Translations under genes and position numbers: made by a program | Shown: in pieces, positions 1 through 64,000 of the stretch | Layout: each line of letters opens with the position of its first letter | Position numbering within the stretch: the stretch's first letter is position 1 | Notes under the pieces: generated by a model | Told to the model about the DNA's origin: nothing | What the model saw: only the letters and a program-made list of their open reading frames with translations | Database searches by the model: none | Source of the DNA: Gossypium raimondii | Taxonomy: Eukaryota > Streptophyta > Magnoliopsida > Malvales > Malvaceae | DNA: 64,000 bases | Direction of reading: 5' to 3' | NCBI RefSeq assembly: GCF_025698545.1 | Contig: NC_068571.1 | Coordinates: 45,603,733-45,667,732 of the forward strand

Positions 1-162
1 TAACATTTTCATCCATTTTAGGGTGATTTGACAAAAATACAAGTTCAATGGCTAAAAGAGAGAATTAAATAGAGGGCTAACATGACTTTTTCTATAAAGT
101 TGGAGGACCAAATAAGACATTATGCCAAAAATTTAAATGGTAGCATAGATAAAAGAAAATAA

Positions 163-193
<31 letters not shown>

Positions 194-474
194 CTCTTCA
201 ATAAAAAAGTACTTAGATTTTTTCACACGTATAAAGGAACCTATTATACTTTTTCTTTATGGAGAATAATTTTTATCATTATGAAAAGTAAGCGTGTTTT
301 ATTTTTATGGAAAATATTTTTTTTATCATTATGAAAAATATGATTGCTACTACAAGAAATTTAAAAAATCAGAAAAGGCAAGGATGTTTCTTATGGGCTG
401 AATCTGCACGTTAAGATTTCCAAAAAACAAAGGCCCATATAACAAAAAAATGTTGAAAATAAAAAACAAAAAAT
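1..474. other. Intergenic, no gene seen
   Basis: AT-rich sequence with a TA dinucleotide run at about 172-194. I see no coding signal or recognisable element before the tRNA gene. Confidence 0.5.
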
Positions 475-546
475 AGCCCTCGGCGAGGATCGAACTCGCG
501 ACCTTTCGCTTACGAAGCGAACGCACTACCACTATGCTACGAAGGC
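475..546 (-). tRNA. tRNA-Thr (anticodon CGU)
   Basis: On the minus strand this folds as a complete cloverleaf. The 7-bp acceptor stem is GCCTTCG with CGAGGGC (one G-U pair). The D arm has stem GCA/TGC, and the anticodon stem is TTCGC/GCGAA with loop TTCGTAA. The T arm is GCGAG, loop TTCGATC, CTCGC. The loop puts CGT at positions 34-36, which reads ACG (threonine). There is no intron and no encoded CCA, as expected for a nuclear tRNA gene. Internal A and B boxes for RNA polymerase III are present as part of the D and T arms. The open frame across this stretch is a by-product of the tRNA. Confidence 0.93.
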
Positions 547-978
547 AGTTGCTTTAATCTGTAGTAAATTAGATATATATTAATACTAAATCTTTCTACT
601 TTTGATGAGAATCCCTAGTTTCTTTTTCGAAGAAAACAATAATAATAAACTGTTGGTTTTGAAAACTTTCGGCCACGTTTATTACTTCTCATATAAAAAC
701 TTGAGTTTTGGATAAAAGGTAAATGTCATTACGTTTCTTTATCACATGTTTGTTATGAGTTAAAATATAGGATAATTAGGTTTGTGTCTTACTCGATTGG
801 CATATCAATGTAAGAAGATATAAGTTTAAATACACTAAAGCACATTATCAAAAACAGCATATATGATCGAACTTATACAAAAAATATATAGGATAATTAT
901 TCAATATATTGAGGTGACAATTTCTAATTCTATAAGTGAAGTTGGTAAGTTGTATTTTAAAAAATTTAAAAATAAATA
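547..978. other. Intergenic, with possible SINE-like fragment
   Basis: No gene. The stretch at about 785-850 resembles the SINE-like sequence at 16030-16160: both have a 'cattatc' end, a 'tcaatgta' core and a degraded B-box-like segment. It may be a decayed copy of that repeat. The base run 974-978 (aaata) is the left target duplication of the next element. Confidence 0.35.
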
Positions 979-1402
979 TATTGGGATCGACCCGATTAAG
1001 CAACAAGTAAAAAAATAGTAGAATAAATTGAGAAATTGAACACACAAATCTAACGTGAAAAAACTCCTCTAAAGAGGATAAAAAATTAAGGGCAAAGATA
1101 ATTTTACTGAAATGGCAAAATAACGAAGAGCACAAAAGATGGAGATAAAAACTAAAGCCTGAAAACCCGAAAACAAAGAACTCTCAAAACATAAACACAA
1201 AATTCTCTAAATGTGTTATGAGTTCTAATCTCTAATGTGTGTATTTTCTAAGGTTGTAAAAAAGCCTATTTATAGGCTAAATTCATTGGTCAAATAATAG
1301 TAAAATAATCTAAACTAATCAGAATTTGATTGAAACAAATAAAAAAAGTTTAATTGAAATATTATTTCTCAAATTTGACTAAAATAGGAGTTATACTCAA
1401 CA
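979..1402 (-). repeat. 3' LTR of the copia element
   Basis: Direct repeat of 2916-3340. The plus-strand left end is 'tattggg' where the other LTR has 'tgttggg', so the terminal CA of the minus-strand reading is mutated. The plus-strand right end is 'tactcaaca'. Confidence 0.9.
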
Positions 1403-1559
1403 AATCTCCACCTTGACTCATATTTCATTAATCTCATCTTTGCCAAGGCCCGCCACGGGCCTATCTTGAACTATGCAAGGAATTAGCTGAGTCGAATCTA
1501 TTCTTAGAAACTGGAAGACTTCTAGCCTTCGACTTGTACACTGCCAAATTAAAACTATC

Positions 1560-2868
1560 TTAAGTCTGATTTTCACGAACATAGTGCGCTAACTTTTCAA
1601 AACTTGCATCCAAAAGAGAACCTCTCTTCAATGAAACGGTCATTCCTTTTTTCCTCATATGACCAAGTTGTCTCCGCTCCAAACGAGTCGACTTCGACTT
1701 TATAACGGACGAGGGATGTTTGATTTCACCGATCACTGTAGAACCTTCCAAAATATAAAGACTGTCGGTTCTTTTACCTTTTAACCAAACGAAAGCTCCA
1801 CGAGACACTTTAATGTCGCTCGAATTGATGTTGATTTTGCATCCTTTCAAGTCCAAAATACTCAAGGAGATGAGATTCTTTCGTAAATCAGGTATATATC
1901 TGACATCTGAGTGTCTTAATCATCCCATCGTGTATCCTAATTTTAACAGTACCAATACCAATTACCTTACTAGATGAATCATTTACCATGCGCACAACTC
2001 CACCTTCAACCGAACTCTATGTGAAGAACCATTCTCTATTGGACACATGTGGAAAGAACATCCCGAATCTATGATCCACTCGGACGTGAGCTTGGAGTTA
2101 TCGCTCGTTGACACTAACAAAAAATCATCACCGCTTTCATCGGCCAAATTAGCACCAGCTACATCTTCCTTGTTACTCTCAGCAGCTCTTTTATTTAGCA
2201 GTTTATAACAATTTGCTTTGACGTGACATAACTTTTTACAATAGCGACACCTTTTGTCTCATTTCTTTGATGCTACCAAAACAGAAGCTTGCCTATCTTG
2301 CCTTGTTATCCAAACCAAACTCATTGTCGAGTTTGTCTCTACTCAACAAATGACCCTTCACATCTTCGAACAAGAGTTTATCTCTGCCATAAATTAGGGT
2401 CTCCCTGAAAGACTTGTATGAAATGGGTAAATAGCACAATAATAGCATAGCTTGATCTTTATCGTCAATCTGAACCTCAACGTTCTTTAAATTAGTAATG
2501 AATTGACGTATATGATCTCTAAGAAGCTCACATTCGTTCATACGAAATGTAAATAGACGTTATTTCAACATTAAATGCTAAGCTAGAAACTTAGTCGCAT
2601 AAAGAGTTTGTAATCTTTTCCACAAGGCGGATAAGGTATACTTCATCAATACCTCCTGCAATACTGTATTCGTAAGACACAACTGGATTGCAGACAAAGC
2701 CTTTTCATCAAGCTTTTCCCATTCTGTTTGATTTAAATTCTTAGATTTTTTCTCGATAACAACCTTTTTCAAGCCACTTTGAACTAGAATTGCCATCATC
2801 CGAACTTGCCACATATTGAAATTTATCTCACCATCGAACTTCTCAATTTCAAACATTGTTGCTGCCAT
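1560..2868 (-). pseudogene. Broken gag/protease/GAG-pre-integrase of the copia element
   Basis: Read on the minus strand, 2868-2578 encodes the start of a TNT1-type gag ('MAATMFEIEKFDGE', 'FNMWQVRM'). It stops, and the gag continues in another frame at 2541-2293 ('DDKDQAMLLLCYLP', 'LIYGRDKL'). At about 2196-2251 is a CCHC zinc knuckle (C-x2-C-x4-H-x4-C). At about 2030-2075 are traces of the protease active-site region (WIIDS) and the following 'WFF' segment. Residues at 1865-1560 resemble the GAG-pre-integrase domain ('RQLGHMRKKGM'). The frames are interrupted and the rest of pol is missing, so no working polyprotein can be made. Confidence 0.85.
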
Positions 2869-2902
2869 CTCTAAACGGGCTGATATATGAAAATTGAACT
2901 AA

Positions 2903-2913
2903 CTCTGATACCA
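2903..2913 (-). other. Primer-binding site, initiator tRNA-Met
   Basis: TGGTATCAGAG on the minus strand, two bases inside the 5' LTR. This is the usual minus-strand DNA priming site of plant Ty1-copia elements. Confidence 0.88.
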
Positions 2914-2915
2914 CT

Positions 2916-3340
2916 TGTTGGGATCGACCCGATTAAGCGACAAGTAAAAAAAAATAGCAGAATAAATTGAGAAATTGAACACACAAATTTAACGTGGAAA
3001 AACCCCTCCAAAGAGGATAAAAAACCAAGGGTAAAGATAATTTTACTATAATGACAAAAAAACAAAGAGAACAAAATATGGAGATAAAAACTAAACCCCG
3101 AAAACCAAAAAACAAAGAACCCTCAAAACGTAAACACAAAATTCTCTAAATGTGTTATGAGTTCTAATCTCTAATGTGTGTATTTTCTAATGTTATAAAA
3201 GAGTCTATTTATAGGCTAAATTCATAAGTCAAATAATAATAAAATAATCTAGACTAATCGAGTTTGATTGAAACAAATAAATAAAGTTTAACTGAAAGAT
3301 TATTTCTCAAATTTGACTGAATTAAGAGTGATACTCAACA
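2916..3340 (-). repeat. 5' LTR of the copia element
   Basis: Begins TGTTGAGTATCAC and ends GATCCCAACA on the minus strand, with proper TG...CA ends. A 'cctatttatagg' stretch (plus strand, about 3206-3217) is a likely TATA element for the minus-strand transcript. Confidence 0.9.
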
Positions 3341-3345
3341 AAATA

Positions 3346-4624
3346 AATAATGAGTAATTATTTAATTACAAGTCGTGGAAAAACGAGTGTTTTATTTGTT
3401 TATTTTAATTTTTTAAATATAATTTAAGAACACATGGTAAAATCTCAACATCACTTGTGGAGTTAAAACTTTTCACTAGTATACCAAATAATTATTCATA
3501 AATAATATATGGGGATAATCAATTGGTATGCTGGCTGTGAAAAATTTTATTTCACAAGTAGTTGAGATTTTGTCACATACCTTATTATTTATTTTTAATG
3601 TTTTTAAATAAAATTTAATAATACACAAAATATCAACTCCGCCTGTAAAATTAAAAATTTTCACTATGGATTTGATCATACATCTCCTTTAATTAATTTC
3701 ATTACCAAATAATTATCTTAAATTTGTTTTTATGTTTTTCTACTTTTTAACATACATTTCATTTTTTTCCTTGGATTTAATTAAAAATTGAAAAATATAT
3801 ATATCGATTTCATCAAATTTTAAAAATTAAGTTGAATCATACATAAGATTTCATTAAATAAATTTTTGATATCTACCAATTTTCTTGATGAATTAAAACT
3901 CTACATGCATCCGCAATCATAAATTCAAAGGGTGCTATGAATAAGTCAAACATCACTTGTCTGTAGCATGCGCATTATCCCTTCACTGCACAGCTATAGG
4001 TGCATTCCACGCCAAAACAAAAAAAGAAAGAAACCTCATCAAGTGTTCATCTTATCAAGGCTCATTGCCTTAATCAAGAATAAAAACCATGCCACATCAC
4101 ACAAACTCTAAATGCTCGATAAAGAGACACGTGCTGATATGATATACTTGAATATATCTGTCAATAAAGCTACATGGCTCATCCCGTCTAGGAATATATG
4201 TATATATAACTTCCAATAACATTTCAATTATTATCCAGATATGAATATAAACTATTAAATATTCATTATCCAAATCTATTTTACTACTGCAGATAAAAGT
4301 TAATAAACAGATTCAACTGCAGCATATACAAGAATTATGAGATTACATGCAAACTTGATTGTAATGAACTTGAACTGTACTTCGGTTCACAAGACAGGGC
4401 ATGAAACATCATAGACCATTAGCTGATCAGCATAAAACAAAACATGAGTTCATATACAATGAGTTTTAATACAAAATATGAATGCTGTCATAATCTAAGA
4501 AAGTATGATACAAAACATTGCTTGCAGTTCTTAATTCTTATCCATCAATTATTATACTTTCATTAAAACCAAAAAAAAAAAAAAAGGAAAAAAAAAAACA
4601 TTTAGAAGGCATTTTGCAAATAGT
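3346..4624. other. Intergenic and 3' flank of the LONGIFOLIA-type gene
   Basis: No coding signal seen. The part next to 4625 should include the 3' untranslated region of the minus-strand gene. An A-rich run is at about 4568-4600. Confidence 0.5.
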
Positions 4625-7600
4625 TTACTTGGAAAACAGCTGCCGCCTCCGCCTGCTTTGCTTGGCCCGTAAGCTACCTTCTTCGCCAATCACAATCTCA
4701 TTAACTAAATCCTTAAAGACCAACCGTTCAACATCCAGCACCATCCCCGAAATCTCACTGTTAAAATCCGTCCAACTCTCTGATCGACTCATTACATCTT
4801 CCCACAATATGTTTTTCAGACCATCCTCACCTTCCTCCGGGTCACAATTCGGTTTCTTTGCTTGAAGCTGCTCAATCTCGAGACATAATTCTTTTAGAAG
4901 CTGTTGTGCAGTGAGGGTCTTCTTTGCCAACTTGCCGGAATTTATCCTAGGCTCCGGAAATGCTCCAAATAGAGCCAACTTTCCAACTAGAATCTCATTA
5001 ACAGAATCAAATATAAGCTTTCGATGGAATTTCTGATGGTTCAACTTTGAATGGGAAATGTATCCAGCGTTTACGGTGTTATTCTCTTCCTTTGATAACA
5101 AAGAGCTTGCTTTGGTTTGCTCCAAAACAAAAAACAGCTCCGGGTTGATGGGATGGCCTGATGGATGGAGCTGAAATGTTGTCAAGCCAGAACCAAGATC
5201 TTTCAGTAGAAGGCCTGAGGCTAATAATACCTCAGAAACGTATCTGTGATCGGGATTTGTATTTCCACAAAGGGATGCAATGTAATCCGTACTGGCTTCA
5301 TCATGTCCGGAGTTAAGTCTTCTCAGTTTTTGGACCAAATGCTCAATGTTCTGTAGTTTCTTGCGATTAATCTCGGATGTAAGACCAGACCCCACATTGT
5401 TAGCCAAGCACTTATCTGCAGGGTTCCATTGCTCTTCCTTGTGATCTTCGTTCAAACCTTCAGCACCATTACCTGATACAACGCATATTTGAGTGAGATC
5501 TTTAGTTCACAGATCTATTTGAGACAATTGGTTTCTCTCAGTCAGTCGGGATAATGCGGTCAGGAGGGCATATAAATACTCAAAAAGTATTAGGACTTAT
5601 ACTATATTTACAAAAACAGCAATTGTGGCAATCACAATGAAATGTTGATATGATTTCCTTCTTAATTTTTCCTTTGCCTTTTGCTATCGTACTTATTAGT
5701 CGAGTATGATTATAACTAGTATGCATTGCTTGGATTCATTGCATTAAAACTTTATACAGACATGCAACAAAATGTTTGACAAAGAATAAAATATGCATTG
5801 AATGCGTAAACTAAGAAACATTTGCATTTTAATCTAATTCACAACAGTTTATAGGTCCGAACCAAGTATCCCCAAAAACAGAACTATTACCTCCAGAGGC
5901 ATTCAATATCTGCTTTACTGGAGATGGTTCATCATCTCTATAAACCGAGGTATCAAGGACAGAAACTGGACTTGGATGCTCCGGAGCAACCACAGCAGGT
6001 TCTTCCATTGATTCGTCCTCAACCATTCTTGATGTTGATTTCTGCATGTAAGGTAAGGTAAGATAAGGTAACCAAAAAGAAGAATTGAATGAATTGTAAA
6101 GACTCAAAATAAAATGTCACCTTCGGCATTAAGTCGGAAATTGAACACTGCACTGCCGTCATGGATGGGCTTTGACTATCAATGATCCCAACAGTTTGTT
6201 CATGACTGGTGACTTCCACATCTAACTTGGACGGCAGGATGATACTGCTGTCTGATTGCAGAGAAATGTCATCACCTTGGTGACTAGAAGCCCGTGATTC
6301 AGTACTTATCTGACTCAGTTGGTCATCACATTGCTGCATTTCTGGAGATTTTGGTCTATGTTTACCACCAGGGGAACCAAACTCAGATGAATGCTGGTTG
6401 GAATGCTTTCTGGGTTTGCTTGGATCAGATGGTGGAGTAGGTGGACGAGATCGCCTGTCCAATTCAAGCTTTTTCTGCTGCAGTCTTGGGCTCATCGATC
6501 CCGAATTCTTTACTGTAGTTGCAGTACTTTCTTTCGGACCTTTCATCGAAGGCTGTATGGACCTAATACTCCTGCTACTAGCTTTCTTATCAGTAGAGCT
6601 GGAAGCAGAACCGCTATGACTATTTCTGGCAGTACGATCTCGAGCTACTCGAGTATTTGTCAAACCCTTTTTGTTATCTACAGATCCCCCACTTTGAATC
6701 TTGGGAAGGCTGGAAAAGTCATCTATTGGAATTACTTTTGAAGCTTTAATACCACCTTTCTCAACAAGTTTTGCTGGTTTCATGATAACAATAGGAGATT
6801 CATATGTTCTATTAGAATCCAAACCCCTAGCTGTGGAAGTGTTGATGCGAGTGTTCGGCAGACTTTGCTGGCCTCTTGGATTCTGATCGAGGCTTGCACA
6901 TTTTGGTTCATTGCCTCTTTGATTCACCAAGTTTGCAGCTTGTTCTTTCCGGGTGTCAAGGAGTCCCTTTGCTTGCATCGCTTCTATTATCTGTTTAAGA
7001 GCTCTGAGATCCTTTCCGGATTGTTTAAACTCTAGATCTTTCAGTCTGTTCTCAATCTCACCATAAACGGAAGGGAAAGTGTTTGGACTCTTGGCTGGAA
7101 ATTTTACATGTTTGAGAGGTTGTTTCCGAGAACCTCGAGTTCCATCAACATGTCTCCATGGTGCTGGCTCAATAGGGAACCTTGAACTAGAAATAGGTTT
7201 CATGATCAAGTCGGGATTTTTCCACCGCGGAGATGTCGGTTCTTTCGATGAGCTTCTCGTAGAGCTAGTTCCGGTTGGCTTGTTCGGATCATTTCCTCTT
7301 AGCGGCCATGAGAAGGGATTGTTATCTTCAGTCAAGCAGGTTTTAATCACACCCAACTGCCCATCATCAGCTGAGGAAGAACTCGGCAATGATTCCAAGC
7401 CCATCAGCTTGGCTATAACATTAGGAGGGCGCTTCGGGGCTCCCGGTGGTTGTGGTGGATTAGCAACTCCACTGTCCAAGTTGCCACTATTACGAAAACT
7501 TTCCGTAAGATAACTTGAACTCCTCATTGACCTTTCGCAACTATCCAAAGAAAGTCTCGGCAGCTCTTTAAGCTTTGGTGCTGATTTGAAGGTGTCTCGT

Positions 7601-9441
7601 GATTCAAAAGATGAATGTTTGCCCTCTCTTCCATCATAAGAAAACCGAGGCGCATGGGTGTCCCGTGAAATTGACTTCCATGAACCATTTGCTTCCTGTG
7701 ATGACCTTTGAAGTTCCCGAGCTTCATTGTTAAAGTACCAAGGTGCTTCCCGAAGTTTTGCAAGAACTCTAAGAGACTCCTTTAAATCATCAGGCACATT
7801 TTTCTTTCCATTGACCCTGACACCATAAGACCCATCCACTGATTTAGGAACATGAAATGGCCTCGGCGAATCTCTATGCTTCACCGTATTGCCCAATACT
7901 TCCTCTCTAGTTGCTGTTTTGACCAACAGTCCTCTTGCGTCTCTATACATTGAATCCTTAACCACATCTCGGAGGTCAACACATTGAGGCCCCAAATGTG
8001 GAGAAGTACTTGGTCGATTCATTGCTGTGTCCCTATCAGGATTTTCAGGGAAAGGGACCCCTTGCTGAGCTGTTTTGTTATAATCCAACGAAGAAAAAGA
8101 AGATGAGCGTGATGATGAAAAAGATGCTCTTGGAGATTCCATCGAAATTCTTTGTTTCTCATTCCCACTTCTGTTTATATTCATTTCCTGGAAACCAAAT
8201 GACTGTAAGGACAGATTTTGGTACAAAAATGGCATCACCTTACTAACTTTCAATAATTAAAGAAGCAATCTCAGTAATCAGCATGCACAATCAGATATCA
8301 GAAAGTATCATATGAACATAATCTGAGGCATCAAGATAAAATCGCAACACAATAGCGAGAATCTTTTATATGTTAGGGAAGCAACTACTTAGTGAAGAAA
8401 TGAACCACAAACCATCCGATCTTGCACAACATAAAAACAATGGTGACATTAGGGAGGGGGATGAGAAATGCGGAGTGAATTTCTGGAGACTTACTGTTGC
8501 TGTTTGTCGATGGAATACATTATTTGAATCCCCTTCATGGATCCCATTGTTCAAGTGGGAATTACCTGCAAATGCACGAATGAAATGTTTGAGTTTACAA
8601 AATACTAAAAAAAGGAAAGCGAAAATGAAACAAGCTCTAAATAGAAATTCAGCTTCGATAAAACTCAGCTTAAATAATCTAAACTCTTCCATTAGATTCA
8701 TTCATACAACAGCATTACTTCAAAACATTTAAGAATCCAACTTCCTTACATCAATGAACAGATAGAAAGCAGTTGAAATCATGACAATTAGTTGGAGCAT
8801 AGGCCACACTGTAATAGTAATACTCAAACATACATTAATCATAAACTACGAGTAGAATGAATGTCGAACACAGGCATATGTCCAGCACGGGTATGTGTAA
8901 ATTTTCCAAGTTTTTCCACGTATTTTGAGTCAGACAGCAGAGCAACATGAATCATATTCATACATATACACAATACAGATTCCAATAGATAAGAATGGTG
9001 TAGGAAATGGGCAATGCTGGTGACAATGAATTATGAAACTGAAATTAAAGAACATTGACACATTTTTCATATGAATATTGCGCCATCAATCATTGAAAAG
9101 TATTGACTAGACAAAAAAAGGAAACATGAAAATACAGATGCCAATAGATAATAATGCTATAGAACACGGCCAATGCTAGTGACAATGAACTAAAAGAACA
9201 TTGACACAAATTTTATATGAATATTGCACCAAACAATGAAAAAAAATACATAGATTTCATCAAAAAAGAAAATGCCAACATCCCTAAAAGAGCTACCTGA
9301 TGGAAGATTCCTATGGCTGAGGCGCTTAGTGGTGAGCAAATGATGATTATCAAAGATTTGGAAAACCCCAACCATGCATCCTATTTGCTTCTGCAAATCT
9401 GGATTTTCATCTGCCAATGAATGTAGAAGCTTTGCAGCCAT
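4625..9441 (-). CDS. LONGIFOLIA / TRM-family protein, 5 exons, 1093 aa
   Basis: LONGIFOLIA (TON1-recruiting-motif) proteins associate with cortical microtubules and promote polar cell elongation. Exons on the minus strand: 9441-9297, 8565-8495, 8187-6121, 6041-5891, 5472-4625. All introns are GT-AG and the phases fit, giving 3282 nt. The start MAAKLLHSLADENPDLQKQI matches the conserved N-terminal TRM motif, which is why the inner ATG at 9441 is preferred to one four codons upstream. Residues about 326-340 (PPNVIAKLMGLESLP) are the DUF3741-type motif. A long Ser/Arg/Pro-rich, probably disordered middle follows. The last 50 or so residues (ISGMVLDVERLVFKDLVNEI, then a basic RRRRQL tail) form the conserved C-terminal DUF4378-type block. 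Exon 3 could instead start 15 nt earlier at a second AG, in the same frame. Which LONGIFOLIA paralogue this is cannot be said. Confidence 0.93.
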
Positions 9442-10400
9442 AATTTTCTTCAAATAATTGAACCTAAAAAGGCTAATAATTCCCCCCTTCTTGGTCCACC
9501 TTTTTCTTCAAACAATTGAATTGCAACCACTATTTCTCTTCTTTCACCATAAAAACCAGAACCAATTTCTTTGCTAATATGGACTACAAGGATTCAATTG
9601 AGAATCAACTCTATTAATTCAAGAACCAATGAGAACAAATATTAGGTCTCTTGTTTCACCTTTCTCCAACATTAACTTCAAACACTGCTTGATTTAAACA
9701 GAATCATCAAAATTTTTTCAGATTTCTTCCTTGTGCATGTTCTAAAACTCCTCATAAAATTCAGTAACTTTGGCTACCAACAAATATCAAAATTGTCTTT
9801 GTTTTTCACAATCAAAACTCAAACCCCCCACAATTTAATGAAACCCTCCAAAGCTCAAAATTGCAAGAGGCAAAAAGAACTTACCCAAACACTACTTAAA
9901 AAAAAAAAGGATTCTTATTGAGAATCTGACAGGCAAAGCAAACAATGCCTAGTGTTGAATCTCATAATAATAATAATACAAACAAAAAGAAAGAAAAAAG
10001 GGGAAGGGACCCAATACCCCCATTTCACAAAACTAAAAGACCCATCTGTCAAAAAGAAACAGAACTGTTGAGATCCAACAAGAAAAAGAGAAATGTGAGG
10101 GTGGTGCTCATCCTCGGAGACAAAAAAACCCAGAAGAGAAAAGAGAAAGTAAGTTATAATGACATGTAAATAAAGAGCATTAATGTGATGGGCAATGAAC
10201 TGACAGGGAATTAAAAGAAAAATAGTGAAGTGAGAGGTGTTTTTTCAAAGAGAGATGTTCATCTTATCTGAGAAATCCATGTGGAATAATGGATGAAGGA
10301 GGGGGGAGTGTATAGATAATAGCTGGCTTTGCATGCCAATGCCATGTGATTCTTTCAGGAGTCAGACAAAACAATCAAAACAAGCATTCCTTTCCTCTTT
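9442..10400 (-). promoter_or_regulatory. 5' untranslated/promoter region of the LONGIFOLIA-type gene
   Basis: Upstream of the ATG the minus strand is rich in CT and TTC runs, common in plant 5' untranslated regions. A possible TATA element (TATCTATAC) is on the minus strand near 10310-10320. The transcription start is not determinable from sequence alone, and an intron in the leader is possible. The small open frames here look incidental. Confidence 0.35.
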
Positions 10401-11459
10401 CTTCTTCATTACCTTAAGATTGTTTAATTATTTAATTTCGGGAATTTGTTTACTTTTTTTTTTCTACTAGGGTTAAAATTATGTTGTTAGTACTTGTATT
10501 TTGATAAAATTTAAGATTTTATTTTTTTATTTTTTATTTAAAATTCTTTGTCCGACAAAAATAAATATGTTATATTGATAAGTTTTAACAAAATTATTTA
10601 AAATGATAATAATTAAATTACGATTTTTAAATTTTAAAGACTTTTGGGCAGTTGGTAGGCCTCACGCGGTTTTTTAGACCATCAAAATTTGATATCCCCA
10701 ATTATTATTTATTAATTATTTTATTTAAATTTAATTATAATAATATTATTTATTAAACTAATAATGAAATTAGATCAGTAGGTCAGACCGGATGAAGACA
10801 ATTAAAAAATTTTCAAGTGGAGACTCACTTCAACCTCCAATTACCATTGTAATAATTTAGATTATATTAATTTTTAATCTATCGTGCTGAATGGTTTAAT
10901 TCTACTTCGTAATTCTTCGAATAACCTGAATTGTAATAATTTGATATTAGCGACATATATTTGTATTTGTATTTGTATTTTAATTGTACTCGTAAAACTT
11001 TCAAATAAAATAATATGTTCTATATAATGATCCTTTAGAGCTTGAGTTCGAATCCCGCTAAGGCCAAAATGATAAAACATTTCTTCGATAGATTCTTAAT
11101 ACATTTCGTAAACTCTTTTGAACTTTTCTTGGAGTTAAGAAACAAAATCTCAAAGCTAAAACCGAGTATAAACACACCGAATACGATACCTCTAATATTT
11201 AATCTAAATTAAAAATCGCCTAGTCTAAAAAGTTTGATCGTAGCTTGGCTTTTGGACATTTCTTTTACCAAAAGATCGCAAAAAAGTTACAACCTTATAA
11301 AGAAAAATTAATCAATAATGGATGCATTATTAGTATTGGTACCTAAAACTTAGACCCCAAATATATTTTTGGAAGTTGAATTGCTTTTTAAGAGAAATTT
11401 TATTCAATCTTTTTAAAATAATAATATTAAATTGTTTTTAATCTATATTTATATTATTT
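10401..11459. other. Intergenic, no gene seen
   Basis: AT-rich. A stretch near 11040-11060 (gagttcgaatccc) looks like a tRNA-type B box. I find no matching A box or tail and do not call a SINE. Confidence 0.45.
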
Positions 11460-14030
11460 AATGAGTTGGTTTCACCTTCAAATCACTAACTCGATTCTGA
11501 AATTAAAATAAGTTTACTATTTGAAGATATTTTAACAAATTAAAGTATGTATATGATGAGATTTGAACCGCATCGATTAAATTAGTATAATCTTAAACTT
11601 GCCATCCAACTTAAGTTTTATTTTAATACATTTTATCTTAATATACACGAGTTATTATCTTCATTAGTTGTATATTTATACTTACTATTTATTAAGTGTT
11701 TTACTCAGTTGGTGTCACCCTCAACCGGGTCACCGACTCAGTTAATAAATTATGAAAATACATTTCCGTAATTAAAATAAGTTATACTATTTGAGGGTAT
11801 TTTAGTCTTTTCATTTTAACAAAAATTTTATTATATGTATATGGTGGGATTTAAACCCACATCAATTAGATTAAATAAAGCGTTCAATTTATTACTTAAC
11901 CAAAACTTCATTTTAATATACTTTATGCATTTTTATTTTAATATGCACGAGCTATTATCTCCATTAGTTTTATTTATTAATAATATTGTTAATCGAATTG
12001 GTGTTATAAGTCAATTGGACTCTAACTCACAATTGTCGACAAAACTATGATAAATAATTGTAGTGCGTTTAGTATTTTTTTATCTAATGTATTTATGTGT
12101 TTAAATTTCGTTTTACTCACAAATTAATCTAGTTTTTAATTTTAATATGGTACAAATTTCATGTGTTATTATGATTAATTAGTTTCAAACTATATATTTT
12201 ATTATTTATTGTATGTTATTTTAAACACACATTTGTGTTCTAAGTTTATAGTTTCCACATGCATACACTTGTGATAGGATTTCTAATTATTATATAAGCT
12301 CTGATTGAGTTGGTGTCACTTTCAATCGGATTACCAACTTGGTTATGGAAATTATGAAAATGCATTTTGTAATTAAAATAACTTATATTATTCGAGGTAT
12401 TTTGCCTTCTCATTTTCAAAAAATAATAAATATATGTGTATAATGAGATTTAGTCTTTTCATTTTCAAAAAAAACCAATAAAAATATGCATATGGTAGGA
12501 TTTAAACCTAAATCAATTGCATAAGTAAAACCTTTAATTTATCGCTCAACTAAAGCTAGGTCACCAACCCGGTTACAAGAATTACGAAAATACCTTTCCG
12601 TAATTAAAAGCTAATATTATCCGAGGATACTTTAGCATTTTCATTTTAAAAAACTAATAAAACTAATTGCACAAGTAAAATTTTAATTTACCACTTATCT
12701 AAAGCTTTATTTTGATAATTTTATAGATTTTAATTTTATTATGCACATTTTATTACTTTCATCAATTGTATATCTATACTTCTATTATTTAAGCTCCTAA
12801 GCGAGTTGGTGAGTTTATTTTCAAAAAAGTAATAAAAATATGCATACGGTAAAATTTGAACCTAAACCAATTGCACAAGCCAAACCTTTATTTACATCTC
12901 AACTAAAACTTTATTTTTGTAATTTTATACATTTTAAATTTATTATCCATACTTTATTACTTCCATCAATAGTATATATCGTATTATTAATAAAAACCTG
13001 ACTAAGTTGGTGTCACGAGATAACTGGACACCAATTCGGATAGGGAAATTATGAAAATATCTTTTGTAATTAAAATAAATCATATTATTCGAGGGTATTT
13101 TAGTCTTTTATTTTAACAAAAATCAATAAAAATATGGATATGGTGGGATTTGTACCCACACAAATTGAAGTAGAAAAAGTTTATATTTACAACTCAATCA
13201 AATTTTTATTTTGATATTTTTTATACATTTTTTTAATATGCAAAATTTATTATCTCCACCAGTTGTATCTATACCATTAATAAAACATCTGACTGAGTTG
13301 GTGTCACGAGTCAACCAGACACCAACTCGGTTAAAAAATTACTGGGATGTCCTTCTATAATTAAAAAAATATTATTATTATTTGAAGGTATTTTAGTCTT
13401 TTCACATAAAAAAAACCAAAAAAATATGCATATAGTGATATTTAAATCCACGCCATTTATATTTAAAAACCTTTAATTTATCACTCAACTAAAATTTTAT
13501 TTTGATATTTTGATATATTTCAATTTTATTATTCACACATTATCACCTCCACTAGTTCTATATACTAATAATGTATTTGATTAAGTTGGCGTCGAAATTA
13601 ACTCGACACGGCTTAAGATTTATGAGAACACAATGATAAACAATTTAATCTAATTTTTCATTTCAATAATGTACATATTTAATGTATTATTATTAATTAA
13701 TTTCAAATATCATATTTCGTTATTTATTGCGTGTTACTTTTAAACACGCATTTGTGTTCAAAATTATGGTTTTCACACACATATGCATGTGATAGGATTT
13801 CTAATATTAATAATGTATTTAATTGAGTTGGTATCACAAGTTAACTCAACGCCTACTCAAGATTGAATACAACATAATGGTAAACAATTTAATCTTTTTT
13901 TTAATTTTAGTTCATGGTTATTGTTATTAATTAGTTTCAAGCCGTATGTTTTATTACGACACACATTTGTGTTCTATATTTATAGTTTTCACACGCATAA
14001 GTATGTGATAAAATTTATTTTGATTTAAAT
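11460..14030. repeat. Degenerate tandem array, about 245-290 bp units
   Basis: Units begin at a 'gagttggtgtcac'-like head near 11463, 11707, 11994, 12305, 12805, 13005, 13295, 13585 and 13823. Most units then carry the same series: a 'gaaaatac..ttccgtaattaaaata' block; 'gagggtattttagtcttttcatttt'-like sequence; 'atatggtgggatttaaaccca'-like sequence; a poorly conserved part; then 'tatgcac..attacttccatcagttgtat'. A second unit type (near 12060-12300, 13620-13815 and 13860-14015) has 'cacacatttgtgttc' and 'tgtgataggatttcta'. The head can fold: at 13295-13305 and 13318-13328 there is a perfect 11-bp inverted repeat (GAGTTGGTGTC/GACACCAACTC). No coding capacity. The family is unknown to me. Confidence 0.75.
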
Positions 14031-14609
14031 TAAATTTAAAAATCGATTAGGTCCCAAGATTAATGGAAGGTTAAACATGAAAATTATGAGAGGAATTAGA
14101 CATGTAGACTCATAAAATTGATTAATTAGTGAAATATTAGAAAGATAAGAAGGGCAGCCAATTTCTTCATTTGTATAAGTAAAACTTGAGTGTTGGTTTT
14201 AAATTACTCTTTATTTTATTTAGCAATTTTAAATGTAGTAGTTAAAGTCCAAGTCAATGACTTGGACACTTTTCTTTTTGTAATTGTGCTAATATCCCCA
14301 ATTTTGTTTTTCAAGTCAAAGACTTGCTAATCCGAGAAAATTAAAATTGTTTGTTGAAGAAACAATTAATTAATTAAAATTTTTGTGTTTAATTATTTGT
14401 CAAATTGGAAAATTCATGAATTTTAGGGCTTGAGAAAATCTAAAAATTGATCCAAACCGATGTATTCAGTTCGGGCTTTGTAATGTTTGGTTCAATTTCG
14501 AGTTGATATTATCATTTAAATCGCACAATTCGGTTTGAGTTTGGTTCTCACATGAAACCCGTTTTATCTAAATAAAATCGAAAGAAAAAAAATCTATTTT
14601 TAAAAGAAT
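14031..14609. other. Intergenic, no gene seen
   Basis: AT-rich sequence between the tandem array and an LTR fragment. Nothing recognisable. Confidence 0.45.
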
Positions 14610-14730
14610 TGTTGGGGATAAACTCGGTTAAGCAATGAACAAGTAAAACAACAAAGAAATCGAAAAGATCGAACACAAATATTTTACGTGAAAAAATCCC
14701 TCCGAAGAGGATAAAAAACCGCGGGTAAAA
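14610..14730 (-). repeat. Truncated copia LTR end
   Basis: The start 'tgttggggataaactcggttaag' and the downstream 'tccctccgaagaggataaaaaaccg' parallel the left part of the LTR at 2916-3020. The match stops after about 120 bp. It is a fragment of a related but distinct copia family with no internal region attached. Confidence 0.7.
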
Positions 14731-16025
14731 AAACAAGATTGGATCATACTAGCATATTGCATATTTCATAACTTGAATTGCAGGTTGAATTGAGATAATC
14801 CATATTTCGAAGAGTAAACAGAAGACGGATATCTTGATAATCTTAGTAATGTAGATTCAAATTCAAATGATAATGAACTTAGTATAATAAGCATATATTA
14901 AATATTAAAGAGAGAACAACTCAAAAATATGCACTAGAACAAATAAATAAAATTGCATACGATGTGTATTTTTCTTACTATTTTATTAGTAATCGTATTA
15001 TCAACTACTTTTTAGATTAACATAATGCGCATGATGATTTTATTTTAAATTTTATTACTCGTTTAAAATTATTTATTGTTATACTAATATTTTTAAAATA
15101 TAAAGTATGTAAATATTTAATTACAATTTGTACCATCAAGTATAACATAGAAAATTACGATGTATTTACACTCTGGCAAGTAAAACACGTGTGAAGAATT
15201 ACAATTTATTGTAATTATAAGAGAGTATAATTACTACCTTAATAATTATATTTTATTTAATTAATTTGTATTATCCAATCTAATAATAAATCAATCCTAA
15301 ATTAGGGAAAAGTTGATACACGTGCATATTTCAAGAGTCGGACTATAAACTTTATTGAAATTATTACATTCACTTTTGACTAAAAAATTATAAAATTTAT
15401 ATTTAATAAATACACCAAATTTAAGTCGGTTAAAGATAGTATTAAGGTAGTGTTTAACCACGTTTGTACACATGTTTTTTTGGATAAAATATGCGCTTAG
15501 TCACTTTAAATAGGGTTATTTTATTTTAATCATCTAATTTTTTTGTTAATTTGATTATTCTAAAAGTACTTGATCGAATTAGTTACTATATCGTTAAATG
15601 ATAACGGAATGTTAATAGTGCATTTGTATGAAAAGTTTTGGGTGGCTAAAATAAGAATGATCCCTATTTAGAGTGACTAATGACTAGTTTACCCTAATTT
15701 TAAAGTGACTAGCATAAAATGCACCATTAGACTTTCATTATCCTTTAACAATAAATAATTAAATTAAAGAAAAAATTAAAATTAATTAAATAAAACGATA
15801 TATATTAAAATAACTAATGAGATAGTTTACCCATATTCCTAGTACCATATATAGCTTTTTCATCTTCCAATTATTCTTTTTAAAGCATATTAGTGAGAAA
15901 TATACGTTTTCTAATTCAAATAATGTTTCAATAAAGTAGGTTTATTTCTAAAAGGTAGATTTTAAAATAATATTTCTACTAATAATTGTGTATCCATATT
16001 TTTAATGAAATTCATATTGATTTGT
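14731..16025. other. Intergenic, no gene seen
   Basis: AT-rich with no coding signal. The stretch 15490-15730 contains phrases also typical of short non-coding plant repeats ('gtgactaatgactag'), but I cannot define ends. Confidence 0.4.
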
Positions 16026-16029
16026 ATAA

Positions 16030-16165
16030 TGATAGATTTAGCTTGATTGATATGGCATTATTGTCAATGTAGGAGAGTATGGGTTCGAGTATGTTAAAGC
16101 GCATTATCCTCCTATTTATCAGTTGGAGGGACTATGAATAGTTCTATAAAAAAAAGGAACAAATA
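16030..16165 (+). repeat. SINE-like repeat candidate
   Basis: A possible pol III A box (tagcttgattg) is followed about 35-40 bp later by a B-box-like 'gggttcgagta', then 'gcgcattatcctcctattt' and an A-rich tail (ataaaaaaaagg). This is the architecture of a tRNA-derived SINE. The B box is imperfect and I could not define target duplications. Confidence 0.45.
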
Positions 16166-16544
16166 TGATTAGAACATGTAATGGGATTATTAAAAAAGCT
16201 TATGTATCCATGGATCAGGTTGGACCAAGAGTCGATGCCAAAAAAATTTTAAGGTTGGGCCAGTTTTTGGCTCGATCAATCTACCCAAAATGTCCATTAC
16301 ACTATTCAAAAATTTAAAAAATATTAAATATATTTTTAATTGATATTATATATATTATATTTAAATTTAAATTTTTTATTATTTAAATTAATTCGAGCTC
16401 GACCAGATCGACCCGAGGTGCAAAAATACTTGTCCAAGCTCAGCCTGACCTGACTCATGAACAAGTCTAATATCAACCCAAATTCCTATTATAAACATGA
16501 TATGAAATTGAAAAAAAAACATGATACTGATATTATACATATTA

Positions 16545-17110
16545 CATATTAATCTCTTCACTAAATTTGTATCACAAGTCAATTCAAGCACCTAAAACAC
16601 ATAAAATAAATTATAAAACAACATTGCTTTATAGAATAAATTATATTTTTTGAGGGTGTTTATATCTTTTCATATAAAAGTAGAATAATACAAACACATA
16701 ATAAGATTTAAACCTAAAACACTATAAATTTCAACATCTTTACTTCATTTGAACCAAAACCTCATTTATTTTTCATATCGATTTTTATGGATATATTTGT
16801 GACATAATTTTGTTTTTCACCCACAACATGAGTGTGCCATAATCTAGTTAATCATAATTGTATTAAAATCTCGTTATCTTTACTATAATAAAACTCTTAG
16901 TTGAGTGAGCATCACTTATCAACTGAGTCCCAATTTAGTGGAGAAATTAAAAATATATATTTATTTTGTAAAATAAATTATATTATTATGAGAGCGTTTT
17001 CTCTTTTCTTATCTTATAAATTAATAAAAAATATATTCATAATAAAATTTAGGCTAGAAACCTCAAACATTCAATTTTATTATTTCAGTCAAGCTTGATT
17101 TAATTTTATA
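16545..17110. repeat. Two dispersed copies of the 11.5-14 kb repeat unit
   Basis: Near 16560 ('tttgtatcacaagtcaattcaag', then 'gagggtgttta' and 'ataagatttaaacctaaa') and near 16900 ('ttgagtgagcatcacttatcaactgag', then 'gagagcgttttctctttt') the same block order as the main array recurs. Both are more decayed. Confidence 0.6.
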
Positions 17111-17264
17111 TAATTTTTAATAAGTATATTTATTATATAATTTTCTTTCATCAACAGCGGTAATGTAACCTAAAATACAGATAATCCAATTATTAAAAAT
17201 TGGAAACATTATTAATTACATTCACCGAATCTCCTTGATTGCCAAATTATGGCCTTAAAAAGAA

Positions 17265-17286
17265 ATCATCATCATCATCATCATCA
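17265..17286. repeat. (ATC)n microsatellite
   Basis: About seven uninterrupted ATC trinucleotides. Confidence 0.9.
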
Positions 17287-17289
17287 GGG

Positions 17290-18869
17290 CGTTGCAAAAG
17301 GTGCGCTTGGCTCAATGAAAAATTGTTTTAATGTCCCTCCCCAAATTAAAAGATTCAATTTAATCCTTATTAACTTTTAATTAAATAAAAACATTAATAA
17401 TTTAATTTAAGTATTTTGTTTATATAAAACTTGTAGTTTTGGTCCCAAAATTTTATAATCTTATCTCGGCTCCTCCTAATAAAATTTCTAACTTCATCAA
17501 TGAAACAATATTTATAAATATGGAATGCATTGAAGGTATAATAAACAGGGTTGTTAACAACTGAAGGAAGCAAGGAGAATATCAAGTGATTGGATCCAAT
17601 GCACAGCTGTAGGTTGGGCCCAATTGTAGGGGTGGGGGTCCATCCACATTCTATATATATAACCACCAAGGGACCACATCATAACTTCTTCTCCTTCAAC
17701 CATCTCTATTCCTAACCCAGGATTTGGACCTCATTTTCATTTTTATTTAATTTGGCTGAAAATGAGAACCAAGAATGAGATGTTGAGATATTCCTCAAAA
17801 GTTTCAAGGATTCTGTAACACATGGTAGTTAGTTTGTTGAGGTTCCGAATTTTGGTCAACCTTCAACTTCCCATACACATCAAAGATTATACCATCTCAA
17901 ATGGAGTCCCATCTATTCATGAATCACATTTTTTGTTCTAACTAAAATTTAAGAGTTTAAATAAAAATATTAAACCTAAAAAATAAATTTATAGGGCAAA
18001 CATAGAGTAAACTCAAACTTGAACATTCACGAATCGAGTTTGGCCCAACCCATTTTTTTAAAAGTCTAATATTTTATACCATGTTACTTTTATATATTAT
18101 GTAATTTATAACACATAAAAATTAAATATACAATATTATATATATTATATACTAATATAATTTAAACATTAAAAAGTGTTAAATTAACAATATATAAAAT
18201 TTATAAAAATATTAAATTAAAAATAATATAAATTTTAATTTTAAAAATAATAATATGAGCAAGGCCAGCAAGCCTAAAATGAATTTAAGTTAACTATTTA
18301 TAAATATGTGCAGACTCGGATAAAATTTTTAACTCATATTTCAAGCAAAATCGAACTTGAACAAATATAAAGTTCGTCAATATCATACCTAAACCCAAAC
18401 TAAATCTAACCCGACACCAGCCATGAACACCTTCAGATTAGACAAACCGATCACACGAAAAACCAACCATACATCAATTCGGACAAAAGGTTAAACAACT
18501 TTTAAATGAATTGTTTGGAACTAATTACACTAGACCAAAAAAATCGATCGAACCAATTTTTAATAATTTTTGTTATGGATTGAACTTATAAGACTTGGAA
18601 CACCATCTATCGAAACGAAACTTATCACATTCACTACATACACGTGAAAACTACATATTTAGAATATACAAGTATGTTTAAAAATAACATATCATAAATA
18701 ATAAAATGTATAATTTAAAATCAATTAATAATAATACAAATTATGTATGATATTAAAATATAAAAATTAAATTGTGAGTAAAACAAAATTTTAAAACCTA
18801 AATACATCAAATTAAGAATCCTAAATGCATTACAATAGTTTATTATGATGTTGTCATCAATCTTAAATT
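17290..18869. other. Intergenic, no gene supported
   Basis: AT-rich. A TATA-like stretch near 17652-17664 is followed by a CT-rich leader-like segment ('cttcttctccttcaaccatc'), but no convincing open frame follows. It may be a dead promoter. Confidence 0.4.
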
Positions 18870-19195
18870 CGTGTCAATTCAACTTGTGATATTAACTTAA
18901 TCGAAAACATTATCAATTGATAGAAATAATAAAATATGTATAATAAAATTAAAAATATGGAACAAAATAAAAAATTGATTGAGTAGTAAGATTAAAGTTT
19001 TATCAGTGCAAGTGGTATGAGTTTAAATCACACCATATGTAATTTTTTATGATCTTTAAAAAAATTAAAACGACTAAAATACCCTTAAATAATATAACTT
19101 AATTTAAGTACAAAAGGATATTTTCACTAACCACCGTGTTGACTCGTAACACCAACTCAATCAAAAGCTTAAATAATAGTATAGATAAACAAATA
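18870..19195. repeat. Inverted dispersed copy of the array unit
   Basis: Read on the minus strand the head (gattgagttggtgttacgagtc, ending at about 19165) is followed by the 'gggtattttagtcgttttaat' and 'gtgtgatttaaactcatacca' blocks. It is the same unit as the 11.5-14 kb array in opposite orientation. Confidence 0.6.
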
Positions 19196-19811
19196 GAAGT
19201 GTCCAAAATTGTATTAGAAGTTGTAATACTTGCACAATACCTGCACCTATGTAATTTTATTTTTTTTATCTTTCATGTCTGTTTTTACCGTCCATATTCA
19301 AAATTCATTACTGCCTCTCTCAATAATATCTCAACTCCAAAGTTCAAATTTACGTTCTTTCCTTGGGAATACAATATCCCTTACTGCACCTAACACTTGA
19401 TTATACCTATGTATATTTTTTAGTTTGGTATTAGAGAGATTTCATGGATCAACTTATTTAATGCTTTCTATTTTCATGTTTGCTCTCATTCCAAGGTGCA
19501 TAGGGATAACTATCATTTGAAAAGAGAGAAAAAGCAACAATTGTTGGTTGAAACGTCCTCGAAAGATTATATCCTCCTACTCATATTCTAACATACATCG
19601 GTGTAATTGAAGCAACATTTTAACTCATCGGAGAACAAATGTGTAAAGACACTAGAAAATGAATTGAGAGTTACCAATAAAAGGAAGGCCATCTCAAGTG
19701 TGTAGTATGAAAGGCCTAATGTTGGAACAAAACTCTAAATGCAGCTCAGCTAACATCACTTAAAAAGATGCCAAATTGGAGGACTTACCATTCAAAATAT
19801 CAGCATGGGAA
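19196..19811. other. 3' flank of the NIF-like gene, no other gene seen
   Basis: The part adjoining 19811 should hold the 3' untranslated region of the minus-strand gene. Nothing else is recognised. Confidence 0.45.
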
Positions 19812-22800
19812 TTACCCAGCATGTAACCTCAAATCTTTTATAACCTGGGAATAGAATTCCCAATGCGGATCTGCCTCTGTGATAGCCTGTTGCCCAAATG
19901 GATTTTGCTCCACAAACTTCTGAACATTCTCTGCTACAGCTATCCGTTCAAGATAGTCCCGAATATCTCCTCCAGGTGCTGTTGCATACATTATTTAACA
20001 ATGACAATTGTGATAAAATGCATACACAAGAATAAATAAAATGAAGGAATTAGGTACACTACAGATGACCGTCGATGCAAACTCTAATGCCAGATCTGTA
20101 ACATGGACCAATATCATATACAGGTAATGATCTATAAAGCCGCTTGGGCTCCCCCCCAGCCCCCCCAAAAAAATTTTGCTGAAATATGAGAGTATATCCA
20201 GTTACTGAAACATAACTAAACCGTCACTAGCCAAATCTACAAAGTTATGGGCAAGCCAAACAACGGTATATCCATTGATCTTGCAGAAGTTAATGAAGTA
20301 TTACCAACTGTTGAAAAGATCAGCTGGAAATGATTTAAGTCAATGATGTTTTCACAATACCTAGAAGATAAATATATATATGCATAACCGACTTGAGATA
20401 ATGGCACGACAATCACATTAATATGATTACTGACTGCATGTACACTGTTCCATATAGTCAACACAACTTTATAACACAGTAATACATGCAAATACAATGA
20501 CTCCATTATCGGATTTCCCTGACAAGAAAGACGTATTTGGACCCAACAAATTTATGATTTTAACATAGTTAAAGAGTAGGATTTACAGGGCCTATTTAAT
20601 AAGATTCACTTTTACATTTTTCTCTTCTGTGAAAAAGGCCTAAAAGGTAAGATCAACAATATGCCCCCTGTGAAGGCTTATATACTACATCGCGGTCAAT
20701 CTGTTTGTGTACCTTTAATTCCCTAAAACATGCTTAACTCATGTCTCACCTAATGAATGATCATCGGCATCCGTGTATTGATAAGGATATGGAAATATAC
20801 CAGTATTTGCCTACGAATGAAAAGATAGAAGCTAGCATAAGTATTAGAGCAGCATTTGAATTTCAACAATCCAAAGTGTTAAATAAGCCATATTCACCAA
20901 GTGAGTAAGCAAATAAAGGAAAACATTTAAAAACTCACAGGATTTCGCAAAGCCTTATATGGCGAATCATCCAACAATAGTGTGTTTGATTCATCATAGT
21001 CGCCCCTCCTCCAAGGAAGCTCGGGTAAACACCTGTCCCATAATTTTCTAAGTTCCTTCAAAACAAGCGGTTTCTCCTCATTCTCGAGGGTTTTGAATTT
21101 TGTAATTGTACACAGCTTTCGGTCCTGCAAGAAACCCATACCATGAGACGAATAAATTATACACAGCACTAACATATTAATGTACTTACAAAAGAGAGAA
21201 GCATTTATAAAAAAATTTCATGCCACTTTAGCCCACAAGAGTTTTGCATATCTGGCTTATATTCCCCCCAATAAAATACAAAACTTGATGAAAATCAGAT
21301 TTATTTAGAACAAGAATATTATTTTAGTTAAAAAAGGAAAGTAACAAAGCTAGTTTGCTTAGGTTCTGTTTTATCTCTCGAGTATTTTGAGTCTGCATAC
21401 TCGTGATTCAACAGGCTGGATTGGATAGATTTAGAAATGTTGGGTGTTACTATGTGTTAAGTACTATATCATTTAATGTTCCATAAGATATAGATGTATT
21501 AGTAGTAGGGTAGATATAAGCATATAGAATTGAACTTGGAATAATATACAACCTGTATACTGTATAGTTCAGCTTCAGTATGTCATTTATATTTTAAAAA
21601 ATCACACATACTAATTAAAACCACCTTATGTGATTAACTAATCATTTAAATGTAGCTCATTGATTGAAGGCCATGCATACGATGAAAAAGACAAGAAAGA
21701 AATGATATAGACTAATTAGCTAACCAAAACTTTGGCAATTATCCCATTACTGGGAATAGTTAAATACCACAGGGAATGTTGCTTACCCAACAGAAAAACA
21801 GTTCACGTTTCCATTGTTTTCTAAGAAGAAGCCCAATCATCTTCGTCATGTTTCTACTGCAACAACAATTAATAGCAACACGGTCAAGGCATGGCGTCAT
21901 TCATGAAGGAGCATTAAATTCTACAGTTCACTTATGTAACATAGCAACGCTTAAATAATAATAATAATAATAATAACAGTATAACTATGGAAGACACTTC
22001 TCAAGCAAAGGCAGGAGCATACTTTACTCTTGACGACCAGATTCCGACATTAAATGTCTTGAAGCAAAATTCGAGAAATTCAACACAAAACGGTCTAAAG
22101 AAAACTGTAAAGAAAAAAAGAAAACATGAGCCACAGTCGAAGTATAATTAATGGAAGACAAACAAAGATTTCAGATATTTCTATTTCAATTACTATTTAT
22201 TACCTCCTTTCCCATCTACTCTAGTATTTGGCTTTCTTTTTGGTTGTTGAACAACATCTACAAGAATTCCATTCAAATCAAGCACAAGAAGCTTTTTCCT
22301 AGGACGCCAGACGCTTTTTCTTTGAAATGAAGAGTACAATGTTTGTGAGAAATTGTTCTCTTTAACATTAGTTGTTAGTGTAGCATTGTCTTTTACGACT
22401 GCCAAGTTTGAAGGAGAAGCATTAGCTGCTAGTGTAACATTGTCTTTTGTGTCAGCCAAGTTTGAAGGAGAAACATTAGCTGTTCGTATAACATCATCTT
22501 TTGTGACAGACAAGTTCGAAGGACAAACATTAGCTGCTAGTGTAACATCATCTTTTGCAACAGCCAAATTCAAAGGAGAAGGATTAACTTCTTCCATCTT
22601 GGTTTCTTTCTCAACATCCTTCGACTTCTTTCTTTTCTTTCTTTTCCTTCCTTTAAGATCAGATTCAATGCCTATGTTGTTGCCCAATGCTTCCCCTGAA
22701 GCCTGTGCAGGCATAGCGTGACCAACTGGTACTTCACCGGACCCATTTTCCGAACAACCAATTGTAGGCTCCTTCTCTCTATGCTCAACAGAAATCTGTA

Positions 22801-23707
22801 TTGGGCCATTCTCCTGGACATGTTCTAAACCATCTCCCAATAGATTAGAAGACTTCTTCTTCTTCTTGTGATGGGTTTTTACCTTTTTTGATTTTTCAAT
22901 AACTTCAGTTTCAGGCATAACAATATCTCCATCAACATGGGGATTTTGAATTCCTGAAAAATCACTTTGCTTATAAGTTATCAAAGAAATTTTGTTAGTA
23001 TTTTTCGACTCTACAGTTTCAGATATAGAAATAGGATCCTCCTTTCTAATATTCTTTTCATTAATAATTTGAGGTTCAGTACACCTTTCATTTTCAACTT
23101 CATTACTGTCCTTGCCATTGCTCTTTGAGCTAATATCTTCATCCTCCATGACATTAAGCGTTGTCTTCTTTCCTTTCCCCTTCTTCTTCTTCTTCCTTTT
23201 ACTTTCCGCTTGAACAGTTTGTTCATTCAATTGAGCCCCTTCCAGTCCAGGCTCCAAATGAGAATCACTTTCATTCTTTTCATCTACCAAAGAGTTGTCA
23301 ACTTCCACAGATGTAGCCATCTTACTCTTCTTTTTCTTCCTCTTTCGCTTCCTTTCTGAATCAGCCGATTGTCCTTTCAATGGACTCTCCGAAACATTAT
23401 TCCCCGGAGTCTGTACATTTGAATCTCTACCTGACACGGAATCATTCATTAACGAGTTCGGTTCTTCCTTCAATCCCGATGACTCCACAAAAGAATTTTC
23501 TTTCCTCTTTCTCTTCTTACGCGAACGACTCGATTGCTCTGCCCCTAAATCAACGTCCTCTGTTCCTAAACAAGCTGCTTTGTCAAGGGATTCACCATTT
23601 CTAGTTTCAATATCTCGTTCCATCCTCTGTTTCTTCATTTTCTTCCTTTCAGAACGACTCAATTTAGCATCCGAGACCGATGACTCTGAAACATTTTTCA
23701 CTTCCAT
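19812..23707 (-). CDS. Lys-rich protein with C-terminal FCP1/NIF phosphatase-like domain, 6 exons, 689 aa
   Basis: The C-terminal domain is of the FCP1/NLI-interacting-factor (HAD) type, known for Ser phosphatases acting on proteins such as the RNA polymerase II tail. Exons: 23707-22204, 22104-22023, 21856-21787, 21124-20939, 20810-20750, 19978-19812. All borders are GT-AG, phases fit, 2070 nt. Residues 1-460 are low-complexity and charged, with many KKRKRKKKK-type blocks that look like nuclear/nucleolar signals, and about four imperfect 18-residue repeats (PSNLAVVKDN type). Domain motifs: LDLNGILVD (D477, N479), GIWSS, KPLVLKEL (K570) and LLLDDSPYK (D604, D605). The usual DxDx(T/V) motif reads D-L-N-G here, so the general acid/base Asp is Asn and catalysis is uncertain. 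The (AAT)n run near 21956-21976 lies in intron 2. Substrate unknown. Confidence 0.92.
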
Positions 23708-24414
23708 TTTTTTTTAATTCCAAGGTCGATCCTGTTTTCATTCACCGCAAATTAAAAATTAAAACAAATAGCGCAGAAGATTAAAGCTATAAAATAAGCA
23801 ATGAAGCATCAAAACAATCCCTTAAAAATGAGCGAAGGTAAAGGGGGAAATGTTTTAAAGAAGAACCTGAAAATAATGAGCAGCGCCGACCCAGAAAGTT
23901 GTTGCAGACTTTGCATTTAGGGTTTTATTGTCATACTGTCTTCCGTCCCCAAACCCTAAACCCAGTAATAAAGGAACTTGAAATAATGATTTATCATTAA
24001 ATATTTTAAAATTTTAGGATATGTTTGAAAATTAGAGAGTTGTTGAATAAAAGTGTAATTATTATAGTAGCAACTTTACTCTTTTGTAATTATAAAATTA
24101 TAATTTTTAGACGTGTTTGATTGATAACGAAATACAATTTATATTATAATTTCCTTTTGTCATATAAAATTATTGGTATAATAAAAATAAATTTTAAACA
24201 AGTAACAAAAATTAAAATTAATTATCATATGTATTATGTTAGTTTAAAAAGTATTCAATAACACGATTATTAATAAAAATAACAAGAAAAACAAACCTCT
24301 TATCTAATTGTTCTAATGCATATTTGTTGGGTTATACACTTTATTATCATTTGAATTTGAATCTACATCATTATGATTATCAAGATTTTCTTCTTCTATG
24401 TAGTTTTTGAAGTA
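23708..24414. other. 5' leader/promoter of the NIF-like gene and flank
   Basis: The minus-strand transcript should start in about 23750-23960 ('cctaaatgcaaagtctgcaac', 'gggtttggggacgg' read on minus). I cannot place a TATA box or start with confidence. 24000-24414 is AT-rich without a gene. Confidence 0.35.
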
Positions 24415-24417
24415 TTA

Positions 24418-25042
24418 GGGCTAGTTTGGCAATGCTTTAGAAAAGTGCTGTAGAAAAGTGCTTTTGAGAAGTGTTTTTGGAAAGTTTGGTTTAAAATTTG
24501 AGTGTTTAGCATTGTTGTCAAAAAATGCTTTTGAAAAATAAAATGTCCATTTTAGACATGTTATTATCAAGTAACAAATATGCATTTAAATAATATTTAA
24601 ATTAGTTAATATTATTATATTTTAGTAAAAATATAAAAAATTATTATAACTTGTTGTTAATATTTATATATATGAAATATAAATTTTAAATATTTTTAGG
24701 CAATAAATATTAATTATTTATAAAATTTAATTAGAATATATAAACTATATTTTAAATATTTAAATATAACCATTAAATATTTATAATTAGTATTTTAAAA
24801 AATATTTTTTATTTTTAATTAATAATTTTAACACATTTGTAATTAAGCACCAAGAAAAAAGAAAAGAAAAGTACTATGTTGTTGGATGAGTGAAATAGTA
24901 AAAAAGTAATTAAGCACCAAAAGTACTTTTGGGAGAGGAAAAACTAAAAATTTCAGCCAAAAGTAACTTGTTTAGCACAGCTTTTCTTCCAAAAGTACTT
25001 TTGGAGTCAGAAGTATTTTTTTAAGCAATGAAGAACAGGCCC
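24418..25042. mobile_element. Tourist-type (PIF/Harbinger) MITE, 625 bp
   Basis: The left end GGGCTAGTTTGGCAATGCTT and the inverted right end GGGCCTGTTCTTCATTGCTT form imperfect terminal inverted repeats. They are flanked by a TTA target duplication (24415-24417 and 25043-25045). Repeated 'aaaagtgcttttg' motifs lie in both subterminal regions and the middle is AT-rich and non-coding. TIR sequence and TTA duplication are those of Tourist-like MITEs. Confidence 0.8.
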
Positions 25043-25045
25043 TTA

Positions 25046-26405
25046 ATCATCTCTGTTTCACATATGATTGAAGTTATGCAACATCCTAGTGCAATCAAAC
25101 ATTGTTTATTTTTTTTGATACTTTACTAATGTGATGTTTGATGTTGTTAATATGATAAATATTTTTTTACATCGATAAATGTCTTTTCAACCACATTTCA
25201 AGGCATTGAATATCACATATTAAATAGTTTGCGAGCTATCTTTTATGCCTATGTCTAGTATCATTCTTTCAAATGGTATCCTACTCTTCCATATAATGCA
25301 ATAAAATATTTTCTATTTGCACAACTAACATCGACTTTATAATATTTGAATTTACAATCCAATTAATCTATCACTTTAATTATAAAACTTAAATATACTT
25401 ATTTTTATAATATGCAAATTAAGTAAAAATAATATAAAATCTATAAGGTGTAACCTTTATAAGAAAGGCTTTATAAATTGTCCAAAAATAAGTTATGATT
25501 AAAAATAACAATAACATTTTCTCTACAAATAAGTATATTATTTTTATAATATATATATCATGAACATTGAAATAATAGATTTATTGGCCATAAGTTTTTA
25601 TACATAAATATATTATAGCACTTTTATAGCATGTAAATTATTTTTATAATAAATTTATTGATCATAACTTTAGAATTTCCTGGGATTTAAATAATATAAT
25701 TTTTTTTCATAACTTTACAAAAGTTATGTTGTCAATGGATAGAGCATAAATAGGGTTGTAGTTGTCAGTGGTTATGTGGGCACGACAACGAGTTATTCTC
25801 ATCAAAAGAGGATAATTTACAAAACTCATACACAAGCACGAAGAAGAAAAACACATTGGCGTTTCATTATAATCAGGTAATACATTTTATTCATCACCAC
25901 CAAAAGCGGTGACCCTGTTGTTATAACTTGTGACAGAATTGGGGTGTAACAAATTATACTAACAAGGTCAACACCTTCGGTGAAGATGGACAACACAATT
26001 TACTTGATTATACTGGAAGACCCATTGTGTTTTCCTTCCTTGCACTTATGTATGGGTTTTATGACGCATGCTTATCTGATGAAGAGAATCTCGTTGTCGT
26101 GCCCACATTAGCACCGTCAACTACGACCCCGATTATGCTTTATCCTTTGATAATCTCTGTAAACTTGAAACCTTAGTTACACTTCAACCCGAGATGGTAC
26201 AATCACCGTCAACTTAGACCTCGAGTTGTAAAGCGGTCCTAACTTCTCAGGTGATGGCTTTAGTGTGTCACTCACGAAAGATATTGGAGGAAATGTAGAA
26301 ATTGCGAACTCAATGACTTTAGTGTACCACTTACAACCAAATCTAATATTCTGGGTTAAACAGCCCCATAGACCCGACCAATGAGTTATTGGCGGAGCAT
26401 ACTGC
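25046..26405. other. Intergenic, possibly upstream remains of a MULE
   Basis: No intact gene. The stretch about 25950-26340 contains short frames and may be part of the Mutator-like element whose C-terminal remnant follows, but no conserved motif could be recognised. Confidence 0.35.
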
Positions 26406-26795
26406 GTAGACTTGAGACAAATGACCTGTGACTGTGAGAGATTTCAAAAGCTTCGTTATTCATGCACGCATACAATTGCGGCATGGGCCTCAGCACGTGT
26501 AGATTGCATAACCTATGTTGACGAAGTTTACAATCTTTAATGCGCGTATAATGTTCGAAAATCTGAATTCCCACTTGTCCCAGATGAAAACATGTGGCTG
26601 CTTACCTCGTATGGTCCTTTTGAGTTGGTATCGGATAAGAACTCATGGCGTAAGCCAAAAGGTTAGCTGAACTCAACTCGAATACGAGACAATATGGATA
26701 TTCAGAAGCGGGGAGACACAACAAGGTTATGCAGTTACTGTAGGAGCTCAAGGCATACGAAGCCAACATGTCCACACAACCTAGAAACATATTGA
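26406..26795 (+). pseudogene. MULE (Mutator-like) transposase C-terminal remnant
   Basis: One plus-strand frame of 129 codons ending at a TGA (26793-26795), with two internal stops. It begins with a SWIM zinc finger (C-D-C-x9-C-T-H in 'TCDCERFQKLRYSCTH'), followed by the 'YVDEVY' segment common after SWIM in plant MURA-type transposases. It ends with a CCHC knuckle (C-x2-C-x4-H-x4-C, about 26730-26772). The DDE core upstream is not recognisable. It is a dead fragment; terminal inverted repeats were not found. Confidence 0.75.
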
Positions 26796-26799
26796 AGAA

Positions 26800-27879
26800 A
26801 AGCTAATTAAAAGACTAACTCATGCAATGAAAACACAAACCAAAGTTTTAATCTTTTTCCGTACCTTTTGAGCAATTCTTTGCTCTCTCAAAATATTGTA
26901 TTGAACAAATGGGCGGAGAAAAACTTAAATGAAAAAGTAACAGAAATAATTGTAAAATTTAAACTCACAATATGATATGGTACAAAACAAACCAATTTAA
27001 TAAGCAAATTTCGTATATTGTAAATAAGTGTACATTTGGGATGTAAAACAAATATTCAATTTGAAAAAATTACAAAAAAAAACATAATCATCGGCATCCC
27101 GAATGTCTATTGAGTATTTGGTTGAAAATAATGAAGTTTAGAGGGATTTATATAGAAAGATTATTGGCTTTTGGAATCATTTTAGCCATTAGAAAAGTTA
27201 ACATTGAAATTGTTACCGAAAACACATTTTCAAGAGAGAAAATAAAAACACATCGTACTGAACGCAGTTTCATCTTTATTTCCAAAAATAACGTACATAA
27301 AAATAATAATTTCTTAAATAATTTTATAAATAAATTTTTGGGCATATTTGTAAAATTCTGCCCCACCCAATTTTATTCTCGGTATTGATTTTAAAAATAT
27401 ATATAAAATCAAGTTAATTTTCTTATTTGCAGTAATTTTATCTTTGATCTTATATAGAATAAATTTGATATATATATATATATATATTAAGATTTATAAA
27501 TAAATTAAAACTTAAAATTCAATTTAATTAAAACACTATTCAATTTTTTTGAATATTTTATATAATTATTTTATTTAATATATTTTAATTAATTAAAACA
27601 CTTAACTAATAATATTAATTCCTTTAAAAGATAATATTATTACATTTTATTTGAATCATATAATTTCGTTCCTAATCTTTTTGTCACAATTTACTTATTA
27701 AATTGTTTTGAGAACTAATTTTGATGCAAATTTTCTTAATTACTCTTTTGATTAATAATAAACATTTACTTTATATTAATAATATTCCAAAACATTTTCC
27801 GTTAAAGTGAACTATACTTGTAGTAATTTCTTTTTGTCATCCAACAATTAATATATATATTTATTTTTATTTAATTATT
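26800..27879. other. Intergenic, no gene seen
   Basis: AT-rich, with a TA run near 27470-27488. No coding signal on either strand that looks real. Confidence 0.45.
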
Positions 27880-28395
27880 TAATTTTGTCATTTTGGTCAT
27901 CACCTAGTTAACGGTGGCAACTTTTAAAGTTGTCATAATAACAATTTAACTCTCAACACTTATACACTGTGTCAATTTAATATTGATTATGAAAAATCTA
28001 ACCCTAAACATTTACACATTGTATAATTTAGTTTTTTACAATTTTATTTTTCTTTGTGATCTTTTCACCTAAAAAGCTAAAAAATAAAATTATCAACTAA
28101 AATGATTGAAAATATACACATAAAAATCTAAGGTAATAATTTTCATATTTTCTCATTCATTTAAAATTTCTCCTCAATGCAAAAAAATAACAAACAAACC
28201 ATATTACACAATGTGTAAATATTAAAGGTTAATTTATTTTAAAATCAAGACTAAATTGAGATAATTTATAAATATTGAGTGTTAAAATTACTATCAATAT
28301 TATCCAAATGATGATTAAAAGGACAAAATTAAATTATTAAGTTACCATTTACGTAATTAAATTACCAATAGTTGAGTGGTAGTGTGTACCACGTA
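27880..28395. repeat. Foldback (MITE-like) repeat upstream of the SPIRAL1-like gene
   Basis: The left arm (about 27880-28060) and right arm (about 28195-28390) are imperfect inverted repeats. The left has 'aacaatttaactctcaacac' and 'acactgtgtcaattta'. The right has 'tgagataatttataaatatt', 'gagtgttaaaatta' and 'agttgagtggtag'. It ends about 150 bp before the likely first exon of the SPIRAL1-like gene. Confidence 0.6.
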
Positions 28396-28539
28396 GTTTC
28401 CTCTTATCGAATAGTAAGCGGTGGAACCAATAATTTAAGGCCTATTTTTTTTTCTTTTAAAATTTAAAGAAATTATTATTGAATAAAACAATTGAAAAAT
28501 AAAATCTAAAAAATCCCACCCATAATTTACCTTGTTCTC

Positions 28540-29312
28540 TGCTTTCGTTTCAGATTCCAGATCTGATCAAAGAACAACCAAACAAACAGGGTGAGAAGCT
28601 AAACCTAAATTTTTCTAAAAAGGAAACCGATGCTCAAATTTCTTTTCATTTATTTATTTCTGTTTGTTTCCTGAGAAAATCCTGATTGTATTCGATCTGT
28701 TTTTTCCGCTTTATGCTCTAATAACATGGCGTTATGCATTCGCGAACTATATTTTTTCCGCTTTATGCTTTGACATGGTGTTGTACATTCCGGGTCGATA
28801 TTGTATGATGAAACGTTAGGCATTTGGCTTTCTTTTTCTTTTTTTCTTAAATCTTCTTGAAAATGTTTTTGAATCTCATTTATGTAATTGCATCTGGCTT
28901 TTTTAGATCTTTTGTTGATGATTTGCTTGTTAAGTTTCACATCAAACAGAAAATTTCAGCTCAATGTGAGACTTTGAATCAGATTGGATTTGGGTTTACT
29001 AGCGGGCTATTCTTGATTAAATGACATTTTTTTAATGGGAATCCTACTGCATTATGTGTTGGATTTTACCTAATCTAATCTGTAATTAGTTTCATTTCTG
29101 AAACTTGAATTGAAGTTTGGGATTTTGTAGATAACCATGTTACTTTGGAAACATTAAGTAAATCCATGTCAGAACTCACTTTGAGTCCGAGCAATATACG
29201 TAAATGGTTCTTGTTAATTTTTTTTTCAGTTTATAACTATAGATCTATTGGTGTTTACTGGAATATTTGTTTCTCCATGAATTAGTTGCTTAGAAGTCCC
29301 AAGTTAGAGAAC
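28540..29312 (+). promoter_or_regulatory. 5' leader of the SPIRAL1-like gene with an intron
   Basis: The stretch 28550-28590 looks like a leader exon ending 'aacaaacag', followed by 'ggtgagaag', a good donor. The pyrimidine tract and AG at about 29220-29229 (tttttttcag) or the AG at 29292 would serve as acceptor before the ATG at 29313. A leader intron of about 650-700 bp is therefore likely but not proven. Confidence 0.5.
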
Positions 29313-31146
29313 ATGGGTCGTGGAGTCAGCAGTGGTGGGGGACAGAGTTCTTTGGGTTACCTTTTCGGGAGCGGAGAAGCTTCACCTCCGAAACCAACCA
29401 ATGTCACGAGTACTGGCACCACCAGTAGTGAAGTTCCTCAGAAGCAGATTGAGGTTGTGAAGGAAACCGTGCAAAAACCGACCACTGCTTCACCATCATC
29501 GGGTGATGCTAAGGAGATCCCTGCAGGTGTTCCAGGGAGCAAAACGAACAACTATTTCCGAGCTGATGGCCAGAATTGTGGCAACTTTCTTACGGTAGAA
29601 TACTAGTCTCAATTCTCTTTAAATGGTGACTTAGTAATGTTTAATCAAATGTCTGCAGTTGATCTACACAAAGAATTGATGAATTACATTTTGCTTAAAT
29701 TTCACCATCTATAATATCATACTCACTTTCAAAAATGATGCTAATACTTTATGATTGTCTATATCTCATATATAATTAGAACAGAAAGAAAAAATCACAT
29801 CTGGCAATTATGTTCTGCTTTGCAGTTTGCATAAAATTAAAATCATATGCTGAAGCTCCTAGATGAGTTCATTTGACATAAATGATTAGGAAATAAAATG
29901 TTAGGATTCAGGAGGAGCATTTCCTTTTTTTCTTTTCTCTAACTAGGAGTTTTGAGACTAATCCCTGTTGGGCCAAAAGTGTATAAGGTAAAGCCCTCTC
30001 AACAAGCGTGCTTCTCATATTGGATTTTTGAGTCTTTCTATTTTTTCTGCGTATATTTTCAATCAAATTTTAGCTAAGAAATTTATTTTTTAGCTTTTTA
30101 GGTGAAAGGGTCATAAAGAAAAGCAAAATTGCAAAAAAAAGACCAAATTACACTAAGTGTAAATGGTATGATTTTTCATAATCAAGACTAAATTGACATA
30201 ATGTATAAATATTGAGGGTTAAAGTTGTTATTATGCCAACTTTAAAAGCTGCAACCGTTAGTTAGATGATGATAAAAAAAGGATAAAATTGAATAATTGA
30301 GGAACCATTTTGTGACTTTTCATAGTCAGGTGACCGAAAAAATAAATGTACTAATAGTTGAGTGACTATTATTATAGTTGACCCTAAGAAAAAATGTTTT
30401 GGAATATTTAATATACAGTAAATGTTTATTAGGGGTGAGGTCCTCACCACCTCAACTGACTGTTGGTTGACCTCTGTTTATATTTAATATAAAGTAAATG
30501 TTTTGGAATCATAATCTATTGTAGGGAAGTTGACCTCTGTCGCCAGGGGTGGATCCAAAGGGTAGGATCCTCGGCCTGGTTAAAAAGAAAAAAAAATCAT
30601 TTTGGCCCCTTTTAAGAAATAATAATTCAATTTTGATATTTTTAACATAAACTCTCAAGTTTTATAAATTTATCTTGACCCTAACACAAAATTTCTGACT
30701 TCATCCGTGTTTATTACTAAATTATGAAAGCTTGGGTCAGGGAATTGCCAACTTTACATTGTTTTCCCTTTCTTCGGTTATATGATTTAGCGGTCTGAAC
30801 TTTGCGTGCACCAGTATCATGTAGGGATATGGATATGAATATCCGTATGCTGAGATCAAAATTAAATTATAAGTTTTTATCATCGTATTAGCTTATAATT
30901 TTATAGTTTCTAGCATGCCCCTCAAAGGGTTTTCTTGTTACTTATGTTTGGCAAAATCATGCATGCATCACACATGCTTATAACATTCATGCTTAAAATT
31001 CGATACCATTTATTTTCTTTGAAGTAATGCATAAACTAAATAATTGGATAACTTTGTCTGGGCAGGAGCGCCGGACAACTAAGGTTCACGCCGCGCCTGG
31101 CGGTGGGTCTTCCTTGGATTACCTGTTTGGTGGCAGTGAGAAGTGA
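29313..31146 (+). CDS. SPIRAL1-like microtubule protein, 2 coding exons, 120 aa
   Basis: SPIRAL1/SP1L proteins are small plant-specific plus-end/cortical microtubule proteins that control directional cell expansion. Exons: 29313-29594 and 31066-31146, GT-AG intron in phase 0, 363 nt. The N-terminus MGRGVSSGGGQSSLGYLFG and the C-terminus GGGSSLDYLFGG are the conserved repeated block of the family, one at each end. The linker (residues about 24-85) is rich in Pro, Ser and Thr and holds the conserved 'NNYFRADGQNCGNFLT' segment just before the intron. Length is normal for the family. The 1.47-kb intron contains a repeat related to the one upstream of the gene. Which SP1L member this is cannot be told. 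Confidence 0.95.
30075..30385 (-). repeat. Intronic repeat, inverted relative of 27880-28395
   Basis: Contains 'ttttaggtgaaagggtcataa', 'aagactaaattgacataatg', 'attgagggttaaagttgtta' and 'aatagttgagtgacta'. These are close inverted matches to the left arm of the upstream foldback repeat (ttgtgatcttttcacctaaa and following). Confidence 0.6.
30540..30715. repeat. Dispersed repeat fragment in the SPIRAL1-like intron
   Basis: Starts 'caggggtggatccaaagggt' and continues through 'cattttggccccttttaag' to 'aatttctgacttcatccgtg'. Related pieces occur at about 17400-17495 and, in part, 61030-61075 ('aggggcgagcctaacccc'). It is a short non-coding family of unknown class. Confidence 0.4.
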
Positions 31147-31486
31147 TATGTGAGATATTAAATGTTGGAACCACTGCTTATGGTTGTCCTAAAAGGTTTG
31201 GGACAGAAAATATTTAAGTATAAACAATATGTTGGTTTCCCTTCCATCCTGGACTTTCTGGAAACTTCAAATTAAGCTTTTTCCTATCTAAGCAACTGCT
31301 TACTATTAGTTAACCATGCTTATCCAATCCTTTCATCAAGTGTTATAAGTATCTTTTATCATATATTAAAGTAATATATTCAAGCAAAAATGGAAACTTG
31401 CTTACATGGGGGCGCATATTTGTGATAAAGTGGTATGTTTTATCGATTTGAATATTAATGTCTGCTGTCTAAATTTTTTTAATTTT

Positions 31487-32225
31487 TTAAGGGTGTTTTT
31501 AGTTGGGTGGAAAAGTGAAGGATTGAGAGGAGGAAATGGAAAAGTGGGAAGAGAATAATTTGAGTGTGCTAAGGAATATAAGTGAGAGGAAAGAAAATAG
31601 GAGGATGATTATTTTTCATCTTAATGTATTAAAATTAATTTTTTTAAATTGAAATGATAAGAGGAGAGAAAATGAGAAAGAAGTATATGCTAGTTTAAAA
31701 TTATGTATTTTTTAAATGTTTTATTTTGTTTTGTTTTAATTTTTAATTCTATCAAGTAATGGTTCGAAAGAAACATTTTTGTTATTTTATTTTTTGTTTT
31801 TCTTATCAAGCACACTTATGGAATGGTCTATCTTTCTATTCCTTCAATTTTTTCCACTCTACCAAGGAAAATTTTAGGGTGTGTTTGTTTTGGGTAGAAA
31901 AGTTGAGGGATAAGAGAAGGGAGTGGAAAATTGGAAAGAAAATAAATTTAAGTGGACTTGATAGAGAAGAAAATATTTCATTCTAACACATAAAAGAATT
32001 TTTTTCAAGTTGGAATGATGAGAAGAGAAAATGAGAAAGATTTATATGTTAGTCCAAAGTAAACTAATGCATTTTTAAAATTACTTTTTCTTCTATTTTT
32101 TATCCTTCCTATGAAGCATGCTTATAAATTTTATTTTTATTTTGTATTTTTATCATTCAATTCTTTATCTTTTCAATTTTCTTTTCATTCTCCCACGCAA
32201 ATGCCTATAGTCTTTTCATTCAAGG
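31487..32225. repeat. Two tandem MITE-like units
   Basis: Unit one (about 31490-31875) starts 'gggtgtttttagttgggtgg' and has an inverted-like end 'ccttcaattttttccactctacc'. Unit two starts 'gggtgtgtttgttttgggtag' at about 31878 and runs to about 32220. Both contain the same internal order ('gaggaaagaaaatagg', 'gaatgatgagaagagaaaatgagaaag'). No coding capacity. Ends are approximate. Confidence 0.5.
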
Positions 32226-33436
32226 AAGAAATATACAAATTTTCTTTTAATTTTGATAATCTTAAGGTCTTACTTTTCATTTCTAATTTTTGAAAAATAT
32301 AGTTGCTGAAACGTAAAAAGATTTGTTGACTTCGTTTTATTTAATGAATTAAACTTGGTTTGGTCTAAAAGGTTGTGATTATTTTTTGTTCTCATAGTTT
32401 TTATATGATTAAAATTTTCATCATAGTTCTCACTGTTTTCCATGATGCAAGTTTAGTATACTTTTAATAAATTTGCAGATTAAAATTTCTCATAAAAACA
32501 ACAAATTTGATTCCGCCGGCAACATCCAATGGTATTACTAAATTGGTTGTTGACAAATGGCTGCCAATGCAAGCCCTATAAGGCTATTAAACCATATTAT
32601 TTCTAGTAATAAATGTATTTTTTTTATAACAGAAAATTAGGGTTTTAAAGATTTCCTCACATTCACATCCACCGTTTCTTTTTTTCTTTTTTGCCTCATT
32701 TAGGGGTTTTTCCTCTCTTGAAAAGCTGCTCTTCTTAAGGTTTCCCTAAGCTTCTCCAATTTGCTGATTGAATTAGACATTTAGGAGTTAAGAAAGGTAG
32801 TAAAGTATAATTGGCAATTTTTCAGTAATGACTAAACTGAATTTTATGAAATAGGAGCGAGTTAAGGTGCGATTTTCCTATTAAGTAAAAAGGGACTAAA
32901 ATTGCGAATAATGGCTGGGTTAAACTGTGATGATATTATATGTTGGAAGAAAAAAGTTATCGACGATTATGAAGCGAGTAGGTGTTAGGTGTCATTTGGT
33001 GGATTAAGGTGAAAAGTGAGTAAGGTGTTAGCTTAATTAAACAAGCTTTACATTTCATGCTTGTTTTCTTAGTGGACAATTGAATGGAGCAAAAGAATTA
33101 GCCAAATTTGCTATCATTCGGTGGAGAAAGAAGAGAAAATTTACAACAAAGTTACTATCATTCGATCAAGGCGAAAAAGGTAAGAAGTTTGCATAGCGCT
33201 TAATTTTTTATGAAAGCTATTCTTAAATTTATGTAAACTTGATGTTGTTAAAAATTTAAGGAAAGCTAAAGCAATCATAACTAAGGTCCTAAGAGAGTAA
33301 AGGTGAGAAAGTTGGTCATTACAAGTTTGAATTGCGTAAGTTTTATCCAGAAACAGTGCTAAATATTAAGGAGGGATTATAGCTCACTTTAAAGAGAGAA
33401 TGAAATGAAATGCTAAATAAAAGATTGAGAATGAAG
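32226..33436. other. Intergenic, no gene seen
   Basis: No coding signal. The last part leads into a copia LTR whose outer edge is uncertain. Confidence 0.4.
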
Positions 33437-33644
33437 TGTAGGGAGGTTTGGCTATTCTAGAGTCGTTTGAAATAGAACTAGTTGGTTGGTTAAAGATTCT
33501 ATTAGTTGGTTAAATAATAGTTTCTCTCATTCTATATGTGTATATATACTCTCTTCTATCTCAATAATATTCAAGCTAAAATTTCTGATTCATTCATGAG
33601 TAAACAAAGTGTGTATTCTTGCATTTGTATGTGAGTTACTTTCA
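33437..33644 (+). repeat. Left (5') LTR of the interrupted copia element
   Basis: The right edge at 33644 is firm because the primer-binding site TGGTATCAAGAGC follows directly. The left edge (TGTAGGGAGG, 33437) is a guess. 'tatatgtgtatatatac' near 33532 is a plausible TATA region. Confidence 0.5.
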
Positions 33645-33657
33645 TGGTATCAAGAGC
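33645..33657 (+). other. Primer-binding site, initiator tRNA-Met
   Basis: TGGTATCAAGAGC, one base longer than the usual TGGTATCAGAGC. Confidence 0.75.
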
Positions 33658-36443
33658 TCTTTTCTAGGTTGCTTTTTGTTGTGCTTGATGGCTGTAACTT
33701 TGCATGATGTGTCTGCCAATGAAGCAATTTCTCCAAGAAATTCTGCTCCTGTTCACAAATCCTCGTCACTATGTTTTCCAGATAGAGAAAGGGTCCACCG
33801 AGTTGTTCAATCTTTCCCTCGCCATGATACAGGGAAGCTTAAAGATGATACTTTTGTTCAATGGCAACATCAACTGAGGCTTATCATCGATGGATATGGA
33901 CTTACTCACTACGTCAATGGTACTATTCCAACTCCATCTCGATTTGTGCCGGATTAGAAAGGGAAGTTGATTTATAACCCAGGCTTTGTATCTTACCATC
34001 AACAAGATAAACTTCTTGCATCTTGGCTATTATCCACAGTTAGTGGCGATCTTTTATCGCATTTTACAAGTGCCAACACAACTCATGAAGTATGGAGCAC
34101 GACGTGCCATTTGTTTGCCGCAGCTTTTAGTGCCAAGATCTCTCAGGTCTATGAAGGTTTTTCGGTGGCTGCCCCGAACCTTAATGCTTTTTCTCCTCAT
34201 GGGTTTTCATCACAAATTCATTTGTCCTATGGTCCGTTTTCCCATGTTTTATCTGCTGGCCCATTATCACAAGCTAGCCTCATGGCCCAAGTGAATCAGG
34301 TAACTTATTTGCCAAAGTCGAGTGGGTCAATGACATATGGGCCTCCTACTATGTTTGGGTCTGTTGCTCCGCCCTATGGGCCTGCTGTTATTAGTTCTTC
34401 TGCACTTGCTTTGCCCAATTCTATTGGGCCTTGTTTGTCGAATGTTGCTACTGCTGGGACTTATTTGCCGGATACTGCTGGACTAGTAAATGTTTCGTCC
34501 AACCAACCTATGTCTTTCCTATCTACCTCCACCGAAATGTCTGTTTGGTACCCCGACTCTGGTGCTACAATTCACGTCTATCATGAGGCTTCCATATTGA
34601 GTAATACGAGTGAATATTCAAATAAAATTCCTCTCCTTATGAGTGATGGTTCTTGTGCTACTATTGCGCGCTTAAGCCATAGTGCCATTTCTACTTCCCG
34701 TAAATTATTGCACTTAACAATTGTGTTACATGTACCTACTATTCGTAAAAATTTACACTCGATTTCTCAGTTTGCTCAAGATAATAATGTGTTTTCATCC
34801 ATTTTATTGTCTTGTAAAGGATATACATACCAAAGAAATTTTGCTTCGAGGCCACACACATGAAGGATTATATCAGTTTTCTCCGGTGTCTTCTTCCGAC
34901 AATATAGGTTTAGTTCAAAGTTCTGACATTTCTCTCCATAATGCAGAATTGGGCATTAGTTCTTCCTTGACTACTAAGAGTAATTTATTTGAGTTGTGGC
35001 ATCGCCGACTTGGACACCCGTCGTTGAGTATTCTCCAGTTTCTTTTACAATCTTGTAATGTTTCTGTTCCTACTAATAAAATGCAACATGTATGTTCTGA
35101 TTGTCAACAAGGGAAATCACACAAGTTACCATTTTCGGCTTCTACCATCGTGTATCATCATTCATTTGATCTAGTTGTTTCTGATCTATGGGGTCCTGCC
35201 CTTGTTAGTTTCGGGACTAGTTGGTATTATGTTTCATTTGTTGATGTTTGTAGTAGATTTACATGGTTGTTTTTCATTCAAAAGAAATATCAAGCTGTTG
35301 ATTGTTTTATGTGATTTCAAAAATTGGTGAAAATTCAGTTTGGCAAAGACATAAAGTAGTTTTAAAGTGACTGGGGTGGTGAATTTCGCCCATTTACTTC
35401 CTTGTTGGCTCAACATGACATTATCCATTGTGTTACATGTCTACACACATCCGAGCAAAATGGGATCGTCGAACAAAAGCACTGTCATATAGTTGAAGTT
35501 GGGTTTACATTACTAGCTCAAGCTCATTGGTATTGGGGATATGCCTTCTCATATGCTGTTCATTGATAAATTGGTTGCCCACTCTAATTTTTCAAAACCA
35601 GTCTCTGTATTCGGTGCTTTATGGTACTTATCCAGAATATAATTACCTTAATGTATTTGGGGGTTGTTGCTACCCGTACCTTCAACCGTGTAATCAACAT
35701 AAATTGGAGTTTTGGTCCCAACCGTGTACTTTTCTTGGCTATAGCTTTCAACACAAAGGTTATCACTATCTTGCTTCAGATGGACGGATGTTTATTTCTT
35801 GACATGTGGTGTTCGATGAGGATCACTTCTTGTTTGCTGCTTCTAGTGCTCCATTGACATCTCCAACGTCAGATCGAGTTACCACATTTTGCCCTATCAT
35901 TCACTCCTCTTTTTCACTCAAGGTTTCCTCAAATGTTGCTCCATTGATTCAACCGAAGGTTTCTTCCTTCGAGCCAGTCCCAACCACTTTATTTCAGAAC
36001 TTGAATCCTGATGCCTTCCAACTATGCTAGTCCTTGTTTCGACAGTAACTTCAACACTTCCTCTCCTACACAAGTAGTTCTCGTTTCTATTGATTATCTT
36101 CAGCCTTAGCCTGTCAATACTCATTCTATGGTCACTCGATCGAAGGCAGATATCTTTAAACCGAAGGTGTTGACAGTTGAACTTACTAAACAAGAGCCTC
36201 ATAATACTGATGAATCCTTTTCTAGTATGAAATGGAGGATGATTGCTCAGGAGGAATATGATGCTTTGCTTCATAACAACACTTGGGCTTTACTTCCTTT
36301 ACCTCCGAGACGAAAGACAATTGGTTGCAAATGGTTTTTTAAAATCAAACAGAATCCGGATGGTATAGTGGTTCGCCAGAAAGGGCAGTTGGTTGCCAAA
36401 GGGTGTTCTCAAGTTCGTTGGTGTCATTTTCGTGAAACATTAA
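33645..36443 (+). pseudogene. Ty1-copia polyprotein remnant (gag to reverse transcriptase start)
   Basis: In order on the plus strand: gag (33687-34140, broken by TAG at 33955-33957), linker, protease active-site region ('WYPDSGATIH', near 34545), GAG-pre-integrase and the integrase HHCC zinc region ('LWHRRLGHPS' to 'CSDCQQGKSH', about 34995-35120). Then come integrase core segments ('VVSDLWGP', 'SDWGGEF', near 35370) and the 'FGGCCYPYLQP' to 'FLGYSFQHKGYH' region (35660-35770). The start of reverse transcriptase ('NTWALLPLPP', 'IGCKWFFKIK', about 36280-36350) comes last. Several stops and at least one frameshift (near 34800) break it. It is cut at 36443 by a Harbinger insertion and resumes at 43857. 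Confidence 0.88.
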
Positions 36444-36860
36444 CAGTGCGTTTGGTTCGCTGTATTGGATTAGAGGTGTATTGGATTAGAGGTGTAATAG
36501 CAAATCAACTGTTTGGTTGAATGTAATGGAATAGAGGCGTAATAGTAATCTTGTGTTTGGTTGAATGGAATAGAGGTGTAATAGCATAATGGAAAAAACT
36601 AAAATGACTAGAATACCCTTAGCATAAATTTGTTTTGGTAAATGATTATTGTTATTGTTATATAAATTTTAATAAGGTTATTATTATCAATAATAAATAT
36701 TTTAATCATATTTAACCATAATTATTATTAAACCCATTTTAATTAAAATATATAATTTCATAAAATTCTTAATAATTAGCGAAATTTGTTTTGGTAATTA
36801 TTGTTATTGTTATTTAAATTTTAATAAGATTATTAATATCAATAATAAATAATTTAATCA

Positions 36861-37345
36861 TATTTAAACATAATTATTATTAAATATATTATAATTAAAA
36901 TATATAATTTAATAAAATTCTTAATGATTAATATTCTTATATGAATTTACTCAAATCATAATATATGATCTTGTAAAATATAAATTAACATAATTATTAT
37001 TAAATATATTATAATTAAAATATATAATTTAATAAAATTCTTAATAATTAATATTCTTATATGAATTTACTCAAATCATAATATATGATCTTGTAAAATA
37101 TAAATTAACATAATTATTATTAAATATATTATAATTAAAATATATAATTTAATAAAATTCTTAATAATTAATATTCTTATATGAATTTACTCAAATCATA
37201 ATATATGATACTGTAAAATATAAATTAACATAATTATTATTAAATATATTATAATTAAAATATATAATTTAATAAAATTCTTAATAATTAATATTCTTAT
37301 ATGAATTTACTCAAATCATAATATATGATACTATAAATGAAAATT
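36861..37345. repeat. 120-bp tandem repeat, about four copies
   Basis: Three near-identical 120-bp units (36961-37080, 37081-37200, 37201-37320), with partial, more diverged units on both sides. Each contains 'atatatgatcttgtaaaata' and ends 'tatgaatttactcaaatcata'. They lie in the 3' non-coding part of the Harbinger element. Confidence 0.95.
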
Positions 37346-37768
37346 TGAAATAATTAATATTAAATATATTTTATTTAAAATATATGATTTAATAAAATTT
37401 AAAATAATTATAACTAATAAATTATATTTTATGAATTTGTATAATTTAAAATAATAATTATTACATATAATTTAATAATTAATATTAAATTTCATAAAAT
37501 TCTTGATAATAAATTTTCAATTATGAATTTATACAATTTAAAATAATTAATATTAAATATAATTTAACAGTGATATATAATTTCATAAAATTCTTAATAA
37601 TAAAATGTTCTTATATGAATTTACTAAAATCAATATATAACTTGAGAATTATATTCTGCATAAACATAATTAACTTATATTAAGAAAATGTTAGATGAAA
37701 ATGAAATTGTACATCATAATCCATATGTTATATAGTTTTACAACATGAAAAAGTTTGAACATTGATAT

Positions 37769-38858
37769 TTAATGGTGAGAAAGAAATCTTCTGACCCATT
37801 CCAATCGGGCAACAGAAGGTAAACTAAAGAAAACGATCATTTGAGTTGGATGATCGGGAATTTTACTCAAAGCATCATACCGCTGATCGTTGGTTAAACC
37901 TTCAATTGACCATAAGGCTGAATATAAATTTGCAGCTTTCTCTTCCATCTTTTCCTCTGACTTCTGCTGAACTACCACCTCGGAGGCCATAGTCCTACTG
38001 ATTTGATCGCCAACGGCCTGGATTTTTTCCCCCAACAAAGTGGCAGCCTCCTCAAATGAAGAATACACATTATCACGAGCATCAGATTTCTTCTTTCTGT
38101 TGTTTGAAGATGAGGAACCCCCTTGGTCTCTATCTCCTCGCGGATCTGTGCGAAACATCCATGTCGTCTAAAGAGACGTCGACCATGATCATAGAATGTG
38201 TTTCTCTCTTCATTCATATCTCAGTAATACGTTCATCCTCAGATGTATTTCTTCAAGAACATCGCAATTGTTTGAGCGTCTTTCCTGTTCGATCTCTTGC
38301 GTATATCGCGAGAAGTGGTTGTAGTAAGGAAAAACGATGTCCGAATCGAGAGGCTTCTTTGTGACTCTAAAAAATGAGGAAATCATATTAGTTATAAGTT
38401 TTGTAAAAAACAAATAAATACTTGATAATACATTTTACCTTTACATAGGATTCCTAAAGCGCATCTTGACAACAACGAGTACGCTTATGCTCGTCCCAAC
38501 CAAAACCACTGTTGTTTTGGCCATTAAGCATATCGTAGACGACTGACCATTCCCTTTTTAGGCACCTAATCCGAGATTCAATATTTGGTTTCGCCTTCAA
38601 CATTGCTCTTGGTAAAGCCTTTTCTAGCATTTTCTCTAGCTCGTACAAATAACCGGCTTTGAACCCGGTATCAGCATTAAATGTTCCTACATTGTGCAAA
38701 TCCACCATGCAAGAAACCAAGGCTGCATCCTCCTCTGGAACCCATTTTCTTTTGCTTCCTCGAGAAGCTTGAGAAGAAGCACCCGTTGGTGGAACACCTG
38801 ACATATTGTTCTTAAGAAAAAAAAACAAATTAACATTATTTACTATTTTGAATATCAT
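37769..38858 (-). pseudogene. Harbinger Myb/SANT-like accessory gene, broken
   Basis: Read on the minus strand from an in-frame internal ATG in 'MSGVPPTG' (about 38802). The first exon has a trihelix/Myb-SANT-like region ('KRKWVPEEDAALVSCMVDLH', 'KAGYLYELEKMLEKALP', 'REWSVVYDMLNGQNNSGFGW'). After an intron near 38450-38370 comes 'DIVFPYYNHFSRYTQEIEQE', then a shifted frame. The C-terminal part (38158-37769) has a Lys/Ser-rich linker and 'IPDHPTQMIVFFSLP'. PIF/Harbinger elements use such a protein as the DNA-binding partner of the transposase. Comparison with the copy at 51798-52799 shows that the middle is out of frame here. Confidence 0.8.
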
Positions 38859-39072
38859 TTAATTGTTGGTGAACAGTTTATAATATTATATCGGTAGTTC
38901 AATACTAAATTTAAATTTATAACACATACTTAATGAAAAGATAATTACATTATAATTCAACAAAGTTTAGTACAATACAAAATTTTAATCAAAGACCACC
39001 AAAGTTTCATAAAGTAGATACATAAAATAACATCAACAAATCAATTCAAACTGAATTTGTCCCTAAACCTAA

Positions 39073-40469
39073 CTAATTTTTAGATGCTTGCCATTCATCG
39101 AACATTTGGTTGGCTAGTTCCATCCTCCAAGTTGCCCAAGCATCCGATGGATGAATATTTGTGATATTCGGTTCATCGTCATCCACCACATTAGTAGGTA
39201 ATCCTTCTCCCACCTCCGCTTCAATGGGATCAATACTCATATGGGTTCGAATAAAATTATGGAGCAAACAACATGCAATAATAATTCTATTGTGCACCCA
39301 TACAGGATAAAACGATGGACTCCTAAGTATTCCCCATCTAAGTTTTAATAAGCCAAAGCATCTTTCAATGACATTACGTCTTTGAGGCATGTTTCATATT
39401 AAAAAACTCTTACGGAGAACTTGGCTGATAACCCTGACGCCACTCGTTCAGATGATATCGCTGTCCTCTAAATGGTGCAAGAAATCCCTCACAATTTGTG
39501 TATCCAGCATCAACTAGATAATAACAACATATAAAATAAATTGGCTAAAAAATGATTAATTCAGCAAACAAAGTTTGATCTTAATGAATAATTCAAATTC
39601 CTCTAAGTATACACTGTACCATGAGGAACTTTTAGTCCATGTCTTCTACTAATGGCATCTCGAAGCACCCGTCCATCGGCAACTGAACCTTCCCAACCAG
39701 AAAGAACATAAACAAATTGCATCTCAGGTGTACAAACACCTAGCATATTTGTTGCTATGTCACATTTTCGGGTTCGATATCTAGGTTTATCAACTGTTGG
39801 CACCCTAATCTTTATGTGGGTTCCATCAAGAGCACCTAAGCAATTCTATATCACATGATATAAAACCTTGTGTTAGAATACTAATTTAAACCTAAGTCAA
39901 CTAAATGTTGTACAAGCTATATATAAAACTCAGTCTACTACCTTAAACCATTTTCACCTTGTGTCAGAAGAATCAGCTGTAATTGGCTCCGGCTTTTTAA
40001 ATAAGACATCTTGTAAGTGTATGACAGCATTTAAAACACTATGAAATGCTCTGCTTACAGTTTCCCCGGACCTTCTAAAGTGATGCTTGATAACTCGATT
40101 TTTCAGGTGATGGGAGATGATATGTAAAAACATTGCTACTTGCTCATCAACAAGCATGAACCTTGACGACTTCAATCCCCCTATCGATTCTAACATCTCA
40201 CATAGTTTAAAAAAGGCAGTTCTATTCATCCTAACTTGTTCAATACAAGTCTCGTCACTAGCATATACAAGCCTCTTCACATAATCCCATTTTGTATAAA
40301 AATCTAAGGTATATGACCTAATCCTTGGTCTATAAGTCTGTAGGCTAAGGCTAGCACCCATTCTAAACAAGAACCAAATCGCAATTCTACAGATTTCTAA
40401 CCATATTGTCAATGCAAGACCAATTCTTCTACGCCTCACACTTTGTGCAATTAAAGGCAGACGAGCCAT
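39073..40469 (-). pseudogene. PIF/Harbinger DDE transposase (HARBI1-like), broken
   Basis: Read on the minus strand. First exon 40469-about 39943, from 'MARLPLIAQSVRRRRIG' through the helix-turn-helix-like 'RMNRTAFFKLCEMLESIGG' and 'GETVSRAFHSVLNAV'. An intron follows (about 39942-39850), then 'NCLGALDGTH' (first Asp of DDE) and 'GWEGSVADGRVLRDA' (second Asp). A second intron follows, then 'YLVDAGYTNCEG' and 'RNVIERCFGLLKLRW' (Glu). A TAA replaces a Gln codon in the stretch before 'EFFNM' (near 39410). A one-base gain near 39390 shifts the frame before the catalytic Glu. The enzyme is therefore probably dead, though its three catalytic residues are still encoded. Confidence 0.88.
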
Positions 40470-40836
40470 TACTGCAACATATTAAAATTAGAACACACTA
40501 TCAATGAATTGAAGTTGCAATTACACATTATCAAATAAAAATAAACAATACAAATTTAGAACACACGAAGCAAAATGGTATCTACTAAATGATATCGTTG
40601 CAACAAAGTTAGATATTTTGGTTGGCCACATTTTAAAAAAAAAAATCCTAATTATTAATAAATTGTATTACTAAATAATTAGAAGGTTAAAAAGTGAAAA
40701 GATTTTCTAAGCAACATTATTTTTTTGGATTGTATGAGGATTTGCTTTAATGATCTTCTTTCTCTTGTTTTAAAACTTTTATAATATTTTAAATTTAAAT
40801 TGAAGTTATTAAAATATTAAATTTCGTGATTTTTAA

Positions 40837-41061
40837 TAAAATATTAAAGTCCTTATTTTAATTATTGATTAGTCCTTATTTTAATAAAATATTAAAGTCC
40901 TTATTTTAATTATTGATTAGTCCTTATAGCAATATAATATTAAAGTCCTTATTTTAATTATTGATTAGTCCTTATTTTAATAAAATATTAAAGTCCTTAT
41001 TTTAATTATTGATTAGTCCTTATAGCAATAAAATATTAAAGTCCTTATTTTAATTATTGAT
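40837..41061. repeat. 48-bp tandem repeat, 4.7 copies
   Basis: Unit 'aaaatattaaagtccttatt...gattagtccttat', with ends alternating between 'tttaat' and 'agcaat'. It lies in the 5' non-coding part of the Harbinger element, upstream of its transposase. The alternation suggests duplication of a 96-bp pair. Confidence 0.92.
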
Positions 41062-41667
41062 GTAATTTTTAAAATCAAATGACTCAACTAAAATTATTAT
41101 AGAATACAACTTATTTTAAAATATACATTTTATCAATGAATGTTTAATTTTTTTTCAATTTTATTTTCCGAGTTACAAGATCCCATTAGCTATAAATAAT
41201 GTTACATTTTATCGATTATATTAGAATTTTAACTTCCACTCTCAAAATAACTTTTATTATTATAATTTATGATTCATAAATTTGTTAAGAAATGTATAAA
41301 TAATTTAATCAACAATTATAACTTAAATATGGAAGCTCCACTTTCAAATAAATTTATCAAACAAGACACTAATTGCAACATGTACTGATTTCTTGAAAAG
41401 TTGTTTGAGTAAAGATATCATTGAACTTTGTCAAGATTTTAAGATCGAGCAAAATCTGATTCCATTCGAAAAAGATAATTCAAAATTAGATTTTCATCAA
41501 ATCAAGTTATTCAAAAATTTCAAGTTAACTCAAATAAACTGTTTGAGCTTTGATTTCAAGTCAAATTAAAATTTTACAATTCAAATAATTCGAATAACAA
41601 ATTGGAATAAATGCTCTTTTCGTCCCTGTCAGTATTGAAAATGTATAAATTGGTCACTCTCTCAGCA

Positions 41668-42640
41668 AAAATGTAACACCCTTAACCCTTATTAATAACT
41701 TTTTAAAACTAGTCATGACCCACAACCGAATAACTAAGATCAAAATAACATATACAATATTGAACTTTTCAAAGAACCAAAAATTATACCTTTTATTTAT
41801 TTACTAACTTGTGCACATACACATATAAATGTGTGCCACTTACCATTTCTCAAATCCATAATCCAAGTAAATTTATACATATACGGTCATTATAAAACTC
41901 TCAAACCATAGTAAGTATGTGTTTTCATGATATTCACCAAAACATATACTTATATATATGTGTCATTAGTAATTCATGCTTTAGCCGATTTTACCATTTT
42001 ATCTATTAAGGCAGGTACATGCTTATGAAATATAAACACCAATCCAAATCACATAGTCCCATACATCTTCTAAACAAGTATGTTCAAATTTTCCTATTTA
42101 TTAAATACTATATTCCCAAATACCGAATGATCTCATATCAATACCTTAATTAACTTAAACCACTGTTGCACCAAACATGTACAACTTGAATAGCAATTTA
42201 TTGAACTATACATACAAGTTATCGATTAACATATGAATTTCGGCCTAAAACTTACAAATTCATAAATTGCATTTCACCTAAAACCATGCATTATATCACT
42301 CAAAAGGAATCAAGTACAAAACCAAATATATATACTTACCAACTAGCATTCTTCCTCTAACAAAAAATAGTTACATTTCCATATAGACACAGATTTGCCA
42401 ACTTCACATGATACTGAATTTTAACAAGAGAAACGGCCATTCTTTAAACCAATCATCCATCATTTTGATTATATTATAACAAAAGACCACTTATCACACA
42501 CACCCACACAAAATTCCAAACACATGCTTTCAGTTGTTTCACGCTCTTAGGAGAATACCCTAAACACTATGTTCGAATCTTGTCATCCGTAGAAAAATCA
42601 AAATCAACAATTAACACAATTAATCAGAAGACTACAAGTT
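41668..42640. repeat. Possible gypsy LTR fragment inside the Harbinger element
   Basis: 'tgtaacacccttaaccctt' at 41668 resembles the terminal sequence of cotton-type gypsy LTRs, and the following kilobase is non-coding. I find no second end or duplication, so this is tentative. Confidence 0.25.
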
Positions 42641-43856
42641 TGCACATTATTTTGAGCATTACTGCCATTGATAAGCAATCCAGGCAGCAATTAACATAAT
42701 CAATCACGCGACCGGAAAGCAAGAAAAAACAGACTAAGACGAACTCAACAACCATTCAGAAAATTTGCTCAGAGCTAAGATCTTTTGAGCTCTAATGCTT
42801 AGTTACCAATAACAAATTAAATTATTAAATTCCCTTGCACTTAAAATAGGAGAATAAAGATTTAACAAGCATATAGAACCATCATGATCTACCAGATTAA
42901 AGATAAAATAGAAATTGGAGAACAAAGAAACAAAAATTGACATTCCCATCAGGCAATTAGATCAAAACAAGAATTAAGCAAAAAAAACAAAACAAAACCC
43001 ATTAAAACTAACAAAATCAAGCATACCCAGATCAATAAACATGAAATCAAACACGATAAAATGGAGATCCAAACGAGTTATAACCCAAAAAACTAGCCAA
43101 AAACAAAAGTTACCTTCAAAGAGAATACTCCTACTAGTATTGGAGATAAAAAAAGGACTCGAAAATTACAACAGAACAAACAAAAATCCAAGATTAGAAG
43201 AGAAGAGAGAACAAAAATCCGACTATTGTTTTCAAAGGATTGTCAGTCCTATGCTGATGAATAAAGACATACATGCATAATTTTCCCTACAATATCCATA
43301 ATAACAATATCAACAAAAAACAGTATGCATTTCGGGTAGCCTAACCAACAAATGTTCCTACATTTCAATCACACCCGTCCATCCAAACAAAAAAACTATG
43401 GAAAACTAACCTGTTAATCAGCAAATCGGGGCACAATGAAGAAGAACCTGTAATGAGAAAAGGGGAAACCGATTAGATAAAAACAATAGAAAAGGTTGAC
43501 CTCGAATTCGACAGAGAGGAAAACTAACCGATGACGCAAATCGACAGAGAGCAAATCGACAGAGAGCAAATCGGCCGAAAAAGAAAAGAAATGAAACGAG
43601 GGGAGCAAGCTTGAAGGAACGGAAGAGGAATACAGGGGATAGGGGGAGGGTAAAACAGGGAGGGTTTGCTGAAGCCGTTCCTAATCTGGGCAGAAGGGGG
43701 GGAATAGAAATCGGTGCTTTTCACCGATTAGGAAAGTAACGGGATACACGCGTATTAGCAATACGCTGAACCAAACGGCGGATTAGAGAGGTATTATGTG
43801 GGGCCCATCGATTAGGGGTGTATTGGCATAGCCAATACACCAAACCAAACAAGCTC

Positions 43857-43950
43857 TAAGTCTAGTAGTCAAACCTGCTACAATTCACACCATTCTGTCT
43901 ATTGCGATCACTAAACAGTGGCCATTGCAACAAATTGACGTGAAGATTTA
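43857..43950 (+). pseudogene. Copia reverse transcriptase, continuation after the Harbinger insertion
   Basis: Downstream of the TAA duplication the plus strand encodes 'VKPATIHTILSIAI' and 'WPLQQIDV', the conserved stretch before the first catalytic Asp region of copia reverse transcriptase. It is in the frame expected from the left side once one TAA is removed. Similarity ends at about 43950 with a stop. The rest of RT, RNase H and the 3' LTR are missing. Confidence 0.85.
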
Positions 43951-44059
43951 AATTTATCTAAAACCCTAATTAATCTTATGAAAGAACTTAAGAATCGAAA
44001 TTAGAACCCCTAATCAAGTCTTATGAACCATAATTAATGCTTGGAAATGTTATTGCTCA

Positions 44060-44568
44060 AAAGGCTTGTCTATCTCTATCTATATACAAATGAGGAAGGG
44101 TGTATTCCTTTATATAGGCTAAGGCCCTCTGATCTTACAACTAGGATTTAATACATTTGATGATTAAGATTGAGTCTCTAGAACATTCTCTACAAGTCTA
44201 TACTTGCCTAGGCTATTATAGAGATTTTGAAATGTTCTACTTGGTTCCATAAGGTTTAGGTCTCTTTCTTGGACTTCCGAACTTTTTCGAGCCTTCTAGA
44301 CTCTTTTGATGTGTTCTAGAAGTGTGCGTTACATTCCTAGAGACATGGGTGTAATAAAGCCTATATATAATGAATCCAAGATTAGCATTAACTAAGAATA
44401 TGTATCCATTATTGTTATATTTAATTTTATAAATAAATTTATATTTTTAAAAAGTTATATTTCAGAAATATATACTTTTTAATGATATTTCATACATATA
44501 TTTAAATAAATACCTATAAGAGAGTGATGTCGTGACACTAAGAGTCAGAATACTCAAGGTCGTGACAT
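44060..44568 (-). repeat. Direct repeat copy A, possible 3' LTR of a small element
   Basis: About 450 bp matching 46178-46660 (shared 'gtctatctctatctat', 'gaaatgttctacttggttcca', 'atgtatccattattgttatat' types). Copy A ends in 'gtcgtgaca' (TGTCACGAC on minus) followed by a purine-type tract (CTGGGGGAGT on minus, 44571-44580). This is consistent with an LTR and polypurine tract in minus orientation. Confidence 0.5.
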
Positions 44569-45058
44569 TAACTCCCCCAGGTCACAATACCGAAGTTGCA
44601 TGCTTGATTCCTTTGTTCTTATCCATCAGTTAAGTCCTTGAAAGTGCATCAAACATATACTTGTAACAGAATTAAGAAAAAGCGATAAAAAGACTCGAAC
44701 AATACTCGAAAACAAGCTCTTTAGGTGTGGAAAGAGATTAATTTGTCGTATTGAAATACAACGTATCAACAACTTAGTACTAGTTAAACATAAGGTAATT
44801 AGTGAGTCAATATTTTCTTACATTTTACTTTGCATGTAAAAACCATCAAGGATAAGTACAAAATGATATTAATGTGAATAATGAAATTTTATTTAAACCA
44901 ATTTGTTCAAAAAATTAAAAATATATATAATGCAAAATTATACTAAAGGCACTGGATCTCAATAGCCTATTAATTGATTATGTTTATTTTGTGTCTTATT
45001 ATTATTATTTTTAATTGTATTCATTGTAAATTTTCATTCACTTTGCATCATGAACTTA

Positions 45059-45208
45059 GGGTGGGTTTGGATGGGCAATTGGGTGCGGTGCAGTGCGTTT
45101 AGTTTACTATTTGTCTCACGCTACAGTATCGCTACAGTATCTAATCTCACTACCACTGCTGTTTTTACAATAACCGTAGGTAAACGCATCGCCCATCCAA
45201 ACTCACCC
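45059..45208. mobile_element. Tourist-type MITE, 150 bp
   Basis: Left end GGGTGGGTTTGGATGGGC and inverted right end GGGTGAGTTTGGATGGGC differ at one of the first 18 bases. A TTA target duplication is at 45056-45058 and 45209-45211. The interior 'gctacagtatcgctacagta' holds a short direct repeat and is non-coding. The high TIR identity suggests a relatively young insertion. Confidence 0.92.
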
Positions 45209-46177
45209 TTAATCCTACACCTAGATCTGATTTACTAAGAGGAGTGGCCTTGGGCTTTCGTGTGGTCTTTGTTACCACATTAGTTCGAGGATCATTTCAT
45301 GGTTAAGACTTACTTAGCGTTCGTGTGACACTATCACTGCATTCGCTATAGACGTATTGCCACCCAATAGTTAACTTTTATAAAGGGGAACCCATTCGTC
45401 AACAAATGATGTTCTTTTAAACTTGGACTTCTTGCATTGGAGTTAGTTGAAAGCTAACCTATAGTAACTATTTTAGTTTTTAAAACTTAAATTTAAGAGT
45501 CGTACCCTGCCTTTGTAGCTAAACCCTACCAACTCATCTTCATTCCTTTAATGAAATTGTTTTACTATATTTTTTTCTTCTTGTTACTAGAATATTGCTT
45601 TTGTTTTGCTAATTCATTTGTGTTTTTGTCTTTTTTTTTGTGCTTGTATCATTTTACATCCATCATCACAACATTCGAAAAATATTAAACCGGTCTACTT
45701 TCGACTCATATCAATTTTAGGGGAAATTTTTTAATACCATGTAATCACACTCTCCAACATGAGATGTTTGGTTTAAGAAACAAACTCCATGTTATTTGAA
45801 CTTTCAATAATAAAATTTAAATGTAGCATTAAATATAGATAATTCGAGAGTGTATATTTTAATGGGAAATAGTTTATTAAATCGTAACATATTTAAAAAA
45901 AAACAATCTTTTTATAATAATCTATTGCTATTTAAAATCGTCGAATCACTTAATACTACAGTGAAGAGATTTGAAGAGGCCTAAAAGCATCACCAAAAGG
46001 CCATACGATTGCTAAATTAGTATTGGCATTACCAAAAGACTTTAGTTTCATTAATTCGTAGCGTTAGGCTTGGGTGTTACGCTAACAAATGCCTGAATCA
46101 ACTCTAACAAGCATGTTAAGAGAGCACACAAACAACACTTTGAGAGTTGAGAAATTTCTTGGAAGTGTTATTTTTGA

Positions 46178-46660
46178 AAAAAGTTGTCTATCTCTATCTA
46201 TGTACGAACGAGGGAGGGTGCCTTCTATTATATAAGTTAATGCCCTTTGATCTTAAGACTAGGATTTGATACATCTGATGGTTAAGCTCACGTCTTTAGA
46301 ACTTTATCTACATTCTATACAAGTTTATACATGGTTAGAATATTTTAGAGTTTTCGAAATGTTCTACTTGGTTCCACAGGAATTAGATCTCTTTCTTAGA
46401 TTTCTAAACTTTTTTAACCTTCCAAACTCTTTTAACATGTTCTAAAACTATTTACCACGTTCCGAAAATATTTGAGATTTTTTTTTAAGAGTGCTCCATT
46501 TTGAAATATTGATGAGACATGTGACTCGTAAAGTCTATGCCTAATGAATATGATATTAGCATTAGATTGGAGTATGTAACCATTATTGTTATATTTAATT
46601 TTTATTTTTAGAAAGTTATATTTCATAAATGATATTTCATATATATATAAATAATTATGT
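46178..46660 (-). repeat. Direct repeat copy B, possible 5' LTR
   Basis: Partner of 44060-44568, similar along most of its length with many substitutions. The outer end lacks the clear TGTCACGAC of copy A ('ggtagtcgaagg' is found instead) and no primer-binding site is obvious at its inner edge. An LTR origin is likely but not proven. Confidence 0.5.
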
Positions 46661-48205
46661 ATATAAGGGTAGTCGAAGGGAAATCTTCAGATTATAGCTT
46701 AGATTCTAAACTATTACTCGATTTTCAAATAATGTAATTCAATCATTAAAATATTAATATAATATTAATCAAAATTTTTCATCAACCAAATCCATTTTCA
46801 AAACTATAGAATACTTACGGGATGTTTAGTTCACTGTAATGGGTATGCTATTACAGCCCTATTTCGTGGGCCCCACCTATTCTGTCGTTTGGTTGGGTGT
46901 AATGCCCTATTACGGGCTTATTACATTACCCCTATTCAGTGCAATTTGCTACTTTCTATTCCCGAAGGAAAGCTCAGTTTTGCTTCCGTTTTGTTTCTCC
47001 CAATTTCTTCTGCCCTATTTTACCCTCCCAACCCGAAAGCCACCTCCACCCTCTCCCTCGCAACATCAATCAGAACCACCCCTTACATTTTCCTTCTTTT
47101 GTTCCTGAAGGTAACTACGATCAAAACTAGAGGATCGGCCACACCAAAAAGTGAGTTTTTCTCAAATCTGATAACTCCCCCTCTTTTTTCCCGCAATGAA
47201 TCAATTCAATTAATAATTTTGAGGCCCATCAATTTTTCTGCTTGTTTATTGTTTAAGTTCCAGGAAAATCGAAGAGGCCTCATTGTTTTCCAGCAGGAAC
47301 TAGAGCTCTGACAAGGTTTTTGATCTCAAAATTCTGACAAGGTTGCCTGTAAGTGGGGGTGTTTCTTTAACTTCAAACCTTGCAAATTGAGTCTCTTGTT
47401 TTAACTTTCTTGTTTGGTTCTTGATTAGGTCTCAAGATTTCCTTGATCTCCATCCTTTCTGGGTATGTTTTGAATTCCTTTTTGTCTGAAACTTGTAAAA
47501 AATAGTGTTTGCTTTTACCAATTGCATTGGTTTATTGATTGATTTTCATAGAAATTGAATGGTGTTGTTTGGTTTTATTGAAATATGGATCCCTTTTTGT
47601 TCATCCTTTCTGTATGTCTTCGATTCTTATATGGCTCCAACTCTTCATTTTTCTTGAAATTTTCGTGTTCGACATGTTTTTAGACATGGGTTCGGGGTAT
47701 CAAACATTTATACCCGAATCTGAGCAACATAACTTTGATGTGCCTGTGATAATATTTTGTGTGTTTTATGTAAATTTTCTGAATAGTCTTTCTATTTTTA
47801 GTTGCAACATATTCTTGCTTAATTTTGGATATTCCGTGGACTTTGTTGTTCGGTTCTTGATTGGCGTCAACTTCGTTTGCAGTAATTCTTGATTTTAGTT
47901 TATGCACATGCGTCTGAGCGATTCTTTGCAGTATATGTAACTGTAATATTATTATGGTCAATTGAGATTAAAATAAGCTCTATTGGCTATGAGTGCATGA
48001 GTTATGGTTGAATTTGATTAAATGAAGCATCTTATTAAATTTCTATATTTGACTCTAAAATTTTACATTTAGCTGATATTAACATCTCTGTAGTGACTTA
48101 TCCAAATCATCTCTGCGCAAATTATGCAGCACCTTTCAGCTAAGCATTGTTATGATTTATGAGGCTTAACCAGAAGGTATTGATGTTCTATGTGAAATTT
48201 TATAG

Positions 48206-48280
48206 GTAAGAGCTATTAGCTACCGATTTGCTCCAGACATAAATCGTTGGCAAGCTGAAGCTCTAGTTGCAATTCAAGAG
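48206..48280 (+). pseudogene. CENH3-like exon captured in the Harbinger element
   Basis: A 75-bp open stretch bordered by an acceptor (ttttatag) and a donor-like GT (gaggttggt), phase 0 on both sides, coding 25 residues that include 'ISYRFAPDINRWQAEALVAI'. This matches the alpha-N/alpha-1 to alpha-2 segment of plant centromeric histone H3. The Trp in NRWQAEAL and the non-canonical spacing distinguish it from ordinary H3, which has 'RFQSSAVAALQEA' there. I find neither the preceding exon nor the following one (starting near AAED) within 1 kb. It looks like a single exon with intron flanks moved into the element, not a gene. Assignment rests on recalled family sequence. Confidence 0.75.
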
Positions 48281-50605
48281 GTTGGTTAACTTATCCAATC
48301 TTCTAAACTAAAGAAAAATTGTAAGACTTCAAAATCAAATACAGAGAAACACAGTAAAACACATATATGCTGATTTTTTGCATATGGTTGTGGATGTGTT
48401 TGGTCTGTTATAAATCATGCTTCCTGACCTCCATATTATCATGAATGCATAATATTCACATGCAAATTATTTTACCCTTATTATCATGTATGCATCGGTT
48501 GTCCATAAAATGAACTTGCGTCGAGTGGTATGATTATGCTAAATTGCTAATTTCCATTTGCAGAATTGAACTGTATGATTATGATGAGCTGTAGTCTGTT
48601 CAGTTTGTCATAGATCATTTGAAAATAAGTAACATATATTGTCTTTCTGGTCTATGGTATATGCAGCAATTCATCATGTGCATTTTTTAGGCTATTAGTG
48701 AAATATGTTGTTAGATTAAGCTGTGTTGTGGATCCTGTGAGTTGTACATGTTGCTTTTGTTGAAGAGCCAAGCCTTTTTCATTTTCTGTGCTGTCATATT
48801 GCCATGTATTCACATACAAGCCTTCTATATTCTTCTTATTTCAGGGGCTATAGATTTTAGCAATTAATTGAACTTAATTTTAAAGCACAAGTTTGAATGA
48901 ATTCCTTCTATTTTGCTTGTTTGTATGCATGTTACTTTGGTTTTGCTGGAATTCTTTGTTGTGAATGTAAGGGATATAAGAAGACGTTTGATACCTCTGT
49001 TATAAGCATTGGCTTAGACGATAAAGTGATAGATGTTGCTCCCTTAAGGAGTTATATTGACCATGATGAGTATTTAAGGCATCATGGGCTCAATTACGAT
49101 AATTCATCATTTAGCTCAAGTTTCGGTGTCTATGAGAACTATATGTTCTGTTTTTTTATGGTTTACTCCATAGTAATGTTTTTCTTTATATTTTGTAAGT
49201 GGTGATGTAATAAGTTGATTTTTATTGGTATTGAAAATTTTGAATTTGGGATCAAATTTCTTAAGTTGAGCTAGTTCGAAAATTTTAATCGAGCAATTAC
49301 AAGACCTGTACGAAATTATAGGATCAAACCACTAGTGATTACTTAGATGAGCCGTTAGATATAATACAATGAATAAATTGTAAGGTGATTAAAATTGAAG
49401 GAATTAATTAGAAATATTTTATTAAAATAAAACTAATTAAATGTGTATATTCATATACAACGATTAATTAAAAATATTTTAAATAATTAAATTTAAAATA
49501 TTATTTTAATAATATTACAAATATATATCAACTTTTGAACCATTATAAATTAAACCCAATCCAATCATGAGTAAATAAAATAAAATAAAAATTGGATCAT
49601 TAGATCTAATCAAGTAAACAACTTGATTAAAAACCAATTATTCAATATATTAGTGGTAAAAAATTTCAAATCCACATTGAAGTTGAGAAACAATCACTTT
49701 ATTCTTAATTTTCATTTAATAATAAAAATAAATAATGAGACACATGTTGATTTCATAATTTTGGTTGTGGTACCAAATAATAATCATAATTAAAATTAAT
49801 TAAAATGCTGGATAAATTACTTGTATAGTGGATTTTTTTATTTTGATAAGATTAAAAAATCATATTTAAAAGATGCAAAATGGTAGTAGTTCGCCTTGGT
49901 TGGCTTGTGTCAAATGATATTAGGTTGGTCTGTCCGATATGAATTTAAATAAAATAATTTTAAAATTTATTTTATATAAATTTAATTAAAATGTTAATAT
50001 AAAACTATATATTTTTAATATTTTAGCATTTTAAGAAATTTAAATGAAGTTTTAGGTGTCTCAAGTTGAGTTCCAAATCGAGCTTAAGTACTAATTATTC
50101 ATTGTTGTTATGATTGAAAGTGCTTTTAAAAATTGTTTAAAGAAAAATGTGGTTTGTTAATGTTAAATTTGTAACATTGTTGTCAAAAATATGGTTAAAT
50201 GTTAAAATGTTCTTCTTAGAGATGATAGTGTAAAGTAAAAATAGTTAAGTTACATGAGATTTAAATAATTTAATACAATGATACAAGAGATATAAATTTT
50301 AAATATTTTTTAAGTAATTAATATAAATTGCAAAGATAATTTTAATTTCTATTTTTCGCTTCGTAAAGATTCTAAATCTATATTGTTCATTTTTCTTTGA
50401 TAGTGTGTTATTGCTTCCTATTGAAGCGGCTTGTTTGATTGCTTCCTCCACCCACAGTTGAGCGTCTTCTTTTCACACAACCACTGTAAGTTCTTTGGCA
50501 ATAAAATTATTTAATTTTATTTTACTGTTATTGAAATTATGATTGGAGAAATGTGACCCTTTTAGTACGATTTGACAATATGGAACACATTAATATCTTG
50601 CAGTA

Positions 50606-51509
50606 ATGGCTCGCCTGCCTTTAATTGCACAAAGTGTGAGGCGTAAAAGAATTGGTATTGCATTGACAATATGGTTGCAAATCTGTAGAATTGCGAGTTG
50701 GTTCTTACTTACATTGGGTGCCAGCCATAGCCTACATACTTATAGACCAAGGATTAGGTCCTATATTTTAGATTTTTATGCACAACGGGATTATGTGAAA
50801 AGACTTATATATGCTAGTGACGAGACCTGTACTGAACAAGTTAGGATGAATAGATTTGCCTTTTTTAAACTATGTGAGATGTTACAAATGTTAGGGGGAT
50901 TGAAGTCGTCAAGGAACATGCTTGTTGATGAGCAAGTGGCAATGTTTTTACATATCATTTCCCATCACCTTAAAAATCGAGTTATCAAGCATCACTTCAA
51001 TAGGTCCGGGGAAACTGTTAGTAGATCATTTCATAGTGTTTTAAATGTTGTCATACGCTTACAAGATGTGATATTATCTAGTTGATGCTGGATACACAAA
51101 TTGTGAGGGACTTCTTGCACCTTTTAGAGGACAACGATATCATTTCAACGAGTGGCGTCAGGGTTATCAGCCAAGTACTCCGCAAGAATTTTTTAATATG
51201 AAACATGCCTCAGCACGTAATGTTATTGAAAGATGCTTTGGGTTATTAAAACTTAGATGGGGAATACTTAGGAGTCCATCATTCTATCTTATAAGGGTGC
51301 ACAATAGAATCATTATTGCATGTTGTTTGCTCCATAATTTTATTCGAACCCATATGAGTATTGATCCTATTGAAGCGGATATAGGAGAAGGATTACCTAG
51401 TAATGTGGTAGATGACGATGAACCGAATATCGTAAATATTCATCCATCGGATGCTTGGGCTACTTGGAGGATGGAACTAGCCAACCAAATGTTCAATGAA
51501 TGGTAAGCA
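50606..51509 (+). pseudogene. Harbinger transposase with the catalytic middle deleted
   Basis: Starts 'MARLPLIAQSVRRKRIG' just after a splice-acceptor-like 'tatcttgcagta'. It is intact through 'GETVSRSFHSVLNVV' (50606-51070). At about 51075 it jumps directly to the sequence coding 'YLVDAGYTNCEG'. Compared with the copy at 39073-40469, the intron, 'GALDGTH' and 'GWEGSVAD' parts are gone, so two of three DDE residues are lost. Short shared TAT-type bases at the join point to a microhomology deletion. The later part (51200-51506) is open through 'RNVIERCFGLLKLRW' and ends at a TAA where the other copy has CAA. Confidence 0.88.
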
Positions 51510-51797
51510 TCTAGAAATTAGTTAGTTTTAGGGGCAAAATGAGTTTGAGTTAATTTGTTTATGTTATTTTATGTATCTAGTTTGTGAAACTTTGGTGGTG
51601 TTTGAATTGTTTTTTGTATTGTACTAAACTTGTTGAATTATAATTTAATTTCTTTTCATTCATCATTGGTTATAATTTTATACAGTGTTGAGCTTTTAAT
51701 TCATGATATTGAACTTAATTTTAATTTTATAAAGTGTTCACCTTTTGATTCATGATATTAATAGTAATTAATATAATTTTTTTTTGTTAAGATAATT

Positions 51798-52799
51798 ATG
51801 TCAGGTGTTTCAGAATCAAATGTTTCTTCCCAAGTTTCTCGAGGAACCAAAAAGAAATGGGTTCCAGAAGAAGATGCAGCATTGGTTTCCTGCAGGTGGA
51901 CTTGCACAATGTTGGAACTTTTAATGCTGATGCTGGGTTCAAAGCTGGTTATTTAAACGAGTTAGAAAAAATGCTAGAAAAGGCTTTACCTAATGCAATG
52001 TTGAAGGCTAGATCTAATATTCAATCGAGGATTAGGTTACTAAAAAGGGATTGGTCAATCGTGTATGACATGCTTAATGGCCAAAACAATAGCGGTTTTG
52101 GTTGGGATGAGTATAGGCAGCTCGTTGTTGCTTTATTATCTTATTTTTACCAAACTTATAACTAATATGATTTCCTCATTTTTATAGAGTCATAAGGAAG
52201 CCGGTTAATTCAGACATCGTAGTTTCCCTTACTACGACCAACTTACTGTCATATACGCAAGAGATCGAGCTACTGGGAAAGATGCTCAAACAGCCACTGA
52301 TGTTATTGAAGAAATAGATGTTCAGGATGTACCTACTGCAGATATTAATGAAGAAAGAAACGAATTCTATGACTGCGAAGCTGATGTCTCTTTGGATGAC
52401 ATGGATGTTTCTGCTACGGAGCCGCAAACAGATAGAAACCAAGGGGGTTCCTCATCTTTAAAGAAGAAAAAAAAGAATTCTGATGCAACTGATCATTTTT
52501 CTTCTTCATTTCATGATGCTGCCACTTTATTGGCAGAAAACATGCGGGCCATTGGCGAACAAATTAGTAGGAGTATTGCCTCCGATGTGGTAGTTCAACA
52601 AAAGTCAGAAGAATTCCAGATCATCCAAGAAAAAGCTACAAATTTATATTCAACCTTATGTGAAATAGAAGGTTTAACAGTGGATGAGCGGTATCGAGCA
52701 TTGAGTAAAATTCCAGATCATCCAACTCAAATGCTCGTTTTCTTTAGTTTACCTTCGATGTGCGATTGGAATGGGTCAAGATTTCTTCTTGACCATTAA
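51798..52799 (+). pseudogene. Myb/SANT-like accessory gene of the second Harbinger
   Basis: ATG at 51798 ('MSGVSESNVSSQVSRG', 'KKWVPEEDAALVSC'). One base is missing near 51893 compared with the other copy (tgcaggtgg against tgcatggtgg), shifting the frame, which then continues in another frame as 'VDLHNVGTFNADAGF' to 'DMLNGQNNSGFGWDE'. After an intron near 52110-52190, a long frame runs from about 52230 ('YYDQL') to 52799, with a Lys-rich linker and the end 'IPDHPTQMLVFFSLP'. Except for the early frameshift and a stop near the exon join, this copy keeps its C-terminal half better than the first. Confidence 0.82.
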
Positions 52800-53250
52800 A
52801 CTTCTTATTTCATTGATGATATTTTCGTAACTTTTTCATTTGTAATATTTGGGATGGTATGTCATTACAATCTTCTAACTTTTGATGTTCTAAAAGCGTA
52901 TAACATATGGATTATGACATAGAATTTCATGAATTTCATTTAACCTTTTGTTAATATATGAAAATTATGTTTATGCAAAATATAATTCTCAAGTTATTTA
53001 TTACTGCTAATATTTTTTATTGTAGAATAATTAAATTATTTGTTCCACTAATGATATTTTAGCACATTAAAATATGTATTGCGTTTAGATATAATAAAGT
53101 AGATTATAAATTATATTTAATAATAATTATTTTAAATTATATTTTATAGTATTATATATTATGATTTTAGTAAATTTATATAAGAATATTTAATACTAAG
53201 AATTTTATTAAATTATATTTTATAGTATTATATATTATGATCTTAGTAAA

Positions 53251-54136
53251 TTAATAAGAGACTAGAAATTGGTTGGGTCTTGGGTGGAACATGATTGATT
53301 GTCCAATGTCAAAATCAAGCAGGTGGTGGGGCACTGCACTTCACTAATGGAAACAATAGAGAACAGAACATCAACGATGACGACACAGGGCATGAGCTTG
53401 TTTGTGGGACACTTCCAAGACTGTGCTGCTGGTGGTGGTGACGGTGGACCCACACCTTTCTCTTTTTGTTGAAAGCTTATTGTTATAAACATCATCCAAA
53501 TTGAATCAGTCAGCAAAACTTTTGCCGGCTTTGAAGGGGGAATTTTGATATTACAAACAAAATTATGACTGCGTTTGGAAATTTCGTAGCCAATATTTAC
53601 ACTTCTTATTCCTACGGGTAAGAAAGAGTTGAAAAAACTGATCACAACACCTAAATCAATGCCCAACATTTTTGTGGTCAAGAGTTCGATAAATGATATT
53701 TTTTGGGGGGTAAATTCAGCTTCTAAACTCCTCTTGAAAAATTGAGTCAACATGGAATATCCAATGAGACGTCAATGCTAACCCAACCAAATTCATAACC
53801 AGGGCCTACAGAATTTGATAATCAAATTCGAATTCAAATAAAATCGGAATATTTGAATTAGAAAAAGAAGCCCAAAAGCTTTACCCTTTCCTCAACATTC
53901 AGACCAAAAACAAAATTTTCAAACAAAAGAGATTTTAATTAATTGAAATGCAATCATCTGAATTAAAAACTATAGAAGCTAACTCTCAAAGTCTAATACA
54001 ATACATAAAACCATAAATTTCTTATTGTTCAGCTAAGCTCAGTAAATATGATAAAATACTATGAGATATGTAGTAACATACATAAATGGTTCTCCCTCCA
54101 ACCTGCAAAATAGGCGTTTCACACAATGATGTGTTT
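53251..54136. other. 3' flank of the arabinopyranose mutase gene, unassigned frame
   Basis: 54060-54136 should be in the 3' untranslated region. A minus-strand open frame of 163 codons (53753-53262) is longer than usual for this AT-rich DNA, but its product has no motif I recognise and no codon pattern that convinces me. I leave it uncalled. Confidence 0.35.
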
Positions 54137-56074
54137 TCACTTGGAAGCACCATTAGGAATCTTGGCGGATATATCGCCCGATGGGTTCAGTTCATCCCAA
54201 GCTTCAATCCATGTCACCATAGCATCCGCCAGCTTATTGAAGTAGTCATCGACCTTGCCGAGTTTCGCCTTCACTTGCTTGGAGATCTCAATGTAGCATT
54301 TCTGAACGGTGGTGCAGTCCTTCGGAAGGGCAACGGATTGGAAGAACGGAATCAACTCTTCTTGCCAGTAAATTCCTTTGTATTCTTTCTTAAGGTTCAC
54401 AAACGGGTTGCTCGCTTTGCTGTGCCAAATGTAGGGAAGTCCGGTCTTCACTCCCCATCCGAGGTGATCGCAAATAACCTGGTATTCGAACAATGCAGTT
54501 TAATCATAAGCTTATAGGGGAGAAAAAGATTAAGTAGACGCTAGCGTGAAAGATAAGATAAGATACCTTCGTGCACCAGCCAGCCCACATATCATCGTAT
54601 CGTCCAATTGGTTGACCATCTCCCATGAGTCCAAAGTACATTGCAGGGCCGATCAATTCTCGGTTAAATGCCAGATTCATTCCGCACATGGGGAACAAGG
54701 TTCCCTTCGGAATCGTCATTATTGCGTCAACATACCTGATATGGAATTCAACATATGATTTAGATTTCATTCAAATGAGTAGACATATAAGTAGCACACA
54801 ATGTGGAGGATTATACTAGTATATATATACCTGGTGTTCCTCTCGAGTGGCTTGACAAGCTGTGTGGGAGCATCATAATCCGGGATGTTGAGCCAGAGAC
54901 CGTGTGAGACGGCAGTGGGAACACCCTCACGGAGGCTGAAAGGGTAGCCACGAACGAAGTCAGCACCGGATCGGTATGGGTCATAAAGAGTGTTGAAGAA
55001 AAATGGAGTGGATGGACTCAGCAGGTTCTGTATGTGCTGCTCCAATGCATTGATGTCTTTGCCAGATGGATCTTTAGCAACCTGCAAAACCGGAACCGGA
55101 ACCCCTCAAACTTCCGATTTTCGTATATTGCCGATGTATTGAATGTAAACCACCAGACATTTGATTCTCAGATCTCATGAAAATGCATCAAAATACAGCT
55201 AAATCTAAATCACATTCTAAAATGTAAGCTCTAAAATCATCTCCAAAGCAATTAGACACACATAATATGCATCCAAAAATCGACCAACATTTCAAGATTT
55301 ACAAATCAAACATGAAAGACAATAAAAAAGAAGAAAACACTATGTTTCATAACATTGTTAGGAAAGGCAGCTAAGGCTTATATTAAATTGGTAAATGACT
55401 AAATTTTGGACAAACCAAAGCAGGAATTGAGTTGAAAACATACCATGGAACACAGATCAAAAGATGTTATGTAATTGCAGATCCAAATAGCAAATAAAAG
55501 ATAGGAAACTACATTAAAGAAAACAGCTTTTTAAAGTGACCAAAACAGCAAACAAGATGCAAAATTCCCAAATCAAAGTCAAGATCTAAACATCCATACA
55601 TCAAGATCCGAAACTTAAAACCAAAAGTAAAACAGTATTAAAAAAGTTGGATCAAACGCAGATCTTTAAAATGATGACTGTTTTCGGAGAAACCCACCAA
55701 AACCCAAAATTCAAAAACAAAAAATAGAAGAGGGAAGAGACGAGGGTTGAGCTTACAAAGCAGTCATCATCAATGGTATAGATGTATTTCTTCTTGGAAA
55801 CCATGTACCCAAAGCACCTACAAGCAGAATCCTTGAAAGAGATACAAGAAGCCTTAGGACCCAAAATCCTGTTGATGTCGTTCCTATTGTAAAGCTCATA
55901 ATCGAAGCCTTCAGGGACCTTGATAGTCTTGGTAGGATCACCATCTTGAACAATGATGAGATGGTAAGGCTGGAAAAAGGGTCTCCACATCTCCAAAAAG
56001 TCCAAGTTCCTAATCGTGGGAATCACGATGTCGAGCTCATCTTTCAACAGAGGAGTTGGAGAGACGGTCGCCAT
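54137..56074 (-). CDS. UDP-arabinopyranose mutase / reversibly glycosylated polypeptide, 4 exons, 359 aa
   Basis: Interconverts UDP-arabinopyranose and UDP-arabinofuranose on the cytosolic face of the Golgi, supplying arabinofuranose for cell-wall polymers. Exons: 56074-55757, 55081-54831, 54735-54567, 54478-54137. GT-AG introns, consistent phases, 1080 nt, normal length for class 1 RGP/UAM. No signal peptide, as expected. The start [20 protein letters not shown] fits the family, so an upstream in-frame ATG is not used. The nucleotide/metal-binding DDD is at residues 102-104 (YTIDDDCF). Arg157 in '[11 protein letters not shown]' is the likely counterpart of the reversibly glycosylated Arg158 of rice UAM1. 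'[10 protein letters not shown]' and '[13 protein letters not shown]' are other conserved blocks. No lesion seen, so it is probably functional. Confidence 0.96.
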
Positions 56075-56161
56075 TGGAGAAAAACTTGGACTTTTCAGAG
56101 CAAAGCAGGGAGAGGGGATGGAAGGTCGAGTGTGAGAGGGGAGGAAAGGGGGAAACGGGGG

Positions 56162-56197
56162 TTTGTATAGGGGAGGAAAGAGCATGGGTGGCACGTG
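56162..56197 (-). promoter_or_regulatory. TATA-like box and G-box upstream of the mutase gene
   Basis: On the minus strand a palindromic G-box core CACGTG (56192-56197, in GCACGTGC) is followed 22 bp later by TATACAAA (56169-56162). That is about 90 bp before the ATG. Spacing is that of a normal plant core promoter with a short leader. Confidence 0.55.
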
Positions 56198-56229
56198 CAA
56201 AGTAAATGAGGTGGCGTTTTAATTGGAAA

Positions 56230-59200
56230 GTATGGAAAACACATCCGCTAGATTCATTGTGTCATGTTCTTTTGGGGAAGTCATTTAATTTGCATAAAAA
56301 TATCTATTTTTTCATACTATGATTTTAAATCCTTTCTATATTTGATGAAAAATTCGTTTAATAAATTAAATTATAAATTTCATTATTTTTTAATTAATGA
56401 GTTCAAACTACACCATTATTTTTTCATTAATTTTTAATATACCTGTAATTACATTTCAAAAATAATTTTCATATTTAATATACAGTTCCTACGCATTTGA
56501 ATGATGATAATAATTACATTAAATATTAATGGATAAAAAGTAATAGAGTGTACATTAATCTTTAATGTAAGTTTGTTTGAAGTTAGATAAATTGTTAGGA
56601 TTAAAATTATAAAGAATACATTTGAATAACCATAATCAAAATTAATCTTTATAAAGTATGATCAAATTGGTAACTGAAATATATCTAGATCTGTACTAGA
56701 ATAAATATTTATAAGGTCCATATATGGTAGAACATAAACCAATATAAATATAGTTTAAGAACCTGCACATGATTTTCACGGAGTGAGACTCGAACTTTGG
56801 ATCTCATGGGCATTTGGTGTTTTCTCATGTTATGATTCAAATAGAATCGATTCATTGAAATATGATTTATGGGAATGTCATTTCTAGAAAAGTTACATTA
56901 ATATGTTTGGTACATCCAATATTTTTTTTGCAAATGTGGCTGCCCCTCCCAACAATTATGTCTCTAATGTTCAAAACCCATTCTCCCCTTGAGAATGTAA
57001 TGTGCTCCGCTATTCCACCCAAAACTTGTTGGTCATTTATATTAATTTTTTAACAATCTTTTTTATTTACAAAAATTTAAATTAATTTAAGCTCACAAAA
57101 AGAATGGATTATGACCGACAAAGATGAAGAAAATAAAGCTCTAATTAATTTTTTTATTGATTTGATGCTTGAATATATATATTTTGTTATAATGTTCTTA
57201 ATGTGTTTATAAATTAGGGAATTCATTTGTAGTCATTTGAAGTCGTTGGAATCAAAATATGGTCATTACAATGTGAAAAATTGTGTTGAAAAGTGTCTTG
57301 CAGCCTGTGGTATCGATACTTCTAATGAAGATATTGATACCTTTAAAAAATTATAGGTGTTAGTAGTTGTTAGTGTTAGTGTTAGTTTTACCTGCCAACT
57401 ACAATGTCAAGTTACAACTTGGGGCATAGTTGTTAGTATGATAAAACTTGCCTTATTTGTTGGCAATTTTGGCCAATGTATCTTAATTATTTACTTGCAT
57501 ATTTTGAGAATTTTGAACAGTAAATGACAATATTATAATTGGAAAATAGATTGGATTAAACAATGTTAGTTTTCAAGAGTCCTAGCGTGATCTGTTTATT
57601 TTATATATTGAAATATGCAATCACAAGAAGATGTGAGCTGACTTTGTAAAGACTTATCTCAAAATTTTGTATTATATATTAAGGGTAATTGATTTGGTGA
57701 GGTCTAGGAAAATCAAAATGAATTGAAGATTACTTAGTAACGCTAGACTCTAGCTTTTTATATGTAAGTGTTGTTCAACTTTGGAAGTGGTTGTTAGTGT
57801 CAGTTATAATTGTCGGCTGCTATGCCAATTGAAACTTAAAGAAAACTAACTGAGCATCACAACTTGCTTATTTTATTGGTGTATTTTGATCTAATTATTG
57901 TGATTACTTTTGTGCATTTCTTAAGGAATATTGTGAAGTACACTTTCTGGTTTACTAGAGGAATAATTTAGTTAAGCAAGTACAACTTAAAGAAGTTTAG
58001 TGTGATTATCTTTCCACGAATAAAGAAATATGTGATCAAGGAAAATTCGAAAAATATATCTCAAGATCATCTTTTGCCTCAATGGTGTTTGATATGAACG
58101 AAATCCTTGTAATTAAATTAGATCACATTAGTTGGGTTGATTTGGGCTACAAAGATTTGTATATTGAATACTTGTATTTTTGTTTGTGGTATGAATTTAG
58201 AGAGAATTCAATTTGTTCATTGTGACATTAGTAAATTGTGTAACTATACTTTCACCAAGGAAAGTCATAGTGGGAGAGTGATCCTAGTTGAATATATATG
58301 AGTGGGGTTGCAACTTGACGAGTGAGTTGAACTTAAATCATATAATGTACTATTGATTCATAGTGGATATCTCTCTAGATAAGGCGACTTTTCAATGTCC
58401 ATCTATATTTTCCTTATAGTAGTTACTTGGATCAATTGCAACTTGATGTATATCTAGTGAGCAAAATTCAATAATTTTTCGATTATACACTTAAGTATCG
58501 ATACCATGAAGCAAGGTATCAATATTTTTCCCTTCTAGAGTTGGCTGTGATTATTGATTTCTCAATATATTGATATTTTGAATAATGTTTTGATATTTAA
58601 ACACTTGACATTGATATTTAGTCATTAAATTGTTTTAAAATAATCTTAAACACTTTAAATCGATGAATCCAAAAATTTTAGAATAAGATAAAATATATTA
58701 GAACATATTTTTAAGCATTTTAAAATCTTGAAAATGCTTAGTGAGATAAAATAATCCAAGATGTAAATATGGAAAATATATTTTAAATGTTATTATATTA
58801 AAAAAAAAATCAAAACTAGTCAATAAGTACCACATTCGGCACAAATTAGGTTTGTTAAATGTTTTTGGTACAATTTGTTTATGAATTAAATGCCACTTGA
58901 TTATTTTTGGCCATTCGTTTGCACATCCTAATTTCATAGTCTATGGTAATTCGAGGTGTTAGATGTTCGTAGATGGGTAAACTTGAAATTTTTGGTTTAG
59001 TAATTCAGAACAATTATATAAAAAAAGAGATTAATACGTGTTTAAAAGTATTTAATTGGTATCTGAATTTTTTAATTTAATTAGGTATGTGGAGTTGCAC
59101 TGACATAACATTTGGTTAACCTGATAATGACATCTGACAACTTCTCAATAGTATATGTGGTAGACAAAATTAAAAAATTAAAATTATTTTAAATATATAT

Positions 59201-59985
59201 ATTTTAAACAAATCCATATACCAACTTAAATAAGTTAAGAAAATATATTAAACCATAAAAATTATCAATTAAAACATGTAACATTTTAAAAGAATTTTTA
59301 AATTGAGAAATTGGAGTAGGGCTGTTTAGGTTACTTGAAGATTTAAACACAAATAATTTATTTTAATTAAAAATATAAATATAGTGAAACAAGAGTATAT
59401 AATAATATCAAATATGGCAGGGCAGAAGAAAATTTATATGGAAGAATATTCTTTTCTCTTATACTCTTCCTACAAACATATGCTTCTTTTATTTTGATTA
59501 ATCAAAGCCCACAAACTAAAATTTAATATTGTTTTATTATTTTAATATCAAGATTTATTTATTTTATTTAGATTCGAATAAAATTACTTTAAAATAAAAT
59601 TCAGAATATTTATATGTTTTTTCCCTTAAAAATAAGAATCAATCAATTCTTTTCATAATTATTCATTTGTTTTCTCAACGACCATTTTTCAGTTAAACAA
59701 AACAATTCATAAAAATAGTGTGTCAAATAATTTTAATAATTAAATTAAGAACAATTCACAAAATTAGATAAATTTATAATAAGAATAAAAATAATTATTT
59801 TCTTAAAAATATCTCTATTCACTATATACTTTATTTATGTAATATTCATTATAATACAATAATTAAAATTTGCTCACAAAATGCGACAAATATTAATTAT
59901 TATTTAGTTTGATTTTTATTTCAAGTAGTCAATTGAAATTTATATTATTTAACGCTAATTTATTAGGCGGAGACATTTATTATTA
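56230..59985. other. Intergenic, no gene seen
   Basis: Long AT-rich stretch. 57270-57500 and 58490-58620 share 'gtatcgatac' and related 'tattgatacc' phrases and may be remains of one unrecognised repeat. No frame carries a motif I know. Confidence 0.4.
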
Positions 59986-59989
59986 GTGT

Positions 59990-60480
59990 AAGTTACATCT
60001 AAAGTCACTAAACTATTAGTATGTCTACATTTTGGTCACTTAGCTTCACACTGTTATAAAATGGTCACTAAATTATTCGAAAGTTTTTATTTAAATCACT
60101 AAGTTGTTAAAATAGTTGCTATATAGCCTTCTCTATTTGTATCGTTTACACCAATCGAAAGTTTTCTTTTCCATTCTCTTATATAGTTTTATTTTTCCAT
60201 GAAATAACTTTGAACGTATAAAATCTACAGACCAAAATCTAAACAACCTTTTTCTTTGATCTCTGACACTAACCATTAGATCAATTTGGATCTAATGTAT
60301 ATTTTTTTACTCATCGATAGGTACTAATTCATCATAACTACCGTCAACTCATCACTTGAAACTCATTAACTAAATAACTTAAATAAAAGTTTTTGAATAA
60401 TTTAGTGACTTAGATAAAAAAATTGTGACTAGTTAATAATCATTTCGTAACTTTTTGAAGTTAAATAATTAAATATAAAT
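59990..60480. repeat. Foldback MITE-like repeat
   Basis: The left arm ('ctaaagtcactaaactatta', 'ttttggtcacttagcttcac', 'gtcactaaattattcgaaag') and right arm ('ttgaataatttagtgactta', 'ttgtgactagttaata', 'cgtaactttttgaagttaaa') are imperfect inverted repeats of about 120 bp around a non-coding centre. Exact ends are unclear. Confidence 0.6.
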
Positions 60481-61440
60481 ATAATAAATAAAATATTTAA
60501 AATTTAAATTTTAGCGATAATTTTGGAAAATTGTCTAATAAATAAAATAAAATAAACAGGGGATGGGAAAAAACGATAGTGGCGTGTCTGAAGGGTGTAT
60601 CTCACGCGCGGGTGGGTGACGCATTTCAAATTTCAAAGTCACCGTTGGCTTTAATAATTGTACCCGAAATGTGTCTAGCGATTAGGCCAACGAAGCACAC
60701 GTGGCACATCTGTACTCGAAGGTCAACAGTTTTATTTTTTTCTTCATTATTGCTATCGGTTGCTTTCGTATTCCTAAAACCAAATAAAAAGGGAAATTAA
60801 ACGTTACTTTTGCGTTTCACTATCATAACATAAAATTTATTTGTTTACGTCAAAATTATATATTTTTATAATAGTAAAAGTATAAATTTATCATTTTAAT
60901 AGTGAATATTTTTATAAATTTTAAAAATTGATTAAATTTTTATTAATTTTTAGAAGGTCAAAATATAATTATATCATTACTAATTTAAAATTTTATAAAT
61001 TATAAAGAGTTTAAATAGAACATTTTTCATTTTAAGAGGGGCGAGCCTAACCCCTAGCTTTGCCATTGGGCACATCATATTAATATATCTTTTTATTTTT
61101 AATGAAGTTTTCATTTTATATCAAGTTTAATACATAATTTAGTATTAAAGTTTGACATCTTCTTTTAACATTCATATTATATTACATCTTCTTTTAATAT
61201 TCATATTATATTTAGTCTAATGTGGTAAGCTGTATTTGACACTAGTTATAAATTTGAGCATTTAAAAATAACAATGTTACTTTTTTAATGTTTAATTTGG
61301 ATTTTAAATTTGATTTAATGAAAATTCATAATTAGCTACTAATTTAACAATTAACTTTTATCAAATCAACCCTAAAACTTAAATTAAATCACAAACTAAA
61401 CTAAGGGCAAATTCATAGTTGACATAATTCATTCTAGGTA
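60481..61440. other. Intergenic with a GC-richer island
   Basis: 60560-60730 is clearly less AT-rich than its surroundings and contains CACGTG (60698-60703) and 'acgcgcgggtgggtgacgc'. It resembles a promoter but no gene follows on either side. 61030-61075 resembles the dispersed repeat also seen at 30540. Confidence 0.4.
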
Positions 61441-61899
61441 AACTGTAATAGAGATCACCCAACTATGTTTCTTTTCTTTTTGGTCTCCAAATTATGCAAA
61501 GTTACAAAATATTAAACATACTTTGTAATATATGGTGTAGTTGGTTTGTATATACATTAAAAGCTATATGTAAAAGGTCATTTTGGTACACTTATTTAGA
61601 ATGGTGGAATGGATTGGTAATGGTTGACATTAGATAGTTATTTTATCTAAGTTTGGTGATTGAGTAGTGGCATATTAGCCTTGTTTTGGTGGATTTTGTT
61701 TTAGTATGAATTGAGGTGCTTTCAAATGGCAATTGATTGAACTTTTTTGGTGTATACTTTGTGGTACCAATGAGGGTACACTGGTTGAATAATGGAAATG
61801 TGTTGTATATATGATGATTTTAGGATGTTTTGGTCTTGTTGAAGTGTGTTTAGGGCTTTTGAGTGTGGGTGAAATTGGTGTAGCTTATAGGACAATATT

Positions 61900-62508
61900 T
61901 GATCTTAAAATGGCTTGTTTTAGAAGTTAATTATGGAGCACACGGCTTGAGATACGGGCTATCACATGGTCATATGACACACACGGTCGGACTACACGAT
62001 TGTGTGACACACACGGTCTAACTACACGGCTGTGTGTCATTTTTTTATTTTAGGTGCAAGTTATACACGGCCTGCGACATGGCCGTGTGACCCAAGTCAG
62101 TGAGTTACTCGATCTGGCACACGGCTTGCAACATGGCTGTGTGACATAAGTTAGTGAGCTACACGATTTGAGACATGGGCTGGGACATGGCCGTGTGTCC
62201 TATTGTTCGAATGCCCACACGGTTTGAGCTATGTCACACGGGCGTGTGACTTCTGTTTCCAAATTTTCAACTTTTTCCTTGATTTTCTGAATTATTTTAA
62301 ATTAGTATCGGGTTGATCCCGAAGTGTTTTTAAGGTCTCAGAGGCTCAATTTAAGGCCCAAATGTGTATGTTTGCTAGGTTTGTAATGAGATTTAGGTAA
62401 TTAATATAAAATGACATTATTGATCTACTTTGAAGTCAATTGTCCTGATTTGTATGGTAATACTCCGTAACCCTAATTTGGCAATGGAGACGAGATAGGG
62501 GTGTCACA
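61900..62508 (+). repeat. Gypsy-type LTR fragment with CACGGCCGTGTG motifs
   Basis: Between 61935 and 62245 short units such as 'cacacggtc', 'cacggctgtgtg' and 'acatggccgtgtgacc' recur, a feature of certain plant gypsy LTRs. The segment 'ggtaatactccgtaaccct' (about 62456) to 'gagataggggtgtcaca' (ending 62508) matches the usual 3' end of such LTRs. The 5' end and any partner LTR were not found, so it is a fragment or decayed solo LTR. Confidence 0.55.
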
Positions 62509-62509
62509 C

Positions 62510-63180
62510 AATCAAGATGTTGGGACAACTTAGTGGTTTTATTTGTTGGCTTATTTGACTTGGGCTTTTTTCATGCATGTAATGTTTCCAAAAGCAAATG
62601 GACTTCCAAGATGTGTTTTATTGTTCCTCAAGTCATGGTCGAATTTGAAGTCTTGAAGAGGTTGAGATTGACTTGACTTTGTGGATAAAGCTTGTGCTTA
62701 TCCTTTATCCTTATCCTGACAAATTTATGTGCTAACTTTCAGGAGATTATTCTTATTTATCTTAAGATAAGATTGGAGTCTGTTTATCCTAATTATTATA
62801 TTGAAGAAGAAAAAGAGTTTATGTTGGACTATGTTAATCGAATAGGCTACCATATTAAGCCTATAAATAGGCAGGCAATGCATATGGAAGATTTTTATTA
62901 AGAGAGTGCTATGTCAATTTGCTAAGTTATTTTGTTATTTTTCTTCGTATTTTCGTACTCTATTATTAGGTGTTATTTATGAGAGATTGAACCTTTGTAA
63001 GTGAGGTTTTGGGGTGAGTGGTTGTAACAAGTTGGGATTAACTATTGGTGTTGCAATTACTTCTTTGTAGAAGGGTAGATTTGATTTTAGCCAATAGGTG
63101 GTTGGAGCAATTGTAGAATGAAAACCATTCAGTGAGCAAGGCTTCGCAGATTAAGAATATTTTTGAACTGCGTTAACGAA
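62510..63180 (+). repeat. Possible decayed copia-type LTR
   Basis: 'gcctataaataggcagg' at about 62859 looks like an LTR TATA box. It is followed after about 130 bp by T-rich and 'ttgtaagtgaggtttt' sequence typical of the LTR R region. No TG/CA ends, PBS or partner were found. Confidence 0.3.
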
Positions 63181-64000
63181 TGGTTGTGTGTAAATCTCTG
63201 TTTACTCTTTCTATTTTCATTCCTGTTTCGTTGTCCGTTCAAACTCATGATTGAACATGTGTTTAGACAGTCGTTTGAACTTGTCACAAACTGGCTAATT
63301 ATTTCAAAGTCTAAGGGTTGGGTTGAAAAGTTTCCATCTTGGCTAATGTTCATCTTGAACAAGGATGATTTGTCATGTCCTCATTAGATTATTTTAAAAT
63401 ATCGTTAGGTTTTGAGTAATATCAACCAAATTAAAACTTAATCAATTAAATTAAAAGAAAAACCTATCAATTATCAACATTTTGAAGGATAGAGAACAAA
63501 AAGTTATGCAATGATTTGATTTGAAATGCTGGTGAAACAATAATATGAAGCCTGGCAGCTCATCTTATATCCAAAAGAAGGTTTAGATGAAAGAATATAT
63601 AATTTTGGGTGTCTTATTATTAATTAAACAAATTAATGTTTTAAGGAACGAATTATTAGTTTGATATGATTTATAAAATTGCATATTATTTTTCATACAA
63701 TAATTGAATTTAAAATGTTTAAATTTATCATATTCACTCCTGTATTTTTATTAGTTTTAAAATTTAATAGATTAGTATTGTTGTTTTTTTATCATGCATC
63801 TACAAGCCACCGACAGTATTAACCATTTTTCTTTTCAAAATAAAATTCAAATGTATCATTAATCACAATATATTATATAAATAAATTTATATAACTATAG
63901 TTTATACTCTTTTATTTTAAGGAATTTAGTAACTCAATATTTTAACATTGTTAAAAATCTTTTATTAATTTTTTTTGTTACATGGCTATTAGGTGAGTTT
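63181..64000. other. Intergenic, no gene seen
   Basis: AT-rich to the end of the window. The open frames here overlap on opposite strands and have no recognisable motif. Confidence 0.45.

Follow-up and report, generated by a model that had tools for sequence, protein, structure and literature searches.

A PIF/Harbinger transposon of Gossypium raimondii carries a piece of the gene for the centromeric histone CENH3. It was found in a stretch of 64,000 nucleotides (hereafter the window), on the chromosome that also holds the native CENH3 gene. The reading that we consider very probable is a single capture of CENH3 DNA by a PIF/Harbinger element, followed by spread through transposition, with the fragment now travelling as a passenger without a protein. 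It is drawn from the identity and extent of the fragment, the left end of the element and its target-site duplication (TSD), the copy number, the right junction of the fragment, the loss of the CENH3 frame and the cargos of sibling elements. According to this reading, a PIF/Harbinger transposon in an ancestor of G. raimondii would have copied CENH3 from intron 2 to intron 5 directly from DNA, and the copy would have been placed in a variable interval between the conserved left end and the transposase module. The copying step probably involved template switching or gap filling linked to the repair of a transposition break. The element would then have transposed and carried the fragment to dozens of loci, where the dispersed copies may have been trimmed, rearranged and sometimes joined to more captured gene pieces; the window copy would be a defective descendant.

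A preliminary description of the window had picked out a 75-bp open exon with acceptor- and donor-like borders and phase 0 at both ends, and had assigned it to CENH3. Both points hold. The stretch is open over its 75 bases, with AG before it and GT after it, and the exon structure of the native gene agrees: the native exons upstream of exon 5 total 255 nt and exon 5 itself measures 75 nt, which gives phase 0 at both ends. Only two of the 75 bases differ between the window exon and the native one, and one of these changes alters the protein (S to N). The longer stretch 47927-48634 matches positions 2118-2840 of the native CENH3 locus with 94.5% identity over 723 aligned columns (E reported as 0.0), so that a chance match is ruled out. 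The protein of the native gene retrieves Gossypium CenH3 entries, its best three named database matches showing 97-99% identity, and the best protein matches are therefore CENH3. Used alone as a query, the 25-residue exon 5 peptide found no match in PDB or Pfam.

The native CENH3 gene lies on C7 at 31.56 Mb (minus strand) and is intact: its seven exons have GT/AG borders, and its coding sequence of 462 nt specifies 153 residues. Among the non-transposon loci it is the best genome match of the fragment. Its protein matches the Pfam family Histone (PF00125, E 6e-32), and alignment with H3 reveals a one-residue insertion beside DISRW. An extra residue in loop 1 of the histone fold is a hallmark of CENH3. 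Canonical H3 as the source of the exon was ruled out by this loop-1 insertion together with the named CENH3 matches. A further CENH3 locus, C8:3745199-3747299 (L009), is a pseudogene that retains the exon-intron layout. It was considered as the native gene and rejected because of stops in exons 4 and 5 (exon 4 by eye; exon 5 also in the alignment of the copies). Its divergence from the native gene is about 0.41 (K2P) in introns 4 and 5, and it appears to be an older CENH3 duplicate. A full CENH3 pseudogene unrelated to the element thus does exist in this genome, and it sits on C8 and not in the flanks of the window exon.

The fragment is larger than first described. The preliminary description had proposed a single exon accompanied by portions of its introns; intron sequence is indeed included, but pieces of exons 3, 4 and 5 are present. 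Aligned to the CENH3 gene of the same genome, the captured block opens with the end of intron 2, runs through exon 3 and intron 3 into part of exon 4, and then takes in most of intron 4, exon 5 and 354 bp of intron 5: parts of three exons and four introns in all (Table 1). It spans roughly native positions 1673 (from L018 and L019, two other copies of the fragment) to 2840. Besides the 94.5% match described above, native 1744-1984 is matched by window 47095-47309 at 72.7%. The presence of introns indicates that the source was DNA and not mRNA. Among the four copies of the lineage to which the window copy belongs (lineage A, below), L018 and L019 retain exon 4 in full together with its donor (five-row alignment); in the window copy and L010 only, about 320 bp stand where the remainder of exon 4 would be. 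All four have an intron 4 insert of about 250 bp in common. At the right junction the native intron 5 sequence reads ... AAGTAACA and then gives way to the element. We also considered that a CENH3 promoter had been captured to drive the transposase, and rejected this since the fragment begins in intron 2.

Table 1. Features of the CENH3-bearing element in the window (position 1 is the first base of the window)
Feature	Position	Strand	Remarks
Target-site duplication TTA	46815..46817	.	Sequence; left end
Left terminal inverted repeat, PIF/Harbinger	46818..46846	+	CGGGATGTTTAGTTCACTGTAATGGGTAT
Conserved left end of element family	46818..47077	+	Where listed family rows stop
End of CENH3 intron 2	47078..47110	+	Alignment with native gene, L018, L019 and L010; left edge approximate
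CENH3 exon 3	47111..47150	+	40 nt, against 37 nt in native gene; AG and GT borders retained
CENH3 exon 4, first part	47258..47309	+	52 of 119 nt
Non-CENH3 sequence	47310..47890	+	About 320 bp, then about 250 bp
CENH3 intron 4, distal part	47896..48205	+	Local match from 47927
CENH3 exon 5	48206..48280	+	75 nt, reads VRAISYRFAPDINRWQAEALVAIQE
CENH3 intron 5, first 354 bp	48281..48634	+	Right capture junction comes next
Shared module, 5' part	48648..50593	+	First 600 bp recur in siblings with other gene fragments
Transposase, N-terminal part	50594..51085	+	ORFs and similarity
Transposase, C-terminal part	51072..51506	+	DDE_Tnp_4, E 2.1e-14, matched from profile position 78
Myb/SANT-like second ORF, degraded	51791..52165	+	Myb_DNA-bind_3
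Subterminal AT-rich repeat units	53103..53264	+	Element similarity ends; no right terminal inverted repeat

That the carrier is a PIF/Harbinger element with its border at 46818, as had been proposed, was confirmed by the terminal repeat that follows TTA and by the nearest copy, L010 on C4, which matches from 46817. L010 and the window copy share 95% identity over 4298 columns and 92% over 1963 columns. L010, about 7.7 kb long, is a complete element that is flanked by TAA on either side and has terminal inverted repeats at both ends; L012 is likewise complete, with TTA on both sides and terminal inverted repeats at both ends. The 3-bp TSDs are thus of the TWA type expected of PIF/Harbinger elements: the window copy shows TTA on its left, L012 is bordered by TTA and L010 by TAA. 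A DDE transposase of the PIF type is encoded on the same strand as the CENH3 fragment, with part of the gene deleted: about 470 bp of the L010 transposase are absent from the window copy at 51069-51075. For the N-terminal half of the transposase, the Pfam search gave no fitting family. The match of the second ORF to Myb_DNA-bind_3 (E 0.0011, 20.3 bits) falls under the curated cut-off of 23.6. In other copies the AT-rich subterminal units recur about every 120 bp. A right terminal repeat of the window copy was not detected in the 64-kb window. The transposase deletion and the lack of this repeat indicate that the window copy is defective.

The window holds further features around this element. 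A second PIF element occupies 36444-43856 on the minus strand. It is flanked on either side by TAA (plus strand), its transposase ORFs lie within 39073-40481, and it gave no match to CENH3. Immediately left of the CENH3-bearing element lies a direct repeat (44040-44520 and 46158-46667), pieces of which are approximately 75-91% identical. On the right, a putative gene for a reversibly glycosylated polypeptide (UDP-arabinopyranose mutase) was read from ORFs at 53262-56218 (minus strand), and may end near the truncated right end of the element. Within a long ORF at 22193-23713 (minus strand) a 54-bp unit occurs four times (22364-22580), and putative ORFs of broken copia-like retrotransposons were seen by eye at 1560-2898 (minus strand) and 33604-36520 (plus strand).

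Other copies of the fragment, for which the preliminary description had suggested a search, are abundant. The 750.8-Mb assembly was searched with the fragment and the best 40 of 74 candidates were scored, so the copy number is a lower bound. The 42 matches obtained correspond to 38 distinct loci. Two are the native gene and the C8 pseudogene; the others, at least 36 and including the window, bear a CENH3 fragment. Exon 5 could be aligned in 34 of these 36 and is missing from L018 and L019. Further parts of the element were present near the fragment in all 18 loci examined over 9-10 kb (L010, L012-L028); the 17 other loci (L050-L066) were seen as stretches of 349-406 bases and presumably also lie inside elements. 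Six additional places with exon 5 similarity are known from the list of matches alone. Eight more places with the left end of the element continue rightward in the match listing, six into exon 3 and two with a piece of exon 4 (C1:34509853, C1:20344066, C1:42881738, C13:46825874, C12:20283895, C11:31879594, C9:10833734 and C7:1395413), and probably represent more CENH3-carrying elements that lack exon 5.

The copies could be divided into two lineages. Lineage A comprises the window copy, L010, L018 and L019, and lineage B the 32 others, in which the match begins 27-28 bp before exon 5 and a cluster of changes, mostly one added base, is found at the exon start. In the members of lineage B (L012-L017, L020-L028 and L050-L066) the native GTAAGAGCTATTAGC is altered in this cluster, for instance to GTATTGGACTGTTAGC in L020, while the neighbouring sequence is similar; the cluster also abolishes a donor-like GTAAGA. 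The right capture junction is identical in the window copy, L010 and L012, and hence in both lineages, which argues for one capture; L013 has a deletion at this junction. Most likely, therefore, CENH3 was captured once, a conclusion based on the junction and not on a tree. In a seven-row tree the branching among native gene, window copy and L010 is left as an unresolved fork, lineage B alone being starred, so that we rejected the tree as proof that the element copies are monophyletic. In the same seven-row comparison the window copy is the one nearest to the native gene (97%), a closeness that could stem from a second capture or from gene conversion.

CENH3 is not the only host gene from which the family has taken sequence. 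Three sibling elements (L067, L068 and L069) share 93-96% identity with the window copy from the start of the module at 48648. L067 and L068 contain exons of a class VIII myosin (SH3_VIII-1_N, E 3.9e-19; Myosin_head, E down to 1.9e-23), and L069 terminates in the same myosin piece. Other exons of L069 were read by eye as a MATE transporter, for which the Pfam search gave no match. The family left end was matched in L067 (70%, 187 columns), the stretches of L068 and L069 being too short or unmatched. Some elements contain two captured cargos. In lineage B, an mTERF piece (PF02536, E 1.3e-6) is present in L023 and L024; outside elements it is matched most closely, with no more than 93% identity, by a tandem cluster at C1:2.04-2.08 Mb. 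L027, L028 and the L059 locus, also of lineage B, contain a piece with a PP2A-type catalytic exon (PDB E 2.5e-8; Pfam E 0.048) that is 98% identical to C5:127627-128544, which is either the donor or a further element. L016 gave a weak match to aminotransferase class IV (E 0.0037, under the cut-off), and a myosin piece on its opposite strand was read by eye, the Pfam search giving none. A search with the family left end (best 40 of 241 candidates) listed 43 rows: 17 end at the left border of the CENH3 piece (47059-47077), 10 end earlier, 13 extend further and 3 are small separate pieces. This pattern of stops, together with the varied cargos of the siblings, indicates that the interval between left end and module has acquired several host gene pieces.

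The captured CENH3 piece is not recent. Between the native gene and the window copy the K2P distance is 0.053 in intron 4 (217 sites) and 0.029 in intron 5 (354 sites). Exon 4 encodes KSKRPHRF in L018 and KSKRPHYF in L019, and exon 5 reads DINRW in the window copy and L010. Compared with the CENH3 proteins of the genus, the exon 4 and exon 5 matches of the element thus have the combination KSKRPH/DINRW, which is also seen in the proteins of G. stocksii and of the A subgenome of G. hirsutum (KSKRPHRF with DINRW). In the D subgenome of G. hirsutum the protein reads KLKRPHRF and DISRW, and the native G. raimondii CENH3 has NLKRPHRF and DISRW. G. robinsonii (KSKRPHRF, DISRW) and Gossypioides kirkii (KSKRPHRF, DITRW) vary at the DIxRW site, which therefore gives no clear direction. 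On the simplest reading of these peptides, the capture would predate the S to L change in the D lineage.

Could the window simply hold a CENH3 pseudogene that arose by ordinary duplication, with a transposon inserted beside or into it? A genuine broken duplicate does exist on C8, but an origin of this kind has next to no chance of being correct. The fragment occurs at no fewer than 36 loci and joins the element at one and the same right junction in three copies (window, L010 and L012), of which the last two are complete elements with TSDs; moreover, the window sequence is 69% identical to the C8 pseudogene, against 94.5% to the native gene. The single capture by a PIF/Harbinger element being preferred, the fate of the captured piece has to be considered. 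No copy with a complete CENH3 reading frame was found: compared with Gossypium CENH3, the element has parts of exons 3-5 at most, without the start and without the C-terminal half of the histone fold. The preliminary description had suggested that the exon, if transcribed, could give spliced chimeric RNA. A transcript joined to the element or to a neighbouring gene might then yield a protein with a CENH3 helix. We consider this very unlikely, despite several features that would suit it: the fragment lies on the transposase strand, the window copy has AG/GT borders around a phase-0 open exon, and L018 and L019 have open exons 3 and 4 with every border intact. Likewise, the donor GT is kept in all 34 exon 5 copies and the acceptor AG in 31 (L010 and L053 have AA, L065 has AC), and when exon 5 is read in a frame anchored at its 3' end, 24 of the 32 lineage B copies contain no stop (counted by eye), so that the exon may be open through another entry phase. 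Nevertheless, the CENH3 frame from the exon start is retained in two copies only (window and L010) and lost in the other 32, the nearest copy, L010, has AA as its acceptor, 25 residues of a histone fold do not make a domain, and none of the 19 proteins inspected by eye, from 120 listed, fuses CENH3 with the element. Constraint on exon 5 was also rejected as a sign of function, because the exon is no better conserved than its flank. In 22 lineage B copies the mean pairwise divergence of the exon is 0.108 (0.114 without its first 14 bases), a figure inflated by clustered changes and local misalignment; it is 0.055 in 99 bases of the downstream intron and 0.026 in 27 bases upstream. Most likely, the CENH3 fragment is passenger DNA without a protein product.

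An effect through RNA should be weighed as well. CENH3 is an essential gene. Transcripts or small RNAs of the fragment could dampen CENH3, or the fragment could shield the element if the host cannot silence sequence of an essential gene. Matches of the required length exist: 78 of the 442 21-mers of the native coding sequence are found exactly in at least one of the 36 copies, 17 of them in the window copy, which shares an uninterrupted identity of at most 37 nt with the native coding sequence. In addition, the accessible text of a 2026 review (PMC13317346) presents the genes captured by maize elements as reservoirs of siRNA, with a conflict when the donor is essential. In principle, the copies could thus have an RNA effect on CENH3. 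Recent ancestry alone, however, explains the exact matches, and exon 5 is not conserved above the neighbouring intron, contrary to what selection for a match to the exon would produce. Action through RNA is therefore judged unlikely, and we infer that the fragment has no RNA effect. Still less probable is a specific form of the shield, in which small RNAs directed at the element also strike CENH3, strong silencers are selected against and the Harbinger lineage is protected. If this were true, CENH3 dosage, and hence centromere size, would be tied to transposon load in cotton; CENH3 dosage matters for cell division.

The preferred reading, a passenger spread by transposition after one capture, makes this a multi-copy case from cotton in which transposase-bearing PIF/Harbinger elements have captured host gene sequence. 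For genome annotation it implies that dozens of CENH3-like exon matches in G. raimondii are transposon cargo. Such cargo exons can distort counts of CENH3 copies, and can confound the design of primers or guides and the mapping of reads at this gene.

Pack-TYPE PIF elements are described, in the accessible text of PMC8903248, as carrying gene fragments between terminal inverted repeats and spreading by transposition, and as commoner in maize than in rice. The definition given there demands a non-autonomous element, and the pipeline labels elements with a transposase match as autonomous or autonomous-derived. As in that class, host gene fragments lie between terminal inverted repeats in L010 and L012; unlike it, the cotton elements do have a transposase, which is present in the window copy and, by similarity, in L010 and others. 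Pack-MULEs and gene-capturing Helitrons likewise capture and amplify pieces of host genes; they belong to other transposon superfamilies, and Helitrons also transpose by another mechanism. Both are mentioned in the accessible part of the review cited above (PMC13317346). Among the literature matches listed, none concerned, by title or abstract, a CENH3 fragment within a Harbinger element, which is no proof of absence.

Finally, the closest likeness is found in the Pifvine-3 PIF elements of grapevine, in which, according to the accessible text, the transposase is accompanied by a long 5' region (up to 3.5 kb) with host exons and introns, some of the host gene pieces being common to several copies (Benjak et al. 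2008, PMC2528002). The cotton elements have the same arrangement: host exons and introns occupy the 5' region of transposase-bearing, multi-copy elements, and the window copy has 3.8 kb ahead of the transposase ORF. They differ in their host, in having CENH3 among the cargos and in the several cargos that adjoin one module, and we liken the two by arrangement and not by descent. Different cargos beside one module fit the part of the grapevine report available to us (PMC2528002), and suggest that a 5' cargo interval is habitual in some plant PIF lineages. Gene capture by PIF elements is already known from grapevine (PMC2528002) and maize (PMC8903248), as far as the accessible texts describe it; CENH3 is an unusual cargo.
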